Source: a virus. Taken from it: a stretch of 58,001 bases of DNA. Position 1 is the stretch's first letter, and the number at the start of each line of letters is the position of its first letter. Location: the IMG/VR virus record IMGVR_UViG_3300035698_014534, positions 1-58,001 of that record. One strand, written 5' to 3'. Position numbers and translations under genes: made by a program. The notes beneath the pieces were generated by a model. That model did not search any database. It worked only from the letters and a program-made list of their open reading frames with translations, and was not told the DNA's origin. Shown piece by piece: positions 1 to 58,001 of the stretch.

Positions 1-88
1 AGGGGGGCGGGGCGGGTGCTCCTGCTGTCAGACCCCCTGTAGATCCCGACCCCATTTTTGCCCATAAAAAGGCTTTCATTTTATTCAT
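1..88 (-). CDS. Partial small protein at left edge (5' end only)
   Basis: The reading frame starts at ATG 88 on the minus strand and stays open to the window edge (29 codons visible). The visible peptide begins MNKMKAFLWAKMGSGSTGG and then becomes Gly/Ala/Pro-rich, which explains the local G/C run. A purine-rich stretch (AGAGA) lies upstream. No family is recognised. The low complexity and missing 3' part make this a weak call; it might be the start of a virion protein. Confidence 0.4.
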   Translation of the reverse strand, partial: MNKMKAFLWAKMGSGSTGGLTAGAPAPPP

Positions 89-142
89 AGAGAAGTCTCT
101 CTATTAGACACGCCCCACCTTGCCCCATCGGTAAAGTTCTTA

Positions 143-268
143 TCAAGTCTTATCATAATCGTAATAAAACAGGGTGCTTATGGGTACTTCCTTTTCACAG
201 GGAGGGCAAAGCGGCCACATCGGGTCGCCTTTGAACAGTTTGGAACAATTAATACAAGTTATTCGCAT
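143..268 (-). CDS. 41-aa zinc-ribbon mini-protein
   Basis: The protein starts MRITCINCSKLFKGD and carries a second knuckle (PLCPPC), giving C-x2-C ... C-x2-C, a one-zinc ribbon. Its ATG lies inside the last codons of the upstream gene at 259-414, so the two are probably translationally coupled. The segment CINC..FKGD..PLCPPC resembles the zinc modules at 3599-4346 and 5540-5629 (CTRCEH...FKGD..FPIC). These mini-proteins form a family in this accessory region. Function is unknown; nucleic-acid or protein binding through zinc is an inference. Confidence 0.6.
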   Translation of the reverse strand: MRITCINCSKLFKGDPMWPLCPPCEKEVPISTLFYYDYDKT

Positions 269-414
269 TTGGGACCTTTGGGGAAATTGAATGATTCCGG
301 GGACTTAAGTATTATGCTTTCCAGGGTCCAGTAGAAATAGGTTTCAGGTTTGAGAGGCTTCTTCTTGGTTCGCCACATATCGAACGGTTCATTACATTTT
401 ACGCATGTTATCAA
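259..414 (-). CDS. 51-aa zinc-knuckle mini-protein, TTG start
   Basis: From TTG 414 the frame reads M-I-T-C-V-K-C-N-E-P-F and ends ..PKGPKCE, with one C-x2-C knuckle at the N terminus and a lone Cys near the end. The frame has a stop codon just upstream and no ATG, and a GGGGGAC Shine-Dalgarno-like stretch sits upstream of the TTG. The same TTG-ATA-A start context precedes other zinc peptides at 4346 and 5629. It overlaps its neighbours on both sides, as in a tight operon. Function is unknown. Confidence 0.5.
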   Translation of the reverse strand: MITCVKCNEPFDMWRTKKKPLKPETYFYWTLESIILKSPESFNFPKGPKCE

Positions 415-565
415 GAAAGTCCCCCATTATTGCTTCATCCATCTCTGTTTGAATCGCCTTCGCCATACCCAATTCGGATGCGGCTGATCGGCACGTTGGA
501 AAATTCTTCTGAGCTAGGTCCCAAGTAAAGGGAGGTTCACATTGCTGTTCACATATATTGAACAA
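392..565 (-). CDS. 57-aa Cys-containing mini-protein, probable TTG start
   Basis: The frame from TTG 565 encodes FNICEQQCEPPFTWDLA near the N terminus and ends in an acidic helix (MDEAIMGDFLDNMRKM). The C-x3-C-E-P-P-F-x-W-D-L pattern recurs in the minigene at 2856-2903 (C-K-P-P-F then K-W-D-L after a one-base shift) and in the 4.1-kb zinc protein (CVPPF), so it is probably a real coding segment. It has no ATG start and overlaps the next gene by 23 bases. Function is unknown. Confidence 0.45.
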   Translation of the reverse strand: MFNICEQQCEPPFTWDLAQKNFPTCRSAASELGMAKAIQTEMDEAIMGDFLDNMRKM

Positions 566-581
566 TTCATTTAGGATGCAC

Positions 582-590
582 TATATAATA
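582..590 (+). promoter_or_regulatory. TATATAATA motif, possible late promoter -10 box
   Basis: CTATATAATA lies in the short divergent spacer between the minus-strand minigenes and the plus-strand gene at 607. An AAGAGG ribosome-binding site follows at 591-596. The same nine bases occur near 5452, 13800 and 41496. T4 late promoters recognised by gp55 use a TATAAATA -10 box without a -35 element, and a gp55-like sigma is encoded at 44105, so a late promoter is a reasonable inference. Confidence 0.4.
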
Positions 591-606
591 AAGAGGATTT
601 AAAAAC

Positions 607-1503
607 ATGGTGCCAAGAAAAAGAGCAGTTAGAAAACAGGCCAAGATTGAAGACGGAGAACAGAGACTGGGAGCTATTGGAAAGACAGATCTGCCGTCAA
701 TGGAGGCCAGGTTTCAATACTACCTCGACCTCACCGAGTATGGCAAGGATCGCACGCATCTAAAGGGCACCGACGTGACCACTAGCGAGCTTCTGACGGT
801 CCTAAGCGGGACCATGCAAGCCTCAGATCTTTCCAAGTCGTGGACATCGACAAATCAACCGAATGAATTTTACAAAAACAATTATTTATCGTCATCATTC
901 TCCCCACCAGACAATGGCTGGACAATGGCAGCTAGATTCAAGACGGACACCCCCGCATCATCCTCCGCTGCCACTTGTATTTGCGCTATGAACGGCAGTG
1001 GCGGAGCTGGTGGTATCGGAATTTTTATTAACGAAGATGGCTACGTTTTTGCACTTAGCCAAACAGGATCAATAGCGGGCAGTGACGATTTGACAGACGA
1101 TGCTTGGCATAATGCTGTCTTGACATGCGTATCTGGTTCTGCTATAGATGTTGCAGTTACTTTTTATGTGGATGGGGTTCTAGTTGGGACTAACGCTTCT
1201 GGGTTTACCCCAACCTCTGCCCAATGGGATGATGGATTTATCGTTGGCCACGGTTTCGGGCAATGGGGATGGTTTGGAACTACAAATGAAGTTGTTATTT
1301 TCGGTGAAACTCTAACTGCCGCGCAGGCATTGATTTATCACTCGGGTAGCGGTAGTGACGTGAGAACCCTGGCCCTGCCCACTCCCGACCATTACTGGCC
1401 GATGAATGATCATCCTACCATAATAGATCTCGGGTCAAGACAAAAGAACCTCGTTGCCGGATCTAACACGGCTGACCACATTATTGTCGACTCACCTAGT
1501 TAA
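607..1503 (+). CDS. LamG-like (concanavalin-fold) virion or fibre protein
   Basis: This 298-aa protein has a basic N-terminal tail (MVPRKRAVRKQ), a linker to about residue 95, then a laminin-G-like beta-sandwich at about 100-240. Visible marks are GWTMAARFKT, DDAWHNAVLTCVSG, VTFYVDGVLVGT and the closing strand NEVVIFGETLTAAQ. LamG3 domains are common in phage fibres and decoration proteins and often bind glycans. A second LamG domain occurs in the 1175-aa structural protein at 53974. The last 11 codons and stop are the first half of a 60-bp tandem duplication. It starts with a good AAGAGG site. Virion location is inferred. Confidence 0.7.
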   Translation: MVPRKRAVRKQAKIEDGEQRLGAIGKTDLPSMEARFQYYLDLTEYGKDRTHLKGTDVTTSELLTVLSGTMQASDLSKSWTSTNQPNEFYKNNYLSSSFSPPDNGWTMAARFKTDTPASSSAATCICAMNGSGGAGGIGIFINEDGYVFALSQTGSIAGSDDLTDDAWHNAVLTCVSGSAIDVAVTFYVDGVLVGTNASGFTPTSAQWDDGFIVGHGFGQWGWFGTTNEVVIFGETLTAAQALIYHSGSGSDVRTLALPTPDHYWPMNDHPTIIDLGSRQKNLVAGSNTADHIIVDSPS

Positions 1504-1590
1504 CATATGAAAATTAAATTCATTCTAAAAGCTGACCACATTATTGTCGACTCACCTAGTTAACATATGAAAATTAAATTCATTCTAAAA
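1471..1590 (+). repeat. Perfect 60-bp tandem duplication across a gene junction
   Basis: Bases 1471-1530 and 1531-1590 are identical. Each unit carries the end of the LamG gene (codons for ADHIIVDSPS plus TAA) and the start of the next gene (ATG plus KIKFILK). Copy 1 therefore starts a mini-ORF at 1507 (MKIKFILK then ADHIIVDSPS, 18 aa) that stops before the true gene starts at 1567. Perfect identity means it is very recent, or an assembly artefact. Confidence 0.95.
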
Positions 1591-2328
1591 GAAGAAGGGC
1601 CTCCTAATGCCCAATACTTTGAAAAATATAGGGATTTCTTCAATTCCGAGTTTGATTCTGAACCAATAAGGGGAGCAGGCGGATGGGCTGGATCCACTCA
1701 ATATTTCGATCTTCAAGGGTTCGGGGAAAAGATAGAGAAGCTAGGGTTTGCAAGGCTCGGAGAGGGAGCTTTCAGAGTGGTCTACGCTTTCCCAGATGGC
1801 AAATTTGTTCTCAAGCTTGCCAAACAAGTGGGTTCTCTCAAGATGAACAAGTTGGAAGTCAGCCCGAAGATACAAACAAAGTATTATTCCATCCTTCCCA
1901 AAATGTACATCTATGCAAATGATTATCGTTGGATTGTCAACGAAAGAGTAGAGAAGGCGACTGCCGCAGACTTGGAACAAATCTTTCCATTTTTAGGGGC
2001 AGGGGAGTCGACCCCATGGAGATTGGACAACAAAAAAGACGGTGATGCGGAAGAGTCTTTCGTAGGCTTTTTAGAACTTGTCCGAAAGAACGCGAGAGAT
2101 AACAATATAAACATTGCTATCATCAAATCTATGGATCGCATGAAGCGATATACCGCCAATTGGTTGTCGGATCCAGACGAAGACTATTACAAGATTTCTC
2201 CAACGACGAACAAGATCATCGAGTTCATGTTAGAATACAAAGTTGTACCGAGTGACCTTTGGCTGAAGAATCTTGGCAAGACGAGCGATGGCAGATTTGT
2301 AATTTTGGACTATTCGATCTTTACTTAA
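1567..2328 (+). CDS. Protein-kinase-fold protein with MKIKFILKE leader
   Basis: This 253-aa protein shows a kinase-like signature. It has a glycine-rich loop LGEGAFRVVY (64-73), a VAIK-like lysine in FVLK (K83), a hinge-like WIVNERVE (122-129), a catalytic-loop-like D230-L-W-L-K-N235 with the D(+5)N spacing of kinases, and a DFG-like Asp in VILDYS (D248). It is a paralogue of 4770-5450. The first nine residues, MKIKFILKE, match the leader found on five other unrelated proteins here. A T4-like phage could use such a protein as a packaged or early host-modifying kinase, but activity is inferred. It converges on the minus-strand gene that ends at 2321. Confidence 0.65.
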   Translation: MKIKFILKEEGPPNAQYFEKYRDFFNSEFDSEPIRGAGGWAGSTQYFDLQGFGEKIEKLGFARLGEGAFRVVYAFPDGKFVLKLAKQVGSLKMNKLEVSPKIQTKYYSILPKMYIYANDYRWIVNERVEKATAADLEQIFPFLGAGESTPWRLDNKKDGDAEESFVGFLELVRKNARDNNINIAIIKSMDRMKRYTANWLSDPDEDYYKISPTTNKIIEFMLEYKVVPSDLWLKNLGKTSDGRFVILDYSIFT

Positions 2329-2903
2329 AAATTGCGTGAGAAGGTTTGGCGGTAACTTGGCGTCTGAAATTCCACCCATTGATTCTTTCGACAATTGCTT
2401 GATAGTGTTCTTTTGTCAACTCTTCGGTATAGTATTCACCAGACCAGAGCATCTTGACAACTTCTTCCGGGTAGTAAATGCTTGATATGTCGGAATCGAT
2501 CCAGCTAAACCATATGTGCTTTTGTCCGAAAATGGATATTTCATAATCTGGTATTATCACTTTTGACCAAGAAGGCACTCCAACCCCACGACCCTGTTCT
2601 ACCTCTTCGGATCTTATTTCTACTCGGGTAGGATCCACGACGAATCCATCCACTGCACGGTTGACGTATATACGATCAGCGTTGTTTGCGAAAGGACTGT
2701 AATACTTCATCAAGAAGTTTCTTATCTCATCGTCGGGAATCTGCTCATCATCGATATCCATGTATTGAGTCGTCCCCAAATGAAACTGTAGGTTCTTTTT
2801 GGGATCGGCTTTGTTATGAAAGATGAAGAGTGGATCTTCTTTCTTTAAATCCCACTTAAAAAGGTGGTTTACAGATCCGTTTTTCACACTTAGAGCAAAT
2901 CAC
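2321..2903 (-). pseudogene. Zinc-finger/WC-family chimera, frameshifted at a five-base run
   Basis: Two overlapping frames appear to form one protein. GTG 2903 opens ICSKCEKRICKPPF and hits a stop after 15 codons. Dropping one base of the A5 run at 2858-2862 continues it as KWDLKKEDPLFIFHNK and on to the stop at 2321. As it stands, the long part can only start at GTG 2887 (188 aa). The stretch DPLFIF...NLQFHLG matches DPLFILI...KLEFHFG in the 7887 gene, so this looks like the C-terminal part of a WC-motif protein whose N terminus was replaced by a zinc knuckle. Function is unknown. Confidence 0.5.
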
Positions 2904-2906
2904 TTA

Positions 2907-3077
2907 TCAATCCTCATAAATTTCCATCTTCAGCAACTCCCTATATTCATCTGCTGTTATAATAGGAGATTGTTTAGCCTCTTCACACTGTTTTGAACAC
3001 CAGGGTTCAAAGTCTTTCTTAAAGAAAAGCTCAGAGCAAAGTCTACAATAAGCATGGCCGCAATAATCTATGCACAT
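2907..3077 (-). CDS. 56-aa treble zinc-knuckle mini-protein
   Basis: The protein starts MCIDYCGHAYCRLC and contains WCSKQCEEAK, giving seven cysteines and a histidine, typical of a small treble-clef or HIT/MYND-like zinc finger. A GAGAGG Shine-Dalgarno sequence precedes ATG 3077. It overlaps the upstream gene (3068-3193) by 10 bases, and its stop is followed four bases later by the GTG of the next zinc peptide. Function is unknown. Zinc binding is inferred from cysteine spacing. Confidence 0.6.
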   Translation of the reverse strand: MCIDYCGHAYCRLCSELFFKKDFEPWCSKQCEEAKQSPIITADEYRELLKMEIYED

Positions 3078-3193
3078 TTATCAATCCTCTCTTGTACCTT
3101 TGTGAAGGTACATAGACATGTTTCCAACTTATAGTGTTTTAATGGTGCTTCCCAATCTATTATGTCAAAAAGGGCTTTTAATCCATTGTTCAT
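3068..3193 (-). CDS. 41-aa hypothetical protein
   Basis: A short frame, MNNGLKALFDIIDWEAPLKH and onward, ends with two Cys (ETCLCTF) and a charged helix. AGGAAAG lies at good spacing upstream of ATG 3193, and the 3' end overlaps the next zinc minigene by 10 bases, which argues that it is a real operon member. No family is recognised. The roughly 100 bases upstream, back to 3300, contain only tiny frames that I do not call. Confidence 0.5.
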   Translation of the reverse strand: MNNGLKALFDIIDWEAPLKHYKLETCLCTFTKVQERIDKCA

Positions 3194-3299
3194 CTTATCT
3201 TTCCTTCAAATGTGAATCCCATTTTTATCCATCCCAGAGCGGGAAACAATCTTAGTCAATGTTTATGCGGACTTGCCATTTGGGGCAAATGTGAGCAAG

Positions 3300-3602
3300 C
3301 TATTCCAGAGGGTTAAGAATGAAGGTGATTAGATCATTTTCGATCTTTCTTGCCCTATTTCTTGCCCAAAATCGCTCTGGTCCGGTTTTAGTCTTGGTTA
3401 ATCCGATTCCATCATAGCCTAACATTGCTGATGGACACTTCCAATGCCACTTAATGTAATAAGTGCCCTGATACGGGCAGAGTTTTACTGTAGCACCAGA
3501 GGCTCTTGCTCTTTCCAAGAAAGGCTCCAATTCGTTTAATATACCAATTGGTTCGCCACCTTCATAATCAATTTCGCCAGTTATTACCCAAACTTCTTTC
3601 AC
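3300..3602 (-). CDS. 100-aa hypothetical protein
   Basis: The protein begins MKEVWVITGEIDYEGGEPIG and is a small mixed alpha/beta protein with a central CPYQGTYYIKWHWKCPS segment. The start is a GTG that overlaps the stop of the upstream zinc-ribbon gene (GTGA), so translation is probably coupled. It has no membrane segment or signal. The opening strand plus E-P-I-G-I-L and a following helix could suit a small regulatory fold, but I do not recognise a family. Confidence 0.6.
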   Translation of the reverse strand: MKEVWVITGEIDYEGGEPIGILNELEPFLERARASGATVKLCPYQGTYYIKWHWKCPSAMLGYDGIGLTKTKTGPERFWARNRARKIENDLITFILNPLE

Positions 3603-4346
3603 TTAATCCTACTTGCGCTACATTGCTTGCAGGTATAACATAAGCCATCTGGAGATCGTTTTCTCCTGCTAAAGTCCATTGTCGATTTTGCCGTGTCACA
3701 TCCGGTGCAACGTTTTGTTTCACCAATGATATACTCTGCTGGCTTTTTAAACTTCTCTTTTTCTTTTCGCTTAAGCCTGGACCTGGCCTGGGAAGCCTTT
3801 ACCTTGTCTGGGTTGTTCTCTCTATATTTTTTTCTTTTTGCTAAAATGTTCTTTTTATTAAGTTCGTAATGAACCCTCTTCTGTTTGAGGCGTTCCTTGC
3901 TATTCTTTCTTGGATTGTTCTTTATCCATTCTTTATGCTTTGCCTTAATCCTTTCCTTATTGGCTTTTTGATATAGCGCAACACATTCTTTGCACTTATA
4001 ACACAGTCCATCATTAGTTCTTTTATTCTTGGAAAACTTTACTAATGGCTTTTCCAGATTACATCTAGTACATTCTTTCATCTCATCAATCCTCTTCAAA
4101 AATTGACACCTAATCATTTGGCAAAAGTGACATATTGGGAAGAATATCTTATCCCCTTTGAATGGAGGAACGCAATCCGCATGTTCACATCTGGTACATC
4201 TTATCAAGACAGGTTTCCATTTTTTGAGTTCGTGGACACGGGCGCATTCATGCTGAAGGCATTCTATGCATAACGGGTAATTCGTTTCAAGGATGCCCCG
4301 AAATGGAGATGATATTTTTTTCGCCACACTCAACACAATTTATCAA
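3599..4346 (-). CDS. Multi-zinc-ribbon protein (Endo VII/HNH-type ribbons), frameshifted near its start
   Basis: The long frame (GTG 4336, 245 aa) has two copies of the ribbon found at the N terminus of phage Endo VII/HNH-type proteins: KECTRCNLEKP..DGLCYKCKEC and KRCTGCDTAKS..DGLCYTCKQC, joined by a very basic helix. No HNH core follows. Upstream are two more modules (LCIEC..HEC and IRCTRCEHADCVPPF..FPICHFC). A TTG frame at 4346 (MINCVECGEK) joins in frame if the A7 run at 4315-4321 is read as six, giving C-x2-C..C-x2-C. The segment is probably a fusion of several minigenes; internal starts at TTG (IRCTRC) and ATG (MKECTRC) are possible. A DNA-binding role is inferred. Confidence 0.55.
4131..4212. 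repeat. 82-bp dispersed direct repeat, copy 1
   Basis: Bases 4131-4212 match 5553-5634 at 81 of 82 positions. On the minus strand both encode the zinc module IRCT(R/K)CEHADCVPPFKGD..FFPI. Outside the block the sequences diverge abruptly. Here the module continues into a second knuckle (CHFC). This is recent duplication or recombination of a zinc cassette. Confidence 0.9.
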
Positions 4347-4349
4347 AGC

Positions 4350-4754
4350 TTAACCCGGTTTGTTATCCATTACCAATCTTTTAGGTCGAAAATTTCGAAA
4401 GCTTCTGACAGGATTACCCCATGGTAGGGTATAGTCACCAGTGGCTGCTTTGTCTAAATAAATCTTTTCAGGACTTAAAAGGGAGGTGTCGATCTTTAGT
4501 ATAATGATGTCTACCTTATCTCTGAATTTATCCCACCTGATACTTGAGAACTTCGCGTACTCATGTGCAACAACTGGATACTCGGACAAATATACAGGCG
4601 CCAGCGTATCCTTGTTGGTGTGCGCCCATGACTTGTTACTGTTGACATACCCCAGCCCGTTCTTTTCAATGGATGCCATGAAGGGGGCAAAGGTGGCGTG
4701 GAAGAGGAACGAGGGATGACCTTTAGACTCTTTCAGGTTAAATCTTACTTTTAT
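4350..4754 (-). CDS. ADP-ribosyltransferase-like protein with KVRFNLKE leader and ATA start
   Basis: An ATG at 4679 gives only 109 aa, but the frame is open upstream and encodes K-V-R-F-N-L-K-E followed by FLFHATFAPF. The codon where ATG is expected is ATA (4752-4754), preceded by GGGAG nine bases away. The paralogous leader at 5450 has ATG. With ATA as start it is 134 aa. FHAT (18-21), IEKNGLGYV and VYLSEYPVVAHEYA (54-67) then IIILKIDTS resemble small KptA/DarT-type ADP-ribosyltransferase folds (H-x-T, 'I..GL', 'YLS....A..YA'). It follows the kinase-like gene by 15 bases. The fold is a moderate-confidence guess; activity is unproven. Confidence 0.5.
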   Translation of the reverse strand: MKVRFNLKESKGHPSFLFHATFAPFMASIEKNGLGYVNSNKSWAHTNKDTLAPVYLSEYPVVAHEYAKFSSIRWDKFRDKVDIIILKIDTSLLSPEKIYLDKAATGDYTLPWGNPVRSFRNFRPKRLVMDNKPG

Positions 4755-4769
4755 TTGTCGTTTCTCCCA

Positions 4770-5450
4770 TTAGTAGAAAGCGATTGCTCTCTCGATATCG
4801 TCTCGGAAAGAAGCATCAATAATGACAATCTTTCCATTACTGGTCCCAAGATTATCTCTTCTGAGTTCTCCAGGCTTGATATCATATTCCATGATATAGT
4901 CTAGAATCAGGTGCCCTTTGGGGGTCAGGTCGTAGCCTCTGTAGTGCTCGGCCTCTGAAACGGCGGTTTTCACATCCTTCCCTTCATCGATCATCTTGTA
5001 GCGTATATCTGTGAAAATTTCGACAAGGACTATCCCTATTGGATCAATATATCTGCTTCTTTCAAATTTTGGGTTTATGATTTGTTCGAGGTCGCCTCTT
5101 TTTACTTGTGACGCCTTCTCTACAACGATCCATTCATAGTCCCTTGCGCTCATGTACATCTTCGGGAGAATGGCGCTGTATTTGGTTTGTACATAAGGGT
5201 CCACTTCTCTCTTGTTCATATTGCTATGGTTCTTCTCTTTTAGGAAGGCTACCTTCAATACATAATTGGAATCATCTGGGAAGGCATACGCCATCCTGAA
5301 ACCTCCTGCCCCTAAATATTTAAAACCTGCACTTATAAGAGCACGTTCTGCATCTTCCCCACTATGTTCGGAGAAGATGTGGTTGAGTATCCTTTTATAC
5401 TTTGAGAAAAATCCAAGGGTTTCCTCTTTTAAGTTAAATCTTACTTTCAT
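4770..5450 (-). CDS. Protein-kinase-fold protein with MKVRFNLKE leader (paralogue, Asp to Glu)
   Basis: This 226-aa paralogue of the gene at 1567 shares LPKMY, DYEWIV and GDLEQI with it. The kinase-like marks are LGAGGFRMAY (46-55), VLK (K66), WIVVEKA (107-113), E195-L-R-R-D-N200 and IVIIDAS (D212). The position equivalent to the catalytic Asp is Glu, so it may be inactive or altered. The leader MKVRFNLKE is nearly identical at DNA level to that of the ART-like gene downstream. CTATATAATA ends one base before the ATG. The two genes appear to be an operon. Confidence 0.65.
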   Translation of the reverse strand: MKVRFNLKEETLGFFSKYKRILNHIFSEHSGEDAERALISAGFKYLGAGGFRMAYAFPDDSNYVLKVAFLKEKNHSNMNKREVDPYVQTKYSAILPKMYMSARDYEWIVVEKASQVKRGDLEQIINPKFERSRYIDPIGIVLVEIFTDIRYKMIDEGKDVKTAVSEAEHYRGYDLTPKGHLILDYIMEYDIKPGELRRDNLGTSNGKIVIIDASFRDDIERAIAFY

Positions 5451-5550
5451 GTATTATATAGTTACTCTTGGAAACTATCTTGTCCTCAATGCAATCTCCA
5501 CAAAGGAGAAACTCTTGATCTTCTTCTAGATCAAAGACTTCAAAGCACAT
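5434..5550 (-). CDS. 38-aa Cys-containing mini-protein
   Basis: ATG 5550 opens MCFEVFDLEEDQEFLLCGDC, followed by a short charged tail, stopping inside the start of the kinase-like gene (17-base overlap). LLCGDC is a C-x2-C knuckle, and a single Cys is at residue 2. Its start overlaps the end of the zinc peptide at 5540-5629. The composition is clearly protein-like and acidic. It belongs to the local zinc minigene family by context. Function is unknown. Confidence 0.5.
   Translation of the reverse strand: MCFEVFDLEEDQEFLLCGDCIEDKIVSKSNYIIHESKI
5452..5460 (-). promoter_or_regulatory. TATATAATA element abutting a start codon
   Basis: Read on the minus strand, 5461-5448 is CTATATAATACATG, with the ATG of the kinase-like gene. 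The identical 14-mer occurs at 13809-13796 in front of another gene. If it is a -10 box, transcription would start at or inside the ATG, so either the message is leaderless or the element acts otherwise. Confidence 0.35.
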
Positions 5551-5629
5551 GCCATATTGGGAAGAATATCTTATCCCCTTTGAATGGAGGAACGCAATCC
5601 GCATGTTCACATTTGGTACATCTTATCAA
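5540..5629 (-). CDS. 29-aa truncated zinc module, TTG start
   Basis: TTG 5629 opens IRCTKCEHADCVPPFKGD and ends FFPIWHVL. It lies in the second copy of the 82-bp repeat and has lost the CHFC knuckle present in copy 1, so only the first knuckle remains. It is a duplicate, possibly non-functional. The TTG-ATA-A start context is shared with other peptides of this family. Confidence 0.4.
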   Translation of the reverse strand: MIRCTKCEHADCVPPFKGDKIFFPIWHVL

Positions 5630-5634
5630 GACAG
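5553..5634. repeat. 82-bp dispersed direct repeat, copy 2
   Basis: This is the second copy of the zinc-module block at 4131-4212, with one mismatch (t at 5613 versus c at 4191). It is followed on the coding strand by unrelated sequence that stops the frame early. Confidence 0.9.
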
Positions 5635-5639
5635 TTCAC

Positions 5640-5888
5640 TCATTTTATCAACACGCCTTGGTCGATCCGCTTGGTAGCCTCTAATTGTTCCTTGATGAAA
5701 CAAGCTGGGCAAGTACCTACGCCCTGGATTTGTGGATTATCAGGGTTTATAAATGAGTTGTTCTTACAACGAGATAGTCCTCCTTCTGCCCTATCTAACA
5801 AGAGGTAGCAAGGTAGGGCTTCTATTAAATTAAACATCCTAAGAACATCTTTCAGTGATATTGATACGATAATTTCGTCATCATCCAT
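5640..5888 (-). CDS. 82-aa Cys-cluster protein
   Basis: The frame is open further upstream, but the best start is ATG 5888 behind GGGAGG, giving MDDDEIIVSISLKDVLRMFN and onward. The C-terminal half has SRCKNN...GVGTCPACF, a likely zinc site. The stretch between this start and the upstream gene (5889-5982) is more GC-rich than its surroundings and holds no convincing gene. Function is unknown. Confidence 0.55.
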   Translation of the reverse strand: MDDDEIIVSISLKDVLRMFNLIEALPCYLLLDRAEGGLSRCKNNSFINPDNPQIQGVGTCPACFIKEQLEATKRIDQGVLIK

Positions 5889-5982
5889 CGTTTCGTTCCT
5901 CCCAGCGCCGGCTGGACGCAGCAAGTACGTCCACGACCTTACCACGGATGGGCGTGTGGGTCCAGTGCGGATCCCAAATTTA

Positions 5983-6165
5983 TCAATCCGGGGGCGAGTC
6001 ATAAACAATCTTGTGTCTTTTTGGAAATCTACAAGATGAACTCTCTGGATCTCTACCACAGTAGTCGCACAAACCCTTTTCTCTCTTTTCTTTTCTTTTC
6101 ACCAGTTCATTAATAAGAATTCGCTCTGTATATTCATCTAGTCCCATTGAATAGCTCATATTCAT
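5983..6165 (-). CDS. 60-aa zinc-finger mini-protein
   Basis: MNMSYSMGLDEYTERILINE leads into a basic stretch (VKRKEKREKG) and a knuckle LCDYCGRDPESSSCRFPKRH, which looks like a C-x2-C-x8-C-x4-H zinc finger. It ends in GAT-TGA-TAA, the same end context as the minigene at 2907. A second in-frame ATG is two codons downstream. Nucleic-acid binding is an inference from the basic region plus the finger. Confidence 0.6.
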   Translation of the reverse strand: MNMSYSMGLDEYTERILINELVKRKEKREKGLCDYCGRDPESSSCRFPKRHKIVYDSPPD

Positions 6166-6177
6166 CCCGTTTTGGTT

Positions 6178-6729
6178 TTATAAAGAAAACTTTGTTCTGT
6201 CACTGCCATGCCACAATTCGATATGGCTTACATTAAAGGAAATCCCCTTGGGAACTGACCCAATATATACCGGAGGTTCCTTCGTCTCATCCCATTTCCC
6301 AGTCTTGGGATAATAGGCTAAAGTCACATGAGGGGCGTAGGTCTTATCCATATAAGAATCCTGCACTTCTACTTGTCTTTCAATTAAGTTATTGTGAAGT
6401 TCCGCTCTCAAAGCTGAAACCCTCTGGGAGAAGGTTACCTTACAATGGGCAACCAAAGTTTCCTTTTCGGAGTCATCTCGATTATCAAAATATTCGACCT
6501 CTCCAATTGTGACAGTTAATGGGCCGCTGAAGAAGTCTTTTTCACGGTGGACTCTACTACTGGTCCAATGTCGTCAGAGAACTTGTCTCCGACATATAAA
6601 ACGGTGATGTGTGGGGGACTGTCGTCCTCTTCACCTAGTGAGGGAAATTGGGCATGGTATTCTTCGGGCACTCTAATAAAGATACAGATCCTTCTGACTT
6701 CTTTCGTTTAGTCTAAATCTAACTTTCAT
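6178..6729 (-). pseudogene. 2H phosphoesterase / 2'-5' RNA-ligase-like gene with two frameshifts and MKVRFRLNE leader
   Basis: Three pieces read as one protein. ATG 6729 gives MKVRFRLNERSQKD, the middle (about 6543-6690) in another frame gives ICIFIRVPEEYHAQF and PPHITVLYVGD, and the last piece returns to the first frame with VAHCKVTF and APHVTLAYYP, ending at 6178. HIT and HVT are the two H-x-T motifs of 2H phosphoesterases (LigT/CPDase family). The total, 552 bases, is a multiple of three, so the two shifts compensate. The second shift is at a five-base run (6538-6542). As written, only the last 92 aa or so could be translated alone. Enzymes of this family cleave cyclic nucleotides or 2'-5' linkages; here the gene is broken or misread. 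Confidence 0.65.
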
Positions 6730-7887
6730 ACTTTCACGTTTAATCTTCTTACCGTGAAGATACTCTTCAATCCGGTCGTTTATTAAAGCAATAAAACGTT
6801 TAAACTCTGGCAGTGTTTTTTCAGGTTCTTCAAGATAATCCAAAATCCACTTGGGCGTGAAAACTACCGCAATTTCTCCATTTCGTTCCCCTGAAGCAAA
6901 TGCGAAAACATATTCTTCTCCCTTGATCATCTCGATAAAGTTAAATACGCGCTCTGCCTTTAACTTCTTCTTAGTCATCCAATTGAGATCATATCTAATG
7001 ACCTCCCTGAAGGCTGTTTCATCGTGAACCCACTCTAAAAACGTTTCGTGTGCATGTTGGTAAAACACTTTTCTATATTTTTTAATCAAATCCAATGAAA
7101 GATTTTTGGGAAGCTCGTTGTTTTCTGGATCTTTAAACTGGTCCGACCCAAAATGAAATTCTAATTTATTCTCCTTGCTATCTTTTGGAATGAGAATGAA
7201 GAGAGGGTCATCTTTCTTGTGGTAATAGTCGTAATAGTTTTTACCACCCGTACTAGCCGTACACCAGTCCGTCTTGTACCCCAAATAACATGCGGCGGCC
7301 TGATTGTCAGGAATGTATATGGTATACTCGGAATCGTCAGATACGACACGATACTCTGACTTCTTTTTCAGGTTGGGCAAGGTGTTTAATTCTTCCATCC
7401 ATTTTCTATACTTAAGAGTTGACGCATCGGTCAGTGCATTAAGCTCATTGTCTCCTTCGATTCTCATCAGATCCCTCTTTTCAGGAGGCTCTATGAATCT
7501 CTGGGTTTGAAAGAACTCTTCGAACACACCCACATCGCCCATAAGAAATAAGTCCAGCGGCCCCCTGTTGATCCTGCTGCGATAGCTTTCTTCTCTAGAC
7601 GTGTCGGAGTCTCTAATAAAAGTGGTTATTGTCCATTGGAGGGCAAGAGCAATTTGGGCCGGTTCCAAATCGAGACTGGCAATTCCCAGTTTGAGTCTTT
7701 TGAATGTCAACTCTCCAGCTTTGTCTACCTCGCCCATATGCTGAAGGTCTCTGAAGGTGATAATCCCACCGGAATCTTTTGGAAGCTTTTCGAATTCTCT
7801 ATTGAGCCTCTTCTTAAACTTCTTAGATGTAACCCTTTGCCAAACATCTTCTATTTTGATTTCTTTTAATATAAATTTGAACTTCAT
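6673..7887 (-). CDS. WC-motif protein with MKFKFILKE leader
   Basis: This is a protein of about 386 aa, continuing to 404 because its frame reads through the ATG (6729) of the next gene. It starts MKFKFILKEIKIEDVWQRV. The core motif is AAACYLGYKTDWCTAS at about residues 207-222, then YYDYYHKKDDPLFILI and KLEFHFGS, shared with 10500-12437 (ASCYYGIDTTWCIS) and in part with 2321-2903. I do not know the family's function. The lack of its own stop, with the next start in frame, suggests a small indel near the 3' end or a real fusion. The leader argues for packaging with the other leader proteins. Confidence 0.6.
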   Translation of the reverse strand: MKFKFILKEIKIEDVWQRVTSKKFKKRLNREFEKLPKDSGGIITFRDLQHMGEVDKAGELTFKRLKLGIASLDLEPAQIALALQWTITTFIRDSDTSREESYRSRINRGPLDLFLMGDVGVFEEFFQTQRFIEPPEKRDLMRIEGDNELNALTDASTLKYRKWMEELNTLPNLKKKSEYRVVSDDSEYTIYIPDNQAAACYLGYKTDWCTASTGGKNYYDYYHKKDDPLFILIPKDSKENKLEFHFGSDQFKDPENNELPKNLSLDLIKKYRKVFYQHAHETFLEWVHDETAFREVIRYDLNWMTKKKLKAERVFNFIEMIKGEEYVFAFASGERNGEIAVVFTPKWILDYLEEPEKTLPEFKRFIALINDRIEEYLHGKKIKRESMKVRFRLNERSQKDLYLY

Positions 7888-7915
7888 ATCTTAAATATCA
7901 ACCAAAAGAAGAATT

Positions 7916-8131
7916 TTAAGTAAATCTCAGTTTATCAATGAGAAACTTTTTGATTTTCCCTTGCGGCATGTCCCACGCCCGAGACATAAGAGATTCAATT
8001 TGAAGAGACATCGGGTAAATCATACCGTCAATTCTCAAGAAGATATCCCAGACTCCGTTTCCCCAAAGCTTACCAAGAAGTTCAACTTCGGCCACTCTAA
8101 GGTCTGCCATGTGGCTTTCGAATTCACTCAC
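7916..8131 (-). CDS. 71-aa hypothetical protein
   Basis: GTG 8131 overlaps the stop of the upstream gene (GTGA), so translation is coupled. The product starts MSEFESHMADLRVAEVELLG and includes GNGVWDIFLRIDGMIYPM, a beta-rich stretch, before a basic C terminus. There is no signal or membrane segment. No family is recognised. Confidence 0.6.
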   Translation of the reverse strand: MSEFESHMADLRVAEVELLGKLWGNGVWDIFLRIDGMIYPMSLQIESLMSRAWDMPQGKIKKFLIDKLRFT

Positions 8132-8406
8132 AACGATTTCCTAATTCCTTTCAGAAGATAGTCAACTTCAAACTTAGATACTTTCAATAGATATTCTAGA
8201 TCGCTGGCCACTATTTCTCCAACCTTGCCAGACAAGAATCCCATATGGATTCCCAGTTGCCAATCTTGTCTCGGCTCTGGCAGCAGTTCCAAGAACAACT
8301 GTAGCCCCGCGCCCGTACCTATGCAAGAGGGACGATCCGTTTTTGAGACCCATTCCAATTTTGGCCAGTGTTGTTGGCATTTTTCAAGTAGCATCATTTT
8401 GCTCAT
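8128..8406 (-). CDS. 92-aa hypothetical protein
   Basis: The product starts MSKMMLLEKCQQHWPKLEWV. It contains GTGAGLQLFLELLPEPRQDW and ends with a leucine-rich helix and basic tail (LLKGIRKSL). Its start overlaps the end of the 8384-8566 gene, and its own end overlaps the next start. It belongs to the same tight minus-strand operon as the release factor. No family is recognised. Confidence 0.6.
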   Translation of the reverse strand: MSKMMLLEKCQQHWPKLEWVSKTDRPSCIGTGAGLQLFLELLPEPRQDWQLGIHMGFLSGKVGEIVASDLEYLLKVSKFEVDYLLKGIRKSL

Positions 8407-8566
8407 AGTATTGAACCAGTATACCCAATTTGTAAACTTTATCTACAATTGATATTACTTCATCTCTTGTAAATACCATGGTTTCTCTCGGTAGTCCGAG
8501 CGAGGTTATAATATCAACATAAATATCGTAGGAGTCCGTTCTGGACGTTGGGGTTATTTCCGACAT
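8384..8566 (-). CDS. 60-aa hypothetical protein
   Basis: The product starts MSEITPTSRTDSYDIYVDII and continues with TRDEVISIVDKVYKLG. It is an acidic small helical protein. ATG 8566 overlaps the last base of the release-factor stop (TAATG), and the 3' end overlaps the next gene by 23 bases. Operon membership supports it being real; function is unknown. Confidence 0.6.
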   Translation of the reverse strand: MSEITPTSRTDSYDIYVDIITSLGLPRETMVFTRDEVISIVDKVYKLGILVQYYEQNDAT

Positions 8567-9247
8567 TAAATAACATCCTCAATATGCCCCTTCATGTACT
8601 TCTTTGCACTCATTCTTTTCCCGTTTCGGTGATTGATAACACTATCGCGCTGGATAGCGATGGTTCTGACTTTGTCTCCCCTCATGCCAGATCCAATTTG
8701 CCCTTTTCTCTTGTTGTTCCTTTTGGAGATATCCTTCTCTTGTTGTAGCTCATCTAACTTCGAAGACAACAAAAGGAGAGCGAGTTCTTTATTTCGATGT
8801 TGGCTCCTTTCTGACTCAATTCTTACCTTTGTATTGGTAGGAAGGTGAGTCAGTTGAACCGCCGAATCAGTGGTGTTGCGGTGTTGCCCGCCAGGCCCCG
8901 ATCCCTTGCACGTCTTGACCTCTACATCACTCATGGGGATTTGGGTAGCCTTTTCTTCGTAGACGGGCAGCACGGCGACTGTGATGGTGCTTGTGTGGAT
9001 TCTGCCCTTGATCTCGGTCGGTGGGCAACGCTGGAACCTGTGTCCACCAGCTTCGCCCTTAAATAACTTCTGCACCTTCTTCCCAGATATCATCAACACT
9101 ATTAAAGAAGGAAGATGAGTTAATACCTCGATGTTAAAGGCAGTTCCTTAGTGCGAACTTTGTATAAATGTGCGCCTGATCCATGATTAATAGTTTGGCA
9201 TCCTTGCCGCCCTCTGCTGCTCTTATCTCTAGTATTACCTTTTCCAT
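8566..9247 (-). CDS. Class-I peptide chain release factor, RF1-type, split by a +1 frameshift
   Basis: ATG 9247 opens 37 codons (EIRAAEGGKDAKLLIMDQ) that match the start of RF domain 2, ending at CTT-TAA (9139-9134). Skipping one T continues as NIEVLTHLPSLIVLMISG to the stop at 8566, aligning without a gap to RF1. The fused product is 226 aa. It has the RF1-type codon-recognition tripeptide P-P-T (75-77, in QRCPPTEIKGRIHTS) and the catalytic GGQ (119-121, in GSGPGGQHRNTTDSA). Domain 1 is absent, as in short release factors such as PrfH. P-x-T predicts UAA/UAG reading. The upstream HTH gene overlaps by one base (TAATG). It would end translation or rescue ribosomes in phage-infected cells. Unshifted, the products are a 37-aa stub and, from GTG 9099, 177 aa. 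Confidence 0.8.
9133..9149 (-). other. Candidate +1 programmed frameshift site (CTT TAA C with upstream AAGGA)
   Basis: On the minus strand the order is AAGGA (9149-9145), ACTGC, CTT (9139-9137), TAA (9136-9134), C (9133). Bacterial prfB uses a Shine-Dalgarno-like element followed by CUU UGA C. The slip codon CUU-U and the following C match here; the stop is UAA and the spacing is five bases rather than three. A plain one-base indel is the alternative. Confidence 0.5.
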
Positions 9248-9441
9248 TATAAACCTTTCCTTTCTGCTATTAGCTTATTTAGTTCTTCAATTCTTTTAAC
9301 AACGAATTTCCTCATAACGTGAGAAGGAGTTGCACCATTTCTCCAACGTGTCACTGACGGAGTTGATACATCAACCCAACCTGACAATTCGTCATCTGCC
9401 AATTCACATTCTGTAATCAACTTGTGGAATTCTTCTTTCAT
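9247..9441 (-). CDS. Small XRE/HTH-like DNA-binding protein
   Basis: This 64-aa protein has the helix-turn-helix-like stretch LADDELSGWVDVSTPSVTRW followed by RNGATPSHVMRKFV and a charged C-terminal helix. The pattern 'L..wl.vs.psVtRWrnG..P' is typical of short Cro/XRE-type repressors. Its TAA overlaps the ATG of the release-factor gene, so the two are coupled. It may regulate this operon; the target is not visible. Confidence 0.6.
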   Translation of the reverse strand: MKEEFHKLITECELADDELSGWVDVSTPSVTRWRNGATPSHVMRKFVVKRIEELNKLIAERKGL

Positions 9442-9450
9442 CTTGAGCCT

Positions 9451-9531
9451 CTAAGATTTTACCGTTTCAAGAACAGTGTCGCATCTCGTACATGCATATA
9501 GTACAAACAGTTGTTTCACTCTGGTGGTCAT
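9451..9531 (-). CDS. Possible 26-aa zinc-knuckle peptide
   Basis: ATG 9531 opens MTTRVKQLFVLYACTRCDTV and stops after 26 codons, with one C-x2-C knuckle. GAGGGG is only one base from the ATG, which is poor spacing. Another frame over the same bases also has a knuckle (VCTICMYEMRHC), so this may be a decayed zinc gene. Low confidence. Confidence 0.3.
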   Translation of the reverse strand: MTTRVKQLFVLYACTRCDTVLETVKS

Positions 9532-9561
9532 ACCCCTCTGGAAGATACGATTCTATCGTGT

Positions 9562-9692
9562 TTAAAATTCAGCTTCATGTCTACAAAGGATTTTTAATTC
9601 TAAATCATGAATTGATTTCTTTTCTTGTAGAATTTCAATCTCGCAATCAATCTCCGTAAGGATTGCCAATAGTTGTTCTAATTTTTTTTCAT
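9562..9692 (-). pseudogene. 43-aa coiled-coil mini-protein with A8 frameshift
   Basis: ATG 9692 is followed by eight A and an immediate TAG. One extra A would give MKKK followed by LEQLLAILTEIDCEIEILQE and on to a stop at 9562. The downstream frame is clearly helix-forming. It is either an A8/A9 slippage (phase-variable or transcriptional) or a sequence error. Function is unknown. Confidence 0.4.
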
Positions 9693-9698
9693 ATTAAC

Positions 9699-9827
9699 CT
9701 AACAATTGTGGGACATTAAACTGGTAATGATTATCAGGCCGATAAAAAAATCATTTGTACTAACTGAATCTGTCAAACTACTCAAATCGCTCTCAAGTTT
9801 CTCAACTCTCTCTTCGATCTTCTTCAT
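9699..9827 (-). CDS. 42-aa coiled-coil protein with one membrane segment
   Basis: MKKIEERVEKLESDLSSLTD is a short heptad coiled coil, followed by a hydrophobic segment FFIGLIIITSLM that may cross or touch the membrane. ATG 9827 lies inside the end of the phosphoesterase gene (26-base overlap). Such small coil-plus-TM proteins are common in phage operons. Function is unknown. Confidence 0.5.
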   Translation of the reverse strand: MKKIEERVEKLESDLSSLTDSVSTNDFFIGLIIITSLMSHNC

Positions 9828-10467
9828 CAATCATCTCCCAAACGATAGGGTCTCTTAATGTAATATAGTCTTCACCAAGCATTGCCGCATTGATGCTAGT
9901 CTTGGCTCCGAAGTTCCGCATCACCACTCCACCCGACGAATGAATATGCCCAAATATGTGAAGGTCGGGGCGTAGGTGTAATAGGCGCTTATAGAGCATC
10001 TCGCACCCAACCGACATGCCATCCCGTATCTTGTCTAGAGTGCCATGAGCAGGGCCATGAGTAATGAGCACGTCTGTGTCGTCAGGGATCTTGTTCCAAC
10101 GATAGCGCAAGCCTACACCGTTTCGTCTTTTCATAAAAGCCCAATTGCCAAACTCAGGCGTCCAGGGAGAACCCCAGAATTTCACGCCGTCGATTACGCA
10201 AGCACTATCTTGCAGAAAGGTTATCCCCGCTTCTGCGAAAAGAATCCGAGCCCTTGGTCCGCTTTTCCCTTCCATCATTAAATCATGATTTCCAGCTATG
10301 CAAATCTTGTGCTCATATTCCTGCTTCTCCATCCACTTAATAAAATATTCTATATCTTTGAACAATCCAGAAGTTGAAAAGTCTCCAGAGTGAATAAGAA
10401 CATCCCCTTCGGGCATGTTCAAGTGTCCGTGTGCTCCATGCGTGTCGCTGATGCATACCAGTTTCAT
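9802..10467 (-). CDS. Calcineurin-like metallophosphoesterase
   Basis: This 221-aa protein has all the metal-binding blocks of the family: D8-T-H10 (ISDTHG), G28-D29 (HSGDF), G59-N-H-D62 (AGNHD), H137 (LITHGP) and G173-H-I-H176 (FGHIHS). It would hydrolyse phosphate esters using two metal ions. The substrate is not predictable, but single-domain proteins of this size in phages are often annotated as phosphodiesterases. Spacing to the large WC protein upstream is 33 bases, on the same strand. Confidence 0.88.
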   Translation of the reverse strand: MKLVCISDTHGAHGHLNMPEGDVLIHSGDFSTSGLFKDIEYFIKWMEKQEYEHKICIAGNHDLMMEGKSGPRARILFAEAGITFLQDSACVIDGVKFWGSPWTPEFGNWAFMKRRNGVGLRYRWNKIPDDTDVLITHGPAHGTLDKIRDGMSVGCEMLYKRLLHLRPDLHIFGHIHSSGGVVMRNFGAKTSINAAMLGEDYITLRDPIVWEMIDEEDRRES

Positions 10468-10499
10468 AATGTCACCTTATCCTATCGCACCAAACGGTG

Positions 10500-12437
10500 T
10501 CAAGCGGGGACTGGATCCCCGAGCGTTCCGTCAAGGCCGCTTTCTAACGCTCCTGTCGCCCTTTGATACGCCTTTGATATTTCCATAATGGATTTTATGA
10601 AAATGTTTGAAATATCAGACCAATTATCATCAATCAACTTAAAGAACTCAAATACAATGTCGTAATCGGTCTCTATATTGTGGGGTACTCTTATCCCAAG
10701 AGAGATCAAATCTGCGCCAATTCTTTTACCATTGCCATTTATCCCTGGTGTGATATTCACATTATAAACTTTGAAAGGTTGTTTCTTATATCTAGATTCT
10801 TCAAGAGGCAATTTTAATTGTGCAGACACTTCGTTGAAGTATTCTTCAATTCTATCTCCCACTAACAAATATATCTGCGTGATCCCGCGACTGCCAAATC
10901 CTGCAATTAATCTCGGAGGAAGGTAAAAATCAATCTCAGCGTTAATATCTAGGTACTCGGGGTTCTCTTCGTCTTCCGGGTCCAAATCAAGAACAAAGTT
11001 TTTGAATTCGTGATTCTGCATATCTTCTAAGTCCACATTGCTGCCATGCAAGAATCCTTTCTGAAGCAGCCTTCGTTTGACTTTTAAGAGATTGCGCTCC
11101 CAAGCCTCGTCTATTTCTTGTATATCAGATAAGAAGCTTTCCGTTTGGCCAAGATCAATCGCATGGTCAGTATCGGACCCTCTCCATTGCCAAAATATTT
11201 TCTTGTCATACTCATCAAGTTCAGATTCTACATAATCCATATTATACAAGTCGCCCACTAGAGGATTAAAACAGTCTTTAACCAAATCAATTTTTGGATT
11301 ATTCCAATCTATATAACCACTTTCTTTTGTAAAATCGGATATAGGGAAGGTTGGAAATAACATCAGTATATCTTGGTATATAAGGACGTGGATTTGCGGT
11401 GACCCTTCTTCTTCCCATTCGTAAGCTACCTCTATATGATTTAGTCTACGATTCATTTCGTTAACTGCTTCTTCTATTTCAGTGAAGTTTTTGGTATTCG
11501 GATTTTCTTCTATTATGAGCCCTGCATCTTCTTTGACTTCTTCAAGTTGATCGGTTGCCAACTCATGTATGTAGGATTCCGAACTATCGCGGATATTCTT
11601 TATATCCTTGTCGAACTCCTTGTCGAACTCCTTAGTCAGAAACTGGCTAATTTTCAGAATCTCGTCATCATCGAATACCTCAAGACTAATCCCCTGATCT
11701 ACTTTCTTCCTTAATGCTGCGGCCAATATATTATAAACAAAGTGCTCAAGAACGGTAGCCTCATCGATTGAATCATTTTTGGTATCAAAGAATTCCTCCA
11801 ACTCTGCTGTTCTTCCGTCATATACAAACGCAATCTTTCCGCCATCGCTCTTATTATCGTACCTATAGCTGTGTTTAAGGCGAACTATGACAAAAGACTT
11901 GCCCTGATTGGTATATCGGTCAAAATAGGGGCTATCGACGCCAGAAATGCACCATGTGGTATCTATTCCGTAATAACACGAAGCGTGTCGAGTTTGCGGG
12001 TAGACAGCCAACAGGAAGTCGTTGTCTTCAACCATGATGGATTCTTGATGGGCCTGTTTCGAATCTCGTCTTCTTTGTTCGGTTCTGGATTTCTCTCTTT
12101 CCATTCGATAGACTAGGTCACTGGCTTCTTGGTAAGAATACTTAAAAAGATCTCTACGTTCTGATGGGATTCTTTGTTTAAACCCCTCAAATTTTACGGC
12201 CGTATCGCCAATCATTATAAGAAATGCGCTAGACGGGACCGCACTGCCAAGTCCTATCAAATATTTATCATATTCTCGGACCATCCAAGGGATAAGCTTT
12301 TTATTTGGGGTTGTATCCATCTCTAAAAACTTATCAAAATCCCCGCTCTTGACCATTCCTGGGTACTTCTTTCTCAAGTCATCCAATCTGCCCTCTAGCA
12401 GAACAGCTTCGCTCAAAACAAACTTAAATTTCGCCAT
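10500..12437 (-). CDS. Large WC-motif protein with MAKFKFVLSE leader
   Basis: I place the start at ATG 12437 behind GGGAGATAAAA (645 aa) rather than at upstream in-frame codons (to 12506). It starts MAKFKFVLSEAVLLEGRLDD, followed by RKKYPGM and KKLIPWMVREYDKYL. The core has ASCYYGIDTTWCIS, a motif shared with the 7887 gene (AAACYLGYKTDWCTAS). The rest is acidic and unrecognised. The leader ends in LSE, with a second LLE four residues later, consistent with prohead-protease-type cleavage. The protein is cytoplasmic-looking, with no membrane segments. Packaging into the virion is inferred. Confidence 0.6.
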   Translation of the reverse strand: MAKFKFVLSEAVLLEGRLDDLRKKYPGMVKSGDFDKFLEMDTTPNKKLIPWMVREYDKYLIGLGSAVPSSAFLIMIGDTAVKFEGFKQRIPSERRDLFKYSYQEASDLVYRMEREKSRTEQRRRDSKQAHQESIMVEDNDFLLAVYPQTRHASCYYGIDTTWCISGVDSPYFDRYTNQGKSFVIVRLKHSYRYDNKSDGGKIAFVYDGRTAELEEFFDTKNDSIDEATVLEHFVYNILAAALRKKVDQGISLEVFDDDEILKISQFLTKEFDKEFDKDIKNIRDSSESYIHELATDQLEEVKEDAGLIIEENPNTKNFTEIEEAVNEMNRRLNHIEVAYEWEEEGSPQIHVLIYQDILMLFPTFPISDFTKESGYIDWNNPKIDLVKDCFNPLVGDLYNMDYVESELDEYDKKIFWQWRGSDTDHAIDLGQTESFLSDIQEIDEAWERNLLKVKRRLLQKGFLHGSNVDLEDMQNHEFKNFVLDLDPEDEENPEYLDINAEIDFYLPPRLIAGFGSRGITQIYLLVGDRIEEYFNEVSAQLKLPLEESRYKKQPFKVYNVNITPGINGNGKRIGADLISLGIRVPHNIETDYDIVFEFFKLIDDNWSDISNIFIKSIMEISKAYQRATGALESGLDGTLGDPVPA

Positions 12438-12499
12438 TTTTATCTCCCAAGCACACTTTCTAGATAAATAGAGACGATGCTTGATAAAACAACACTCTT

Positions 12500-12521
12500 G
12501 TATCAATATTAATTATGATAC
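12500..12521. promoter_or_regulatory. Inverted repeat in a divergent promoter region
   Basis: GTATCA (12500-12505) and TGATAC (12516-12521) form a perfect six-base inverted repeat around an AT-rich 10-base centre. It sits in the 111-base spacer between the divergent genes starting at 12437 (minus) and 12549 (plus). An operator is possible. The rest of the spacer is AT-rich with no clear -35/-10 pair. Confidence 0.3.
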
Positions 12522-12548
12522 TATTTAAATTGAGGCTTCTTTAAACAC

Positions 12549-12971
12549 TTGAAGACTAAAACTAGATTAAAACTGTATCTTGGTCGCAAGGAATGGACCG
12601 ACGAGCATGGAAGACCGCACAGGGTGGGTCGACCGGCTGTCGTTTATGACTCGGGGCTCAAGATTTGGAAGATTCACGGTGCTTATCATTGCGAAAATGG
12701 CTTTGCACTGGAGCATCCCAATGGGCGAGGGCAATACTACCTCTTTGGAGAGGAATATGATTCCCTGGAGGAAGTTCAACAGGAACTTTCCACCATGTCA
12801 GAGTCCACTTACAACAAAAAGTGTAGAAACCTAACAAAAGTCATCCCGATTGAAATGAGAAGGCTTCCAAAGAAGAGAAATCAGAAATACAAGCGAAAAG
12901 ACTTCCAACCAATCAAAATCGAGACGGTTTCAAACTATGAAAATTGCAAACCAGAGGTCATTAAGCGATAA
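12549..12971 (+). CDS. MORN-like repeat protein
   Basis: This 140-aa protein starts at TTG 12549. Residues 15-75 have WTDEHGRPHRVGRPAVVYDS, then WKIHGAYHCENGFALEHPNG and QYYLFGEEYDSLEE, the 'W..G..HR..gPA....nG...yy..G' pattern of MORN-like repeats common in large phages. The C-terminal half is very basic (RRLPKKRNQKYKRKDF). It is a lone plus-strand gene between minus-strand operons. Function is unknown. The start is uncertain because no ATG fits. Confidence 0.6.
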   Translation: MKTKTRLKLYLGRKEWTDEHGRPHRVGRPAVVYDSGLKIWKIHGAYHCENGFALEHPNGRGQYYLFGEEYDSLEEVQQELSTMSESTYNKKCRNLTKVIPIEMRRLPKKRNQKYKRKDFQPIKIETVSNYENCKPEVIKR

Positions 12972-12973
12972 TC

Positions 12974-13798
12974 CTACTTAATTGAGAACTCTATTGCCAA
13001 TTGATGCAGATATGACTGTATCTCTCTAAATTCCAAGTCAAATTCCAAGAAACTACGCAATTTGGTTTGTGGATGTTCCATTTTCCAGACGAAGTACGCC
13101 TTTGGCATGTTCTGGCCATTGATTTTCTGTGATTTGAACTTCAAACGAACATCTCGGAGGATCTCGATTGACTTGAACTGCCTTTTTACGAGATTCCCAG
13201 CCAACTTGACGAACTTATCAGATGGCGGGGCCATATTGGGAAAAAAGATGTCATCAGATACAACAATGTAGTCAGTTCCGTGCTTGTTCAAAAACAAATT
13301 GACGAAATTAGAAAATCGTTTCTCAAATTCTTCGTTAAAAAGTCTCTGCTGGACCTTCTCTTCCAGTATTTGGTAGTATTTGGTGCTTTTAACGTCATCT
13401 GACGACAAAACTCGCTCATATCCTTCTATTTCTTCCCTATATTGGCGCACAATCTTGTATCCAAGGCCCTCAATCACCTTATCCGGGTCTTCTAGGAAGT
13501 TCTCTGTAAGTGGCTCTAGGTATGATCCTTCGGGGTCTGAAAGGAATACTTCGGACGCAAATTGCAAATTCTTGTTGTCATAGTCCTTGGTAGTGACACA
13601 TTTGACGATTAAGAAGCTAATATTGGTCCCTGGATAGTTTTCATTGAGTCTATAAAGGATTTTCAAGACTTTTTGAGTCTGATCATCGCTGGTATAGTTC
13701 TCCAGTTCTTTATAAACGTAAGCAGTACGCTCTTGATACTGTTCCCTCAGTCTATCTACCGTTTTCTCAATCAGAGACTTGATCTTGTTTTTGTCCAT
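12974..13798 (-). CDS. 274-aa hypothetical protein
   Basis: A highly charged alpha/beta protein beginning MDKNKIKSLIEKTVDRLREQ. It includes the beta-rich TDYIVVSDDIFFPNMAPPSD and the C-terminal KAYFVWKMEHPQTKLRSFLE. No motif is recognised and there is no membrane segment. CTATATAATA ends one base before the ATG and there is no Shine-Dalgarno sequence, as also seen at 5450. It converges on the MORN-like gene, with two bases between the stops. Confidence 0.6.
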   Translation of the reverse strand: MDKNKIKSLIEKTVDRLREQYQERTAYVYKELENYTSDDQTQKVLKILYRLNENYPGTNISFLIVKCVTTKDYDNKNLQFASEVFLSDPEGSYLEPLTENFLEDPDKVIEGLGYKIVRQYREEIEGYERVLSSDDVKSTKYYQILEEKVQQRLFNEEFEKRFSNFVNLFLNKHGTDYIVVSDDIFFPNMAPPSDKFVKLAGNLVKRQFKSIEILRDVRLKFKSQKINGQNMPKAYFVWKMEHPQTKLRSFLEFDLEFREIQSYLHQLAIEFSIK

Positions 13799-13799
13799 G

Positions 13800-13808
13800 T
13801 ATTATATA
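13800..13808 (-). promoter_or_regulatory. TATATAATA element abutting a start codon
   Basis: The 14-mer CTATATAATACATG (13809-13796, minus strand), with the ATG of the 274-aa gene, is identical to that at 5461-5448. It lies between the gmd stop region and the downstream gene. It could be a gp55-type -10 box, in which case the message would be leaderless or the true start would be later. Confidence 0.35.
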
Positions 13809-13814
13809 GGGTTG

Positions 13815-14837
13815 TTAGTACAATAGTGCATAGTCATGCTTTACCATTTCCCTGGCTAACTCTTCCACCGTCGTGGAAGGTTCCCAATTAAGTTCCAGTT
13901 TGGCTTTGGTCGAATCTCCACGAAGAAAACCAACTTCAGTCGGCCTATAGAACTTAGGATTGACTTGAACGTGAACTTCTCCTGTTTGATCGCTAATGCC
14001 AATTTCATTTATGCCATCGCCGACCCATCTCAACTTTATCCCTATGGCATTAAAACATTGATAAGTGAATTCCCGAACCGTTGTTGCCACGCCTGTTGAT
14101 ATAACATAATCCTTGGGAACTTTCTGCTGTAGCATTGCCCACATTGCCTCAACATAGTCCCTGGCATGTCCCCAATCTCTAGTGGAATCCATATTCCCTA
14201 ATTCAATAAGAGACTCATATCCGTGTGCGATATTTGCAGCACCTATCGAAATCTTCCTTGTTACAAACTGATGCCCTCTTCTTGGGGACTCATGATTAAA
14301 AAGAAATCCTGAACAACAAAAGAATCCACGTTCCCTATAGTTCTTCGTTAAGTGATGAGCAAAAAGCTTGGAAACCCCATAAGGACTGCGAGGGCTAAGC
14401 GGAGTGTTTTCAGATTGAAATCTATCAACCCCGTTGCCGAATAGCTCACTCGTAGAGGCTTGGTAGAAGCGTGCCTCTGGCGCGTAGCGCTCCATTGCGA
14501 CCAGTGCCCTCGCTGTGCCCATTGCGTTGATATCAGAGGTATACAGAGGCTGTCTGAACGACTCTGCCACATGGCTCTGGGCAGCCAGGTTGTATATTTC
14601 GTCAGGGACTATCTCTTTAATAATCTCCTTAATACGATCACCATCTGACATGTTACCAGAATGCAGATGAAATCTATCAACCCCGTTGCCAAATTTTAAG
14701 ATTTGGTCAAGATTTGAAAGTTCTGGAGTACTCTTATACCTCATCATCCCGTGTACTTCATATCCCTTCTCTAGCAAAAATTCTGCCAGATAGGATCCAT
14801 CTTGGCCGGTTACTCCGGTAATAAACGCTTTCTTCAT
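13815..14837 (-). CDS. gmd: GDP-mannose 4,6-dehydratase
   Basis: This 340-aa extended SDR enzyme has the NAD(P)-binding GVTGQDGSYL at the N terminus (G8-x2-G11-x2-G14), the catalytic region STSELFGN and SPYGVSKLFAHH with the Y-x3-K pair, and QFVTRKI and STRDWGHARDYVEA typical of Gmd. It converts GDP-D-mannose to GDP-4-keto-6-deoxy-D-mannose, the branch point for GDP-fucose, rhamnose and perosamine. Length is close to the family norm (about 340-370). It is separated from the plus-strand glycan block that holds its likely partners (GDP-fucose-synthase-like genes at 31357 and 33779, aminotransferase at 29294). Confidence 0.92.
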   Translation of the reverse strand: MKKAFITGVTGQDGSYLAEFLLEKGYEVHGMMRYKSTPELSNLDQILKFGNGVDRFHLHSGNMSDGDRIKEIIKEIVPDEIYNLAAQSHVAESFRQPLYTSDINAMGTARALVAMERYAPEARFYQASTSELFGNGVDRFQSENTPLSPRSPYGVSKLFAHHLTKNYRERGFFCCSGFLFNHESPRRGHQFVTRKISIGAANIAHGYESLIELGNMDSTRDWGHARDYVEAMWAMLQQKVPKDYVISTGVATTVREFTYQCFNAIGIKLRWVGDGINEIGISDQTGEVHVQVNPKFYRPTEVGFLRGDSTKAKLELNWEPSTTVEELAREMVKHDYALLY

Positions 14838-14860
14838 TTGGACCTTTATAATGTTATGTT

Positions 14861-14935
14861 TGGAGGACCAAGTAGGGATTGAACCTACGACCTAGAAGTT
14901 AACAGCTTCTTGATCTGCCACTGAGCTATTGATCC
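14861..14935 (-). tRNA. tRNA-Asn (GTT)
   Basis: The 75-nt minus-strand sequence folds as a cloverleaf. Acceptor GGATCAA pairs with TTGGTCC, the D-arm is GCTC..GATC with one mismatch, the anticodon stem AGAAG/CTTCT encloses loop CTGTTAA (anticodon GTT, Asn), and the T-arm is GTAGG-TTCAATC-CCTAC. The 3' CCA is encoded. It sits between gmd and the 186-aa gene, on the same strand. Confidence 0.9.
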
Positions 14936-14941
14936 AAATCG

Positions 14942-15502
14942 TTAATTCAAGTTTTCGTCGTCGTCGTGAAGGGAATTTGCGGAATGCCAATCTATGAAAG
15001 TATTTTTGCCATTAATCAGAATGTCATACTCATCATATTCAACGCCGGTCTCTGGATCCTTCATCCGGTAATCTTTAAACGTTACACTTGGCTTGTCAAT
15101 GTTTTTCAAAATTACAGAAACGTCGCTTATTATCGGAGCTATGATTTCCTCAAAGAACTTGCTGGAGTCTTCTATGATAGAAGCGTAGAATCCAACAGTA
15201 GCAGCTTTAATTTTGGTGAATGCTGAAGAGGTTATGTATTCGTAAAAAGATACCAGTTCTTCATCCGTAAGCTCTTTGAGAAACCTTTCGTTGATCGTTT
15301 CCTCAACGAGACCTCTCATTATCTCGTCAATTCCCTTATCTAGAAATATTGGCATCGTTTCTCTGAAAAAGCTTCTTTCCTCTTCAGTATCTAAATCGAA
15401 TTTGAGAATTTCCGCCTTTGTTCCGAAAAGAGAAGTCAAGGTGACTTTGGCTTGATTTTTGAAGAACATTTTTATCACGTCCATCATCTCATCATCCACC
15501 AT
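14942..15502 (-). CDS. 186-aa hypothetical protein (DUF2059-like helical region)
   Basis: An acidic helical protein. The stretch LKELTDEELVSFYEYITSSA followed by FTKIKAATVGFYASI resembles the 'lt.eEl.a...fY.s..g.k' core of DUF2059-type proteins, but the similarity is weak. It has no signal peptide, unlike typical periplasmic DUF2059 members, and the C terminus ends in an acidic DDDENLN. ATG 15502 follows the upstream gene by a few bases, suggesting an operon. Confidence 0.5.
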   Translation of the reverse strand: MVDDEMMDVIKMFFKNQAKVTLTSLFGTKAEILKFDLDTEEERSFFRETMPIFLDKGIDEIMRGLVEETINERFLKELTDEELVSFYEYITSSAFTKIKAATVGFYASIIEDSSKFFEEIIAPIISDVSVILKNIDKPSVTFKDYRMKDPETGVEYDEYDILINGKNTFIDWHSANSLHDDDENLN

Positions 15503-15507
15503 AAGAT

Positions 15508-15810
15508 TTACTCCTTGTCGTATCCATTAATCTTGTTTGTGTGATCTGCATAATATTTTAGATCGTCATATATCTCGGTCCATCCCATTGATGATGCACC
15601 TTCTAGACTTCTAACCAGCTTTGCCCCGTCTGGTAGCATGATAGAATCTCCAGAGGTTGCCAACTCCATGAGAACTTCATTTTTGTTGTAAGTAGCCCAA
15701 TCGACTAAAACGTTAGATTCCACCTTTATTTTCTTCCCGTTTGCATCTTCGCCATACCAACAATCAAACAGGGTAGTTTCGGTAACTCTTTCTTTAATTT
15801 CATCCAGCAT
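15508..15810 (-). CDS. 100-aa hypothetical protein
   Basis: The start is set at ATG 15810, behind a strong GGGAGGG at five-base spacing, rather than the TTG 36 bases upstream. The product starts MLDEIKERVTETTLFDCWYG and includes DWATYNKNEVLMELA and GAKLVRSLEGASS. No family is recognised. It is the first gene of the minus-strand run ending at 14942. Confidence 0.6.
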   Translation of the reverse strand: MLDEIKERVTETTLFDCWYGEDANGKKIKVESNVLVDWATYNKNEVLMELATSGDSIMLPDGAKLVRSLEGASSMGWTEIYDDLKYYADHTNKINGYDKE

Positions 15811-15936
15811 TTTTGCCCTCCCGAGCGGAACAGATTTTGGAATCAACCGTAGGGACGATTACGCTATGAGTCAAGAAATTTCGGAGAAATCCGTTTTAAT
15901 GTTTTAATAAACTAGTTAAAAACACTAGGACTGTTT
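15811..15936. promoter_or_regulatory. Divergent intergenic region
   Basis: This 126-base AT-rich spacer separates the leftward operon (first gene at 15810) from the long rightward gene block starting at 15937. Promoters for both directions should lie here. I see AT-rich tracts (GTTTTAATAAACTAGTTAAA) but no convincing -35/-10 pair or terminator. Confidence 0.35.
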
Positions 15937-16323
15937 ATGAATATAACATGCTCAAAATTGAAAACAAGTCTAATTGAGGCCACACATCCTCAAACTAGAA
16001 TTATAGAATTCTTTATTAGCCTTAGAACTACTAGAGACAGGGGTATTACCTCCATTCTAACAGATATTAGAGCACTTGCTGGAGTTGTTACCGTTTCAAT
16101 CATTCAACCAACCAGAAACCTATCGGATACGGAACACGTTACGTTAGTCAAAATTAAGTATGCTTTTGGATTCTCTCGAAAACAAAATGTAATCAGAGAA
16201 TTGTTCTTCGGAATTAAGGAAATTCACGGAGTGAGTATATTGAAACTGATGAAAAAGAGAAGGAGAGTGATGAACACCGTTTCTCACCGCCACGGTGATG
16301 AAATGTCAGGAGAAAAATACTAG
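15937..16323 (+). CDS. 128-aa hypothetical basic protein
   Basis: The first gene of the rightward block. Residues 20-105 have an alternating strand/helix pattern (IIEFFISLRTTRDRGITSIL, AGVVTVSIIQPTR, VTLVKIKYAFGF, GIKEIHGVSILKLMK) that suggests a ferredoxin-like or ACT-like fold. The C terminus is basic and His-rich (RRRVMNTVSHRHGDEM). No family is assigned. The stop is two bases before the next ATG. Confidence 0.55.
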   Translation: MNITCSKLKTSLIEATHPQTRIIEFFISLRTTRDRGITSILTDIRALAGVVTVSIIQPTRNLSDTEHVTLVKIKYAFGFSRKQNVIRELFFGIKEIHGVSILKLMKKRRRVMNTVSHRHGDEMSGEKY

Positions 16324-16325
16324 CT

Positions 16326-16658
16326 ATGAAACCAAGAAAAAGAAAACTGATGAAGAGATTGAGAGATGAGATGGGAGTTCCCAGTCATCAACTAGCAGAC
16401 GCCATCGAAGCGTCAGTCAACAATCAATATGTTCCGATCGCTCCTTCTGTAATTGAACCGGAGCCGGAACCTGTCGTTCCAGATCCAATTCCAAAGCCCG
16501 TTGTAAAGGGACCTGAATTTAAAAGAGTTACTCCACCAGTTGTAGAAAAGAAGGTCTTTCCGCCACTCGCGAAAAAGATCATACCAAAGACCGTGAAGGC
16601 CAAGCCCGTCGTTAGGGCAAGACCAAAACTTAAAACCAAAACGAAGGAAACCAAATAA
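16326..16658 (+). CDS. 110-aa Pro/Lys-rich low-complexity protein
   Basis: It starts MKPRKRKLMKRLRDEMGVPS, then has an acidic proline run (IEPEPEPVVPDPIPKPVV) and a basic proline/lysine tail rich in K-P-V and K-T-K. It is probably disordered and could bind nucleic acid or act as a linker or scaffold. The TAATG overlaps the next start. No family is recognised. Confidence 0.55.
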   Translation: MKPRKRKLMKRLRDEMGVPSHQLADAIEASVNNQYVPIAPSVIEPEPEPVVPDPIPKPVVKGPEFKRVTPPVVEKKVFPPLAKKIIPKTVKAKPVVRARPKLKTKTKETK

Positions 16659-16807
16659 TGCTAAACGCGAAACAAAAGAAGATTTTAAGAGAGAAAATCG
16701 CAGATCCGAAATTCAAGAAAGCCTTAGTAGAATTGGCCAAGAAAAGTATTGTTGAAAATATTAACAATATCGGAAAGACAATTCTAGAAAAGAAAAAAAA
16801 AAGATAA
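16658..16807 (+). CDS. 49-aa basic helical protein ending at an A10 slippery run
   Basis: The product starts MLNAKQKKILREKIADPKFK and ends in a lysine run encoded by AAG plus ten A (16793-16802). A -1 slip on the run bypasses the TAA and joins to an open frame encoding INEIGSFVPPEQQYTEDFPQ that continues into the 16879 gene. Two products, a short one and a fusion, are possible. Function is unknown. Confidence 0.55.
   Translation: MLNAKQKKILREKIADPKFKKALVELAKKSIVENINNIGKTILEKKKKR
16793..16802 (+). other. A10 slippery tract, candidate -1 frameshift or transcriptional slippage site
   Basis: The run reads A AAA AAA AAA G. A -1 shift here leads into 24 sense codons (16803-16878) that have no start codon of their own and then into the 107-aa gene at 16879. 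The coding look of that segment is the reason to suspect slippage. A one-base homopolymer error is the alternative. Confidence 0.45.
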
Positions 16808-16878
16808 ATGAAATCGGGTCGTTTGTTCCGCCCGAACAACAATATACAGAAGACTTTCCACAAGATTTAAGAAGTTAT

Positions 16879-17202
16879 ATGGAAGAGAATCGTTTAAAAT
16901 TAATGAGTGTCCCTAACAGGGGCAATGGAGAAATCGTTCTGGCATTGACTGATAAAGAGACCAAGATACCTAAAGGGGCAACCCGAGAGGAATACCTCAA
17001 GAATTCTGTATTCATAGGGACGGGTAGGGACGTGCAGGAAGCCCTTGCAGACCTTCAGACGAACCTGGGCATGTCCGAGACCTCTTCGATGGCAGGAGGG
17101 GCTGTAGCGGGGGGTCCAGGGCTCCAAGGTGGTTCTTGGGGCAAGGCGAAAATCAATAGTCCACCGGGATGGAAAGCAGCTAAAGGGAAAGGCAGACACT
17201 AA
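16879..17202 (+). CDS. 107-aa protein with Gly-rich C terminus (possible frameshift-fusion partner)
   Basis: From ATG 16879 it begins MEENRLKLMSVPNRGNGEIV and ends in a Gly/Ala/Ser-rich basic tail (SMAGGAVAGGPGLQGGSWGK). The frame is open 72 bases further upstream without a start codon and is reached by a -1 shift on the A10 run. Small phage proteins with an alpha/beta core and a flexible tail are often virion components, but nothing here proves it. Confidence 0.55.
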   Translation: MEENRLKLMSVPNRGNGEIVLALTDKETKIPKGATREEYLKNSVFIGTGRDVQEALADLQTNLGMSETSSMAGGAVAGGPGLQGGSWGKAKINSPPGWKAAKGKGRH

Positions 17203-17937
17203 ATGAACTCAAACATAGAAAAGATTAAGGACAAGTTAGTCAGAAAGTACATTAGACAGCATCTTATTAAAGAAGATGCTAAAACTCAAAAGAACATCAA
17301 GACTTTGAGAAAGATTGTATCGACCATTTTAGAGAATGCTCAGTTTCACGATTCAACTGGTCTTAATACACTTGAAGCCCTCTTGTTACAGCTTCTAACT
17401 AAAAAGCCATCGGAAGGTGGAGAGATTGGAACAACATATAAGTCACTCACAACCAGTCCTAGTCAGAGAAGGTCCTATCGAAAACATTTAATGCTTTGGA
17501 TTAAGCAGTTAATTGAAAATCATTTTTCCGAACAGGAAATGATGGCTAAAGTTGAATCTTCAATCGAGAACGATGACAAGTATTCAATAATAGATGAAGA
17601 GGACGTAAACCCATTGGCAGAAGGAGCATGGAAGATCGTCTTCAATGATGAAGAGGGCTTGGAATCCGCAAGACCTGAAGATGCTAAGAACCATTATACC
17701 TTCTCTGATTTAGATCAGGAAGTTCAAGATCTTGATTCATTCACCAAGTTGGAAGGGGAAGATCAAACGGGCATGTCTACCGCTGAAAACGTCTTTGGTA
17801 GAATCCGAAAACCCATAATTGATGCTCTCTCAAAACTAGCTGATGAACTGGATCAGAAGGTCTTTTCGTTGTTTCTGTTGAAGAACCTAGACACTCGTTT
17901 TAATGAATGGGAAGAACAAATTGCCTCAAAAAGATAA
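17203..17937 (+). CDS. 244-aa hypothetical helical protein
   Basis: A mostly helical, charged protein starting MNSNIEKIKDKLVRKYIRQH. It contains ILENAQFHDSTGLNTLEALL, MLWIKQLIENHFSEQEMMAK, an acidic middle, and a C-terminal helix ending FNEWEEQIASKR. TAAATG abuts the previous gene. It has no membrane segment. The helical, acidic character suits an assembly or scaffold protein, but I do not recognise it. Confidence 0.6.
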   Translation: MNSNIEKIKDKLVRKYIRQHLIKEDAKTQKNIKTLRKIVSTILENAQFHDSTGLNTLEALLLQLLTKKPSEGGEIGTTYKSLTTSPSQRRSYRKHLMLWIKQLIENHFSEQEMMAKVESSIENDDKYSIIDEEDVNPLAEGAWKIVFNDEEGLESARPEDAKNHYTFSDLDQEVQDLDSFTKLEGEDQTGMSTAENVFGRIRKPIIDALSKLADELDQKVFSLFLLKNLDTRFNEWEEQIASKR

Positions 17938-17993
17938 ATTTTTAACTTGACTTTGTGATTACAGAAACTCCTTAATAATCCTCATGGATCAAG

Positions 17994-18497
17994 TTGAAGC
18001 AAAAAATAAAGGACGCTCCCCGAAGGGTAGAGCGTCCTGTTCTATATGGATCATATATGGATACGTTTAGAGACTATGAAAGGAAACTAGAGAAGAAGAA
18101 TGATAGGAAGATAAAGCAATTCTCTATTACAAAGAGTAAACTTGATGAGGATCATATTGATCATGACTTTATTTCAAAGATCCAAAGATTATCTTTGGAA
18201 GAGATGATAGCTCTAAAACTAGAATCAATGGGCAGCCTGACTAACGGCAAATTATACTTTCCAATTAACAGATTGTTGTTCATTGCAATTCAAAGAACTA
18301 TAGTTCTATTTGCTTTGTCTTTAACTACGAATATGACTGATGCCGCCACCCTCTTGGGTATCACTAAACTTGAGATAGAGAGATTAATCAAAAAATATGG
18401 AATCGAATATGAAGAACGAGAAGAATTTAAGAGACAGAATTCTGGACATGATGGGGAAAGAATTGAAGATGAAAAAGAAGAACTTGAGCGTCTCTGA
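17994..18497 (+). CDS. HTH (Fis-type)-like protein
   Basis: A 167-aa product from TTG 17994; ATG 18057 (MDTFRDYERKLEKK) is an alternative start with no better ribosome-binding site. Residues 110-140 (TNMTDAATLLGITKLEIERL then IKKYGI) resemble the C-terminal Fis/NtrC helix-turn-helix. The ends are highly charged. A DNA-binding role is likely but general. The end overlaps the next gene. Confidence 0.55.
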   Translation: MKQKIKDAPRRVERPVLYGSYMDTFRDYERKLEKKNDRKIKQFSITKSKLDEDHIDHDFISKIQRLSLEEMIALKLESMGSLTNGKLYFPINRLLFIAIQRTIVLFALSLTTNMTDAATLLGITKLEIERLIKKYGIEYEEREEFKRQNSGHDGERIEDEKEELERL

Positions 18498-18645
18498 TGC
18501 ACTAGAAACTCTTTTTACTATAGAAATAACATCAATAAAGATTGACTCTTACAGAAACGGGTATAATGATTGTAGAGAATTTGTTCTCAATGCAAAAGAT
18601 CAACTGGTAAAGGAGCACAATGAGAAAATCAATAAAGAAAAATAA
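18469..18645 (+). CDS. 58-aa hypothetical protein
   Basis: The frame opens at ATG 18397, deep inside the previous gene. I prefer ATG 18469 (MKKKNLSVSDALETLFTIEI), although ATG 18448 is also possible. The product is a small helical protein with YRNGYNDCREFVLNAKDQ. It overlaps the next gene by 26 bases. No family is recognised; the start is uncertain. Confidence 0.5.
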   Translation: MKKKNLSVSDALETLFTIEITSIKIDSYRNGYNDCREFVLNAKDQLVKEHNEKINKEK

Positions 18646-19276
18646 CCAACATATATTTGATCACCGTTTGTACGGAAAGATATATACCCTGTTCAACTTT
18701 AAGGGAGAGGCTCCGGTCGATTTGAAGAAAGTAATCTCTTTCATAGAAACAAACATTCCCTACCTACTTTTTAGTAAGGTAGACGCAATATACGTTAGTA
18801 AGTTTTCTAAATTGAAGAACCAAGGGATCAATGGACTTGAAGACCAAGGTGCAATCTACATCACCGATGACTTCAGTTCAGAGGCAGATCTCATCAAGCG
18901 CATCCTGCATGAAGCAACGCACGCATACGTCTCCGAACCAGAGACAATAAAATCAATAGATCAAGAGTTTGTTTGGAAGAAGCAGACTTTACTCAAGAAG
19001 ATTCAATCAGTCTTCAGCGATAAAGAAGGTTGGGTTATGGAAAAGAGTTACATTGACTTTCTAGAAGAAAACGTTCAAGCTATCAATATGTTAATCAAGG
19101 ATCTGTTTGTTTCGCCATATGCTTCAGCAAATAAAGAAGAGTATGTCGCTTCTGGTGTTGAGGTTTATTTCCTTGAAAACAAACAATGGCTAAAAGAATT
19201 CTGCCCAGATCTCTTCAGTCTTATCGAAGATATATTAATTAAAAACATGGAGTTAGACAACAATGAGTCGCATTAA
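18620..19276 (+). CDS. Zincin-like metallopeptidase (HEATH motif)
   Basis: A 218-aa protein with the zinc-binding helix ILHEATHAYVSEP (H-E-x2-H) at about residues 96-108, and a downstream EEYVASGVEVYF around 174-185 that can supply the third ligand. No signal peptide or membrane segment is present. The motif and size fit short phage metalloproteases or lethal-factor-like zincins. The target is unknown. The gene overlaps the following glycosyltransferase by 14 bases. Confidence 0.65.
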   Translation: MRKSIKKNNQHIFDHRLYGKIYTLFNFKGEAPVDLKKVISFIETNIPYLLFSKVDAIYVSKFSKLKNQGINGLEDQGAIYITDDFSSEADLIKRILHEATHAYVSEPETIKSIDQEFVWKKQTLLKKIQSVFSDKEGWVMEKSYIDFLEENVQAINMLIKDLFVSPYASANKEEYVASGVEVYFLENKQWLKEFCPDLFSLIEDILIKNMELDNNESH

Positions 19277-20516
19277 AGTATTAACAATTTCAGATCACCC
19301 TCTGTTTCACAGCGGTGTGGCGCACACTATGAGAAATATCATACTTGCTCTTTTGGGCAGTAACAACTTTGATGTCATCTCTTTAGGGGGTGGTATTAAG
19401 CATCACGACTACAAACCCCAACGGTCCCATTATTGGGGAGACAGGTGGACAATTTTCCCCGTTGACGGATTTGGGACCAAAGATATGGTTAGATCTCTTT
19501 TAAGAAATGAAAAGATTGATCTTATTCTGTTTCAGTCAGACCCTCGATTCTTCGGATGGCTTTTAGACATGGAGAACGAGATTCGGCCACAGGTTCCAAT
19601 GATTTGGTATGGTATTTGGGATAATTACCCTTATCCCAAATATAACAAGCCGGTTTGGGAGTCCGTTGATGTATTCGCATCTATTTCCAAAATCACTTAT
19701 GATTTGGTTAATAATGTAGCTCCTACAACTGAAAATCATTACATTCCACATGCCGTTGACAACAAGGCTTTTAAAAAGCAAGACGACAATATTGTTAAGG
19801 AGTTTGCGGCTAGAGCGTTTCCTTCCGTGAACGATGATAGATTCGTAGTTTTTTGGAATAACCGTAATGCTCGCCGAAAACAGTCTGGATCTTTAGTCTA
19901 TTGGTTTAACAAGTTTCTGGACAAGATTGGTCGGGAAAAGGCAACACTAATCATGCATACCAACCCGCTTGATCCGCACGGGCAAAATTTGTACGAGTTG
20001 GCAATGGATTGCGGACTGTCAAAGACTGAGATTGTTTTTTCTACTGGTAAGTTTTCACCAGAAGACCTTGGTTTGATTTATAATTTCGCCGATGTAACTA
20101 TCAATGTGGCAGACGCAGAAGGATTTGGCCTTGGCACTTTAGAAAGCCTTTCCTGCGAGACTCCAATAATCGTAAACATGACTGGCGGCCTTCAAGAACA
20201 GGTTACGGATGGGAAGCACTGGTTCGGAGTTGGTATAGAACCCGCCTCCAAGTGTCTTATTGGCAGTCAGGAGATTCCCTATATCTTTGAGGATAGAGTG
20301 GCCGAGGTTGATGTAGTGAATGCCCTTGTGGAAGTATACGAAGCCGGTCCAGAAGGCAGGGCCAAGATGGGCAAATATGGGGCAAGGCACGTCAAAAAGA
20401 ATTACTCGTATGAGCAGTATAATAAATCATGGGTTGACTTAATGACGAAAACACACAAGGATAGACGAAGTTGGCCAACCGTTGGCTACAAAGGTTGGGA
20501 GATCTTTTCTTACTAA
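19263..20516 (+). CDS. Glycosyltransferase, GT-B fold (GT4-like)
   Basis: A 417-aa protein. The N-terminal Rossmann-like half (MSRIKVLTISDHPLFHSGVA) is followed by a C-terminal nucleotide-sugar-binding half with VVFWNNRNARRKQSG, ADVTINVADAEGFGLGTLES (E-x7-E motif) and CETPIIVNMTGGLQEQV. This is the pattern of retaining GT4 enzymes. It opens the 24-kb glycan block. The overlap with the peptidase gene and TAATG with the next gene indicate one operon. The sugar donor cannot be deduced. Confidence 0.85.
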   Translation: MSRIKVLTISDHPLFHSGVAHTMRNIILALLGSNNFDVISLGGGIKHHDYKPQRSHYWGDRWTIFPVDGFGTKDMVRSLLRNEKIDLILFQSDPRFFGWLLDMENEIRPQVPMIWYGIWDNYPYPKYNKPVWESVDVFASISKITYDLVNNVAPTTENHYIPHAVDNKAFKKQDDNIVKEFAARAFPSVNDDRFVVFWNNRNARRKQSGSLVYWFNKFLDKIGREKATLIMHTNPLDPHGQNLYELAMDCGLSKTEIVFSTGKFSPEDLGLIYNFADVTINVADAEGFGLGTLESLSCETPIIVNMTGGLQEQVTDGKHWFGVGIEPASKCLIGSQEIPYIFEDRVAEVDVVNALVEVYEAGPEGRAKMGKYGARHVKKNYSYEQYNKSWVDLMTKTHKDRRSWPTVGYKGWEIFSY

Positions 20517-20767
20517 TGAAAATCACAAAGCAAAATGAAGACCTTTTCTTCCCAGAAGGTACAAGCATCAAAGAAGTTTGGGAAAGTTTAAAAGAACTGC
20601 GACACCTCGGAATCGATATGTTTGCCGAATTCGATCCTACTACTCAAAAGATCAGCATGAACATCACAGAAGGTCCAGAAAATTGCCTGACGTGCTCTGT
20701 AGGCCCAACCCTACCCACGTATTCCGTTGAAGAGAATGTAATCTATATTCAAAAGTGGAGAAAGTAA
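20516..20767 (+). CDS. 83-aa hypothetical protein
   Basis: ATG 20516 overlaps the previous stop (TAATG); an in-frame upstream start at 20471 is less likely. The product starts MKITKQNEDLFFPEGTSIKE and includes GIDMFAEFDPTTQKISMNIT and an ENCLTCSVG with two Cys. It is a small alpha/beta protein between two glycosyltransferases and ends in TAATG overlapping the next. No family is recognised. Confidence 0.6.
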   Translation: MKITKQNEDLFFPEGTSIKEVWESLKELRHLGIDMFAEFDPTTQKISMNITEGPENCLTCSVGPTLPTYSVEENVIYIQKWRK

Positions 20768-21975
20768 TGACAAAGAAGAAAGTTGTTATAGTGGGGCCAG
20801 CCCTGTCGCTATCTGGATATGGGACGCTGACCAGATTTGTATTGAAGAGTCTCAGTCTGATTGATGAGTTTGATTTGTATCTGTTCCCAACAAGTTGGGG
20901 AGATAGTAGTTGGATTCATGAAGACACAGCCTTCAGAGTCTGGGTGGATCATCTCGTTCACAAGAGCCAAAACAATAAGACGCCATTTGACATTTCAGTT
21001 CAGGTTACAATACCAAACGAATGGAAGAGAATGAGTCCCATTAACATCGGGGTAACGGCAGGACTTGAGACTGACAGGGTTCCAGAGGAATGGCTGGACA
21101 AAGCTCGCAACGTTGACCGTATTCTGGTAACGTCTCAGCATTCCAAAGACAGTTATGTCAACACGGAAATCAATGGAAAGAAATGCCCAACCCCGATCGA
21201 AGTTTTTCATCTTCCAGTAAGAGAAGACCTCGATGAAGTGGAAAAGCTAGACTTTGAACTTGAGGCTGATTTCAATTTCGTTTCAGTGGCACAATGGGTT
21301 CCAAGAAAGAACATGGAAGCCTGTTTAAGATGGTTTGTTGAAGAGTTTCATGATGAAGAAGGCATTGGTTTGGTCGTAAAGACTCATGCCAGAAATAACG
21401 CTAAAGGTGATAGATACCATATGGACAAAATCTTTAAGGGGGTATTATCAAATTATGAAAATAGAAAGTGTAAGGTGCATCTCCTTCACGGGCTCTTATC
21501 CGAAGACGAGATGCACGGAGTTTATAAGCACGAAAAAATCAAGGCATTTTGCACCACTACCCATGGAGAAGGCTATGGGCTTCCCATGTTTGAAGTTGCA
21601 CAAGAGGGGAAGCCTATCGTTGCTACAAATTGGTCCTCCTATCTGGACTTCTTGGTCCTCGATGGGAACACGTATTTTCGGCCCGTGGAATGTGACATAA
21701 ACGATGTGACTCCTGATGCTCTTATGCCAGGGATTATACTAGAAGGATTCAAGTGGGCATATCCAAAGGAAGCCGACTACAAGAAAGCGCTTCGCGATGT
21801 TTATGAAAACTACTCAGAATATAAGGCGCTCGCAGTCGAACTTAAAGATAAGCTAAAAGAAAGCTTCTCGGTTGATAAAATTTATCTCGACATGATAGAG
21901 AAAATGTTTAGCGGGTTTGGAAACGTTGAAAGACTTAATGGTGAGAAGAAGGAAGAAATAGTAGAGTATGACTGA
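20767..21975 (+). CDS. Glycosyltransferase, GT-B fold (GT4-like)
   Basis: A 402-aa protein from ATG 20767 (TAATG overlap; GTG 20755 is rejected). It has VVIVGPALSLSGYGTLTRFV at the N terminus, NFVSVAQWVPRKNMEACLRW at the domain junction, and the donor-site THGEGYGLPMFEVAQEGKPI (E-x7-E). It is a retaining-type glycosyltransferase and the second in the block. The stop overlaps the next start (ATGA). Confidence 0.85.
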   Translation: MTKKKVVIVGPALSLSGYGTLTRFVLKSLSLIDEFDLYLFPTSWGDSSWIHEDTAFRVWVDHLVHKSQNNKTPFDISVQVTIPNEWKRMSPINIGVTAGLETDRVPEEWLDKARNVDRILVTSQHSKDSYVNTEINGKKCPTPIEVFHLPVREDLDEVEKLDFELEADFNFVSVAQWVPRKNMEACLRWFVEEFHDEEGIGLVVKTHARNNAKGDRYHMDKIFKGVLSNYENRKCKVHLLHGLLSEDEMHGVYKHEKIKAFCTTTHGEGYGLPMFEVAQEGKPIVATNWSSYLDFLVLDGNTYFRPVECDINDVTPDALMPGIILEGFKWAYPKEADYKKALRDVYENYSEYKALAVELKDKLKESFSVDKIYLDMIEKMFSGFGNVERLNGEKKEEIVEYD

Positions 21976-23593
21976 AAAGTTCTATATTATAGCTGACTTC
22001 TTCTTCACGGACGTACTCGGCGGGGGCGAGCTTTGTAATGAAGAACTCCGAGTTATGTTAATAGAGGCTGGTTATGAAGTTGAAACGGTCTATACCAATC
22101 AAATCAACGAGCAGTGGCTTAGAGAGACGGACAAGAATAGTAACCTTATCATCGGTAACTTCTTGGGCCTGTCTGAGCATGTGAAGGAGAGATTAGCAGA
22201 ATTCAAGTACGTCATATACGAGCATGATCACAAGTATTTGACGACTAGAGATCCCTCTAGCTTCGTAAATCATCTCGCACCTGTCAATTGTGTAATTAAT
22301 CAGAGTTTTTATGCAAATGCCATCAATGTATTTTGCCAAAGTAAACTACATGCAGAGATTGCAAGGAAGAATCTAAGGCTTGATAACATTGTTAGTCTTG
22401 GTGGAAATCTTTGGTCTAGCAAGACGTTTGATCTTATTTTTGAATGTGCCGTCTTCGGCGGTGATGATGATAGTCTTATCGGGGTTATGGAATCGAATAA
22501 TCCAATTAAGGGACAAAAAGAAGCAGAAGATTTTTGCTTAGATCAAGAATTGAAATACGAATTGATTTCGGATCCCGACTATCACGGGTTTTTGCGTAAG
22601 CTGTCTAGGTGCGGGAAGTTTGTATTCTTTCCAAAGACGGTTGAAACGTTCTCTAGAGTTGCTGTGGAAGCGAGAATGCTCGGCTGCAAGCTCATTACCA
22701 ATCAAAACCTTGGAGCAGCTTCAGAGGATTGGTTCAAACTCAAGGGGAAGCCTCTCATCTATAAGATGATAGAGAAGAAGGGAGAAATCTTTAAAACATT
22801 TCTTTCAGCGTTTCTGGGGGTTCCCGTTAGTCCAATTTTAGACGCAACTGTGATATTGAATCTTTACCGCAGACCTCAAAATCTACAGAGGCAGATTGAT
22901 GCAATTCGGAATCAATCTGTATCCCCGAAGGAAATATGGATTTGGAGAAATTATCATGACGATACAAATAGCTTTGATTTTGACAGCATATCTGGCGTGG
23001 ACAAATGGTTTGACTCAAATCATAACTGGAAGTTCTTTGGTAGATTCGCAGCGGCTCAACTGGCTCAAACAGAATTTATCGCCATTTTCGATGATGATAC
23101 GATTCCGGGTAAGAACTGGTTTGTAAATTGCTTGGAGACTATGGAGACTCATGAAGGCATCCTTGGTGGTATCGGGATTGAGCTTAACGATGAAACGCAT
23201 TATGCCAACCATCAACGATATGGTTGGGCAACTAAAAACGAAGAAGTAAAGGAAGTGGATCTTGTTGGACATGCTTGGTTCTTTAAGAAGGAATGGCTTA
23301 GATATCTCTGGATGGAAGAGCCAGTTACTTGGGACAATGGAGAGGATATCCATCTTTCCTATCTTGCACAGAAATATGGCGGAATTTCTACATACGTTCC
23401 ACCTCATCCTGCGGGAGATGATAGCAAAAGCTCATCTCTACTTGGATATGAAATGGGTGTTGACGCTGTAGCAACTTCAACGCCACACAATCACAAACAA
23501 TTTTATTCCGAAAGGGACATGGTTGTCCAAAATGCCATAAAGGGCGGTTGGAAAACAGTAAGGATAAGAAATGTCGAAGAGAAAACTGGTTGA
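21968..23593 (+). CDS. Bifunctional glycosyltransferase: GT-B plus GT-A (GT2-like)
   Basis: The 541-aa protein appears to be a fusion. Residues 1-285 are GT-B-like: FYIIADFFFTDVLGGGELCN, then FVFFPKTVETFSRVAVEARM, the donor-side helix with E. Residues about 295-541 are GT-A-like: ATVILNLYRRPQNLQRQIDA, FIAIFDDDTIPGKNWFVN (D-x-D metal site) and WDNGEDIHLSYLAQKYGG (catalytic ED). One chain could add two sugars in turn. Its 3' end overlaps the homing endonuclease by 23 bases. Confidence 0.8.
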   Translation: MTEKFYIIADFFFTDVLGGGELCNEELRVMLIEAGYEVETVYTNQINEQWLRETDKNSNLIIGNFLGLSEHVKERLAEFKYVIYEHDHKYLTTRDPSSFVNHLAPVNCVINQSFYANAINVFCQSKLHAEIARKNLRLDNIVSLGGNLWSSKTFDLIFECAVFGGDDDSLIGVMESNNPIKGQKEAEDFCLDQELKYELISDPDYHGFLRKLSRCGKFVFFPKTVETFSRVAVEARMLGCKLITNQNLGAASEDWFKLKGKPLIYKMIEKKGEIFKTFLSAFLGVPVSPILDATVILNLYRRPQNLQRQIDAIRNQSVSPKEIWIWRNYHDDTNSFDFDSISGVDKWFDSNHNWKFFGRFAAAQLAQTEFIAIFDDDTIPGKNWFVNCLETMETHEGILGGIGIELNDETHYANHQRYGWATKNEEVKEVDLVGHAWFFKKEWLRYLWMEEPVTWDNGEDIHLSYLAQKYGGISTYVPPHPAGDDSKSSSLLGYEMGVDAVATSTPHNHKQFYSERDMVVQNAIKGGWKTVRIRNVEEKTG

Positions 23594-24426
23594 ACTGGTT
23601 GGAAAAACCACAGATGGCAAAAGGGTTGTTAGGGGAGCATTTAGGTTAACAGATGAGAGGGGAATATCTTTAACGGATGTTCTTCTTTCGTTTGACAGAA
23701 ACAACCTTGTCCCCGACTGGCCCCACTTTATACAAAGAGTTTATATTGGAAGTGCTGTTGATTTCAAGAAAAGATGGAGAGAACATACATACGCCTTAAC
23801 GAATGGAACACATTTTAATAATCATTTACAAAATAGCTGGAATGTTTATGGAAAGTATAACTTTCTATTTGAGGTTTTAGAAATAACAACAAAGGAAAAC
23901 CTTTATGTAAAGGAGCAGGAATATTTAGATAAACATAAGCCATTTTCCGATGCAAATATTTACAACATTTGTGAGAATGTCGGCGTTGGACAGATTGGAA
24001 AAAAACAATCACATGTTTGGTAGAGCGAGATCGGCGGGTGCGCTTGAGAAAACAAGTAAAGCACTCAAGGGCATGTTCACGGGAGAAAAAAATCCTCAAT
24101 CTGTATTAACATGGGAACTGGTTAAGAAAATTAGACAAAGATATAAAGACGAAAAGATAACTCAAGCCCAACTCGCCGATGAGTATGGGGTTTGTTTTCA
24201 AAACATAAGTGATATTGTGAGAAACAAGCTTTGGGTCGATAAAGATTATCAACTAGACGGCCTTTCCAAAGAATTTCCAAATGCAAAACTTAATTGGGAG
24301 TTAGTCAGGGAAATTCGACAAAAGTTTAAAGATGGAATTCGTCAAAATACATTGTCTGTGTATTACAATATTTCTTCTGGGAATATGAGTTTGCTTTGTC
24401 GAAATTTGATCTGGAGGAAGCCATGA
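23571..24426 (+). pseudogene. GIY-YIG homing endonuclease with A7 frameshift
   Basis: The first frame (to 24023) has RVYIGSAVDFKKRWREH, HFNNHLQNSWNVYGKYNFLF and the catalytic-type EQEYLDKHKP, the GIY-YIG nuclease core; its GIY strand is not visible because the first 50 or so residues are unlike the family. The frame breaks at the A7 run 23999-24005. With six A it continues to 24426: NNHMFGRARSAGALEKTSKA, GEKNPQSVLTWELVKKIRQR and two HTH-like DNA-binding repeats (ITQAQLADEYGVCFQNISDI). It lies between a glycosyltransferase and an epimerase gene. Probably a decayed mobile endonuclease. Confidence 0.75.
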
Positions 24427-25460
24427 CGCTTGCGATTTCACTAGCCACTCGTCCCGAGGCCCTAAAAGTAAAGCCGATCATCGAGAAGCTCAAAGAAGAA
24501 GGTATTGATTTTAAGATCATTGTTATAAAACAACACGTTGAATTGTTAGTTGATATCGGAATTCAGGCTGATCGTGAGATTGAAATTTATAACAATGGAA
24601 ATCGGTTGGATGACATTGTTGCAAGCATTGGAGCGCAGGCCGATGATGCTCTTAATGGCGTCGACTGGCTTATGGTGCAAGGTGACACATCTTCTGCCTT
24701 TGGGATGGCTCTAGCGGCATTTCACAGGGGTATCAAGGTGATCCATGTCGAAGCTGGCCTACGGACACATGATTTAACAAGTCCATATCCAGAAGAGGCT
24801 AATCGGCAATTGATTTCCAGAATCGCCAGCCTCCACTTTGCCCCAACTTGGGAAAACGAGAAGAATCTTTTCAAGGAAGGGGTCAATTCAGACAATGTGG
24901 TCAGGGTGGGCAATACTGTGTTTGATGGGGTTTGGTATCCGGCTTCGATTTGGTCATTTCCAAGCCGACAAATTCCAATCACCATGCACCGCAGAGAAAA
25001 ATCAATAGGGGACGTTATAAGGTGGGTCGAAGAATACGAAAAACTTGCAGCGTCATATTTCAATGTATTTGAACTGACTCTGATAACGCATCCTAGATAC
25101 AAAGATACAAAAGTATATGATTCTGTTAAAAATCTCAAACTAAGTGAAAGTGTATCACATGAAGAACTTTTGAGGATGATAGCAAATTCTAGATTTGTTA
25201 TAACTGACAGTGGTGGTATTCAGGAAGAGTGTTCTTTCATGAGAAAGAAGTGCATTGTAACAAGAGATAATACAGAAAGACCAGAGAGCCTGGGAGAAAC
25301 CTCATTCCTTTGTAAGACCCCGGAAGAACTTCCAAAACTGTTTAAGAAGCTAGCAGACGAAGCACCGGTTGACGCCAACGCGGTCTGCCCGTACACTCTT
25401 GGGCAAGGTGAGGCGACGCGCCTGATCATTCACGAACTTAAGACAAGGAAAATAATATGA
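24423..25460 (+). CDS. UDP-N-acetylglucosamine 2-epimerase-like
   Basis: A 345-aa protein (start ATG 24423, ATGA overlap with the endonuclease). Signature stretches are SLATRPEALKVKPIIEKLKE, VQGDTSSAFGMALAAFHRGI, VIHVEAGLRTHDLTSPYPEE with NRQLISRIA, VGNTVFDGV, THPRY and TDSGGIQEECSFMRKKCIV. These match WecB/MnaA non-hydrolysing epimerases, which interconvert UDP-GlcNAc and UDP-ManNAc. It would feed an N-acetylmannosamine-type donor to the transferases here. Confidence 0.88.
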   Translation: MTLAISLATRPEALKVKPIIEKLKEEGIDFKIIVIKQHVELLVDIGIQADREIEIYNNGNRLDDIVASIGAQADDALNGVDWLMVQGDTSSAFGMALAAFHRGIKVIHVEAGLRTHDLTSPYPEEANRQLISRIASLHFAPTWENEKNLFKEGVNSDNVVRVGNTVFDGVWYPASIWSFPSRQIPITMHRREKSIGDVIRWVEEYEKLAASYFNVFELTLITHPRYKDTKVYDSVKNLKLSESVSHEELLRMIANSRFVITDSGGIQEECSFMRKKCIVTRDNTERPESLGETSFLCKTPEELPKLFKKLADEAPVDANAVCPYTLGQGEATRLIIHELKTRKII

Positions 25461-25627
25461 CCCGTTCAGAATTGGATTTTCTGAAGAAGATCAAGGGTGA
25501 CCTCCGTAGTATGGGAGCCCAACTCGACGTTTTGAACACGGAACTTGATAAATTTTGGGTAGATCAAAAGATTGGAACCGAGATTAGGAATTCCCTTGAA
25601 GTCCTCAAGGATATTTCTAAGAAATGA
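25457..25627 (+). CDS. 56-aa coiled-coil protein
   Basis: MTRSELDFLKKIKGDLRSMG and the following AQLDVLNTELDKFWV form amphipathic helices. The start overlaps the epimerase stop (ATGA) and the stop overlaps the methyltransferase start (ATGA), so it is a real operon member. No family is recognised. Confidence 0.6.
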   Translation: MTRSELDFLKKIKGDLRSMGAQLDVLNTELDKFWVDQKIGTEIRNSLEVLKDISKK

Positions 25628-26184
25628 AATATAACGTAATTTACGCCGATCCACCTTGGAACTATAAAGACAAATGTCATGCGGGGAACAGAGGGGCAGA
25701 ATACAAGTACCCTTGCATGAATACGAAGCAAATTAAGGAACTTCCCGTTGCCAGTATCGCAGCCGACAACTGCGCTTTATTCATGTGGATAACCTTTCCA
25801 TTCTTGAACAAAGCCGAAGAAGTGATGAATGCCTGGGGCTTTAAGTATAAGACTCTCGCCTTCAATTGGATCAAGATGAACAAAAAGGCCACCGATACGC
25901 TATTCTGGGGCATGGGTTCATATACGCGCAGTAACCCAGAGGTCTGTCTGATGGGTCTCAGGGGCAAGATGAAGCGCATTGACTCTGGCGTCCACTCGGT
26001 CATCCAAACGCCCATTGAGGGGCACAGTAAGAAGCCAGCAGAGGCACGCCATCGCATTGAGCGTCTGTATGGTGATGTGCCCCGCATTGAGCTATTTGCC
26101 CGTGAAGCTTCTCCCGGTTGGGACGTATGGGGCAATGAGGTTGAATGTGAAAACGTGTTCGACAAGCAACAGGATATTCTGTGA
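25624..26184 (+). CDS. MT-A70-family adenine-N6 methyltransferase
   Basis: A 186-aa protein with the DPPW catalytic motif (YADPPWNYKDK, residues 8-18), CALFMWITFPFLNKAEEVM, NWIKMNKKATDTLFWGMG and SNPEVCLMGLRG, then HSKKPAEARHRIERLYGDVP. This matches the MT-A70/ParB-associated DNA m6A methyltransferase family. It would methylate adenines in phage or host DNA, possibly as protection from restriction. It lies inside the glycan block; no restriction enzyme is nearby. Confidence 0.9.
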   Translation: MKYNVIYADPPWNYKDKCHAGNRGAEYKYPCMNTKQIKELPVASIAADNCALFMWITFPFLNKAEEVMNAWGFKYKTLAFNWIKMNKKATDTLFWGMGSYTRSNPEVCLMGLRGKMKRIDSGVHSVIQTPIEGHSKKPAEARHRIERLYGDVPRIELFAREASPGWDVWGNEVECENVFDKQQDIL

Positions 26185-26354
26185 AAAGATATCTATTGAC
26201 TGGTGGGGCCAACTATTACACCAATGTGGGAAATGCCGACTGGATAGCTTTTTATCTAACTGAGGAAGAAGCAGAAACGGAAGGCAAGAAGAGAAGAAAA
26301 GGGGGAAGTATTGATTGGTACAGGGTTATAGATTTGGCCCATTGGATAAGCTAA
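26181..26354 (+). CDS. 57-aa hypothetical protein
   Basis: GTG 26181 overlaps the methyltransferase stop (GTGA). The product starts MKRYLLTGGANYYTNVGNAD and includes AFYLTEEEAETEG and the end WYRVIDLAHWIS. It is small, with no motif. The next gene starts one base after its stop. Confidence 0.55.
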   Translation: MKRYLLTGGANYYTNVGNADWIAFYLTEEEAETEGKKRRKGGSIDWYRVIDLAHWIS

Positions 26355-26355
26355 A

Positions 26356-27141
26356 ATGAAAAGTTTCTCCGCAGACTTCTTCAGGCTTTACACAAAACTT
26401 CTCAACGGGAAGAACTTTGCATTTACTCGTTTCTCCGATGGGGAAATGTTTATCATGCAAAACCTTGAAGTGACACTGGATAACAAGCTGACCAAGGTTG
26501 GGGAGACTCTTCATGGGTGCCATTATCCCAAGTTGGACCATAAAACATTCCTACCTGATAATGTTGGACATCAAGAGTTCAGAGGGAGATTATGGGATGC
26601 TTATAAACACCACCAAGACGGATACTACGTTGGTCTAAGTTGTCCATGTTGCGTCGGAGAGTCTGCCAACCAATGGATGAAAGACAATAGAAAAGATGTA
26701 GATGAATTTACAACCTGGGCCAACCTATTTGTGAATGCCAATTATCCTTTATTCTTAGAATACTTTCTTCCAATCATTGAAAATAGAGAAATCGTTCTTA
26801 TTGCTCATGAGTCTTTCGACAAAAGAAGCACTGATTTGAAAATAATGAGACATTTCCCTATTGGATATAATGCAATGATTAACGATCTTCACTTGATTGA
26901 TGAAATCGGAGAATACATTGGGAACTATAGCATAAAGAATACGCTCTTTCTTTTCAGTGCTTCCTCACTTTCAAACATTCTGATTCATGAGTTATATAAA
27001 AAGTTCCCTGATAATACCTATTTGGATATTGGCACGACCTTGCACCATCAATTTGGGATGGAATTGGCTAGGGATTATCTTAAAGCTTACTGGATTGACA
27101 ACACAGACCACCCAGATTTGCACAAGGTATGCCGATGGTGA
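26356..27141 (+). CDS. GT-D-like glycosyltransferase (DUF1792-type)
   Basis: A 261-aa protein with NFAFTRFSDGEMFIM (17-34), resembling the 'R-x-G-D/S-G-E' metal/donor motif of GT-D enzymes of the DUF1792 type, and a C-terminal NTYLDIGTTLHHQFGMELAR similar to their 'iDIG' segment. Other cysteines (SCPCCVGE) could bind zinc. Such enzymes transfer glucose or other hexoses in capsule and glycoprotein clusters. The assignment rests on these motifs only. Confidence 0.6.
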   Translation: MKSFSADFFRLYTKLLNGKNFAFTRFSDGEMFIMQNLEVTLDNKLTKVGETLHGCHYPKLDHKTFLPDNVGHQEFRGRLWDAYKHHQDGYYVGLSCPCCVGESANQWMKDNRKDVDEFTTWANLFVNANYPLFLEYFLPIIENREIVLIAHESFDKRSTDLKIMRHFPIGYNAMINDLHLIDEIGEYIGNYSIKNTLFLFSASSLSNILIHELYKKFPDNTYLDIGTTLHHQFGMELARDYLKAYWIDNTDHPDLHKVCRW

Positions 27142-27758
27142 GAATGACCATTTTATGTTCGGATAAATCTCACAAAGTTTATCCATATCTTCAAGATTGG
27201 GCCGCTGACAATCAAGCATCTCTCGTTAATAACGTGTCCGATGTTGGTGATGGTGACATTTTATTTTTAATCTCTTGCATTGAAATTGTAAACAAGATCG
27301 TTAGAAGCAGGTTTTCTCACACTCTTGTTGTTCACGAAAGCGATCTACCAACAGGAAGAGGATGGTCTCCACTAGTTTGGCAAGTTATTGAAGGACACGA
27401 TCTGATTCCGATTACATTGCTCGATGCAGAACAAATGGTCGATTCTGGAAAGATTTGGAAAAAATCTTTTGTAGAAATTGAGAAGCATGAAATCCAATCC
27501 GAAATAAACCATAAAGTGTTTACTGCTAAATTAAAATTGATGGATTTTGCTGTTGACGCTTATAGCACCATTGAAAAGGTGGAACAAACTGGAAATGCGA
27601 CATATTACCGTCGAAGAAATTTCTCGGACGGAGAACTTGATATTGACAAAAGCATCAGAGAACAGTTTAATTTAATGAGAATTTCAGACGCAGAGAGATA
27701 TCCATGCTTTTTCATTCTTCATGGGTGTCGATACAAACTATCTATTGAAAAAGGTTGA
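27135..27758 (+). CDS. Sugar N-formyltransferase (formyl_trans_N family)
   Basis: About 207 aa from ATG 27135 (AAGG at suitable spacing; neighbouring starts are possible). The core VVHESDLPTGRGWSPLVWQV followed by IEGHDLIPITLLDAEQMVDS is the folate-dependent formyltransferase signature as in sugar-nucleotide N-formyltransferases. The family's Asn-His-Asp triad is not clearly intact: the usual H in 'HpS' is present, but I could not place the Asn. The likely role is N-formylation of an amino-sugar nucleotide such as GDP-perosamine or a dTDP-amino sugar. Confidence 0.75.
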   Translation: MVRMTILCSDKSHKVYPYLQDWAADNQASLVNNVSDVGDGDILFLISCIEIVNKIVRSRFSHTLVVHESDLPTGRGWSPLVWQVIEGHDLIPITLLDAEQMVDSGKIWKKSFVEIEKHEIQSEINHKVFTAKLKLMDFAVDAYSTIEKVEQTGNATYYRRRNFSDGELDIDKSIREQFNLMRISDAERYPCFFILHGCRYKLSIEKG

Positions 27759-27814
27759 CAACCAAGTTTCCCCATGCTAGTAACACAAAGATCAAATTAG
27801 ACACCGGAGGATAA

Positions 27815-28627
27815 GTGCTACACATCGTTACACAGACATTCAAGACCGAAGACTGGATTTCACTTCAGCAGAGATATCTAGAAAAGTACACCAAAGAGGA
27901 ATTTACGGTTTGGCTGGGATATACAGAACGTCCAAAAACTCCCCTTCCAGACAATTATAAACTGGTTGATCTGTCACATACAAAAGATTCTCACTTTCTA
28001 CAGGCAAACTACACCGTTAATGATGTGGTATTGCCACAACTTGAAGACGACGATGTTTTTATCTTCCTAGATATCGATGCATTCCCTTGCGACTATGGTT
28101 GGGAAGCAAAGGTTCTTGGCCACCTCAAGGAACATGAAGTCGCAGCCATGTTCAGGTACGAAGATCTTGGGTATTATCAAGAACAGAAGCACTACCCATG
28201 CCCACACTTGGCCTTCTTTGCTACGACCAAGAAAGTATGGATCGAGAAGAAGCTTAATTGGGAATTGCGGCCAGGTTATCAAAACCCCCAATTCGGTATG
28301 CAGGATTGCCTTGTTGAGAATTCGGTTAAGGTTAAGCAAATGATCAGAACCAATAAGTTCAACGTCCACAACATAATGTTTGGTGTATACGATGATATCA
28401 TTTATCACCAATGTTGCGCTGTCAGGGGACTTATGACTCAGAACCCATATGAGGGGTTCGACCTCTTGGGAAGATCTGACATCATTGGACCTCACCCATG
28501 GGAGGTGGAAGAACAAATTGCTGACGTAATAGCTCTAAATGGTGAAATTTGGACTTCCGTTTATAACTCCATTGTGAAAGACAAGGAATGCAATTTCGTT
28601 AAGAGATTTTTTTTGGGAAAGCCATAA
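27815..28627 (+). CDS. Glycosyltransferase-like protein, GT-A fold
   Basis: A 270-aa protein starting at GTG 27815 behind GGAGGATAA. VFIFLDIDAFPCDYGWEAKV has a D-x-D pair (LDID) like metal-binding GT-A enzymes. HPCPHLAFFATTKKVW is absent in this exact form, but YPCPHLAFFATTKKVW is seen downstream, followed by FGMQDCLVEN. No exact family is recognised. Its place between the formyltransferase and sugar genes supports a transferase. The 56-base gap before it holds only a very short frame. Confidence 0.6.
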   Translation: MLHIVTQTFKTEDWISLQQRYLEKYTKEEFTVWLGYTERPKTPLPDNYKLVDLSHTKDSHFLQANYTVNDVVLPQLEDDDVFIFLDIDAFPCDYGWEAKVLGHLKEHEVAAMFRYEDLGYYQEQKHYPCPHLAFFATTKKVWIEKKLNWELRPGYQNPQFGMQDCLVENSVKVKQMIRTNKFNVHNIMFGVYDDIIYHQCCAVRGLMTQNPYEGFDLLGRSDIIGPHPWEVEEQIADVIALNGEIWTSVYNSIVKDKECNFVKRFFLGKP

Positions 28628-28633
28628 GCATAA

Positions 28634-28915
28634 ATGGTTGATTTCAAACCATTGATGACGAGACTGCTAAAGTCGGCGTATTACGAAGGTTACTGTGATA
28701 ATGGTGGGGCATCCATTGAATCTCTGAGAGAGAGCTATGGAGACTCTGCCGCCGCTCAACTGAACCTATTTTTGGAAAGGCTGACATGTCGAGAATTCAA
28801 AGTGGACAAGTTGTCCATAGCGGATAGAGAATTTCTCTATGCCCTTTTGGACGATACTGCGGCTATGATTATCGAGGAAGAATTGGAAGATACTATGCCC
28901 GAAGAGGTTATGTAA
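28634..28915 (+). CDS. 93-aa hypothetical acidic protein
   Basis: The product starts MVDFKPLMTRLLKSAYYEGY and includes SIADREFLYALLDDTAAMII, ending acidic (EEELEDTMPEEVM). It is helical and soluble. TAATG overlaps the next gene. No family is recognised. Confidence 0.6.
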   Translation: MVDFKPLMTRLLKSAYYEGYCDNGGASIESLRESYGDSAAAQLNLFLERLTCREFKVDKLSIADREFLYALLDDTAAMIIEEELEDTMPEEVM

Positions 28916-29301
28916 TGGAATTGTCGGACAACGAACTTTACGTCATACTGAACAATTGGGACCATCATTATGGTTCCACATTCGGAGATAAAGCTGAAGC
29001 CCTTGAAGAGATTGAGCGCCTATTCGACAACTGCGAATCGGATGAGGATTTCGACTATTCTTTATATAAAGCATCTCTCGTTAAGATTGATACGGATATC
29101 AATCAAATGAAAGAGAAAGCAAAAAAGGAAAGAGAAGAGAGAAATCGAGAACATCTTGAAGCTAATATAAGAAGACAACACGAAAGGGCCGAACTGACAG
29201 TTATGAAAAAACTTGTTAAAAAGTCAGGCATGAGTGCAGTTGTTTTTGGTCGGCGGGCAGAGAGTCAGATTGATTTGATCAGGAATGCGAAAGATGCATA
29301 A
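28915..29301 (+). CDS. 128-aa hypothetical helical protein
   Basis: The product starts MELSDNELYVILNNWDHHYG. Residues 55-100 form a long highly charged helix (QMKEKAKKEREERNREHLEA), probably a coiled coil. The end overlaps the aminotransferase start by eight bases. No family is recognised. Confidence 0.6.
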   Translation: MELSDNELYVILNNWDHHYGSTFGDKAEALEEIERLFDNCESDEDFDYSLYKASLVKIDTDINQMKEKAKKEREERNREHLEANIRRQHERAELTVMKKLVKKSGMSAVVFGRRAESQIDLIRNAKDA

Positions 29302-29923
29302 TCCCTACCAGATCGTAAAGATGTTCGAAGAGAACGTTGCAGAATACACAGGCGCCAAGTATGCCGTATCTGTGGACAGTTGTACCAACGCTATCTTTCT
29401 GAGTCTTCTTTGGTGGAGGGAGTTTAGAGCAGGTAAATATGGAACAGGGTGCTTTTTACCAACAGTGACGATTCCAAAAAGGACATATCTTTCAGTCCCT
29501 CAGTCGATTATAAGTGCTGATTGTACGCTTTGTCTTGAAGACAGAGATTGGAAAGGCACCTATCAGCTTGAGCCTTCTCCCGTTTGGGACGCTGCAAAAC
29601 GACTGACGGGTGGGATGTATGTCCCAGGAACGCTCATGTGCCTTAGTTTTCACATCAAGAAACACCTTCCGATAGGCAAGGGAGGCATGGTCCTTACTGA
29701 CAACCTAGAAGCCGCCCAATGGCTCAGAAAGGCTCGATATGAAGGGCGCTCAGAAGTATTGTACACTGAGGATAATATCAAGTCTATTGGTTGGAATATG
29801 TATATGACTCCAGAAGAAGCCGCAAGGGGTCTCATGCTATTTCAAGAATACAGCAAGACTGACTTCCACGAAGACCTTCCAGAAGATTATAGAGATTTAA
29901 CAGAATTCGACCTATTTAAGTAA
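29294..29923 (+). CDS. DegT/DnrJ/EryC1-type sugar aminotransferase, short
   Basis: 209 aa from ATG 29294 (AGGA eight bases upstream). FEENVAEYTGAKYAVSVDSC followed by TNAIFLSLLW, FLPTVTIPKRTYLSVPQSII, PVWDAAKRLTGG and LSFHIKKHLPIGKGGMVLTD match the PLP-dependent DegT family. The second K of HIKK aligns with the Schiff-base lysine (S-F-x3-K-x4-G). Family members are about 370 aa; the C-terminal domain is missing, so activity is uncertain, although many phages encode short forms. It would aminate a 4-keto sugar nucleotide such as the Gmd product, giving a perosamine-type donor. Confidence 0.8.
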   Translation: MHNPYQIVKMFEENVAEYTGAKYAVSVDSCTNAIFLSLLWWREFRAGKYGTGCFLPTVTIPKRTYLSVPQSIISADCTLCLEDRDWKGTYQLEPSPVWDAAKRLTGGMYVPGTLMCLSFHIKKHLPIGKGGMVLTDNLEAAQWLRKARYEGRSEVLYTEDNIKSIGWNMYMTPEEAARGLMLFQEYSKTDFHEDLPEDYRDLTEFDLFK

Positions 29924-29936
29924 CAGGAGAAAATCA

Positions 29937-30125
29937 ATGATTGTAACAGATAGAGAATGGAGAGGTTTACTTGCGCGGGTTAAGCATCTTGAAGACATTT
30001 GCCAAGAGCTTCAAAACGAAGTAGCGTCTCTAAAGTCGAAGCTTGTTTCAAGCCTTGAAAAGCCGGTTGTAATTAAGCCAGTTCCAGTTAAAACAACCCA
30101 AAAGAAAAAGATATCAGCCGTATAA
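29937..30125 (+). CDS. 62-aa coiled-coil protein
   Basis: The product starts MIVTDREWRGLLARVKHLED and continues with ICQELQNEVASLKSKLVSS, a clear heptad coil, then a basic proline-rich tail (KPVPVKTTQKKK). GGAGAAA precedes the ATG. No family is recognised; probably an oligomeric accessory protein. Confidence 0.6.
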   Translation: MIVTDREWRGLLARVKHLEDICQELQNEVASLKSKLVSSLEKPVVIKPVPVKTTQKKKISAV

Positions 30126-30134
30126 GGGTGAAGA

Positions 30135-31364
30135 ATGAAGTGCAGATCCTGCGGGGGAACAGAGATTTCCCCCATTTTAGATCTTGGGGAACACCCATGG
30201 TGTAACGACTTCTTGACAAAGGACCAGCTTGGGAAAGAGAACCTCTATCCCTTAGAGTTGGTTTTTTGTGATCAATGTGAGTTACTGCAATTAACTCATA
30301 CAGTTCCAAAAGAGACGATGTTCGAAGACCACATGTATTTGTCATCTACATCAGATACATTAAGACAACATTTCTTTGATCTCGCTACGGAGAATAAAGA
30401 ACAGTTTGGTTTAACATCGGAAGACTTGATTGTGGATATTGGAGGGAACGATGGAACTCAATTGCAAGAGTATCAAAGGATTGGTCTCACCAAGGTACTA
30501 AATGTTGAATCGGCAACGAACATCTCTGATATATCAAGAGAGAACGGTGTGCCAGTCATCAACAGTTTTTTCAATGAAGAGACTGCTAGACAAATCTTCA
30601 AAGAGGGAGAAGTAAAGCTTTTCAGTGCCTCTGGTGTATTTTTTCACCTAGAAGAACTCCACTCAGTCATCGAGGGTGTCAAATACGCCATGGCTGATGA
30701 TGGAACGTTCGTCATACAATTTATGTATGCGGGTACGATGGTTGAAAAATTGAACTTTGACAGTATCTATCACGAACATCTATGTTATTATACGCTTGAA
30801 AGTCTTATGAACTTGTTAGAGCCGCATGGGATTCTCGTATTCGATGCTTATTATAGCAAAATTCACAGCGGCAGTATTATAGCCAAGGCATGTCACAAGA
30901 CTTCTCGGCACCTTGGGAACAAAAGTCTTGGAGCTACCGAACGCTTTATTAACACCTTGTTGAAGGATGCCGACTACCATAAACTTGCTTTTATGGTCAT
31001 GTCTGCCAACGTCGAGGGAAAGAAGAATGATCTTGTTGAACTTCTTGCAGAACTGAAGTTGAGAGGAAAGAGCGTATACGCATATGGGGCGCCAGCGAAG
31101 GGGAACACTCTGCTAAACTACTTTGAAATCGATCACAAGTTGATTGATAAATGTGTTGAGATCAATGAGCTTAAAATTGGTCACTATCTTCCCAAATCTC
31201 ATATTCCAATCGTGAGAGAATCTAGAGAAGATGTCCCAGATTATTACCTTCTTTTGTCTCACAACCTGGCAGATGAAATCTTGGAGAGAAACAAAGACTT
31301 GATTGAGGCTGGTGTTAAGTTCATTATTCCATTTCCAGAGATAAAGATAATTTCCAATGACTAA
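30135..31364 (+). CDS. Sugar C-methyltransferase (zinc-binding N terminus, Methyltransf_14-type C terminus)
   Basis: A 409-aa protein with three parts: an N-terminal zinc site (MKCRSCGGTEISPILDLGEH ... FCDQCELLQL), a SAM-binding Rossmann domain (LIVDIGGNDGTQLQEYQ, FFHLEELHSVIEGVKYAM), and the C-terminal YAYGAPAKGNTLLNYF domain. This is the architecture of NDP-hexose C-3 methyltransferases (TylCIII/NovU class). It would add a branched methyl to a keto sugar nucleotide. Confidence 0.88.
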   Translation: MKCRSCGGTEISPILDLGEHPWCNDFLTKDQLGKENLYPLELVFCDQCELLQLTHTVPKETMFEDHMYLSSTSDTLRQHFFDLATENKEQFGLTSEDLIVDIGGNDGTQLQEYQRIGLTKVLNVESATNISDISRENGVPVINSFFNEETARQIFKEGEVKLFSASGVFFHLEELHSVIEGVKYAMADDGTFVIQFMYAGTMVEKLNFDSIYHEHLCYYTLESLMNLLEPHGILVFDAYYSKIHSGSIIAKACHKTSRHLGNKSLGATERFINTLLKDADYHKLAFMVMSANVEGKKNDLVELLAELKLRGKSVYAYGAPAKGNTLLNYFEIDHKLIDKCVEINELKIGHYLPKSHIPIVRESREDVPDYYLLLSHNLADEILERNKDLIEAGVKFIIPFPEIKIISND

Positions 31365-32289
31365 AGTTTTAATAACAGGTGCTACTGGATTCTTCGGCAG
31401 GCACTTAACAAAACACATGGACAACAGGGGTTGGAGATACTTTATATCCAACACCAAACAGGGGAACTTAGAAGATTATAAAAACCTCTTCATATTCAAC
31501 GATCACAAGTTTGATTACATTTTTCATCTTGCCGCTAAAACAAAGGCTGGAGATTATTGTTTGACCCATCAAGGTGAGCAATTTGAGGACAATCAAGCTA
31601 TCAACTCAAATATCCTCAAATATTGGAGATTGTGCCAACCACAGGCAAAGATGATAGCGATAGGAACAAGCTGTTCTTACGCTCCTGATATGCCCCTGTC
31701 GGAAGAGAATTACCTGTTGGGACAGCCAGATCCCGGTTTATACACATACGCAATGACCAAAAGAATGCTCCTTGTTGGTCTTGAGGCATATGCGAAGCAA
31801 TATGGTCTTGAATACTTGTATTACGTTCCGTCAACTCTTTACGGACCAGGGTTTGATTTGGATGACAGCCACTTTATTTTCGATTTGATCAAGAAGATCT
31901 ACAACGGTTCCAAGAATTCAGATCGCGTTGAGTTGTGGGGAGATGGGTATCAAGAAAGAGAACTTGTATATATAGACGATGCCATCGACTTGATATTTCG
32001 AACAATCGGCCAGAAGAACATGGTCTTAAACATTGGTCGAGGGTCTGGGCACACAATAAGAGATTTTGCCGAGCACGTTTCACTGTGTTTGGGCTATGAT
32101 TGCAATAAAATCTACTATGACGAGAGCAAATACGTTGGAGTACGAAAAAAGGAAATGGACGTGACCAAAATCATCGACCTTGTTGAAAGGAAGATTCCAC
32201 ACTTTCAGTGGATGCCATTGCTTGATGGTATAAGGGAGACGGCAGCCTATTATGTGAAGGAGGTTGAAGGTGGTAGCTCTAACAGTTAA
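31357..32289 (+). CDS. NAD-dependent epimerase/dehydratase, GDP-fucose-synthase-like
   Basis: A 310-aa SDR with KVLITGATGFFGRHLTKHM (GxxGxxG), FHLAAKTKAGDY, the catalytic region GTSCSYAPD followed by YTYAMTKRML (Y-x3-K), PSTLYGPGFDLDDSHF and ERELVYIDDAIDL. The order C-S-Y..P..E..Y.y..TK resembles GDP-L-fucose synthases. A second SDR of this type is at 33779. It overlaps the methyltransferase gene by eight bases. Confidence 0.8.
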   Translation: MTKVLITGATGFFGRHLTKHMDNRGWRYFISNTKQGNLEDYKNLFIFNDHKFDYIFHLAAKTKAGDYCLTHQGEQFEDNQAINSNILKYWRLCQPQAKMIAIGTSCSYAPDMPLSEENYLLGQPDPGLYTYAMTKRMLLVGLEAYAKQYGLEYLYYVPSTLYGPGFDLDDSHFIFDLIKKIYNGSKNSDRVELWGDGYQERELVYIDDAIDLIFRTIGQKNMVLNIGRGSGHTIRDFAEHVSLCLGYDCNKIYYDESKYVGVRKKEMDVTKIIDLVERKIPHFQWMPLLDGIRETAAYYVKEVEGGSSNS

Positions 32290-33043
32290 TGCACATAGTT
32301 CAAACACAGAATGCGTCGAACTCTTCTTTAAGTACATGGAAAAGTATGTCGGAGAAGAACAGTTTTCCAACGTCTATCTTTTCATAGATGCGGGATGGGT
32401 CGCTAAGACCCCAAGTTATGTTACTCTTATAGAGTATGACGTGAAGGAAAGCTTTACAGATCAAATGATTAGTTGTCTATCTGCCGTAGAAGAAGACATT
32501 ATTCTCTATGCCAACGAAGACTATATCTTCTACGATCGTGCAAACTTACACCTCGCCCTCCTTCTAGAAAAAAAACTTATCGAGCTTGAGGGAATGTCAT
32601 TTGTTAAGCTGGTTCACACAGATGTGGAAAAATATTCCCCATTTGGACCCGCACTCTTTCTAATTGATGGAAACTGTAGTAACAACTTTTCTCAGACTTT
32701 GACATTTTGGAAAAGGAAAGATTTGCTTGAGATACACAAGAATTGCCCTGCTGCTGGCATCGGGGCAAATGGTGACACCGTGGGACACTTAGAAGAGGCC
32801 GCTAGGGGCGTTTGTCGAGCCATGGGGATACGTGGGGTATGTTACTACAACGGCGAGCCAAAGAGGGGACTCTACCACTTCGATTCAAGCGTCTTCCCAC
32901 ACGTCGCCTCGGCGATGGTGAAAGGCGAGTGGAATTTACAAGAATATCCAGAACTTCGTCAGATTTTGAGCGACGAAGGTATCCTTAAGATAGATAAATT
33001 AAACATTAAAATACGGGATAAATTTCCGTGGAGTAAAAAATGA
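32270..33043 (+). CDS. Glycosyltransferase-like protein
   Basis: 257 aa from GTG 32270, which has AGGAGG at six-base spacing (TTG 32264 has none). IILYANEDYIFYDRANLHLA resembles a metal-site loop of GT-A enzymes (acidic N-E-D), and GPALFLIDGNCSNNF follows. The family is not certain. Its start lies within the end of the SDR gene and its end overlaps the next gene (ATGA), as in the rest of the block. Confidence 0.5.
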   Translation: MVALTVNAHSSNTECVELFFKYMEKYVGEEQFSNVYLFIDAGWVAKTPSYVTLIEYDVKESFTDQMISCLSAVEEDIILYANEDYIFYDRANLHLALLLEKKLIELEGMSFVKLVHTDVEKYSPFGPALFLIDGNCSNNFSQTLTFWKRKDLLEIHKNCPAAGIGANGDTVGHLEEAARGVCRAMGIRGVCYYNGEPKRGLYHFDSSVFPHVASAMVKGEWNLQEYPELRQILSDEGILKIDKLNIKIRDKFPWSKK

Positions 33044-33768
33044 AAGTGACGCAAACGAACACACTAAACACATTTGGGTTCACAAGGGACATAAAAACGG
33101 ATTGTGGTGTCGATGAAGAAGGGAAAGTCGCCAACGGATACCAACATCACGATGCTCTTTGGTGGGATGGTAGTCCCATGGAAAGGACAGAAGCCACCAC
33201 AACTCTAGAATTCGACAGGACGCTTCAGTTTTTTATGCATATGTTTTCCCTCATCGCCAGGAAGATCGTAAATAAGTTCCACCCGAAGCTCGTCTTGGAT
33301 TTGGGATCTGGAAGCGGACAACTGGCAAATTATATTAGAACAATCGACCCAGAAGTCGTTACGGTTACTGTTGATGCAAATCAAGACACTAAATTTAGTC
33401 CCTTTGTGGATGAAAATCATTTCATCGGAAGAACAGACAAGCCTTTGGATTTCTTTGATGAAGATGGACACAGAGTCTGCTTCGACCTGATAGTATCACT
33501 AGAACATTTTGAACATGTTTCCGTTGATACCTTTGATGTGTTTATGAGAAACGTTCTCCTACATTCCAAGAAAGGCACTGTTCTGATGTTCACCGCAAGT
33601 CAGTGGTCGTATGACGATGGCGACGAAAAAGAGCATGTGCATTGTAATGTACAAACTGAAGAATACTGGAGAGAATATATTTTGAAATACGAGTTTGATT
33701 TGATCAGTAACCCATTCGCAATCGATAGAGCAGGAGATACTGCCGAGATCTTTGCGGTGAGAAAATAG
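33040..33768 (+). CDS. SAM-dependent methyltransferase (class I)
   Basis: A 242-aa protein with motif I VLDLGSGSGQLANYIRTIDP and a later DLIVSLEHFEHVSVDTFDVF, then LLHSKKGTVLMFTASQW. This is a Rossmann-fold methyltransferase of the UbiE/Methyltransf_11/23 type. The N-terminal part (GYQHHDALWWDGSPMERTEA) is unlike common families. The context implies a sugar or glycan O- or C-methyltransferase. Confidence 0.8.
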   Translation: MKVTQTNTLNTFGFTRDIKTDCGVDEEGKVANGYQHHDALWWDGSPMERTEATTTLEFDRTLQFFMHMFSLIARKIVNKFHPKLVLDLGSGSGQLANYIRTIDPEVVTVTVDANQDTKFSPFVDENHFIGRTDKPLDFFDEDGHRVCFDLIVSLEHFEHVSVDTFDVFMRNVLLHSKKGTVLMFTASQWSYDDGDEKEHVHCNVQTEEYWREYILKYEFDLISNPFAIDRAGDTAEIFAVRK

Positions 33769-33778
33769 GAGAACAGTA

Positions 33779-34735
33779 ATGAGCTTTTGGAAAGATAAGA
33801 AAGTGATGATCACGGGCGGTACTGGTTTTGTTGGACAGGCGACTGTACAAGCACTCCGTCAAAGACACCCAAAAAAGATCCTTTCGGTTGGAAGCGCCGA
33901 TGCCGATCTGAGGGATCCCCAACAGGCAGATTCGATTTTCTCGGAATTCAAGCCAGATGTTGTTTTGCACTTGGCAGGAAAAGTTGGAGGAATCTTGGCA
34001 AACAAGAATTACCCAGCCGATTTCTACTATGACAATATCACTATAGGAACTAACGTTCTTCACTTTTCGTCAAAGCACGAAGTCTCCAAAGTAGTTGTCT
34101 TGGCCGCTGGATGTGGATACCCATTAGGATTTGAGGTTCCCTTCAAAGAAGAGAACTTTTGGATGGGGCTCCCACAGCCAGAATCTGCTCCATATTCGAT
34201 GACAAAGAAGATGATGATTTTACAAGCTCAAGCATATGGCGAGCAGCACGGGCTTGATACTACAGTGCTATTGCCTGCCAACTTGTATGGTCCTAGAGAT
34301 AACTTCGATCTAGAGGAATGCCACGTTGTTCCGGCGCTGATCCGAAAGTTTGTAGAGGCCAAGAGGGATGGTAGAAACGCCGAGGTGTGGGGGAATGGAA
34401 AGGCGACAAGAGAATTCCTGTATGTTGACGATTGTGCGGAGGCCATTTTAGATGCTGCTGAGATTACTGGTGGCATCGGGCCATATAATCTTGGTACGGG
34501 TGTCGAAACGTCTATAGCTTCCCTCGTAGACCTCATTAGAGAAGCCACTGGGCATGAGGCCGAAGCAGTCTGGGATATATCTGCTCCAAGTGGACAATCA
34601 AGACGGCTTTACGATATGACCAACTTCAAAGAAAGATTTGGATACGTCCCAAGTACCACTTTGAGCGACGGAATTCGCTTAACAGTTCAATGGTTTGAAG
34701 CGAACTTGCTCTTTGATAATATACGGGGAATGTAA
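33779..34735 (+). CDS. fcl: GDP-L-fucose synthase (GDP-4-keto-6-deoxymannose 3,5-epimerase/4-reductase)
   Basis: A 318-aa SDR. Signature stretches are KKVMITGGTGFVGQATVQAL, VVLHLAGKVGGILANKNYPA, DFYYDNITIGTNVLHFSS, LAAGCGYPLG, PYSMTKKMMILQAQ (Y-x3-K) and LPANLYGPRDNFDLEECHVV. These are diagnostic of Fcl/WcaG, which makes GDP-L-fucose from the Gmd product. The canonical Ser of 'GSSC' reads AAGC here. GGAGAACAGTA precedes the ATG. Confidence 0.88.
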   Translation: MSFWKDKKVMITGGTGFVGQATVQALRQRHPKKILSVGSADADLRDPQQADSIFSEFKPDVVLHLAGKVGGILANKNYPADFYYDNITIGTNVLHFSSKHEVSKVVVLAAGCGYPLGFEVPFKEENFWMGLPQPESAPYSMTKKMMILQAQAYGEQHGLDTTVLLPANLYGPRDNFDLEECHVVPALIRKFVEAKRDGRNAEVWGNGKATREFLYVDDCAEAILDAAEITGGIGPYNLGTGVETSIASLVDLIREATGHEAEAVWDISAPSGQSRRLYDMTNFKERFGYVPSTTLSDGIRLTVQWFEANLLFDNIRGM

Positions 34736-35662
34736 ATGAAAATTGTACACGATTCATCTGATGAATATCCAGATGTAATTAACAGTTATTATGATCTTGA
34801 GAGGTTTGACGATTCGTCAGAAGACAGTGTTCTATTCCAAGGGTTTGGCACGACAAATGACGGGTTTTCAAAAGAAGAGTTCAAGAGTTTTTCGAAAAGA
34901 GTTTATCTCAATTTAGAAGCTCCTTGTTCGTTTGCCAGTGATGATAACTGTGTAAAGCAGCAAAACTTCTTCACCGATGTGTTTACGATTTGTCCATACA
35001 CTGCGGAATGGATGAATGGATCGAATTTAACCGACACCGTTTATCACCCAATACCGTTTCCGTACAATCCCAGTTATATGTCCGGTATTCCCCTGGACAA
35101 CAAAGAGCATTCTGTAATATATATGGGATCGATTGCAGGAAGCGAACATGCCGAGATTGTCCGACTCATCAAAACATATAGAGAGCACTTATTTATAAGC
35201 CTGTTCAACTATAATCCTCCACTTGCACCAACTCATTGCAATATTAGCAGTATGGAAAAGTGGCAGTTGCTTGCCAAATCCAAGATTTCAGTAGCGTCTA
35301 ACTTGCTGTATTTGACAGACGAACACGTTGCAGCGATAAAAAAATACGAAGATTGGGAAGGAAACGAAGCATTTAAGGAACTAAATTCTAATTTGATTCC
35401 ACAGTTTAAACCTAGAATCATAGAATCAATGGCTATGAAAACTTTGAACCTAGTCAAGAGAGACCCGTGGAACGTTATTGAACGTTGGTTTGAACCCGGA
35501 AAGCACTTCCTTTATTGGGATAGTCTTGAGGATCTTTATCACAAAATAAATGATGTTTTGACAAATTATGATAAACACCAAGTCATGATTGATGCCGCTT
35601 ACGAGAAAGTGTCAGAATACACAATAGACAACATCTTTGAAAGTCAAATAGAGGTAGTATGA
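34736..35662 (+). CDS. Glycosyltransferase-like protein, GT-B fold
   Basis: A 308-aa protein. HSVIYMGSIAGSEHAEIVRL and the C-terminal QFKPRIIESMAMKTLNLVKR then WFEPGKHFLYWDSLEDLYHK resemble the donor half of GT1/Glyco_trans_1_2 proteins ('k.Ri.E.ma.g...l...d......f..g.h...y.s..dL'). The N-terminal half is shorter than in full GT-B enzymes. The substrate is unknown. Stop and next start overlap. Confidence 0.6.
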   Translation: MKIVHDSSDEYPDVINSYYDLERFDDSSEDSVLFQGFGTTNDGFSKEEFKSFSKRVYLNLEAPCSFASDDNCVKQQNFFTDVFTICPYTAEWMNGSNLTDTVYHPIPFPYNPSYMSGIPLDNKEHSVIYMGSIAGSEHAEIVRLIKTYREHLFISLFNYNPPLAPTHCNISSMEKWQLLAKSKISVASNLLYLTDEHVAAIKKYEDWEGNEAFKELNSNLIPQFKPRIIESMAMKTLNLVKRDPWNVIERWFEPGKHFLYWDSLEDLYHKINDVLTNYDKHQVMIDAAYEKVSEYTIDNIFESQIEVV

Positions 35663-36618
35663 AGTACATTGTAACAGGCGGGGCGGGCTTTATAGGTACT
35701 GCCCTGGTAAAGAGACTTCTCGCTAATGGTGATGAAGTCGTTGTAATTGACAACCTTGAAAGAGGAAACGAGCCGGAACCGCATGAGAATCTCAAGTTCT
35801 ATAAAGAAGATTTGAGAGAAGAGAGGGTTTGCCAGCACCTTTTAGGCAATGCAGATGTTTTGGTGCATCTAGCTTCCAAGGTGGGTGGGATAGGCGTTTA
35901 CTTGAGCCAGGCTGCGGAGATATTTTCTGCCAACATTGATATAGATAAGAATGTTATAGACGCAGCGATTGCTGGTGGAATTGAGAACATTGTTTACGCG
36001 AGCAGTGCTCACGTCTATCCGTTGGACTTTCAAGAGACCAAAAACAGAGTATACGCGCTATCCGAGCCAGACTCCGATCCAGCCAGTCCAGGCTTATCAT
36101 ACGGTTGGGGAAAACTCTTCACTGAGAAGTATCTTCAATTCCTTTCAGATGAACACGATGGACTATCAGTAAAGATAGCAAGGTATGTAGGCATCTATGG
36201 CCCCGGCGCATCCTTTGAACCAAAGACGGCATCCGTCCTTCCAGTTCTTTGCTATCGAGCGATCAAGTATCCAGAAGAAAATTATGAGATCTGGGGTACG
36301 GGGGAAGAACTTAGGACTTATTGCTATATCGATGATGCAATAGATGCCACACTTTTGATGTCTAAAGCGGAGGTCCCATTTTTGATATTAAATATCGGGA
36401 CTGAAGAACTTGTTTCCATCAACCAAATTGCTCAAAAGGTAATCGATATATCCGAGAAGAATATTGAACTTACTCATGTGGAGGGAGAGACTTTGATATG
36501 GTCGCAGCACTGCTCGATGGTCGCAGCGGAAGTTCTTTTAAAGTGGAAAGCAAAAGTAACCCTTGATGAAGGTTTAAAAATAGTCTACAACGACATCGTG
36601 GAGAGAACAAATGACTAG
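35659..36618 (+). CDS. NAD-dependent sugar-nucleotide epimerase/dehydratase
   Basis: A 319-aa extended SDR with MKYIVTGGAGFIGTALVKRL, DVLVHLASKVGGIGVYL, YASSAHVYPLDF, LSYGWGKLFTEKYLQ (Y-x3-K) and VGIYGPGASFEPKTASVLP, then LRTYCYIDDAIDATL. It is closest in look to GDP-mannose 3,5-epimerase or UDP-glucose 4-epimerase type enzymes; the exact reaction cannot be assigned. Confidence 0.8.
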   Translation: MKYIVTGGAGFIGTALVKRLLANGDEVVVIDNLERGNEPEPHENLKFYKEDLREERVCQHLLGNADVLVHLASKVGGIGVYLSQAAEIFSANIDIDKNVIDAAIAGGIENIVYASSAHVYPLDFQETKNRVYALSEPDSDPASPGLSYGWGKLFTEKYLQFLSDEHDGLSVKIARYVGIYGPGASFEPKTASVLPVLCYRAIKYPEENYEIWGTGEELRTYCYIDDAIDATLLMSKAEVPFLILNIGTEELVSINQIAQKVIDISEKNIELTHVEGETLIWSQHCSMVAAEVLLKWKAKVTLDEGLKIVYNDIVERTND

Positions 36619-37189
36619 AAAATACCTGCCCACTCTAGCCGAATTGGTTGATAGGCTCGCTATCAACCAGTTGAAAGAGGTTTTCATACCCGAGGCTAAA
36701 GAACAATATGCTCAAGAGATTGCAGAGATTATGCATGATATCGATGAAATTATATCGAACGAGACACATGAAAACGGGCCTCCACCCAGCGCTGCCCTTA
36801 CCAGTAAATTGATCCGAGACATCATCATCCTTGCCCAATATAATCTCCATATTTGGCATAATGAGTCAGAGGCTCGTAAGGGAAATGATGCAGGTAACAA
36901 TCTACTATTAACTCACTCTCTGAATGGGATTCGAAACAGAGCCAAGAACAACTTACAAACCTCCATCGTGGACGGTCACAAATTGGACCACAAAGTTGAC
37001 TGTTTGAGCGTCGAACACACCGACTGGGAACCTTCCAATTGGGGACTTAGCGAGGGTACTTCACCGCCAAAAATAGAATCGGCACTACCGATAGCACATG
37101 ATATGTTTCTTAACGGCCCGAAATCCTTTTCCGATTACAAAGAAATGGCACAACCATTTCAGAAGCGACCGAGGGTTGAAGGTGAATAA
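36611..37189 (+). CDS. 192-aa hypothetical protein (DUF4254-like pattern)
   Basis: It starts MTRKYLPTLAELVDRLAINQ and has HDIDEIIS, then AQYNLHIWHNESEARKGND. 'l..LvDRl.I..lK' followed by 'N..iWH.E..AR' recalls DUF4254 proteins that occur in LPS and glycan clusters; the match is by eye and moderate. It overlaps both neighbours. Function is unknown. Confidence 0.5.
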   Translation: MTRKYLPTLAELVDRLAINQLKEVFIPEAKEQYAQEIAEIMHDIDEIISNETHENGPPPSAALTSKLIRDIIILAQYNLHIWHNESEARKGNDAGNNLLLTHSLNGIRNRAKNNLQTSIVDGHKLDHKVDCLSVEHTDWEPSNWGLSEGTSPPKIESALPIAHDMFLNGPKSFSDYKEMAQPFQKRPRVEGE

Positions 37190-37490
37190 GGATAACTTCA
37201 ACCTTTATGATATAGAATTCTCAGTGACCACTTTGGTCCTAGCAGAAGATGTATCAGACGCAATTTGTATCGTTCGCGATAACATCTATGATATTGTGGA
37301 TATGGAAGTGCAAGTCTTGCCCTCAATCTGCAAGAGTGTTGGAAAGGAACGGGAAGGTTGTTATCCTTGGACATATGACGGAGTATCTTATTCCAATAGC
37401 GAGACGGCTAGATATTGGTGTGAACAGACCGCTCGTAAACTTCAGAGAGAGGCCGAGTCGAAAATGAAGCAAGGAACATTCGACTTTTGA
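37182..37490 (+). CDS. 102-aa hypothetical protein
   Basis: GTG 37182, seven bases after GAGG and overlapping the previous stop, is preferred over in-frame ATG 37098. The product starts MNKDNFNLYDIEFSVTTLVL and includes AICIVRDNIYDIVDMEVQVL and ETARYWCEQTARKLQREAES. A compact alpha/beta protein with no known motif. Confidence 0.55.
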   Translation: MNKDNFNLYDIEFSVTTLVLAEDVSDAICIVRDNIYDIVDMEVQVLPSICKSVGKEREGCYPWTYDGVSYSNSETARYWCEQTARKLQREAESKMKQGTFDF

Positions 37491-37780
37491 AGGAAACAAA
37501 AACCAGAACCTTAGCCAAAACTATTGTATGGCGATTCATTGCCGTATTGAATAGTTTTTTCGTCTTGTATTTGGCGACTTCATCAACTAACATAGAAAGC
37601 GCATTATGGATGAACGCCACGGGATTTGTCATATATTTCACTTATGAAAGAGTTTGGGACAAAGTCAGTTGGGGCAAGTACAACAGATCCACCTTGGGTC
37701 CAACTCACCCAATACCGCCATACCGCCCCCACCTCCCAAGAAAAGCGGCAGCACCCTCGACCAATGGAGGACATAAATGA
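37487..37780 (+). CDS. DUF2061-type small membrane protein
   Basis: A 97-aa product with TRTLAKTIVWRFIAVLNSFF followed by VLYLATSST and a second hydrophobic segment ALWMNATGFVIYFTYERVWD. 'R.laKt..wR..A......ly' plus 'yE+.Wdk..WGk' is the DUF2061 pattern: two membrane segments. The tail is proline-rich (PTHPIPPYRPHLPRK). The probable start is TTG 37487, overlapping the previous TGA. The role is unknown; DUF2061 proteins are often next to sulfur or sugar genes. Confidence 0.65.
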   Translation: MKETKTRTLAKTIVWRFIAVLNSFFVLYLATSSTNIESALWMNATGFVIYFTYERVWDKVSWGKYNRSTLGPTHPIPPYRPHLPRKAAAPSTNGGHK

Positions 37781-38580
37781 AAGTATTAGTGATAGGAGAT
37801 TCATGCGAGGACATATACGTCTATGGCGACGTTGAAAGACTTTGTCCAGATGCCCCTGTGCCTGTTTTAGTATCAGCCCACCAGCACATCACCATGGGCA
37901 TGGCTGCAAATGTCGTTGCCAACCTTGAGGCTCTTGGGGTTGAGTGTGAATTCATTACCAATAAGAAGACAATCACAAAGGCGAGATATGTGGATAGAAA
38001 GACAAACCACATGTTTATCAGAATTGATGATGAGCCAGAGATTGAACCCGTTAAGGACCCCGGTAGTCTTACTTGTGATGGGATAGATGCCGTTATCATA
38101 TCTGATTACGACAAAGGCTTCCTTTCGGAAAGAGACATTGTTGGCATAACAAGTGCTTTCAGGAATGTCCCAATTTTTCTAGATACAAAGAAGCCTCTTG
38201 GCCCGTGGGCTGGGTATGTCGATTTCATTAAAATCAATGAATATGAATTTGAAGCTTCAAAAGATTTTTTGTTGATGAAAGAAGATCTGTTCCATGAGAA
38301 GTTAATTGTCACAAAAGATAACAAGGGTGCAGACTATAGGGGCGTTAATTACCCTGTAACGGATGTACCAATGAAGGACAAGTCTGGGGCGGGGGATACG
38401 TTTTTAGCAGGGTTGGTGACGTTTTACCTTCACCATAGCTGTGATAACAGCACAGACCGACATGACGCTATGCCGATGGCAATACAATTCGCTAATAAGT
38501 GTGCGACACAAGTTATCCAAAAGAAGGGAGTGTGCGTGGTTAATCCAGACGATCTTCAGGGAGAATGGTGGTCAGAATGA
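37777..38580 (+). CDS. PfkB-family kinase, D-glycero-manno-heptose-7-phosphate kinase-like
   Basis: A 267-aa protein with VLVIGDSCEDIYVYGDVERL and CPDAPVPVLVSAHQHITMGM, which match the HldE/RfaE kinase domain ('GDvxRlxPEAPvPv'), AVIISDYDKGFLSERDI, and the ATP/catalytic DKSGAGDTFLAGLVTF (G-A-G-D). It phosphorylates the sugar at O-1 with ATP, here most likely heptose-7-phosphate. It is directly followed by the matching nucleotidyltransferase. Slightly shorter than bacterial HldE kinase domains (about 310). Confidence 0.8.
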   Translation: MKVLVIGDSCEDIYVYGDVERLCPDAPVPVLVSAHQHITMGMAANVVANLEALGVECEFITNKKTITKARYVDRKTNHMFIRIDDEPEIEPVKDPGSLTCDGIDAVIISDYDKGFLSERDIVGITSAFRNVPIFLDTKKPLGPWAGYVDFIKINEYEFEASKDFLLMKEDLFHEKLIVTKDNKGADYRGVNYPVTDVPMKDKSGAGDTFLAGLVTFYLHHSCDNSTDRHDAMPMAIQFANKCATQVIQKKGVCVVNPDDLQGEWWSE

Positions 38581-38987
38581 AAACTGTTTGGGTCAATGGG
38601 TGTTTTGACATTTTACACCCTGGTCACATGAGGCTACTAAGAACCGCCAGAGACATAGCGGGCGATGACAAATTCGTCGTTGTTGGCATTGACTCCGATG
38701 AAAGGGTTCGTACCATGAAAGGCACAGACCGACCAATCAACGATGAAAATTACAGATCTGAAATGCTTCTTTCTACCTCGTTTGTGGATAAAGTAATCAT
38801 ATTTGATACAAGCGAAGCTCTTTTGAGAATACTCCAGTGTTTAAAGCCTTCCAAGATGGTTATTGGCAGTGAGTACAGAGATAAGCATATCGTTGGTAGC
38901 GACTATATAAGAGAGATTTTGTATATGAATACCGATGATAGATATTCAACAACTAAGATCATAAATAAAATCAAAGGCGTGACATGA
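38577..38987 (+). CDS. Cytidylyltransferase-fold nucleotidyltransferase (HldE-C/RfaE2-like)
   Basis: 136 aa from ATG 38577 (ATGA overlap). TVWVNGCFDILHPGHMRLLR contains the H-x-G-H nucleotide-binding motif, DKFVVVGIDSDERVRTMKG follows, and YSTTKIINKIK matches the S-T-T-x-I-I loop. With the PfkB kinase before it, this reproduces the two domains of HldE as separate genes, as in organisms that make ADP- or GDP-activated heptoses. Confidence 0.85.
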   Translation: MKTVWVNGCFDILHPGHMRLLRTARDIAGDDKFVVVGIDSDERVRTMKGTDRPINDENYRSEMLLSTSFVDKVIIFDTSEALLRILQCLKPSKMVIGSEYRDKHIVGSDYIREILYMNTDDRYSTTKIINKIKGVT

Positions 38988-39940
38988 AAATACTGATAAC
39001 AGGTGGAGCGGGTTATCTCGGTTCTGTCTTGGTAGAAAAAATTCTAAAAGAGACCATTTGGAAAGTTGTTGTTCTTGACAATCTAATGTTTCGTCAAACA
39101 AGCCTTATCCAACATTCCCACAATCCTCGATTCGAGTTCCATAAACTAGATGTGACGGATGAAATGGAGTTGGTAAATTCTTTGGAGAGCCACAAGCCCG
39201 ACGTTATTATTCCACTGGCTGCTATCGTTGGGATGCCGGCTTGCGAAAAGGCAGGCGATACAACAGTTTGGGATATAAACTGGAATCACGTATTGGTTTG
39301 TTGTGAAAACAGTGACGGGGCAAAGATTATATACCCAAATACAAATTCTGGGTACGGAGTTGGGCAAGAAGTCGACGGAACACTCATTCACTGTACCGAG
39401 GAAACTCCATTAAATCCCGTTAGCCTATATGGAGTTACGAAGTGCGCCGCAGAAAAGGAAGTCCTCAGAGTCGGAGGCGTCTCTCTCAGACTCGCAACTG
39501 TCTTCGGAGTATCTCCCCGAATGCGCCTCGATCTTTTGGTTAACGATTTTACATATAGGGCATATACAGATGGATTTATCGTACTTTACGAGTCTCACTT
39601 TAAAAGGAACTATATTCACGTTAGAGATGTTGCTAAAACCTTTATATTTGCTATTCTCAATTATGAAGAAATGTCTGGACAGGCTTTCAACGTTGGACTG
39701 AGTTCCGCAAACTTGAGCAAGATGGAATTGTGCAAAGAGATCAAGAAATCGGTTAAAGGGTTCTCAATTATGGAAGACGAAATAAGTTCGGATCCAGACA
39801 AGAGAAACTACATTGTCAGCAATGAAAAGCTTGAATCTTTGGGATGGTGGGCGAACTGGCCTCTGGCTAATGGGATCTCGGAATTACTAAAAGCCTTTCC
39901 ATTCATAGAAAATTCAGATACAAGGTTTAATAACCTTTAG
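38984..39940 (+). CDS. NAD-dependent sugar-nucleotide epimerase/dehydratase
   Basis: A 318-aa SDR with MKILITGGAGYLGSVLVEKI, VIIPLAAIVGMPACEKA, IIYPNTNSGYGVGQ, SLYGVTKCAAEKEVLR (Y-x3-K) and LRLATVFGVSPRMRLDLLVN. The 'P.taiVGmPaC' and 'yGvT' features resemble enzymes acting on nucleotide-linked heptoses or 6-deoxyheptoses. Being directly after the heptose kinase/nucleotidyltransferase pair, it may modify the heptose donor. Exact reaction not assigned. Confidence 0.75.
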   Translation: MKILITGGAGYLGSVLVEKILKETIWKVVVLDNLMFRQTSLIQHSHNPRFEFHKLDVTDEMELVNSLESHKPDVIIPLAAIVGMPACEKAGDTTVWDINWNHVLVCCENSDGAKIIYPNTNSGYGVGQEVDGTLIHCTEETPLNPVSLYGVTKCAAEKEVLRVGGVSLRLATVFGVSPRMRLDLLVNDFTYRAYTDGFIVLYESHFKRNYIHVRDVAKTFIFAILNYEEMSGQAFNVGLSSANLSKMELCKEIKKSVKGFSIMEDEISSDPDKRNYIVSNEKLESLGWWANWPLANGISELLKAFPFIENSDTRFNNL

Positions 39941-39948
39941 GAGCAGCG

Positions 39949-40077
39949 ATGAAGATATCCAGAGATGAGGCATGGAAAAAGTTGAGCAACGGGACGTGGG
40001 TTAAGGTTCAACTTATAGAAAGGCCGCCAGGAACGTTTCGAATTTATGTTAACGGAAAGGAGTGGAAACCAGTATGA
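39949..40077 (+). CDS. 42-aa hypothetical protein
   Basis: MKISRDEAWKKLSNGTWVKV then QLIERPPGTFRIYVNGKEW is a compact beta-rich peptide. GGAGCAGCG precedes ATG 39949 and the stop overlaps the next ATG (ATGA). Too short to classify. Confidence 0.5.
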   Translation: MKISRDEAWKKLSNGTWVKVQLIERPPGTFRIYVNGKEWKPV

Positions 40078-40307
40078 GCAGTATAATCGATAAGTTTTGG
40101 ACACAGCTATTAAATGGCGAGTATGTCCAAAACGATAGACAGACAACAAGAGTTATTCTGGAAAGAGTTCAAGAGGAAGTGAAGAAGGCGTGTGAGCCTG
40201 GTATGCCCCCACTGGGAGCCCTTGACGGATCTCTTTGTAATAATCCAGACAGGGGACTATACCTTTCGAAAGGGTTTTTCATGCTAATGGCAAAAAGTGG
40301 CAAGTAA
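40074..40307 (+). CDS. 77-aa hypothetical protein
   Basis: From ATG 40074 (ATGA overlap; GTG 40062 is less likely) it reads MSSIIDKFWTQLLNGEYVQN. It includes TTRVILERVQEEVKKACEPG and ends GLYLSKGFFMLMAKSGK. A helical soluble protein with no recognised family. Confidence 0.55.
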   Translation: MSSIIDKFWTQLLNGEYVQNDRQTTRVILERVQEEVKKACEPGMPPLGALDGSLCNNPDRGLYLSKGFFMLMAKSGK

Positions 40308-40485
40308 AATACTAGCAGTATTCTTTACTCTTGCGTTTTTTAGTTGCGCCAGTGTGAATGAAAGATTTCCCGAAGAAGAGGAAAAGTGCAAAACTGTATT
40401 CCTAATTGACGGATGCTTCAGCGTTTGTAGTTTTCCAGAGGAAATTATTAAACAAATAACCTGTCCAGAGAGGGATGTAAAGTGA
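40297..40485 (+). CDS. Small lipoprotein with extra cysteines
   Basis: A 62-aa product from GTG 40297 with a hydrophobic stretch KILAVFFTLAFFSC that ends in a lipobox-like F-F-S-C, so the mature protein would be a lipoprotein of about 45 aa. The mature part has four more Cys (KCKTVF, GCFSVCSF, TCPE), possible disulfides. It could be an o-spanin-type, immunity or exclusion lipoprotein, but no partner i-spanin is nearby. Confidence 0.6.
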   Translation: MASKILAVFFTLAFFSCASVNERFPEEEEKCKTVFLIDGCFSVCSFPEEIIKQITCPERDVK

Positions 40486-40799
40486 CTTATGTGTTCGACA
40501 TAGATGGGACTATCTGTAGTACGGTCGATAGTAATTACCTAGAGTCCAGGCCATTCGCGAGTCGTATCAAGGTTGTGAATGATCTATATGACAAGGGCAA
40601 CACGATTATCTTTCAAACTGCCAGAGGCATGGGAAGATGTGGAAACGATCAGCAGCAGGCTATCAGAGAGTTTAAGAAGTTCACCGAGGATCAGCTTGAA
40701 GAGTGGGGCGTAAAGTACCACAGCCTCTATCTTGGAAAACCATCAGGAGATTTATATGTTGATGATAAGGGAATTAACGACAAACAGTTTAGCTGGTAG
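40482..40799 (+). CDS. HAD-superfamily phosphatase, short
   Basis: A 105-aa product starting at GTG 40482. VFDIDGTICSTVDSNY is HAD motif I (D-x-D), IIFQTARGMGR motif II, KPSGDLYVDDKGI motif III/IV (K..DD). Small phage and capsule-cluster HAD proteins of this size dephosphorylate sugars or nucleotides. In this context a sugar-phosphate phosphatase (for example for heptose bisphosphate) is possible, although GmhB is larger. Confidence 0.75.
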   Translation: MTYVFDIDGTICSTVDSNYLESRPFASRIKVVNDLYDKGNTIIFQTARGMGRCGNDQQQAIREFKKFTEDQLEEWGVKYHSLYLGKPSGDLYVDDKGINDKQFSW

Positions 40800-40807
40800 G
40801 AGTTGAA

Positions 40808-41035
40808 ATGAGCGAAGAAACAGAAGAGTATTACGTAGACAGAGTTCAAACAGAGGACGAAAAGTCCGCCATTGAGGCATTGCGTCTCAAGCTTTTGGCC
40901 GAAGTCGAAGACCAATTTGAGGAAGAGGGTGCATTCGATTTGCTGCCCACTTTAAGCTTCGACGCTAGAGAGAAAGAGGAATTTAGTTCGATCGATCTTG
41001 TCCCGTTCATTGTAAACCGAAAAGAGGAAGAGTGA
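40808..41035 (+). CDS. 75-aa acidic hypothetical protein
   Basis: MSEETEEYYVDRVQTEDEKS and the following helix AIEALRLKLLAEVEDQFEEE make a very acidic helical protein. GGAG precedes the ATG. TGATG overlaps the next start. No family is recognised. Confidence 0.55.
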   Translation: MSEETEEYYVDRVQTEDEKSAIEALRLKLLAEVEDQFEEEGAFDLLPTLSFDAREKEEFSSIDLVPFIVNRKEEE

Positions 41036-41472
41036 TGGCTGTACCTTATCTAGTACCGGGATTGGGCATATTTGTAATAGAAAAAGAGGAACTGGAAGGG
41101 TTACATACGGAGAACAAAGCCCTACACGCCGAGGTCGCAAAGTGGAAGGATTGCGAAGCTGAAGCTGTCGACCGTAATGACGACCTACGCGCCGAGGTAG
41201 AAGATCTCACAGCCAAGCTCGTTGGTGTGCTGCATCAGTCGCATCGCGATGAGTGTGAGGTACGGAGGCGTGCCCAAGAGGAGAACCATGAGAACCTGTG
41301 CAAGCTGGTTGAGCGTGATGCAGAGATCAAGCGCCTGTCTCAAGTCATAGCCCATGCTACCCGAATGGATGAAGTCGCACACTTGATTGCTGATTGGATG
41401 GCTTGCGGAACTGAAGACGGGCTTCCGCATGGGCACATTGACGCCTATAAAGAACTGATGGAGCGGGGCTGA
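41035..41472 (+). CDS. 145-aa coiled-coil protein
   Basis: From ATG 41035 (TGATG), MAVPYLVPGLGIFVIEKEEL leads into a long heptad region LHTENKALHAEVAKWKDCEA to about residue 110. The C-terminal part is HATRMDEVAHLIADWMACGT. The DNA is richer in G and C than that of its neighbours, which may mean recent acquisition. No family is recognised. Confidence 0.55.
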   Translation: MAVPYLVPGLGIFVIEKEELEGLHTENKALHAEVAKWKDCEAEAVDRNDDLRAEVEDLTAKLVGVLHQSHRDECEVRRRAQEENHENLCKLVERDAEIKRLSQVIAHATRMDEVAHLIADWMACGTEDGLPHGHIDAYKELMERG

Positions 41473-41476
41473 ACGA

Positions 41477-41557
41477 ATGAGTTGCGGTGATGCCATATAT
41501 AATAATTGCGGACGATGGGTATTAAAGGAGGCAACTGACAATGAAGAGACCGATTGA
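41477..41557 (+). CDS. Possible 26-aa peptide
   Basis: ATG 41477 gives MSCGDAIYNNCGRWVLKEAT and stops at 41557 inside the cupin gene, overlapping its start by 17 bases. No ribosome-binding site is evident. It fills the intergenic space that also holds a TATATAATA motif; it may be non-coding. Confidence 0.2.
   Translation: MSCGDAIYNNCGRWVLKEATDNEETD
41496..41504 (+). promoter_or_regulatory. TATATAATA motif, possible late promoter -10 box
   Basis: CATATATAATAAT lies about 37 bases before the cupin ATG (41541), in one of the few gaps of the rightward block, with GGAGG ribosome-binding bases between. Position and sequence fit a gp55-type late promoter that could drive the cupin and downstream genes. 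Confidence 0.4.
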
Positions 41558-41918
41558 GAACTTTGTCCCTAAAGGTTGGGGATATGAGAAGTGGATCTGC
41601 AACAACGAGTTGTACTGTGGAAAAATCCTTTTCTTTGTAAAGGGTAAAAAATGCTCTTGGCATTATCATAAAATCAAAGATGAAACCTTCTATGTTCACA
41701 ATGGGAGAGTCCTTGTTAGGTTCATAGGGTTGGATTCTATGATGAATAACAAAGATGATATCACAATGTGCAACAAAGTTATATTAGAGGCTGGAGATAC
41801 ATTCTATGTGCCTCCTGGAATGCGCCATCAAGTTGAAGCATTGGAAGATACCGAATTGTTTGAGTTTTCAACCCAACATTTCGATTCTGATAGTTATCGA
41901 ATACAAAAAGGCGACTAG
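41541..41918 (+). CDS. Cupin protein (sugar-isomerase/epimerase type)
   Basis: A 125-aa product. KGWGYEKWICNNELYCGKIL followed by CSWHYHKIKDETFYVHNGRV shows a cupin metal site (H-x-H...E), and AGDTFYVPPGMRHQVEALED the second cupin motif (G-D..P-P-G..H). Similar single-cupin proteins are the C-terminal domain of type II phosphomannose isomerase or sugar-nucleotide enzymes. Phosphomannose isomerisation would supply GDP-mannose for Gmd, but the substrate is a guess. Confidence 0.75.
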   Translation: MKRPIENFVPKGWGYEKWICNNELYCGKILFFVKGKKCSWHYHKIKDETFYVHNGRVLVRFIGLDSMMNNKDDITMCNKVILEAGDTFYVPPGMRHQVEALEDTELFEFSTQHFDSDSYRIQKGD

Positions 41919-41928
41919 TTAACTTAAT

Positions 41929-42384
41929 ATGCCAATAAGAGCCACAATACAAAACATAGCCGATAAGTCTGTGGAGAGCACGTTAGCTGCTCAACTGGAC
42001 GATATACCTGCTGTTGGAATGATTATCGCATTTCTGTTTGGCATCTTTATAGCCTCTGCATTCTCCTATGTCCTGGCAGAAGCGGAGAAGTGGACCGAGA
42101 AGGAAGCTTTGCGCGGCTGTGTCGGGTCCTTTATAGCCGGTGCCATTTGTGCATCAATAGCCTCTGCCTTTAGCTCAGTCTGGTCGATGTGGTGGCTCAT
42201 GGCCGTTACTGGATTTGTTGGAGGGCTTGCCAGTTTAATACTTGTTCCTTTATTGATATCGCGCTATGGTTCAAAACAGGTTATCGAAGTTCCTGAAGAT
42301 CTTGGTCCGACACGAATGGACACTATGGACATTGAACGAGTTGCTGATGTACTTGAAACCAGACAAAGAGAACAAGACGAGTAG
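41929..42384 (+). CDS. 151-aa membrane protein, possible holin
   Basis: Three hydrophobic segments: VGMIIAFLFGIFIASAFSYV (about 30-49), CVGSFIAGAICASIASAFSS (64-83) and WLMAVTGFVGGLASLILVPL (88-108), then a charged C-terminal tail. Size and three-TM topology fit class I holins, and an amidase is at 45149. A general inner-membrane protein is equally possible. Confidence 0.5.
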   Translation: MPIRATIQNIADKSVESTLAAQLDDIPAVGMIIAFLFGIFIASAFSYVLAEAEKWTEKEALRGCVGSFIAGAICASIASAFSSVWSMWWLMAVTGFVGGLASLILVPLLISRYGSKQVIEVPEDLGPTRMDTMDIERVADVLETRQREQDE

Positions 42385-42387
42385 TTA

Positions 42388-43356
42388 ATGAAAAAAGTTG
42401 TTATTACTGGATGCCTTGGATTCATTGGCGTTCATGTTGTGGAAAAGTTTCTCAAAGAAGGTTGTTATGTCTTTGGAATAGACAAAAAGACATATGCTTC
42501 AAACCCAGGGTTCGTAGAGGTTTGGGAAGATTATTATCTCGATAAGTTCGAATTTTTGGAAGCGGACATAACAACACTGGAATATATTCCAGATTGTGAT
42601 CTTGTTATCAACATGGCTGCTGAATCGCATGTTGGGAACAGTATTAATTCTAGTGAAAAGTTCATACATACAAATGTGGCTGGAGTAGAAAATCTGCTGG
42701 AACTGATCAGGTCGAAGGACCCAGCCACGAACAGCCGCCCCTTATTCACTCATATCAGTACCGACGAGGTCTATGGGGACCGTGCTGAAGGCGCTTTCAC
42801 AGAGGAATCGATACTCAGCCCATCGAACCCCTACGCTGCCTCTAAGGCGGCAGGCGACATGCTTGTATACGCCTGGGCAAGAACGTATGGCATTAAGTAT
42901 CAAATTTTGCGGCCGACAAACAATTACGGATTTTACCAACATCCCGAGAAACTAATTCCTCTTTGTGTCTCTCTTCTCAGAAGAGGAAAGAAGATTCATC
43001 TTCATGACGGCGGTTTACCAACGAGAAATTGGTTACACGCTTACGACACGGCAGCGGCAATTTTTGCCGCTTGCACTATAGGTAAAACAAACCAGATATA
43101 TAATATCTCCGGTAATCTTGAACAAGATAACCTGGCAACAGTGAGGAGACTACTCCTGGCATTTTTCGATGGAGATTTGCCGGTTAACTGGCAGTCGCAG
43201 TTCTTGGAATTGGATCATAAAAGGCCAGGTCAAGACGTCAGGTATTCAGTAGATGACTCAAAATTGAAAAAAAGAACTGGATGGGTTCCAGAAAAAGAAT
43301 TCGACAAGGAAATTGTCGATATAGTAGCGTTTTATAAACAAAATAATAGGTGGTAA
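42388..43356 (+). CDS. dTDP-glucose 4,6-dehydratase-like SDR
   Basis: A 322-aa protein. KKVVITGCLGFIGVHVVEKF (GxxGxxG), LVINMAAESHVGNSI, FTHISTDEVYGDRAEGAFTE (catalytic T-D-E), NPYAASKAAGDMLVYAWART (Y-x3-K) and LRPTNNYGFYQHPEKLIPLC are the RfbB signature. It makes the 4-keto-6-deoxy form of an NDP-sugar. Last gene of the glycan block before the late module. RfbB is usually about 350 aa; this is a slightly short but complete form. Confidence 0.88.
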   Translation: MKKVVITGCLGFIGVHVVEKFLKEGCYVFGIDKKTYASNPGFVEVWEDYYLDKFEFLEADITTLEYIPDCDLVINMAAESHVGNSINSSEKFIHTNVAGVENLLELIRSKDPATNSRPLFTHISTDEVYGDRAEGAFTEESILSPSNPYAASKAAGDMLVYAWARTYGIKYQILRPTNNYGFYQHPEKLIPLCVSLLRRGKKIHLHDGGLPTRNWLHAYDTAAAIFAACTIGKTNQIYNISGNLEQDNLATVRRLLLAFFDGDLPVNWQSQFLELDHKRPGQDVRYSVDDSKLKKRTGWVPEKEFDKEIVDIVAFYKQNNRW

Positions 43357-43358
43357 AT

Positions 43359-43571
43359 ATGAAGTTTTCGAATCAAGCCTTAGTATGTCTGGTTAAAACA
43401 TTCCAGAAGGCATTAATAGAAGGGGTAGATATATCGGATATCCTTACAAGTATGAGATTTGATGTTAAATCAACTCCCACAATGGGAGAATTGGTCGTAG
43501 AAAATCCAGAGATTACGGATTTAGCACTCCCTAGCTTCATGGATCTTAAAGAAGAATTGGGCTCTGAATAG
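43359..43571 (+). CDS. 70-aa hypothetical protein
   Basis: From ATG 43359 behind GGTGG: MKFSNQALVCLVKTFQKALI then EGVDISDILTSMRFDVKSTP. Small and helical. The ATG/GTG junctions with both neighbours put it in the late operon. No family is recognised. Confidence 0.55.
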   Translation: MKFSNQALVCLVKTFQKALIEGVDISDILTSMRFDVKSTPTMGELVVENPEITDLALPSFMDLKEELGSE

Positions 43572-43816
43572 TGCCCAGGTATTTTTATAAATGTTTGGAC
43601 TGTCTGGAGAACTACGCAGTCTTTTCCAATTGGAGTGACGACAAAACAAGAAACTGTGTATATTGCGGAGGAAGCGACGTTAAGAAGCAATTCAAAGCGT
43701 CAGAAAAATTGGTGAAGGAAGATGTTGCCGGAAGAGTTATGCAGGAACATATCTCGGATACTAGACAACAGTTCGAAGATATTACCGATGAACTATCAAG
43801 GGAGGAAATAGAATAA
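43571..43816 (+). CDS. FmdB-like zinc-ribbon protein
   Basis: An 81-aa product from GTG 43571. PRYFYKCLDCLENYAVFSNW..CVYCGGSDVKKQF has C-x2-C ... C-x2-C like FmdB-type zinc ribbons ('M.Y.Y.C..C......'), followed by an acidic helical tail. Such proteins occur near late genes in T4-like phages. Role unknown, possibly transcription related because it is three genes before the late sigma. Confidence 0.65.
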   Translation: MPRYFYKCLDCLENYAVFSNWSDDKTRNCVYCGGSDVKKQFKASEKLVKEDVAGRVMQEHISDTRQQFEDITDELSREEIE

Positions 43817-44142
43817 TGGAATGGATGATTGTAGTATTATTGTTGTTGGTAGTTTGCCTGGTGGTTTCGTTTTTATACACCAGATATCTACTTAAGAAGT
43901 TGGTCTTCATGGCTCAGTCTAAAATTGAGTTCTTGGATAACCTCAAGTTTTACAAAAAACTGTTGCAAAGCTTTTTGGATAAGAGTATATATGCTAACGA
44001 TAACGGGCTGACGACTCTAAGAAATAACACGGAGGATTTTATCGAATACCTCGCTGCGTATAAACACATATATGACGCCTTGAGCGATTTCGAATATTTA
44101 AACTATGAAGAAACTGACGACGACGGAGACGACGGAGAATAA
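43816..44142 (+). CDS. 108-aa membrane-anchored protein
   Basis: The N-terminal hydrophobic segment MIVVLLLLVVCLVVSFLYTR is followed by a soluble helical domain and an acidic tail (YEETDDDGDDGE). It is a signal-anchor type single-pass protein. Its 3' end overlaps the sigma-factor gene by 38 bases. No family is recognised. Confidence 0.6.
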   Translation: MEWMIVVLLLLVVCLVVSFLYTRYLLKKLVFMAQSKIEFLDNLKFYKKLLQSFLDKSIYANDNGLTTLRNNTEDFIEYLAAYKHIYDALSDFEYLNYEETDDDGDDGE

Positions 44143-44854
44143 ACCTCAAAAGAAAAGAGGAAGAAAAGCTTCTGGCAAAAGTAACCAATATTTCACAAAG
44201 GACACGCAGGACGCGATATATCAGTACAATATGAGCGACTCGATGGAAGAGAAGAACAGGCTGTATATTCAACATATACAGCCTGCCTTTTCTGAGTTGA
44301 TAGAGAAAATCGTTTATACTTATAAATTTCATCACCTTACAAACATAGATAGTCTTAAGGATGATTGTTTCATTTATCTTATATCTGTAATATCAAAATG
44401 GGATCCAGAAAGAGGCTCTAAAGCCTTTTCTTATTTTACGGTCATAAGCAAAAATTGGTTCATATACAAGGCCAAGAAAGAAACAAGGCGCAAGCTTGAA
44501 GAAGTTGAGATATCCAAGATATATGACAAGGACAATGTTCATAAGATTGTAATACACAATGACTATGAAAATATCTTGGAAAAGAAGCAGTTTATAAAGC
44601 ACTTGATGATCGTCATCAATGAATGGGAAACGGAATGGGATCCAAAATCAAACGGATTCAACGTCATACAGGCAATAAAAATTCTGTTTACCAACATTGA
44701 TGATATCGATATTTTTAACAGAAAAGCTATTTATATTTACTTGAGGGAAATTACTGGCCTCGACACAAAAGAGATTTCGCCAATCCTAAAAACTCTAAGG
44801 AGAAAGTATTCTCTCTTCAAAAAGAAGTGGGATTCGCATAAAATTGATGAATGA
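44105..44854 (+). CDS. 55: Late-transcription sigma factor, T4 gp55-like
   Basis: A 249-aa protein with a basic N-terminal tail (KPQKKRGRKASGKSNQYFTK), then QDAIYQYNMSDSMEEKNRLY, ELIEKIVYTYKFH and the region-2-like ISKWDPERGSKAFSYFTVIS followed by KNWFIYKAKKETRRK. 'kfDp.rG.kAFSYF..I.Knw' is diagnostic of gp55 relatives in T4-like phages. gp55 directs host RNA polymerase to late promoters with a TATAAATA box. It is placed at the start of the structural module. Confidence 0.85.
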   Translation: MKKLTTTETTENKPQKKRGRKASGKSNQYFTKDTQDAIYQYNMSDSMEEKNRLYIQHIQPAFSELIEKIVYTYKFHHLTNIDSLKDDCFIYLISVISKWDPERGSKAFSYFTVISKNWFIYKAKKETRRKLEEVEISKIYDKDNVHKIVIHNDYENILEKKQFIKHLMIVINEWETEWDPKSNGFNVIQAIKILFTNIDDIDIFNRKAIYIYLREITGLDTKEISPILKTLRRKYSLFKKKWDSHKIDE

Positions 44855-45143
44855 TAGACAAAACAAAAAAAAGATAGTCCAAAATGCCTCCGATGATAGG
44901 GATCGGGCGTCAGCACTTTTGATACGGATAGAGCAGTATCTGGGACTAACAGCCCCCGATCCAGAAGGCTTCAGCAAGGTGATGGTCGCAGCTTCTAAAC
45001 TCATGGATTCTAGATCAAGATCCAATGAGCAATTAATCAAGATGCACGAAATTGAAAAGAAGAGTTCAAAGCAGGTAGAATCATCAGATTTGACCAATGA
45101 AGAACTCGACGAACTGTTAGAAGACGAAGAAGTGGAGATATAA
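44847..45143 (+). CDS. 98-aa hypothetical helical protein
   Basis: MNDRQNKKKIVQNASDDRDR then ASALLIRIEQYLG and GFSKVMVAASKLMDSRSRSN. Basic start, helical middle, acidic end (LDELLEDEEVEI). It overlaps the sigma gene by eight bases. By position it could be a packaging or baseplate accessory protein, but I see no diagnostic motif. Confidence 0.55.
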   Translation: MNDRQNKKKIVQNASDDRDRASALLIRIEQYLGLTAPDPEGFSKVMVAASKLMDSRSRSNEQLIKMHEIEKKSSKQVESSDLTNEELDELLEDEEVEI

Positions 45144-45148
45144 ATTGA

Positions 45149-46489
45149 GTGAGCAAGCAACTAAACGACCGCAAGAATAAATTTGGCGTACTGAATCCAT
45201 GGACTTCAGATGAACAGGAAGAGTTAAATTATGATTTAAACAACTCCGGTTTTCTGTCTACGTTGTACTCCGTTGCCCAGAGCAAATATAAGAAGAATGC
45301 GCTATCGGGACGTGTTGAGTTTCAAGCTATCGTGTTAAACGTTAGTCGAGAGGACCCAGCATCGACCGGTGGCAGTTTTAGTTTAAGCGCCCTCTCTGTC
45401 TTCTTGGGGGAAACCAGCAATAACTCGGACAAAAAAAGGCTTAGAGTCATCGCTAGAATCCCAGAGCTTCATGCTCACTTACCGGAACCGAAACCATCTG
45501 AAAATGGTCAATATGATTGGGAAATTTTATCTATGTACCCGGTTTTTGAAGGAAGCCCGGAATCGCCAAGCCCATCCGATGGGGACGTTGTAAGGGTTTC
45601 GTTTGCTAATGTGTTGAGCCAAGAAACTCCGAGGTACGTTGGGTCTGTCGATGGAGATGGCAATGGAGTCCCAAGTAGAACTGGCGGCAGCAATGCTGGT
45701 GGAGGCGCTGGCGGTGCCCACGGTGGCCCAAGAGTGTTTAACGGAAGAGGGACTAACGGAGACCTTAAGAAATTAAAGATTGTCGCGTCTGCTGATTTAT
45801 ATTACCCAAACCATCGCAATGCCAAATCCAAAACAAAACTCTCCGTCAGTCCCATAGATTCACCTCAAGAGTTTCGTGGCAGGGACAGAAAGTCCTCTCC
45901 GACTCAAATTGTTATTCATGAGTCCGTCACATCGACAAAAGAAAAAACCTTTGCCGTGCTTCGACGTAAGGGTGCAGGCGTACACTACGTCGTTGACGTG
46001 GATGGGAAGTCTTACAAAACCGAGAACCCAACTCGGATCGTGTATCACGCAACCGTCTTGAATGATGCCTCAATAGGCGTAGAGATTCAGAACAGATACT
46101 ATGGTAAGGACCGTGATGAAAATACTCTAAATGGTCTTTGGGTAGACAAAGGCAAGTATATTATTCCACCAAGAAAACAACTTGAAACTGCATGGAAGCT
46201 CATTAAGAATTTGTCAATTGAATGGGACGTGCCAATGGCATTTCCAGGTGTCACAAAGTTTAGAAGAAGTGGGAGAGCACATTCAGATGGAAAGAGAAGG
46301 TTCTCTTGGACAAGGGTTCCTGGGTCTCACGGAGAACCTGGAATTCGGTCACATAACAGGACGGGACACGCCGATGGAGTTTTCATTGAACACTACATAC
46401 TGTGCAGGGCTAGTGGATATTCAAAAGAGAACGCATACACCTTTACAATCCTACAGGCTCAAAGGTCACGCTACACCAGAGTACCATGA
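45149..46489 (+). CDS. Tail-associated N-acetylmuramoyl-L-alanine amidase with OB-fold-like spike domain
   Basis: A 446-aa protein. Residues 1-170 resemble the gp5/VgrG-like OB domain: RVEFQAIVLNVSREDP, LRVIARIPELHAHLPEPKPS, YPVFEGSPESPSPSDGDVVR, VSFANVLSQETPRYVG. A Gly-rich linker (GGSNAGGGAGGAHGG, about 180-195) follows. Residues 240-430 are Amidase_2: QIVIHESVTSTKEKTFAVLR, GAGVHYVVDVDGKSY (zinc His), IVYHATVLNDASIGVEIQNR. It would cleave the peptide side chain of murein during DNA entry. T4 gp5 has lysozyme at this position. Confidence 0.82.
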   Translation: MSKQLNDRKNKFGVLNPWTSDEQEELNYDLNNSGFLSTLYSVAQSKYKKNALSGRVEFQAIVLNVSREDPASTGGSFSLSALSVFLGETSNNSDKKRLRVIARIPELHAHLPEPKPSENGQYDWEILSMYPVFEGSPESPSPSDGDVVRVSFANVLSQETPRYVGSVDGDGNGVPSRTGGSNAGGGAGGAHGGPRVFNGRGTNGDLKKLKIVASADLYYPNHRNAKSKTKLSVSPIDSPQEFRGRDRKSSPTQIVIHESVTSTKEKTFAVLRRKGAGVHYVVDVDGKSYKTENPTRIVYHATVLNDASIGVEIQNRYYGKDRDENTLNGLWVDKGKYIIPPRKQLETAWKLIKNLSIEWDVPMAFPGVTKFRRSGRAHSDGKRRFSWTRVPGSHGEPGIRSHNRTGHADGVFIEHYILCRASGYSKENAYTFTILQAQRSRYTRVP

Positions 46490-47391
46490 TTAACGAAAAA
46501 CGAAAGAAATCACTAGAAGATCACTTCGGTTCCAAAGAAGAATTCGAAAAGCATGGTGCTGGCAATTCATTGCTAGTAGAGGCCGTTCCAACGTACAACT
46601 CTGCGCCAAATGAAAAGGTGATTCAAGGTAAGAATAACACCTTTATAGTTCTAGGCCGAGACAGGCCAGACGATAAAGACTCGGGATTTGGTGGTTTGGG
46701 ACGTGACAAATGCGGCTCTATAGATATCGTAGTCGGAAGAACTTCCTCTAATCCGATAGAAACGGGAGAGGATGGGGAACTTTTAGTAGTTAATAACTCC
46801 ATTCCTTATGATGCAGCTAGGATTACATTGTCTCAAAATACTAGCGGAGATAAGAATCACTATCTCGCCGATGGAAGGGTTGGGAAACGAACATCTTCCT
46901 TTGTGATTCTTAAAGCGGATAACGCTAGAATCGTGACTAGAGAAGGGATAAAGCTTATTACTGGAATCGATAATCACAGATCCGATGGTAAAACAAAAGT
47001 GGAGAAGTTGGGGATTGATTTGATTGCCAACAATGACGACGGCGACTTGCAGCCATTGGTTAAGGGAGATAACACAGAAGAATTACTTACAAAAATGTTG
47101 GACAAGATTGGGAGGAACAACTCTGAAATAGTTTGGCTGCAAACTGTTCTGCTGCGGCTTGAGACACAGTTAGCTGCACATGTACATGTGCCCGCATTAG
47201 CAGCGGGACCATTTGGTCCTACTGGCCCCGCCCCTACCCTGATTGCTCAAGCAGGCATCGATGCCGTTGAGATAACCTCTCATATAATAGACGCACAAGC
47301 GGAACAAGTCAATATCGCAGGTCTGAATATAACGTATTTAAAGCCTTATGGAGAAAAGTCCATCAAGAGCGAATGGAATAATGTGAACTAA
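46486..47391 (+). CDS. Virion structural protein (baseplate/spike-associated)
   Basis: A 301-aa protein with PNEKVIQGKNNTFIVLGRDR then GGLGRDKCGSIDIVVGRTSS, a segment typical of T4-like phage structural proteins, and a beta-rich middle. It has a histidine run (AAHVHVPALAAGPFGPTGPA) near the C terminus, as in gp5-like tips. ATGA overlap with the amidase. It is probably part of the central spike or hub. Confidence 0.6.
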   Translation: MINEKRKKSLEDHFGSKEEFEKHGAGNSLLVEAVPTYNSAPNEKVIQGKNNTFIVLGRDRPDDKDSGFGGLGRDKCGSIDIVVGRTSSNPIETGEDGELLVVNNSIPYDAARITLSQNTSGDKNHYLADGRVGKRTSSFVILKADNARIVTREGIKLITGIDNHRSDGKTKVEKLGIDLIANNDDGDLQPLVKGDNTEELLTKMLDKIGRNNSEIVWLQTVLLRLETQLAAHVHVPALAAGPFGPTGPAPTLIAQAGIDAVEITSHIIDAQAEQVNIAGLNITYLKPYGEKSIKSEWNNVN

Positions 47392-49346
47392 TGGCTTGTG
47401 ATAAATTTAAAGACCCATATGAATCAGCCAAAGATGCGGCGATATACGAATTAGAACTCAACAAGGCAAAGCTCTCCAAGAAGAGTGATGGTTCTGAGTC
47501 TGTTGATTACGAGGCTAAACTATCGGGAGGGGTCGATGATCTCTACAAAGATGTACTAAATTCTCTTGATATGGATAGGTTGGGTCAGTTTTTGCTGTCG
47601 TCAATACAAGATATAATCGAACAAGTAGGAGAGGACGTTTACGATTGTCTCGTTCCGATAGTAACCGAGGCGATAGAGTCTAACGACGTGCTTGCGGTCG
47701 CTGCTGGCGCTGTCGTGGTAGGCGCTGCTCTCGCATCGGACCCTGGTGCTGCTGACGAGCTTATCGATGACGCCACGGGTGCTGTAGATGGGGTCATTGA
47801 CGAGCTTGAAGGCATCAAATCATCGATTTCAGGGTTCATAGATTGCTATAGCCCATCGTTGAACAGGTCTCCAAAAATCTCTTTGCCAGATATAGGAGCC
47901 TTTTTTGATTATTTCAAATTCATAAGAGATTTGGTTCTTAATGCTGCTGGGGCGCTTATAAATGCACTGATAAGGAGCCTTATCGGATCTGTCTTGCCGA
48001 TGTTAGATGGCAATTTTATTAACAAATACCTGTTTCCACCAAACCAAAGTGCTTCTGAAATAAGAAGGCTAGAGGCTACTTCCTACGGAACGGACGAAAT
48101 CTTCAAAAGAGATCTACAGCTTTGTATTGACGATGCGATTGAAGAATATGATTTACCACTCACTCGCGACAAATATTTCGATATCATTTCAAAAGTAACT
48201 AATAATTTCAACGCTTTAGAACTACACTCTATTTTTAATGGAGTCTTCAATGGAAAGCTTTTAGGTACTTTGAAGACTATCATTGATGGAACGGTGGGAA
48301 CGGAAGTTATCCAGACAGATTCGGAATACAAGCTTATAATCACTGCTCTGAATGAGTGCGTTGATCAGGAGATCTTTTCATCCACAGACCAAGATCTTTC
48401 TCGTTGCGGCAATCCCATTGGAGATGAAGATGGGCCAACTCCAGAACAAATAGACGAAGCCAAAAAGAAGCTTGCTTCAATATGCGATGTGTTCAAAGAG
48501 CCCCTTATCGCTTTCGACCTTGAAAGGTTCGGTATCACGGAAAACGCTGACGCTGTTAATATCCTAGCGGGAGAAGCCATAAACAGGGCTTTCGACACAT
48601 TTGATATTCATCTGCTTGCGTATCTCAAGTCTACGTTATCAACTCTGCTGGTTAACTCAATGGGGGATCTATGTATCGCGGCATATTATCTATATGATGA
48701 AGATGATATAAACTCTGATCTGGATTCTGGACTACTTGAATATCTTCAAATACAACTAGGAGAATTTATCCCTGGATCCCTTTTTGGTGCATTTGGTGCA
48801 TTTTTTAATTCACCAACATTTGACGACAGGTTTAACAAGAATGTTTCCTCTGGCGATCCACAATATGACCCAATTTATCTTAATGGAAACCTAGCGTTTG
48901 TGAGAGGCGGCGATAGTGTAGCTTTTGACAGAAAAAACGTCAAAGTGACCGTTGATGGAGAGCAAATTGAAATCGTTCAAGAATTCGATGCTGCTAATTC
49001 GCTATGGATCGAGACCAACCCGATCCAAGAAGGTTCATTCAAGAAGGCACTCCTGTCTGTAATTGCAAACGAGATAGGGTACGAAGTATCATTTCAGGGA
49101 ACCGAGACAGCCCCCGGAGACAACACTGATATAGAACTGTTCCAAAACATCCTAAACTCAGACTTGAGAGAACTGGATCTTGTGAACGTTTTGTTGGACG
49201 CGAACAGAAATGCTTTTGGGAAAGATCTCTTAAAAGACTTCTACTTCCAATCCGATCAATCAAACAAGAAGAGGTTCACAGAAATCGATTTCTTCGATGC
49301 AGATGCAGCAAGAGATACCGTTAAAGGGGAACTCAATATAAAATGA
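47391..49346 (+). CDS. Large virion structural protein (baseplate region)
   Basis: A 651-aa protein. An Ala/Val-rich hydrophobic segment LAVAAGAVVVGAALASDPGA (about 100-120) and others (LVLNAAGALINALIRSLIGS) suggest membrane-active or packed helices. The N and C termini are charged. No enzyme motif is visible. TAATG overlap with the previous gene and position between spike and wedge proteins suggest a hub or tail-tube-end role; this is inference from context. Confidence 0.55.
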   Translation: MACDKFKDPYESAKDAAIYELELNKAKLSKKSDGSESVDYEAKLSGGVDDLYKDVLNSLDMDRLGQFLLSSIQDIIEQVGEDVYDCLVPIVTEAIESNDVLAVAAGAVVVGAALASDPGAADELIDDATGAVDGVIDELEGIKSSISGFIDCYSPSLNRSPKISLPDIGAFFDYFKFIRDLVLNAAGALINALIRSLIGSVLPMLDGNFINKYLFPPNQSASEIRRLEATSYGTDEIFKRDLQLCIDDAIEEYDLPLTRDKYFDIISKVTNNFNALELHSIFNGVFNGKLLGTLKTIIDGTVGTEVIQTDSEYKLIITALNECVDQEIFSSTDQDLSRCGNPIGDEDGPTPEQIDEAKKKLASICDVFKEPLIAFDLERFGITENADAVNILAGEAINRAFDTFDIHLLAYLKSTLSTLLVNSMGDLCIAAYYLYDEDDINSDLDSGLLEYLQIQLGEFIPGSLFGAFGAFFNSPTFDDRFNKNVSSGDPQYDPIYLNGNLAFVRGGDSVAFDRKNVKVTVDGEQIEIVQEFDAANSLWIETNPIQEGSFKKALLSVIANEIGYEVSFQGTETAPGDNTDIELFQNILNSDLRELDLVNVLLDANRNAFGKDLLKDFYFQSDQSNKKRFTEIDFFDADAARDTVKGELNIK

Positions 49347-50395
49347 TAGCAACAGTCGACAAATACTCAGTAATCATGTCGCAGGAAATGGCGAAAATGC
49401 TTATCAAACTAGAGTTCTTAGAGAACTTCTACTACATATTTCCTGCCGTATCGAACCTGATATTGGATGATGGGTTTGGAGATGTCATACTCTCCAGTAA
49501 ATTGCTTAATATTATCAAGTCTCAAGAATACTATTCCACCCTCAATCAAATTTTTACAGAGTCTGAAATTTTGGGGCTGATTAAGGATGCCCTCGGATCA
49601 ATATTTATCAAGCTTAATGATTATGCAATTGAGAAACATTCGTTTTATGACAACATGCCATCGCTGATTCAAAGAATCGAGATCCCGCCACAGTTATTTC
49701 CCAATACTGTATATACAGACAACAACCTGAAAGATACTTTCTTTTCTGAAACGTATATTCGCTTCGTTTTCAATAAATCAATCCAGTGGCTTGGACTCCT
49801 AGAGCCAGGCACCGAGATATATTTCAGCCCACATGCAGAGGTTAAAGGAATTCCGAATGTGGGAACCTTTTTTAACATAATCGGAATTGAGGATGAACAT
49901 ATCGAAGAAGCAAACTGGGGTATGAGGCTTATCTATTCACCCAGTAGCGTTATAGACTTCGATGAGGAACATATGCCCGCATCGAAGAAAAGCAAGCTTC
50001 TTCGACAAAGAGCCTTCGTTCGCAAAGAAACAAGGGGAACTGGGAACGAAGAGGAAGTTTTCATCTATAACCCAATACCAATAGTAAAAAGCGAACGAGG
50101 TGCGGGTGGGATATTTGAAATAGAGGCAATTTTAAACCTGCCAACTGCCGAATCTCTCAATAACATTTTCGATAGTCTTGGGGAAGAGATGACAAAACAG
50201 TCAAGATATGAAAGGTTTTTTAAGTATATTCTTCCAACAAAATCTTTTAATACGATATCTATTCTAGAGCATCTTAAGAGAGATTTGTTAATTAAAAACG
50301 TTATTGACGAAAGTAAACTTTTCTCAGATATCAGAGATGCTACCGTAACATCGTTGATTAAGCTAAGCCACTTAAACGACCCGGAGTATTACTAA
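49343..50395 (+). CDS. Virion structural protein
   Basis: A 350-aa protein beginning MIATVDKYSVIMSQEMAKML. It contains PNTVYTDNNLKDTFFSETYI, SIQWLGLLEPGTEIYFSPHA and a helical C-terminal end. ATGA overlap with the 651-aa gene and two bases to the gp25-like gene place it in the baseplate operon. No recognised family. Confidence 0.55.
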   Translation: MIATVDKYSVIMSQEMAKMLIKLEFLENFYYIFPAVSNLILDDGFGDVILSSKLLNIIKSQEYYSTLNQIFTESEILGLIKDALGSIFIKLNDYAIEKHSFYDNMPSLIQRIEIPPQLFPNTVYTDNNLKDTFFSETYIRFVFNKSIQWLGLLEPGTEIYFSPHAEVKGIPNVGTFFNIIGIEDEHIEEANWGMRLIYSPSSVIDFDEEHMPASKKSKLLRQRAFVRKETRGTGNEEEVFIYNPIPIVKSERGAGGIFEIEAILNLPTAESLNNIFDSLGEEMTKQSRYERFFKYILPTKSFNTISILEHLKRDLLIKNVIDESKLFSDIRDATVTSLIKLSHLNDPEYY

Positions 50396-50397
50396 AC

Positions 50398-50766
50398 ATG
50401 CAGAAAGGGATAGGAATACAGATACCTTTAAAATACGACAAAGTTGATGGTCCTTGGAAGGCGACTAAAACTTATCTTGATGCCATTAAGCAAAACTTTA
50501 AATACCTCTTGCTAACGGCCCCAACGGAAAGGGTTATGGATCCCAACTTTGGAGTTGGGATAAAGGATTTCCTGTTTGAAAACCTCGATGACAATATCTT
50601 GTCCAAGCTGAGTGGAAGGATATATTCGCAGGTAAATTCATATATGCCCTTTTTAACCATCATAGATGCCGACGCAGTTATGAGAGAAAACACTCTGTAT
50701 GTGAAAATAAATTATTTTGTGGATAAGCTACAAATCACAGATCAAATCTATTTAGAGGTAGCATAA
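50398..50766 (+). CDS. 25: Baseplate wedge protein, gp25-like (GPW_gp25)
   Basis: A 122-aa protein. TYLDAIKQNFKYLLLTAPTE followed by RVMDPNFGVGIKDFLFEN is the GPW/gp25 signature ('qn...lL.T..gER.m.p.fG.gl..flFe'). The length matches T4 gp25 (about 130). gp25 joins gp6 and gp53 in the baseplate wedge. TAATG overlap leads straight into gp6. Confidence 0.9.
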   Translation: MQKGIGIQIPLKYDKVDGPWKATKTYLDAIKQNFKYLLLTAPTERVMDPNFGVGIKDFLFENLDDNILSKLSGRIYSQVNSYMPFLTIIDADAVMRENTLYVKINYFVDKLQITDQIYLEVA

Positions 50767-52538
50767 TGACTCATAATATAAAACCGGTTATAAAATACAC
50801 CAACAGGGACTATTCTCGTATAAGAGAAGATCTCATTCGACATGCCAAAACTCAGTATCCAGACACATACCGAGATTTCAATAAGGCATCTTTTGGTGCT
50901 CTTTTATTCGATCTGGTCTCCATCATTGGAGATCAACTATCATTTTACATTGATTACAATACCAACGAGGTATTGCTTGATTCAGCAATTGAATACAAAA
51001 ATGTCGAAAGACTTGTCAGGAATCTTGGGTATAAGAAGCTAGGTGCGCCCGCTTCTCAAGGGGAAGCGGTTTTCTATATCAGAGTACCAGCATCTGCCGG
51101 TGTTCCAGACTTAGATTACGTCCCGGTCTTGGAGAGAGGCTCATCGTTCAGATCGACCACCGGGGCCAACTTTACACTCACGGACGACATCTATTTTTCA
51201 GATAATTTGACAGAAATTGAAGTATCGCAAGTCGATAGTTCAACGGGTGACCCTACATTTTTTGCCATGAAAAGTAGAGGAACTGTCATTTCTGGACAGG
51301 AATATATCCAACAAACGCCAGTTACGTCCACGGAAAGCTTTTTAAAGATAAGAATTAGAAACCAAAATGTATCAGAAATCATCTCTGTTGTGGACTCTCT
51401 TGGTAATGAATATTACCACGTTGACTTCTTAAGTCAAAATATTGTATTTGATGCGATTCGGAACACTCAAGTAAATGCGTCTACAGTTCCGTATAAACTT
51501 ATACCTAAACATGTGCCAAGAAGATTTGCGATAGAAAAGGACGACAGCGGATTGTTCCTTGTGTTTGGAAACGGGTCTGTGGACAAACTGGTCGATCCTT
51601 ATAAGGTACTTCTTGATTTTAAAAGCAGAAACTATGTTTCGGATAAGTCCTTCGATCCGTCTAATATCATGGAATCCGATAAACTTGGGATCAAGCCCGT
51701 CAATACGACCCTGACCATCAAGTATCGGGCGAATGACAATGCGAACGTCAACGTGCCCATAGAGGGGCTAAACAAGGTCCTCCTTGGCAAGTTTAGGTTC
51801 CCAACGAACGGGCTGCTGGCTGCCACCGAAACGGCCGTCAGAACGTCACTGCTGGTCGACAATGAGCATCAGATTCTCGGCAGCATATCCGATGTTTCTG
51901 TAGATGAATTGAAAACTCGCGGGCGCGATAACTTTGCAACTCAAAACAGAGCAGTTACTAAGGAAGACTATATTGCACTTTGCTACAGAATGGATTCAAA
52001 ATTCGGTTCTATTAAGCGCGCAAATCTAGTTCAAGATAGGAAATCGTTTAAAAGAAACTTGAACATGTATGTTATGTCAGAAGACGCCCTCGGAAATTTA
52101 ACCCAAGCCAACTCAGAATTGAAGAATAACTTGAAGATGTGGATTTCCCATTATAAAATGATTAACGATAGTGTTGATATATTAGATGCCAACATTGTTA
52201 ATTTCGGGATTGATTTCGAAGTGATAGGAATGCCAAATCACAAAAAGTACAAAATACTCTCTGATTGTATCGATGCTCTCAGGGATCTATTCAAGAGAAA
52301 ATTTGATATAGGAGAGCCAATCGTAATCTCCAGTATATACAAAAAACTCAACTTAGTCGAGTCTGTTTCGGACACGACCAAAGTTATTATAAGAATAAAG
52401 AACACTTCGGGATATAATTTCTCCGCATTTGACAGAGAGGAATATTTATCAGCAGATGGGCGAGTTCTAACCATTCCAGAAAATGCAATATTTGAGTTAT
52501 TGTATCCCAACAAAGATCTCAGAGGAACTATAACATAA
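50766..52538 (+). CDS. 6: Baseplate wedge protein, gp6/Baseplate_J-like
   Basis: A 590-aa protein. YTNRDYSRIREDLIRHAKTQ followed by YPDTYRDFNKASFGALLFDL and SIIGDQLSFYIDYNTNEVLL is the conserved N terminus of T4 gp6. A Baseplate_J-like core follows, with DELKTRGRDNFATQNRAVTK then EDYIALCYRM typical of the 'a....r..~R.vt..Dy..l' motif. gp6 forms the inner ring of the baseplate. T4 gp6 is about 660 aa. Confidence 0.9.
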   Translation: MTHNIKPVIKYTNRDYSRIREDLIRHAKTQYPDTYRDFNKASFGALLFDLVSIIGDQLSFYIDYNTNEVLLDSAIEYKNVERLVRNLGYKKLGAPASQGEAVFYIRVPASAGVPDLDYVPVLERGSSFRSTTGANFTLTDDIYFSDNLTEIEVSQVDSSTGDPTFFAMKSRGTVISGQEYIQQTPVTSTESFLKIRIRNQNVSEIISVVDSLGNEYYHVDFLSQNIVFDAIRNTQVNASTVPYKLIPKHVPRRFAIEKDDSGLFLVFGNGSVDKLVDPYKVLLDFKSRNYVSDKSFDPSNIMESDKLGIKPVNTTLTIKYRANDNANVNVPIEGLNKVLLGKFRFPTNGLLAATETAVRTSLLVDNEHQILGSISDVSVDELKTRGRDNFATQNRAVTKEDYIALCYRMDSKFGSIKRANLVQDRKSFKRNLNMYVMSEDALGNLTQANSELKNNLKMWISHYKMINDSVDILDANIVNFGIDFEVIGMPNHKKYKILSDCIDALRDLFKRKFDIGEPIVISSIYKKLNLVESVSDTTKVIIRIKNTSGYNFSAFDREEYLSADGRVLTIPENAIFELLYPNKDLRGTIT

Positions 52539-53977
52539 TGGCCATTAAGAGATTTTTAGCAGATAAAGATACCACGATTACAAACTCCTACAAGAGTTGG
52601 CTCACTGAAGGCGGGTCTTTGAGCAATATGGGACGTGCAGATAGTTTGCAAACGCATGTTATCTATGGACCTGGAAGTAACGAATTGGCGAGAATCTTGC
52701 TGAACTTTCCAATTTCGGAGATTTCATCTTCCATCGCAGATGGGGTGATTACCAGCGGCAGCGGAAATCAAGAATACTGGTTACGACTCTTTAATGTAGA
52801 GCACCCTGAAACACTTCCGAAGGACTACACGATGGTTGTCCATCCGATAACTCAATCGTGGACAGAAGGGGATGGACTAGACCTCGACAATTATAGCGAC
52901 ATAGGTGCCGCGAACTGGATGTCTTCATCCACAGGAATAGCGTGGGCCAGTGAAGGTGGCGCATTCGATAGCGAAACCGTATTCAGCCAGGACTTCTCAA
53001 GCGGACTTGAAAATCTAGAAGTCAACATATCAACTTTGGTTGATAGTTGGCTAGATGGATCTCTTACGAATAACGGACTTGTTGTAGCATTTAGCTCCAG
53101 CTTTGAAACCGGGTCCACCTCTTATTACAAAAAGATGTTCTCGGCTAGAGGCTCGGAATATTTCTTTAACAGGCCAGTAATTGAAGCAAGGTGGGGCGAC
53201 TCGATACAAGACGATAGGTCTAACTCGTATGTCAGTTCTTCTCTGGCTTCTTCCACAGACAACACAAATACTCTATATCTTTATAACCGAATTCGCGGAA
53301 CTTATAAAGATATACCGTCAATCGGATATGGAGATAGTATATATGTAAGTTTGTACAGTAGTTCTATAGGAGATGCCGCAGGAGGTGCCCCACTAGCTTA
53401 CGCCACTGGCGGCCTATCGTCCGATAGTGGGATATACACAGCCTCCATGGTTGTCTATGGGACTGGTACGGTAAACGGGGCGGCCACAACAAGAGGAACT
53501 GGCACTATTTACGATGTTTGGCACAATAATGCTGGAGTTGCGTTTTATACCGGAACAATAGAAATGAAACGGTTTGAGTCGGACTATTACTCCCACAACA
53601 GTCGTCTAGTTACAAGCTGTACAAACCTACAACCAATTTTCTATCCAAATGATAATATCAGATTAAGATTTTTTATTCGCGAAAAGAATTGGAACCCGAA
53701 TAATTATACCATAGTAAGATCCACACCTCCGGTTCAAGTTGTAGAAAACGGATTCTACAGAGTGACAAGGGTTATTGATAACACAGAAGTCATCAGATAT
53801 GGAACCGGAAGTTTAGAATATACTAAATTATCATATGATGCAGAAGGGAACTTTTTTGACTTAGAAGGCAACTTGTTTGAACCTGGGTATCTTTACAAAA
53901 TCAACCTTATGTATAAGATTGACGAAAAATACCTTGAGCAGCCTGAAGAGTTTATGTTTAGGGTAGAAGCAGAATGA
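52538..53977 (+). CDS. Virion structural/fibre protein, DNRLRE-like N terminus
   Basis: A 479-aa protein. Residues 1-200 have KDTTITNSYKSWLTEGGSLS, NMGRADSLQTHV, ELARILLNFPISE and TQSWTEGDGLDLDNYSDIGA, like DNRLRE/carbohydrate-binding sandwich domains. The rest is Ser/Gly/Thr/Tyr-rich beta structure. TAATG overlap with gp6. It probably replaces T4 gp7/gp8-like or short fibre components. Confidence 0.65.
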   Translation: MAIKRFLADKDTTITNSYKSWLTEGGSLSNMGRADSLQTHVIYGPGSNELARILLNFPISEISSSIADGVITSGSGNQEYWLRLFNVEHPETLPKDYTMVVHPITQSWTEGDGLDLDNYSDIGAANWMSSSTGIAWASEGGAFDSETVFSQDFSSGLENLEVNISTLVDSWLDGSLTNNGLVVAFSSSFETGSTSYYKKMFSARGSEYFFNRPVIEARWGDSIQDDRSNSYVSSSLASSTDNTNTLYLYNRIRGTYKDIPSIGYGDSIYVSLYSSSIGDAAGGAPLAYATGGLSSDSGIYTASMVVYGTGTVNGAATTRGTGTIYDVWHNNAGVAFYTGTIEMKRFESDYYSHNSRLVTSCTNLQPIFYPNDNIRLRFFIREKNWNPNNYTIVRSTPPVQVVENGFYRVTRVIDNTEVIRYGTGSLEYTKLSYDAEGNFFDLEGNLFEPGYLYKINLMYKIDEKYLEQPEEFMFRVEAE

Positions 53978-56900
53978 GCATAAAAGATTTATTTAGCAAT
54001 AAGTCTAATATCATTTCGAATAAAAGCCTGTCAGATTTTGAAGACGAAATCAAACAGGAGGATCTAGTTGCGCTCGGAGTCAAACTAGAGAACAAGATTG
54101 TTCCAGAGGTCGACTACTACAACCCGGAAAACTTTGCAAAGTATGGATGTGCGGAAGATTACTACTCAAATTCTATTAAGGATGTTTATTTAAACTACCC
54201 CTACGATGGATCAAAAAGGGATAAGTTGGAATGGAGATTCTCAGCATCATACCTAGATGAGTGGGTATTCGATACGATCTACCCAAAAGAAAGAGGATAT
54301 GTATATTTTTCCGTTAACGAAGATAGCAGCGTCGAAACCTCTGGCCCATATAAGAGATATGCCAATTCCACATATATCACAGTAAGCGGAGGGGCAAACA
54401 TAGGAAATGTTTTCAATTCATCGTCCTTTCAAGAGGATAATCTTCACATAGATTTCACCAGAGGGGCAACCGTCGAATTTTGGATGAACAGGGATCAGTG
54501 GGGAGAAGGCGGTGGAGTCAAAGAAGTCATCTGCTCGTTCATTGGAGACGAAGCCGTTTCCGACAGCAACGCATTCAGGATGGAATGCTATCAAGATTCT
54601 GCCGACGGGAACATAATTTATTTTGATCATCAAGTTACCGGAACATATGCGGTACTATCTGCCACGCTTCCACAAGACTTTAATGCATCCGGGTGGAACC
54701 ACTTCGCTTGGAGTTGGGGATATAACCACACAGATGAGTTGTTTGAGTATGATCTATATCACAACGGATCAAAAATAGACACTTGGAGAGATTATGGAGC
54801 GTCTGGCACATTTGCGATTTCGTCTACGGATATAACTGGCACAATAGGATGTACCACATATAATACTGGCACACTTTGGTCCAACCTTGGCTTCGGACAC
54901 CTTCATGCTACAAAAGTAGACGAGTTCAGAGTGTGGAAGAAAAAGAGAACTTCAAAGGAAATATCAGAAAACTGGTTCTCACACGTCAATGGCGGAACAA
55001 ACACAGAAACTACAAACGTAGATCTTGGAGTTTATTACAAATTCAACGAAGGCATAACCGGAACAAGTTCCGTGGATCAAACCGTCCTAGATTACTCCGG
55101 TAGAGGCACCAATGGTAACTTCGTTGGGTATGCATCTGGCGGCCGGAACACTGGCTCGGCATTCATAGACTTTGGGCTTCTAGAGACTGCCGATCCTATT
55201 ATGTATCCCGCACATGCCAGAGTAAGTGCTGTTCTCTCTGAATATTCCGATAAGGGTAGAGAGTGGGACTATGAGAACGGGAATGCAATAATAGACATGA
55301 TTCCCGCTGCCATAGTAGAAGACGACGAAGCCGATGATGGTCATCTAAAAAGATTGACACAAATTATAGCAAGTTACTTCGACACCGCCGCCACTCAAAT
55401 AGAGTACCTTCCCAAGCTTTTCAGCGCCGATTACCTTGTATCTGGCAGTGTTAACCCAAATCTCTTGCTATCTATGTTGAATTCACGCGGACTTCCAATG
55501 CATGAGATTTTTGGAAGCTCGGGCATGAGAGAAGAAATTCTCGATAAAAACTTCGAAAGATCCTTTGAGAAGCCAATTTCGGAAGTAAAAAATCACATTT
55601 ATCGAAGTATTTATAACAACTTAAGTTACTTGTATAAGTCTAAAGGTACTCAAAATTCATTTAGAAATCTGTTCCGCTGCTTTGGAATAGACGATGAACA
55701 TTTGAAATTGAACATTTATGCCGATGGAGAGGAATATGATCTGTCACCAGACAAGAGATATTCCACTTCAAAAAGAAAGAATTACCTTGATTTGGCGGGT
55801 CGCAGCGATCCTCAGAACATGAACTCGGTAGTTTATCAAAACTGGGATGGGGTCAATAGCGCTTCTTACGGATACATATTGGACACCGAGACGACCGAGT
55901 TTGGATCCGGCTCTGCCATACTTGCTGAAACCACCGTAGTTTTTCCAAAGCAATTCCCCGAATATGATTCACAGCACGTCTGGTATCCAGAGCCGACCCT
56001 GACTGGTTCCGTTTTTGGGTTCTATACTCCTGTCGACTCCGTACACACTGTTGATACAAGCCTGGAAGGCAACGGCTATCTTAACGCACAACTTTTCTTT
56101 GTGAGAAAAACTCGCCACTCTACCGATACGAAATTCTCCCTGAGAGTGACGGGCACTATAATCGCAGAGTCAATATATTATCCGGTATTTGAAAATACAA
56201 AGTGGACATTCGGATTGAAGGTTGGTGTGAGTGGATCTATATCAGGGGATGAACTTGCCGATACCCCAACCAATACCATTATATCACTGTATGGAGTTCA
56301 AGAAGAATCGAATGTAATAGTGAACGAATTCGAATTGTCGACCCATGCACTTGAGACTTCTACTCCAATGAGTCTTTATTTAGCCAAAAAGTTTTATCTT
56401 GGAGCATTGAGAGATAATTACACTGGATCCTTAGTCTATCCAACAGAATGCATGTACTCCTATTTCAGAGTATACGCACATTCTCTTGAATATGATACGA
56501 TTAAGGATCACGCAAGAGACCCTTTAAATTATGGTTCTGACTATTCATACAGAAACATCTATAACCTAAAATCAATGGGAAAACAAGAATGGAACTATTC
56601 TGTTAACTCATTGGCGTTGAATTGGGATTTCGAAAATACGCCAACGACAGCATCGAATTCAACATTTACGGTTAACGATTTTACTTCTGGAAGTGCAACT
56701 GGGACAATCCTTTCGGAATCATGGGTTACAGAGGCAACGACTAAAAACTATATTGGAACCGGATATGGTTTCAATACAAATGGACCAGTGATCGAGAAAG
56801 GATACGCATCCATTTCTCAAAATAGAATCCCTGAAAATATTAACGGAATTGATACCGTTAGCCTCGTAGATGATTACAACTTTGGAAGAAACCAAAGACC

Positions 56901-57501
56901 AATAAATTACTACTACGCGATTGAAAATTCTCCATATGCGGTAATCTCAGAAGAGATGCTGCACATGTTCTCTAGCATTGATGAGTTTAATAACTTGATC
57001 GGGGAACCGGTCCATCAATTTAGGTACAGCTATAAACCCCTTGAAAAACTCAGAGAGATCTTTTTTAGCAAGGTTCAAAACCCAACAATAGAGATTGACA
57101 GGTTCTTCGAATACTACAAGTGGCTGGATTCTGCTATAAACAATGTTGTAGCAAATTTCTTCCCCGCCTCTGCAAACAGTTCTGATAAAGTCGCGAATGT
57201 TATTGAGAGTCATGTTCTAGAAAGAAATAAATATAAATGGCCACACATTCTAGTTAATGGTAGACCAGCAATCTACGAAGGCTCTCCCGATACATCCAAG
57301 GATTGTTATGAGGTACTCGGGAAAAGAGCTTGCCCCGGTGCTGTCACAGATGACCACAGAGATCAAAACGGACTTCCTCAAAGAAGAAGCCGAATCTACA
57401 ACGGAAGTGGCGAGTATTCGATTGTTCATAAAAATATTGCAAATGACGATTACAATCCCGTGTATAAGAATTTAGCAGCAAGATGGAAACTAAATGAATG
57501 A
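53974..57501 (+). CDS. Giant virion structural protein with LamG domain (baseplate/fibre)
   Basis: A 1175-aa protein. Residues 150-330 are a LamG/concanavalin sandwich: FTRGATVEFWMNRDQW, GWNHFAWSWGYNH, DEFRVWKKKRTSKEISENWF. Residues about 520-600 hold YRSIYNNLSYLYKSKGTQNS followed by FRNLFRCFGI, a segment common in large tail proteins of T4-like marine phages. The C terminus is Tyr/Asn-rich with FFEYYKWLDSAINNVVANFF. It overlaps the previous gene (ATGA). Probably a wedge or fibre-attachment protein. Confidence 0.7.
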   Translation: MSIKDLFSNKSNIISNKSLSDFEDEIKQEDLVALGVKLENKIVPEVDYYNPENFAKYGCAEDYYSNSIKDVYLNYPYDGSKRDKLEWRFSASYLDEWVFDTIYPKERGYVYFSVNEDSSVETSGPYKRYANSTYITVSGGANIGNVFNSSSFQEDNLHIDFTRGATVEFWMNRDQWGEGGGVKEVICSFIGDEAVSDSNAFRMECYQDSADGNIIYFDHQVTGTYAVLSATLPQDFNASGWNHFAWSWGYNHTDELFEYDLYHNGSKIDTWRDYGASGTFAISSTDITGTIGCTTYNTGTLWSNLGFGHLHATKVDEFRVWKKKRTSKEISENWFSHVNGGTNTETTNVDLGVYYKFNEGITGTSSVDQTVLDYSGRGTNGNFVGYASGGRNTGSAFIDFGLLETADPIMYPAHARVSAVLSEYSDKGREWDYENGNAIIDMIPAAIVEDDEADDGHLKRLTQIIASYFDTAATQIEYLPKLFSADYLVSGSVNPNLLLSMLNSRGLPMHEIFGSSGMREEILDKNFERSFEKPISEVKNHIYRSIYNNLSYLYKSKGTQNSFRNLFRCFGIDDEHLKLNIYADGEEYDLSPDKRYSTSKRKNYLDLAGRSDPQNMNSVVYQNWDGVNSASYGYILDTETTEFGSGSAILAETTVVFPKQFPEYDSQHVWYPEPTLTGSVFGFYTPVDSVHTVDTSLEGNGYLNAQLFFVRKTRHSTDTKFSLRVTGTIIAESIYYPVFENTKWTFGLKVGVSGSISGDELADTPTNTIISLYGVQEESNVIVNEFELSTHALETSTPMSLYLAKKFYLGALRDNYTGSLVYPTECMYSYFRVYAHSLEYDTIKDHARDPLNYGSDYSYRNIYNLKSMGKQEWNYSVNSLALNWDFENTPTTASNSTFTVNDFTSGSATGTILSESWVTEATTKNYIGTGYGFNTNGPVIEKGYASISQNRIPENINGIDTVSLVDDYNFGRNQRPINYYYAIENSPYAVISEEMLHMFSSIDEFNNLIGEPVHQFRYSYKPLEKLREIFFSKVQNPTIEIDRFFEYYKWLDSAINNVVANFFPASANSSDKVANVIESHVLERNKYKWPHILVNGRPAIYEGSPDTSKDCYEVLGKRACPGAVTDDHRDQNGLPQRRSRIYNGSGEYSIVHKNIANDDYNPVYKNLAARWKLNE

Positions 57502-58001
57502 GTTCTAAAGAAACATTTGAGTTAGCTACAAAAAACATAAAGATAACCACAGGTAGTCTGGATTCGCCCGCGTCGGGTGGTGTAGGGAATTTTCTACACC
57601 ATTACGAATACATATCTCTCCCAGGACGCAAGGAAAATAACCTTGCGTTTCGTGATCAAGGCGGGTTCACCGCCCCAACGGCATCGGCCCCGCTCAGTAA
57701 TTACGTGCCAGGACCGGTGCCTACGAGGCCCAGAAACGAGTCCGTCATCGCCACAAGGTTCAGCGCCCCTGGTGGCACTAGGACGCTTGGAGTGGGGTCT
57801 AGAGACGTGGAATCGGACGAGTATTCAGTGTACAACGCTACGCCTTGGCGAAATAGAGACGTAATAGATCCGTTGAATGACGAATATACCTCTCACCAAG
57901 ACCGTGGAGGAATACACGGAACCTATGGAGAACCATCTGCATCTTTACACAAAGTGCCAAGAAATATCAGATATACCATAATAGAGACGGAGGCTGGATT
58001 C
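57498..58001 (+). CDS. Virion structural protein, 5' part (runs off right edge)
   Basis: ATG 57498 overlaps the previous stop (ATGA) and the frame is open to the edge (168 codons). It begins MSSKETFELATKNIKITTGS. Later TRFSAPGGTRTLGVGSRDVE then YSVYNATPWRNRDVIDPLND and ASLHKVPRNIRY match a pattern seen in structural proteins of marine T4-like phages. Local G+C is higher than in the gene before it. The 3' end is missing. Confidence 0.65.
   Translation, partial: MSSKETFELATKNIKITTGSLDSPASGGVGNFLHHYEYISLPGRKENNLAFRDQGGFTAPTASAPLSNYVPGPVPTRPRNESVIATRFSAPGGTRTLGVGSRDVESDEYSVYNATPWRNRDVIDPLNDEYTSHQDRGGIHGTYGEPSASLHKVPRNIRYTIIETEAGF

Follow-up and report, generated by a model that had tools for sequence, protein, structure and literature searches.

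The internal proteins that phage T4 injects into its host were discovered through their shared leader. In IPI, IPII, IPIII and Alt, all cleaved by the protease gp21, a short leader at the extreme N terminus, starting with MK and ending in hydrophobic-x-Glu, precedes bodies that are otherwise unrelated, and Alt is an injected ADP-ribosyltransferase. The T4 record gives MKTYQEFIAE for both IPII and IPIII, as the original prediction for the DNA described below had correctly stated, and MKTFKEFTSTTTPVSTITE for IPI. For packaging and targeting of IPIII, its ten N-terminal residues are sufficient; residues 4 and 7 of the leader matter for targeting, and residues 8 and 10 for processing (PMC9026906). 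Ip1-Ip3 enter the host with the DNA and counter its defences, with a different GmrSD nuclease blocked by each of the three (PMC12373910). An S77-type protease that cuts after Glu is also described for phiKZ-like giant phages (SPN3US gp245 and phiKZ gp175 substrates), where N-terminal propeptides are carried by head and ejection proteins (PMC10052503, PMC9026906). These propeptides have an S/A-x-E motif, are mostly 111-254 residues long and include no shared short leader. ADP-ribosyltransferases and other host-modifying enzymes have likewise been predicted to be packaged and injected as parts of polyvalent proteins, which are multidomain polypeptides (PMC5512222). No report of leaders such as those considered here was found outside the T-even phages in the literature searched, the coverage of which mostly left out subscription journals and preprints.

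The window analysed, meaning the whole stretch of DNA, is a linear virus record of 58,001 bases (IMG/VR IMGVR_UViG_3300035698_014534) from an uncultured T4-type virus of bacteria. Six reading frames, all of them in the accessory region 1567-12437, have a nine-residue peptide, M-K-[VIF]-[KR]-F-x-L-x-E, at their start or close to it. Each of the six leaders that had been proposed for this DNA (starting at 1567+, 5450-, 4754-, 6729-, 7887- and 12437-) is present. The family name WC used below was coined from the motif C[YF][YL]GxxTxWC. The relevant features are as follows.

1567..2328, plus strand: kinase-like protein 1, 253 aa, paralogue of the 4770-5450 protein (PHROG 4301, 6e-7; PHROG 18305 "kinase", 0.004); leader MKIKFILKE at 1567..1593, plus strand
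2321..2887, minus strand: WC-family fragment without a leader, probably a remnant (E 4e-6 to WC protein 1)
4350..4754, minus strand: frame labelled ADP-ribosyltransferase-like in the original prediction; leader IKVRFNLKE at 4728..4754, minus strand, with an ATA codon replacing ATG
4770..5450, minus strand: kinase-like protein 2, 226 aa (PHROG 4301, 3e-10; Pfam YrbL, 6e-5, below cut-off); leader MKVRFNLKE at 5424..5450, minus strand
6178..6671, minus strand: 2H phosphoesterase of the 2'-5' RNA ligase superfamily (Pfam PF13563, 2e-4, below cut-off)
6703..6729, minus strand: leader MKVRFRLNE before the broken 2H gene, within the open frame of the upstream WC gene
6673..7887, minus strand: WC-family protein 1, a 404-aa open frame with the 2H leader included (PHROG 28193 and 17056; alignments); leader MKFKFILKE at 7861..7887, minus strand
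10500..12437, minus strand: WC-family protein 2, 645 aa (WC domain shared with WC protein 1); leader MAKFKFVLSE at 12408..12437, minus strand, followed by the family-wide LLEGR motif
44105-44854: late sigma factor-like gene, T4-type
50766..52538, plus strand: baseplate wedge gp6, T4-type, which served to find relatives (PHROG 219 and 10646)

The resemblance of these leaders to those of T4 lies in their length and extreme N-terminal position, the MK start, the hydrophobic-x-Glu end and the unrelated bodies that follow. All six end in L-x-E, a form of the gp21-type (L/I/F)-x-E site and distinct from the S/A-x-E of the phiKZ-type propeptides. By contrast, similarity at the targeting residues was not found: the T4 leader is aromatic at positions 4 and 7 and hydrophobic at 4, 7 and 8, whereas the window leader has V/I/F3, F5 and L7. 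Given this different hydrophobic spacing, the leader is proposed to work like a capsid-targeting sequence, and common descent is not claimed. The ADP-ribosyltransferase-like label of one cargo recalls Alt; unlike in T4, the putative cargo of the window includes families of the kinase-like, 2H and WC types. Each enzyme is encoded as a protein of its own with one leader, in contrast to the multidomain polypeptides of the polyvalent type.

The original prediction described six unrelated proteins. The number of families is instead four (two kinase-like proteins, two WC proteins, the ADP-ribosyltransferase-like frame and the 2H protein), since the kinase-like proteins are paralogues (E 4e-27, 40% identity) and the WC proteins share the WC domain. 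One short N-terminal leader is thus common to unrelated bodies in six frames and four families. In an alignment of kinase-like protein 2 with its homologue from relative G006, which has another leader, the glycine-loop, Lys, Asn and Asp motifs are conserved; the structure model of this protein is poor (pLDDT 58), and its best Foldseek matches are kinases. The ADP-ribosyltransferase-like label had been given from appearance alone, and no match to this frame was found in Pfam or the PDB. The start of the same frame, which begins with ATA, is doubtful, as the nearby ATG that overlaps the stop of the preceding gene is in a different frame. The 2H domain continues after its leader in two other frames (6516-6671 and 6178-6456), and the leader itself lies inside the WC frame 6673-7887, which has no stop before it; the 2H gene is therefore broken in the contig. 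Two of the six frames being damaged or without ATG, the shared start might be put down to chance or to an annotation artefact. In a six-frame scan, the strict ATG-started motif gave 5 matches in the window and 0 in 200 first-order Markov shuffles, a result that refutes this explanation and leaves it a practically negligible probability.

The leader is conserved as a peptide and not as DNA. Mean pairwise DNA identity is 0.69 within the leader, 0.31 just upstream and 0.26 just downstream, and the invariant Leu7 is written with four codons (CTA, TTA, CTG and TTG). Given this low flanking identity and the variety of leucine codons, neither a shared promoter nor a recent DNA copy explains the similarity, and a shared promoter or ribosome-binding cassette is excluded as its main cause. 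These data also bear on the proposal that recombination has copied a 5' module, in effect a mosaic or expression cassette, onto these genes, and that it is selected for translation and not for the peptide. AAA does dominate the lysine codons after ATG, and a 60-bp tandem duplication (~1480-1591) takes in the kinase-1 leader, which is present twice. Set against this proposal, codons within the leader differ in 0.52 of comparisons at third positions versus 0.21 at first and second positions, and relatives have unrelated but analogous leaders instead, as described below; such a cassette is very improbable. The T4 late promoter consensus TATAAATA was not found near the tagged genes.

Relatives were gathered by alignment with gp6, which returned 599 related stretches in IMG/VR; 17 long contigs were viewed as whole records. 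Scans of viral contigs with single proteins (the kinase, WC protein 2 and gp6) gave no relatives, whereas alignment queries did. The original prediction suggested a search for the leader in relatives, and the exact leader was found not to be conserved there, with one exception: a G018 protein beginning MKIKFKLKERD is the only credible second user in IMG/VR and stands among genes with other leaders. Most IMG/VR matches to the exact pattern belong to an unrelated 46-aa protein (MKMKFTLKE..) and were discounted as users. Across relatives, the generic occurrence of L-x-E near the start was mildly above control. In Pseudomonas phage PA5oct, proteins with such starts were not enriched among those annotated by mass spectrometry (MS) (15/85 vs 38/198, P 0.68). 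Given this mild excess and lack of enrichment, the generic motif alone is too weak, and the signal is carried by the clustering of leaders within one genome.

Such clustering was observed in several lineages, each with its own form of the leader. Class A, MKITKxxLKQIIKEE, was found 29 times at N termini versus 7 times inside proteins, and class B, MKLLLENWRKFLxE, 13 times versus 2, the internal sequence searched being 5 times larger in both cases. A tblastn search of the named phages with the class-A leader (22 aa) found nothing. In Salicola phage SCTP-2, leaders of the MK[IV] type (such as MKINDLLKEN, MKIKQLFES and MKVKHITQYLFES) are present on 26 of 448 genes versus 2 of 1687 internal Met positions, and the bodies of the tagged genes represent 15 families. 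In contig G019, leaders such as MKHIPTFEQFLNE, the dialect closest to the T4 sequence MKTYQEFIAE, are present on 27 of 140 genes versus 1 of 461 internal Met positions; here the 27 tagged bodies are distinct and mutually unrelated at E 0.001.

The strongest observation is that the leader in front of homologous bodies changes from phage to phage. In the window the kinase-like body follows MKVRFNLKE, whereas its leader is MKLLLENWRKYLAE in G006 and VKLLLENWRKYLTE in G023 and G024; in the latter two relatives the class-B leader is common to several unrelated genes neighbouring the kinase-like gene. Similarly, the WC bodies of the window follow MKFKFILKE and MAKFKFVLSE, and those of SCTP-2 and G001 follow MKVKHITQYLFE and MKNFIKLFENYRRFLNEE, respectively. 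The WC family is widespread in marine viral contigs, and across 77 further marine loci the WC starts vary, many being of the form [FL]L-x-E; at several of these loci an unrelated adjacent gene has the same dialect as the WC protein. By alignment, the first element common to the whole WC family is L-x-E-G-R. This swapping of leaders on homologous bodies implies that the leader is a module attached to bodies and a property of the phage rather than of the body.

For WC protein 2, a structure prediction from 48 sequences gave a mean pLDDT of 85 over the 300 N-terminal residues. No fold match to this model was found in the PDB; its matches among predicted viral structures include PcfJ-like phage proteins, with low TM-score. 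PcfJ is not named in the text of PMC5512222, the polyvalent-protein paper with which these weak matches might be connected.

Within the 58,001-base fragment, no gene was recognised for a capsid protein, a portal or a prohead protease, and support for a capsid-targeting function comes better from the relatives than from the window itself. The relatives resemble T4 in having an S77 protease and T4-type head genes, the S77 prohead protease being present in 5 of the 5 named phages tried and in 5 of the 17 long marine contigs. Class-A leaders directly adjoin the protease gene in G001, G003, G005 and G011 and lie near it in G018; class-B leaders lie near the protease in G024 and immediately follow it in G032, and in L269 WC genes with class-B leaders immediately precede those for terminase and portal. 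The protease of relatives itself starts MKLLREYYELC, with variants, and has an early L-x-E. In the capsid proteins of eight relatives, a conserved [LIV]-x-E precedes a small residue (A, S or N), as in NQAKELLREASSMA, with motifs such as LLRE|A, LLKE|S and MLKE|S; this is a predicted cleavage site, placed as in T4 gp23. A pre-declared protease test was applied to ten further contigs. The regular expression matched in 4 of the 10, all matches coming from one conserved head gene (MKKSELK..LKPLIKEC), for which reason they were not counted for cargo leaders.

These associations weigh against the possibility that the leader is an uncleaved docking tag for a target other than the prohead, such as the phage replication compartment, the host membrane, a chaperone or a host protease adaptor. 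Most tagged genes of the window do lie in accessory regions, away from head genes, and the window leader looks strand-like, unlike that of T4. Nevertheless, leaders of the same layout are found on genes adjoining the prohead protease, the leader end matches the L-x-E of the predicted capsid-protein sites, and the annotation of one WC homologue places it in the virion. A docking tag of this kind is unlikely, although it is the least improbable of the alternatives considered.

The WC homologue in question is EST35_0205 of PA5oct (E 7e-13 to a marine WC protein), which has MKLFEVFTLYE as its N terminus and carries the annotation of a structural protein, with ESI-MS/MS noted. When a tighter pattern derived from SCTP-2 was applied to PA5oct, it matched 6 of 85 MS-annotated proteins versus 1 of 198 others (P 0.003), a comparison that is partly post hoc, the pattern having been applied after the list was seen. 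Given that the PA5oct annotation is silent on place within the particle, the leader might send proteins to the virion but not to the head interior, for example to an attachment site on the baseplate or neck. Tail proteins of phage RaK2, which have a common and longer N-terminal motif of ~50 residues (PMC3622015), would be a precedent for such an arrangement. However, the leaders are associated with protease, portal and terminase genes, they end in a protease site, and the T4 precedent is internal; a virion target outside the head is accordingly improbable.

Taken together, the leader is probably a cleavable capsid-targeting sequence that works like those of the T4 internal proteins. As first proposed, a capsid-targeting sequence with an L-x-E cleavage signal continues to be the best reading, favoured by the analogous leaders of relatives, leader swapping, the protease neighbours, the L-x-E of capsid proteins and the PA5oct WC protein; the parts of the proposal that fared less well are the count of six unrelated proteins and the ADP-ribosyltransferase-like label, and apart from the one G018 protein the exact leader is not conserved in relatives. 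Under the mechanism envisaged, the tagged proteins would be made late in infection, and their first residues, K-[VIF]-[KR]-F, would bind a component of the prohead core. Once the shell had been built, the S77 prohead protease would cut after L-x-E. The freed kinase-like, ADP-ribosyltransferase-like, 2H and WC proteins would then remain in the head with the DNA and be ejected into the next host cell. A scheme of this T4-like kind would account for everything observed here. Each lineage would have its own leader dialect, which has presumably evolved together with the core proteins and the protease of that lineage. In the window phage, packaging and cleavage of the tagged proteins are thus predicted, its protease presumably lying outside the fragment, and by analogy these proteins would be injected.

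The principle is already known from T4; what is new is the dialect, the cargo families, the exchange of leaders from one phage to another and how many genes of a single genome are tagged. We lean slightly towards a broader proposal, namely that divergent T4-type and jumbo phages have a general N-terminal packaging code, in which lineage-specific [LI]-x-E leaders would be placed on dozens of unrelated cargo genes, the co-injected set could be read from the genome and WC would be among the most widespread cargo in the sea. Members of the WC family are good candidates for commonly injected proteins. With a removable address label that differs between viruses, injected proteins could be identified directly from sequence. 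If this is true, clustering the N termini of a single genome would yield a list of its injected effectors, including kinases, phosphoesterases, ADP-ribosyltransferases and WC proteins. Culturable phages such as SCTP-2 and PA5oct would then allow tests of the head-loading code, of any co-evolution between it, the core proteins and the protease, and of its value as a packaging tag.

Leaders ending in [LI]-x-E were found on many genes in two relatives of the virus. In the 126-kb viral contig G019, a leader resembling that of T4 IPIII, MKHIPTFEQFLNE, precedes mutually unrelated bodies in 27 of 140 genes (loci L246-L252), the majority of which lie within one gene run at 1.3-20.7 kb. In the Salicola phage SCTP-2 (MF360958.1), an MK[IV]..L-x-E leader is carried by 26 genes (L114-L133), including a series of WC-family proteins at ∼30-43 kb.

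The WC family is also abundant in marine viral contigs, frequently as tandem copies (L257-L333). Fold comparison of the family against the PDB gave no match; its predicted fold weakly resembles that of PcfJ-like proteins. Other genes of the window are as follows.

2321-2887 (-), WC-family protein fragment lacking the leader
8566-9099 (-), phage-encoded protein resembling a peptide chain release factor, with PCRF and RF-1 domains (Pfam 3e-27)
19263-21975, glycosyltransferases
31357-43356 (+), five nucleotide-sugar epimerase-like genes on a single strand (PHROG 540)

The WC-family fragment is probably a decaying copy, and the epimerase-like genes and glycosyltransferases form a large sugar-modification region.

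A 60-bp tandem duplication (1480-1591) includes the upstream gene's end together with the opening residues of the kinase-like protein 1 leader. Copy 1 reads MKIKFILKADHIIVDSPS followed by a stop, and the duplication reflects either real slippage or an assembly artefact.

Analysis of the relatives' head modules revealed a small conserved head gene between the protease and capsid protein genes. Its N terminus, MK(K/R)SELK..LKPLIKECIKE, is similar to the class-A cargo leaders (MKITKxxLKQIIKEE). The cargo leaders might be mimics of the start of this small head gene.

What the first reader, a model, noticed from the sequence alone, without database searches (positions are those of the whole stretch)
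4350..4754. ADP-ribosyltransferase-like gene with an ATA in place of the start ATG
The conserved KVRFNLKE leader and the FHAT motif lie upstream of the first ATG. The codon at the leader start is ATA (4752-4754) with GGGAG nine bases before it, while the near-identical leader of the neighbouring gene uses ATG. Either ATA is a working start, or a point mutation silenced the gene, or the frame is expressed by another route. The 'H-x-T ... I..GL ... YLS....A..YA' pattern is typical of small ART/KptA-type folds.
Basis: partly seen in the sequence, partly recalled or inferred. Interest (0 to 1): 0.7.

Follow-up and report, generated by a model that had tools for sequence, protein, structure and literature searches.

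The report
Phage enzyme gene with capsid-address tag
An uncultured bacterial virus carries a small enzyme gene, probably an ADP-ribosyltransferase, whose first nine amino acids look like the address tag that packs proteins into the virus head for injection, but the gene begins with ATA instead of ATG, so it may be weakly expressed, freshly broken or misread.

Summary
Confirmed: a frame at 4754-4350 (minus) starts at ATA with GGGAG nine bases upstream, and FHAT lies before the first ATG (4679).

The fold call holds. The model (pLDDT 62) matches the catalytic lobe of KptA/Tpt1 best (Z 9.7, 92 residues), and a seven-sequence profile hits KptA (E 1e-4). The KptA RNA-binding lobe is missing, so this is an ART-superfamily domain, not a KptA.

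The leader is the real find. It heads five further window genes (two kinase-like, two unknown, one broken 2H phosphoesterase) and resembles the T4 capsid-targeting sequence, cut after [LI]xE. The same ART domain wears a different leader in other huge phages (LKE in LR756508, INE in Lak), and both encode an S77 prohead protease. Likeliest role: a head-packaged, injected effector like T4 Alt. Packaging was not testable.

ATA stands where neighbours have ATG. No tabulated leader gene in LR756508 uses ATA. Odd features cluster nearby at one contig end (perfect 60-bp duplication, twice-frameshifted gene), so a lost start or sequence error is somewhat likelier than a weak working AUA start.

The parts
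4350..4754 (-). ART-superfamily ORF, 134 codons from ATA plus stop
   Evidence: fold; homologues
4728..4754 (-). leader IKVRFNLKE, capsid-targeting-like, proposed cut after LKE
4752..4754 (-). ATA codon at the start position
4764..4768 (-). GGGAG, Shine-Dalgarno-like, 9 bases upstream of ATA
4692..4703 (-). FHAT motif (residues 18-21); H19 and T21 invariant in 7 of 7 aligned sequences
4677..4679 (-). first ATG of the frame (residue 26), downstream of the motif
4770..5450 (-). kinase-like gene (phrog_4301; YrbL-like below cut-off) with leader MKVRFNLKE
1567..2328 (+). second kinase-like gene with leader MKIKFILKE
6673..7887 (-). 404-aa gene with leader MKFKFILKE, unknown function (phrog_28193/17056)
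10500..12437 (-). 645-aa gene with leader MAKFKFVLSE, shares a domain with the 404-aa protein
6178..6729 (-). 2H-phosphoesterase-like gene with leader MKVRFRLNE, frame changed twice (broken or misread)

Best explanation
The frame encodes a small H-x-T type ADP-ribosyltransferase-superfamily domain (like the catalytic lobe of KptA) behind a nine-residue leader. The leader works like the T4 capsid-targeting sequence: it carries the protein into the prohead core, the prohead protease cuts after L-K-E, and the freed enzyme is injected with the DNA to modify a host molecule early in infection. It is one of at least six leader-bearing genes in this 11-kb stretch (two kinase-like, one 2H-phosphoesterase-like, two of unknown function, and this one). 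ATA stands where translation of this gene starts or started. I judge a lost start or a sequence error (about 0.6 together) likelier than a working, weak AUA start (about 0.33). Shown: the ORF, ATA, leader sharing, fold match, and lineage-specific leaders on relatives. Inferred: packaging, cleavage, injection, catalysis, target.
For: Leaders: 4 DNA matches, 0.00 expected, plus MKFKFILKE and MAKFKFVLSE. T4's own propeptides read from its record have the same plan: ipII/ipIII MKTYQEFIAE|A, gp24 MAKINELLRE|S (the bars are recalled; CTS length and the roles of residues 4, 7, 8, 10 are in PMC9026906, passages). In LR756508.1 a leader pattern is enriched at gene starts: 34 of 5979 positions against 102 of 153,023 elsewhere. 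A matrix made from LR756508 leaders only finds 3 of 807 start positions against 6 of 17,553 internal positions in the window. The same ART domain has leader MVRLYRILKE in LR756508 and ...SVKKSINE in Lak-B5; the Lak-type leader was seen on 4 genes in all, the ART included, in 320 kb. S77 prohead protease: LR756508 and Lak-B5, 0 of 14 controls; also Mel-JY01, immuto, T4 and two IMG/VR relatives over cut-off. Fold: Z 9.7, 92 residues, 2.3 A to KptA; profile to KptA 1.1e-4, to DarT1 0.064. Precedent: T4 Alt is a head-packaged ADP-ribosyltransferase with a six-residue propeptide, ITE-6 (PMC5694885, passages); ARTs are often packaged in myovirus heads (PMC9503650, passages).
Against: No protease gene is on the 58-kb fragment, and no virion data exist for this phage. 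The KVRFNLKE leader itself scores only 2.7 with the LR756508 matrix, below threshold. The 50-kb parts of Mel-JY01 and immuto showed no leaders by the pattern (0 of 643 and 0 of 428 start positions); the T4 part also gave 0 of 644 by that pattern, so it is lineage-bound. The window protein itself hits no Pfam or PHROG family. The model is of middling confidence (pLDDT 62.3, 33 residues under 50). Relative L049 has only a very short head (MRISE) and L050 no clear leader.
Confidence: 0.66

Rival explanations
1. AUA is a working start: the ribosome binds GGGAG and initiates at AUA at a fraction of AUG strength, which keeps a harmful enzyme low in the producing cell while enough is packed.
For: GGAG at good spacing where 23 of 45 genes have such a site and 8.6% of random positions do. 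The 134-codon frame has no stop or visible frame change and carries the residues conserved in relatives. Table 11 lists ATA as a possible start (recalled). In S. aureus the AUA starts of infC, ccpN and citZ are used, the tested ones at roughly 10-30% of AUG (PMC13009471, passages).
Against: 28 of 28 leader genes tabulated in LR756508 begin with ATG (24) or GTG (4). That list came partly from scans requiring standard starts; the scan without that requirement gave one ATA candidate, which has an in-frame GTG upstream. The other window leaders use ATG. The S. aureus sites have extended SD motifs; this one has not.
Confidence: 0.33
2. The start was lost by a point change, so the gene is a recently silenced member of a decaying effector cluster.
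For: The neighbouring leader gene at 6729 is broken by two frame changes. An 85-nt, 98% repeat (4128-4212, 5550-5634) shows rearrangement there.
Against: No lesion elsewhere in the frame; no population data.
Confidence: 0.33
3. Assembly or sequencing error: the true sequence has ATG.
For: The only two long direct repeats of the 58-kb window, one of them a perfect 60-nt tandem copy as an unmerged contig join would leave, lie at 1.4-5.7 kb near one contig end, together with the two-frameshift gene.
Against: Neighbouring long genes are intact; a substitution is rarer than an indel in assemblies (general knowledge).
Confidence: 0.27
4. Expression by another route: read-through of the kinase TAA (same frame) or a +1 slip from the ATG at 4770 that overlaps that stop.
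For: Frames are in phase, five codons apart; ATG 4770-4768 overlaps the stop in another frame (sequence).
Against: No slippery heptamer by eye; TAA is a tight stop (recalled); the SD spacing fits the ATA.
Confidence: 0.04
5. The shared leader is only a duplicated translation-start element, not a protein-level tag.
For: Leader DNA of 4754 and 5450 is 89% identical over 27 nt.
Against: Other lineages keep the residue plan in other sequence, and Lak has a quite different leader that still ends [IL]NE.
Confidence: 0.15

Closest known systems
T4 Alt (head-packaged, injected ADP-ribosyltransferase)
   Same: ART superfamily; short N-terminal leader ending [LI]xE; T4-like phage
   Different: Alt is large and, by recollection, of the R-S-E class; this domain is of the H-x-T class and the whole frame has 134 codons; packaging here is inferred
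T4 internal proteins IPI-III with capsid-targeting sequence
   Same: different proteins share a roughly 10-residue leader with a prohead-protease site
   Different: sequence MKTYQEFIAE against MKVRFNLKE; here the tagged proteins look like enzymes
KptA/Tpt1 RNA 2'-phosphotransferase
   Same: best structural and profile matches; H-x-T ... GL ... YLS plan
   Different: no N-terminal RNA-binding lobe; below the Pfam cut-off
DarT1 ssDNA ADP-ribosyltransferase
   Same: weaker fold and profile match (Z 6.1; E 0.064)
   Different: no macrodomain partner gene was noticed next to it, though none was searched for

Membership tests
T4-type capsid-targeted internal protein | short N-terminal leader shared by otherwise unrelated proteins of one phage | tested here: met
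T4-type capsid-targeted internal protein | leader ends in a gp21-type site [LI]xE | tested here: met
   LKE; sequence. Site rule: logo passage in PMC9026906, ITE-6 of Alt, general form recalled
T4-type capsid-targeted internal protein | S77 prohead protease in the same phage | tested here: inconclusive
   absent from the 58-kb fragment; present in LR756508 and Lak-B5, Mel-JY01 and immuto
T4-type capsid-targeted internal protein | found in the head and cleaved | not testable with these tools
   no virion data
ADP-ribosyltransferase superfamily | ART fold | tested here: met
   pLDDT only 62.3
ADP-ribosyltransferase superfamily | conserved histidine of the NAD pocket (H-x-T, recalled) | tested here: met
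   H19 and T21 invariant in 7 of 7
ADP-ribosyltransferase superfamily | NAD-dependent transfer activity | not testable with these tools
   needs an assay
KptA/Tpt1 | N-terminal RNA-binding lobe of about 80 residues before the ART lobe | tested here: not met
   the model aligns only to the C-terminal part (from chain residue 81 on) of the KptA rows; about 13 residues precede the domain in the frame
KptA/Tpt1 | Pfam PF01885 curated score | tested here: not met
   window protein 0 families; LR756508 relative 23.6 bits, cut-off 26
KptA/Tpt1 | R-H-R-R catalytic tetrad (recalled) | not tested
   residues recalled, not mapped by a call

The most novel reading that the evidence does not exclude
Huge and T4-like phages each keep their own address-tag code: a lineage-specific leader ending [LI]xE that marks tens of enzymes for head packaging. 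The tag can be read from sequence alone, LR756508 with about 28 tagged genes and Lak included. In this phage the ART is throttled by a working AUA start.
Probability: 0.22. Interest if true: 0.8.

Novelty: new variant of a known kind. Interest (0 to 1): 0.55.

Why it matters
Injected phage effectors are hard to recognise because their enzyme domains differ. If the leader is a head address, the arsenal of an uncultured phage can be listed from its genome: here kinase-like proteins, an ART and a 2H phosphoesterase, and in LR756508 some 28 genes, 15 of them one paralogous group. That would make early host takeover and counter-defence in huge phages, Lak included, directly testable. The ATA start would be a natural test of non-AUG initiation in phages.

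Tried and rejected
Searches that found nothing: ART protein alone, the kinase and the baseplate protein in viral contigs; ART profile in genome contigs; near DNA search of window 1-25000 in phages; kinase in phages; an exact pattern around the start allowing ATA or ATG in viral contigs, 0 hits, so the start codon could not be compared in close relatives. A degenerate leader pattern gave 7 contigs; none placed the leader behind a start codon on an ART-like frame.

Rejected: start at the ATG 4679, because it removes leader and H19. Also rejected: one ATA-start candidate in LR756508 (L012:11776), which has an in-frame GTG start. The reading of the 15-member LR756508 paralog group as R-S-E type ARTs rests on my eye and recalled motifs: in an alignment of 11 of the 15, R34 is invariant and S82 and E243 nearly so, but Pfam and PDB searches gave no ART support and PHROGs mostly families without a name, so I do not claim it. 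A loose leader pattern was hardly discriminating (45 of 3101 starts against 9 of 1162 internal ATGs). That VIA-align listed no Arr or Alt structure shows nothing either way. That 6 of 7 ART relatives have some [LI]xE near the start is by eye, without a control, and is not counted as evidence.

Negative literature: no paper in the held library linking Lak or other huge phages to capsid-targeting leaders turned up in the searches. This is limited to open-licence papers, and listings or passages only were read.

Full report
WHAT IS THERE. The window is a 58,001-base virus record of IMG/VR, with T4-like tail genes (baseplate wedge); its baseplate protein is 32% identical to that of Microcystis phage Mel-JY01, 32% to Flavobacterium phage immuto and 29% to the 484-kb uncultured phage LR756508.1. 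A 134-codon frame runs 4754-4350 on the minus strand, begins with ATA, has GGGAG nine bases upstream, and holds FHAT before its first ATG at 4679. The ribosome site is more than chance: 23 of 45 window genes that I picked (this frame among them) have GGAG, GAGG or AGGA upstream, against 8.6% of 5000 random positions.

THE PROTEIN. Alone it matches nothing in Pfam or PHROGs. tblastn finds relatives in LR756508.1 and in Prevotella phages Lak-B1 to B9 (10 records, E 1e-3 to 0.08). A profile adds IMG/VR contigs. The LR756508 relative reaches Pfam PTS_2-RNA (KptA/Tpt1) at 6e-5, under the curated cut-off, and the PHROG RNA 2'-phosphotransferase at 1.4e-5. A seven-sequence profile hits solved KptA at 1.1e-4 and DarT1 at 0.064. 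The AlphaFold model (5 sequences, pLDDT 62.3, pTM 0.62) matches KptA best: Foldseek E 0.016, Z 9.7 over 92 residues at 2.3 A, with the 18 best rows all KptA/Tpt1. The alignment covers only the C-terminal, catalytic lobe of KptA. I therefore call it an ART-superfamily domain that looks like the KptA lobe, not a KptA. Activity is untested.

THE LEADER. The same nine or ten residues head five other window genes: 1567 MKIKFILKE and 5450 MKVRFNLKE (both kinase-like), 7887 MKFKFILKE and 12437 MAKFKFVLSE (share a domain of unknown function), and 6729 MKVRFRLNE, a 2H-phosphoesterase-like gene whose frame changes twice. The DNA pattern occurs four times with none expected. All end in L-x-E. T4 internal proteins carry a ten-residue capsid-targeting sequence removed by the prohead protease gp21 (PMC9026906, passages), and Alt, itself an ADP-ribosyltransferase injected with the DNA, is cut at ITE-6 (PMC5694885, passages). 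T4's record shows MKTYQEFIAE|A for ipII and ipIII and MAKINELLRE|S for gp24 (bars from recall).

LINEAGE-SPECIFIC TAGS. In LR756508 a tight leader pattern stands at 34 of 5979 gene-start positions against 102 of 153,023 others. I tabulated 28 such genes; 15 are linked by BLAST into one paralogous group, and others include a protein with a short match to the window kinase, a P-loop kinase and three proteins with H-x-T segments, two of them touching Pfam KptA weakly. Its ART relative has the leader MVRLYRILKE, in the LR756508 style. In Lak-B5 the ART relative begins MNSIQKKTLYENIIKSISKSVKKSINE, a leader type seen on 4 genes in all, the ART included, in the 320 kb read. A matrix built from LR756508 leaders alone picks three of the window leaders blind (3 of 807 start positions against 6 of 17,553 internal ones), but KVRFNLKE scores only 2.7 and is missed. 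LR756508 and Lak-B5 both encode an S77 prohead protease (0 of 14 control genomes), as do Mel-JY01, immuto, T4 and the IMG/VR relatives G003 and G004, with G002 below cut-off; the window and G001, both fragments, show none. One enzyme domain wearing a different local tag in each lineage is what a head-address code predicts. Against this, two sampled relatives showed no leaders by the pattern, and no virion proteome exists.

THE ATA. The start position is fixed by the leader, the neighbour and the SD. None of the 28 tabulated LR756508 leader genes uses ATA (24 ATG, 4 GTG; the table leaned on scans that ask for standard starts). AUA starts can work at roughly 10-30% of AUG in S. aureus (PMC13009471, passages). 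The surroundings look disturbed: the only long direct repeats of the window are a perfect 60-nt tandem copy at 1471-1590 and an 85-nt copy at 4128/5550, and the gene at 6178-6729 is out of frame twice. All lie within the 6.7 kb at one contig end. No close relative exists in the collection to compare. I split the odds as about 0.33 working AUA, 0.33 silenced, 0.27 sequence error, 0.04 other routes.

KNOWN AND NEW. Head-packaged ARTs are known: PMC9503650 (passages) finds about 44% of phage ARTs in contexts suggestive of packaging and names KptA and 2H as phage enzymes. What I did not find in print is capsid-targeting leaders as lineage-specific tags in huge phages. I rate it a new variant of a known kind.

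Noticed in passing
window 1471-1590: Perfect 60-nt tandem duplication that includes the start and leader of the kinase-like gene at 1567; may be an unmerged contig join.
   Followed up: partly
window 6178-6729: 2H-phosphoesterase-like gene with the leader MKVRFRLNE whose frame changes twice within about 140 bases.
   Followed up: partly
window 4128-4212 and 5550-5634: 85-nt repeat, 98% identical, in and near a cysteine-rich endonuclease-like gene.
   Followed up: no
L014:6480-8204 (LR756508.1): The S77 prohead protease match is split by about 1 kb inside one 574-aa frame; looks like an intein (recalled motifs).
   Followed up: no
L014, L016, L017, L028 (LR756508.1): A second leader type, M...KLRxIIxEE(I/L), heads many genes, several near the prohead protease.
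   Followed up: no
L019, L021, L023, L017, L028 (LR756508.1): 15 leader-bearing paralogs; near-invariant R, S and E in the 11 aligned; perhaps R-S-E type ADP-ribosyltransferases, unconfirmed by Pfam and PDB searches.
   Followed up: partly
window 14861-14935: A single tRNA-Asn gene next to a sugar-nucleotide dehydratase-like gene (by eye).
   Followed up: no
window 19263-43356: Long block of sugar-nucleotide and glycosyltransferase-like genes (by eye) in the phage genome.
   Followed up: no

What the first reader, a model, noticed from the sequence alone, without database searches (positions are those of the whole stretch)
8566..9247. RF1-type phage release factor interrupted by a CTT-TAA-C +1 frameshift site
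The 5' frame (EIRAAEGGKDAK...) and the 3' frame (NIEVL...PPT...GGQ) align end to end with RF1 only if one T is skipped at CTT-TAA-C (9139-9133). Bacterial prfB uses the same slip codon, CUU, then UGA and C, for RF2 autoregulation. Here the stop is UAA, and the encoded factor has the RF1-type P-x-T recognition tripeptide, which reads UAA. It would be the mirror image of the RF2 circuit. An AAGGA lies upstream, but at five bases instead of three. Domain 1 is missing.
Basis: partly seen in the sequence, partly recalled or inferred. Interest (0 to 1): 0.85.

Follow-up and report, generated by a model that had tools for sequence, protein, structure and literature searches.

The report
Phage release factor behind stop gate
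A virus of bacteria carries a gene for a protein that ends translation, and the ribosome must slip past a stop codon inside that very gene to make it; the same stop gate recurs in many related phage genes and some bacterial ones, which suggests a built-in sensor of translation termination not previously described for this class of factor.

Summary
The minus-strand gene 9247-8566 encodes a domain-1-less RF1 paralog (226 aa) only if the ribosome shifts +1 at CUU-UAA-C. It is neither an error nor a pseudogene. Of 204 distinct virus- and phage-derived homologs, 65 need a shift, all +1, and 64 of 65 have CUU directly before the stop. Both halves are under purifying selection. Fifteen bacterial loci, including isolates of Minicystis, Pyxidicoccus and Nannocystis, have the same site. 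The window's Shine-Dalgarno-like element sits in exactly the prfB register.

The relatives add something unforeseen: most others have one or two in-frame UGA codons near the same place, at tryptophan positions, so they need readthrough instead. The two kinds of gate replace each other on the tree.

The 'mirror image of RF2' reading is only partly supported: shift gates are UGA (47), UAG (14) or UAA (3), so an RF1-type product could feed back on a minority. I read it as a termination-capacity gate, with product feedback plausible for UAA and UAG members. No frameshifting was measured. Nearest precedents: prfB and the Mimivirus release factor.

The parts
9134..9247 (-). zero-frame 5' part: ATG at 9247, 37 sense codons, stop TAA 9136-9134 (the gate)
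   Evidence: PCRF match 23.6 bits
9133..9139 (-). slip site CTT-TAA-C; the T at 9136 is skipped in the +1 shift
   Evidence: conserved in homologs
9145..9150 (-). internal Shine-Dalgarno-like UAAGGA, in the same anti-Shine-Dalgarno register relative to CTT as in prfB
8566..9135 (-). +1-frame part: rest of domain 2, domain 3 with GGQ, domain 4; ends TAA 8568-8566
9016..9024 (-). P-P-T stop-codon recognition tripeptide (RF1-type P-x-T)
8884..8892 (-). GGQ peptidyl-tRNA hydrolysis motif
   Evidence: invariant in alignment A1
9247..9441 (-). upstream 64-aa ORF, weak match to a transcriptional regulator; its TAA overlaps the ATG of the release factor (TAATG), so the two may be translationally coupled
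   Evidence: phrog_4779, E 0.00034
8384..8566 (-). downstream 60-aa ORF whose ATG overlaps the release factor's TAA (TAATG); no family match

Best explanation
The gene makes a small class-I release factor of the RF1 type without domain 1, and it is made only by ribosomes that shift +1 at CUU-UAA-C. An internal Shine-Dalgarno element pairs with the ribosome while the stop codon waits in the A site; tRNA-Leu slips from CUU to UUU and translation continues in the +1 frame. When termination at the gate is fast, a 37-residue peptide is released; when it is slow, the factor is made. The gate is therefore a sensor of termination capacity that switches on an extra release factor. In the window the gate is UAA, which host RF1, host RF2 and presumably the product itself all read, so negative feedback by the product is expected. 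Shown by sequence comparison: the obligate shift, its conservation, purifying selection on both halves, the RF1-like fold and motifs. Inferred: that the shift happens in the cell, that it depends on release-factor level, and that the product reads UAA. I put the programmed shift itself at about 0.95 and the sensor-with-feedback role at about 0.55.
For: All 65 shifted virus-derived sequences are +1; 64 of 65 have CTT just before the stop, with C after the stop in 47 of 65 (L126, the 65th, has a UGA first and CTT TAG C later). Fifteen bacterial loci have the same site, and so do the ten second-gene loci fetched from the order of Minicystis. Anti-Shine-Dalgarno pairing at the prfB register averages 3.77 against 2.42 in codon shuffles, maximum 2.77 of 500, and is 6 for the window. 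dN is far below dS on both sides of the gate in close pairs. The fused protein folds with mean pLDDT 89 and superposes on ribosome-bound RF1 with TM 0.93; the junction falls between helix 15-34 and strand 38-45. The same CUU-UAG-C was shown to shift +1 in E. coli in the Mimivirus release factor gene (PMC3521657, section 8 read).
Against: The stop at the gate is labile between UGA, UAG and UAA even between near relatives (L013 UGA and L425 UAG, 86% identical proteins), and most are UGA, which an RF1-type P-x-T factor is not expected to read. Nine family members have no gate. No frameshifting, expression or activity was measured. What the phage needs the factor for is not shown. Some shift sites, among them L014, L015 and L124, lack an obvious Shine-Dalgarno element, and the anti-Shine-Dalgarno register without a spacer scores as high on average as the prfB register (3.82).
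Confidence: 0.7

Rival explanations
1. The gate is programmed but is not product feedback: it senses the host's RF2 (or general slowing of termination, or phage suppressor tRNAs) and times or triggers the extra RF1-type factor when termination fails, for instance late in infection or under attack on translation.
For: 47 of 65 shift gates are CUU-UGA and most unshifted relatives have in-frame UGA; UGA is RF2's codon. Stop identity changes while the gate stays. tRNAs with anticodon CUA lie within the fetched flanks of nine low-GC loci with UGA-UGA or CUU-UAG gates, and one with UCA in L155 of the same phage as L008.
Against: UAG gates (14 of 65) cannot sense RF2; for UAA gates, as in the window, product feedback remains possible.
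Confidence: 0.4
2. Sequencing error or decaying pseudogene.
For: A single extra T in one contig could be an assembly error; two fetched records do show a further frame break (L012, L017).
Against: The same +1 break with CUU-stop at nearly the same codon in 64 virus-derived and 15 bacterial sequences from many metagenomes and cultured isolates; dN far below dS on both sides; rest of the gene open.
Confidence: 0.02
3. Two separate polypeptides: the +1 frame is started internally, and the parts either assemble or only the C-terminal part works.
For: A GTG at 9099 could start a 177-aa product.
Against: Of 74 shift genes only 11 have any +1-frame start near the gate with five or more contiguous anti-Shine-Dalgarno pairs at usual spacing, scattered over positions; mean best run 2.97 against 4.89 at the true start. 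The slip codon and its context would have no reason to be conserved.
Confidence: 0.04
4. The in-frame UGA members simply use a code in which UGA is tryptophan, so they say nothing about a gate.
For: UGA sits at tryptophan positions; low-GC phages G006 and G012 hardly use UGA as a terminal stop (1 of 33 and 0 of 32 long ORFs) and G006 has a tRNA with anticodon UCA.
Against: G001, G003 and G005 end 12 of 43, 25 of 51 and 10 of 35 long ORFs with UGA. In the 81 genes the tryptophan codons from codon 60 on are 140 TGG and 0 TGA, before it 6 TGG and 45 TGA.
Confidence: 0.12

Closest known systems
prfB (RF2) autoregulatory +1 frameshift of bacteria
   Same: CUU slip codon, stop directly after it, C after the stop, internal Shine-Dalgarno in the same register, early in the gene, product is a class-I release factor
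   Different: Encodes an RF1-type factor without domain 1; site lies in domain 2 at about codon 38 (E. coli RF2: codon 26, PMC5009743); stop may be UGA, UAG or UAA. The 2025 survey of 8,164 genomes with the prfB motif found 98.6% TGA, 1.4% TAA and no TAG, and no programmed shift in prfA (PMC12421855, passages and section 6)
Mimivirus/Megavirus class-I release factor (R726, mg280)
   Same: Viral release factor gene with in-frame stops passed by +1 frameshift at CUU-UAG-C or CUU-UAA-C and by readthrough (PMC3521657, abstract and section 8)
   Different: Eukaryotic/archaeal-type release factor of amoeba viruses, both events in one gene. Here a bacterial RF1-type protein in phages and bacteria, usually one event or the other; L126 may have both
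RFH/PrfH
   Same: Bacterial class-I factor without domain 1
   Different: PrfH model scores 88 bits against a cut-off of 167 (prfA model 223 of 400); PrfH is paired with RtcB, while RtcB is absent from the window and present in 3 of 17 records examined, not beside the gene; no recoding of RFH is mentioned in the passages read (PMC1586002, PMC6514570 section 8)
RF1 (prfA)
   Same: Best sequence match, fold, P-x-T, GGQ
   Different: No domain 1; gated; in bacteria found beside other, full-length factors

Membership tests
RF1 (prfA) | P-x-T tripeptide and GGQ | tested here: met
   PPT 75-77, GGQ 119-121
RF1 (prfA) | fold of domains 2-3-4 | tested here: met
   TM 0.93 to ribosome-bound T. thermophilus RF1
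RF1 (prfA) | domain 1 and equivalog score | tested here: not met
   alignment begins at RF1 residue 86; 223 bits against cut-off 400
prfB-type frameshift cassette | CUU slip codon, stop, then C | tested here: met
   CTT TAA C; family counts
prfB-type frameshift cassette | internal Shine-Dalgarno three bases before CUU | tested here: met
   UAAGGA in the spacing-3 register, six contiguous pairs; though the last two positions of the register (GG) are not matched
prfB-type frameshift cassette | encoded factor reads the gate stop | not testable with these tools
   P-x-T factors read UAA and UAG (established knowledge); 47 of 65 shifted relatives have UGA
prfB-type frameshift cassette | measured +1 frameshifting | not testable with these tools
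   needs a reporter or peptides
RFH/PrfH | PrfH model above cut-off | tested here: not met
   88.3 bits against 166.65
RFH/PrfH | adjacent rtcB | tested here: not met
   no RtcB in the window
UGA/UAG-recoded phage | recoded stop absent as a terminal stop | tested here: not met
   window long ORFs end TGA 19, TAA 20, TAG 7
Mimivirus-type recoded eRF1 | homology to eRF1 | tested here: not met
   matches are bacterial RF1

The most novel reading that the evidence does not exclude
A family of RF1-type factors in large phages and some bacteria is kept behind an obligatory stop codon. The stop is passed by +1 frameshifting at CUU-stop or by UGA readthrough; the two mechanisms and the three stop codons have replaced one another while the gate itself is kept. 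The gate makes the factor a response to failing termination. Where the gate is UAG or UAA it is the RF1 counterpart of RF2 autoregulation; the readthrough form is the very scheme that was once considered for RF2 and, per the 2016 review, never found in bacteria.
Probability: 0.7. Interest if true: 0.92.

Novelty: new variant of a known kind. Interest (0 to 1): 0.88.

Why it matters
Release-factor autoregulation by frameshifting has been treated as specific to RF2. The 2016 review (PMC5009743, passages seen) says that in-frame UGA readthrough in RF2 genes and the UAG/RF1 counterpart were unknown, and the 2025 survey (PMC12421855, passages seen) found no programmed shift in prfA and no UAG in the prfB motif. 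This family supplies RF1-type genes with such gates, in phages and in cultured bacteria, and parallels Mimivirus. It makes a question directly testable: is the gate selected for product feedback or as a general sensor of termination? It also suggests that gene callers split or drop these genes, so phage-encoded termination factors may be under-counted.

Tried and rejected
Sequencing error and pseudogene: rejected by conservation and dN/dS. Internal start: not supported. Genome-wide UGA recoding for the in-frame UGA group: rejected for G001, G003 and G005, open for the low-GC group. RtcB partnership as in PrfH: not found. A nearer named phage: no megablast match for 33002-58001. Link between stop identity and tripeptide: S-first tripeptides are commoner with UAG/UAA shift gates (5 of 16) than with UGA shift gates (2 of 54; Fisher p 0.006; rows whose tripeptide begins with another letter or was not readable were left out), but the sequences are related by descent, so I draw no conclusion.

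One search left out loci L001, L018, L112, L130, L138 and L146-L165 and counted identical genes once, but near-identical ones apart. The 204 include loci from the phages collection; two of its 11 stop-free sequences are, by difference, probably the full-length RF2 genes L144 and L145. further dropped L012, L017, L324 and sequences with stops after codon 80 or a low score. The tree used 148 of 242 aligned rows, collapsed at identity cut-offs; it is a quick tree with 57 of 145 inner branches open, its columns include the gate region, and one row labelled cellular RF1 (L357) fell inside the family on a long branch. The label 'cellular RF1' was given to single-frame genome hits without stops, so it is no independent control. 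Literature: only the library at hand was searched; I found no description of this family there, which is not proof that none exists; most subscription papers are not held.

Full report
What is there. On the minus strand, ATG 9247 opens a 37-codon frame that ends CTT-TAA-C; the +1 frame then runs to a TAA at 8568-8566. Skipping one T gives 226 residues. Pfam finds PCRF and RF-1 in the fusion, and the halves carry complementary parts of PCRF. The best curated model is prfA (223 bits, below its cut-off of 400), then prfB and PrfH. Among solved structures the best sequence matches are RF1. The gene lies between two small ORFs with TAATG overlaps at both ends. The window is a 58,001-base IMG/VR virus record with baseplate-like, endolysin-like and late-sigma-like genes and ordinary stop codon use; no near relative of its right part is in the phage collection.

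Is it a programmed site? A first scan gave 17 viral loci, many with the same +1 break. Further scans and a three-frame profile search gave 279 distinct sequences. Of the 204 from virus and phage collections, 65 need a shift, all +1; the codon before the stop is CTT in 64. Sites: CTT-TGA-C 31, CTT-TAG-C 13, CTT-TGA-G 12, CTT-TGA-A 4, CTT-TAA-C 3, CTT-TAG-T 1, and L126 with AAC-TGA-A first, whose break proper is at a later CTT-TAG-C. Most sites lie after 33-39 codons; a low-GC group has CTT-TAG-C after 52-54, and two more lie after 46 and 49. Fifteen bacterial loci have CTT-stop: among isolates Minicystis rosea DSM 24000, Nannocystis pusilla DSM 53165 and Novimethylophilus kurashikiensis (UGA) and Pyxidicoccus fallax DSM 14698 (UAG). 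Three more bacterial loci have an in-frame UGA instead, among them Jiella sp. LLJ827 and Gemmobacter caeni DSM 21823. The six bacterial genomes examined all hold further RF-1-domain genes, in five of six two of at least 356 aa and in the sixth (Pyxidicoccus) 399 and 274 aa of open frame. In the order of Minicystis, 173 of 183 genomes match at the cut-off, mostly through matches inside long frames of RF1 size; the ten loci with the closest matches, which begin near residue 35, all show CTT-TGA at the break.

Context. Over 79 sites the commonest bases before the slip codon are CGGAGG-NNN-CTT. Pairing to the anti-Shine-Dalgarno sequence at the prfB register averages 3.77 contiguous pairs against 2.42 in codon shuffles (largest of 500: 2.77). 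The register without a spacer scores similarly (3.82), and spacing 3 is a best register for 30 of 79, so register alone is not proof. 49 of 79 have four or more pairs at the prfB register and the window has six. Close pairs of shifted genes have dN far below dS in both halves, for example 0.06 against 0.43 in the 5' part of L005 and L029.

The other gate. Of the 139 unshifted sequences, 128 have in-frame stops, nearly always UGA early in the gene: 93 have a single UGA after 35 codons; others have one elsewhere in the first 53 codons, or two. UGA falls on tryptophan positions; an ungated relative, L006, has TGG there. In the 81 genes, tryptophan codons from codon 60 on are 140 TGG and 0 TGA, before it 6 TGG and 45 TGA. 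Three phages with this gate end 47 of 129 long ORFs with UGA, so the code is not simply changed; two low-GC phages avoid UGA (1 of 65), and there a changed code or suppression is possible. Five of the six huge-phage records examined from the phage collection are gated: LR745208.1 by shift, LR745206.1, LR756504.1, LR756502.1 and LR756501.1 by in-frame UGA; LR756511.1 is not.

History. In a quick tree of 148 rows six ungated phage genes branch outside the gated ones, three others lie among them, and shift, readthrough and ungated states need about 11-13 changes in all. Shift sites after codon 46 (L251, L322, L358) sit in the clade whose other members have in-frame stops at about codons 44-47, and CUU-UAG sites after codons 52-54 sit among members with in-frame UGA. 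This suggests that the gate, not the particular way past it, is what is kept. Many branches are weak, so the number of changes is rough.

Structure. AlphaFold2 on 19 rows gives mean pLDDT 89; the junction is between helix 15-34 and strand 38-45. Foldseek's best matches are RF1 on the ribosome, TM 0.93.

How it works. Shown by comparison: the shift is obligatory for a full-length product, conserved, and in the right context. Inferred: slow termination at the stop raises the shift, so the factor is made when termination capacity falls. For UAA and UAG gates the product itself should lower its own synthesis. For UGA gates that needs either a product that reads UGA or control by RF2. Tripeptide variants (PPN, PPG and PQN with UGA shift gates, SPT and SPL more often with UAG/UAA) and one member without the tripeptide (L019) hint at changed specificity, untested. 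Lack of domain 1 fits a factor that does without RF3; this comes from the RFH literature (PMC1586002, passages), not from a test here.

Known or new. The prfB cassette is the model. A 2025 survey (PMC12421855; passages and section 6 read) found no TAG in the prfB motif of 8,164 genomes and no programmed shift in prfA. The 2016 review (PMC5009743; passages read) states that in-frame UGA readthrough in RF2 genes, and its UAG/RF1 counterpart, were unknown, and points to a giant virus. That case, Mimivirus and Megavirus (PMC3521657; abstract and section 8 read), has CUU-UAG-C and CUU-UAA-C plus a readthrough stop in an eRF1-type gene, and full-length Mimivirus product was shown in E. coli. The present family is a bacterial-type RF1 and so, as far as I can tell, a separate, convergent case. 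I rate it a new variant of a known kind.

Noticed in passing
L085, L042, L094 and many others: Unshifted homologs carry one or two in-frame UGA codons at early tryptophan positions: a readthrough form of the same gate.
   Followed up: yes
flanks of L008, L010, L014, L015, L017, L036, L063, L071, L125; L155 12527-12602: tRNAs with anticodon CUA (UAG suppressors by anticodon) lie near the release factor gene in the low-GC group, and one with UCA in the same phage as L008.
   Followed up: partly
L147, L153: The release factor gene lies in or beside large tRNA clusters; the tRNA-Trp(CCA) of L153 is drawn with only four pairs in the anticodon stem, a feature linked to UGA reading in a 2026 paper (PMC13092985, search listing only).
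   Followed up: partly
L019 (LR745208.1): The 485-kb phage's gated homolog lacks the recognition tripeptide (QRTSNGRIHSS) yet keeps GGQ.
   Followed up: no
L031, L035, L250: In-frame UAG (alone or with UGA) without a shift, so readthrough of UAG may also occur.
   Followed up: no
   Followed up: no
window 13815-43356: A long run of ORFs that look like sugar-nucleotide epimerases, glycosyltransferases and related enzymes (read by eye, no family search done).
   Followed up: no
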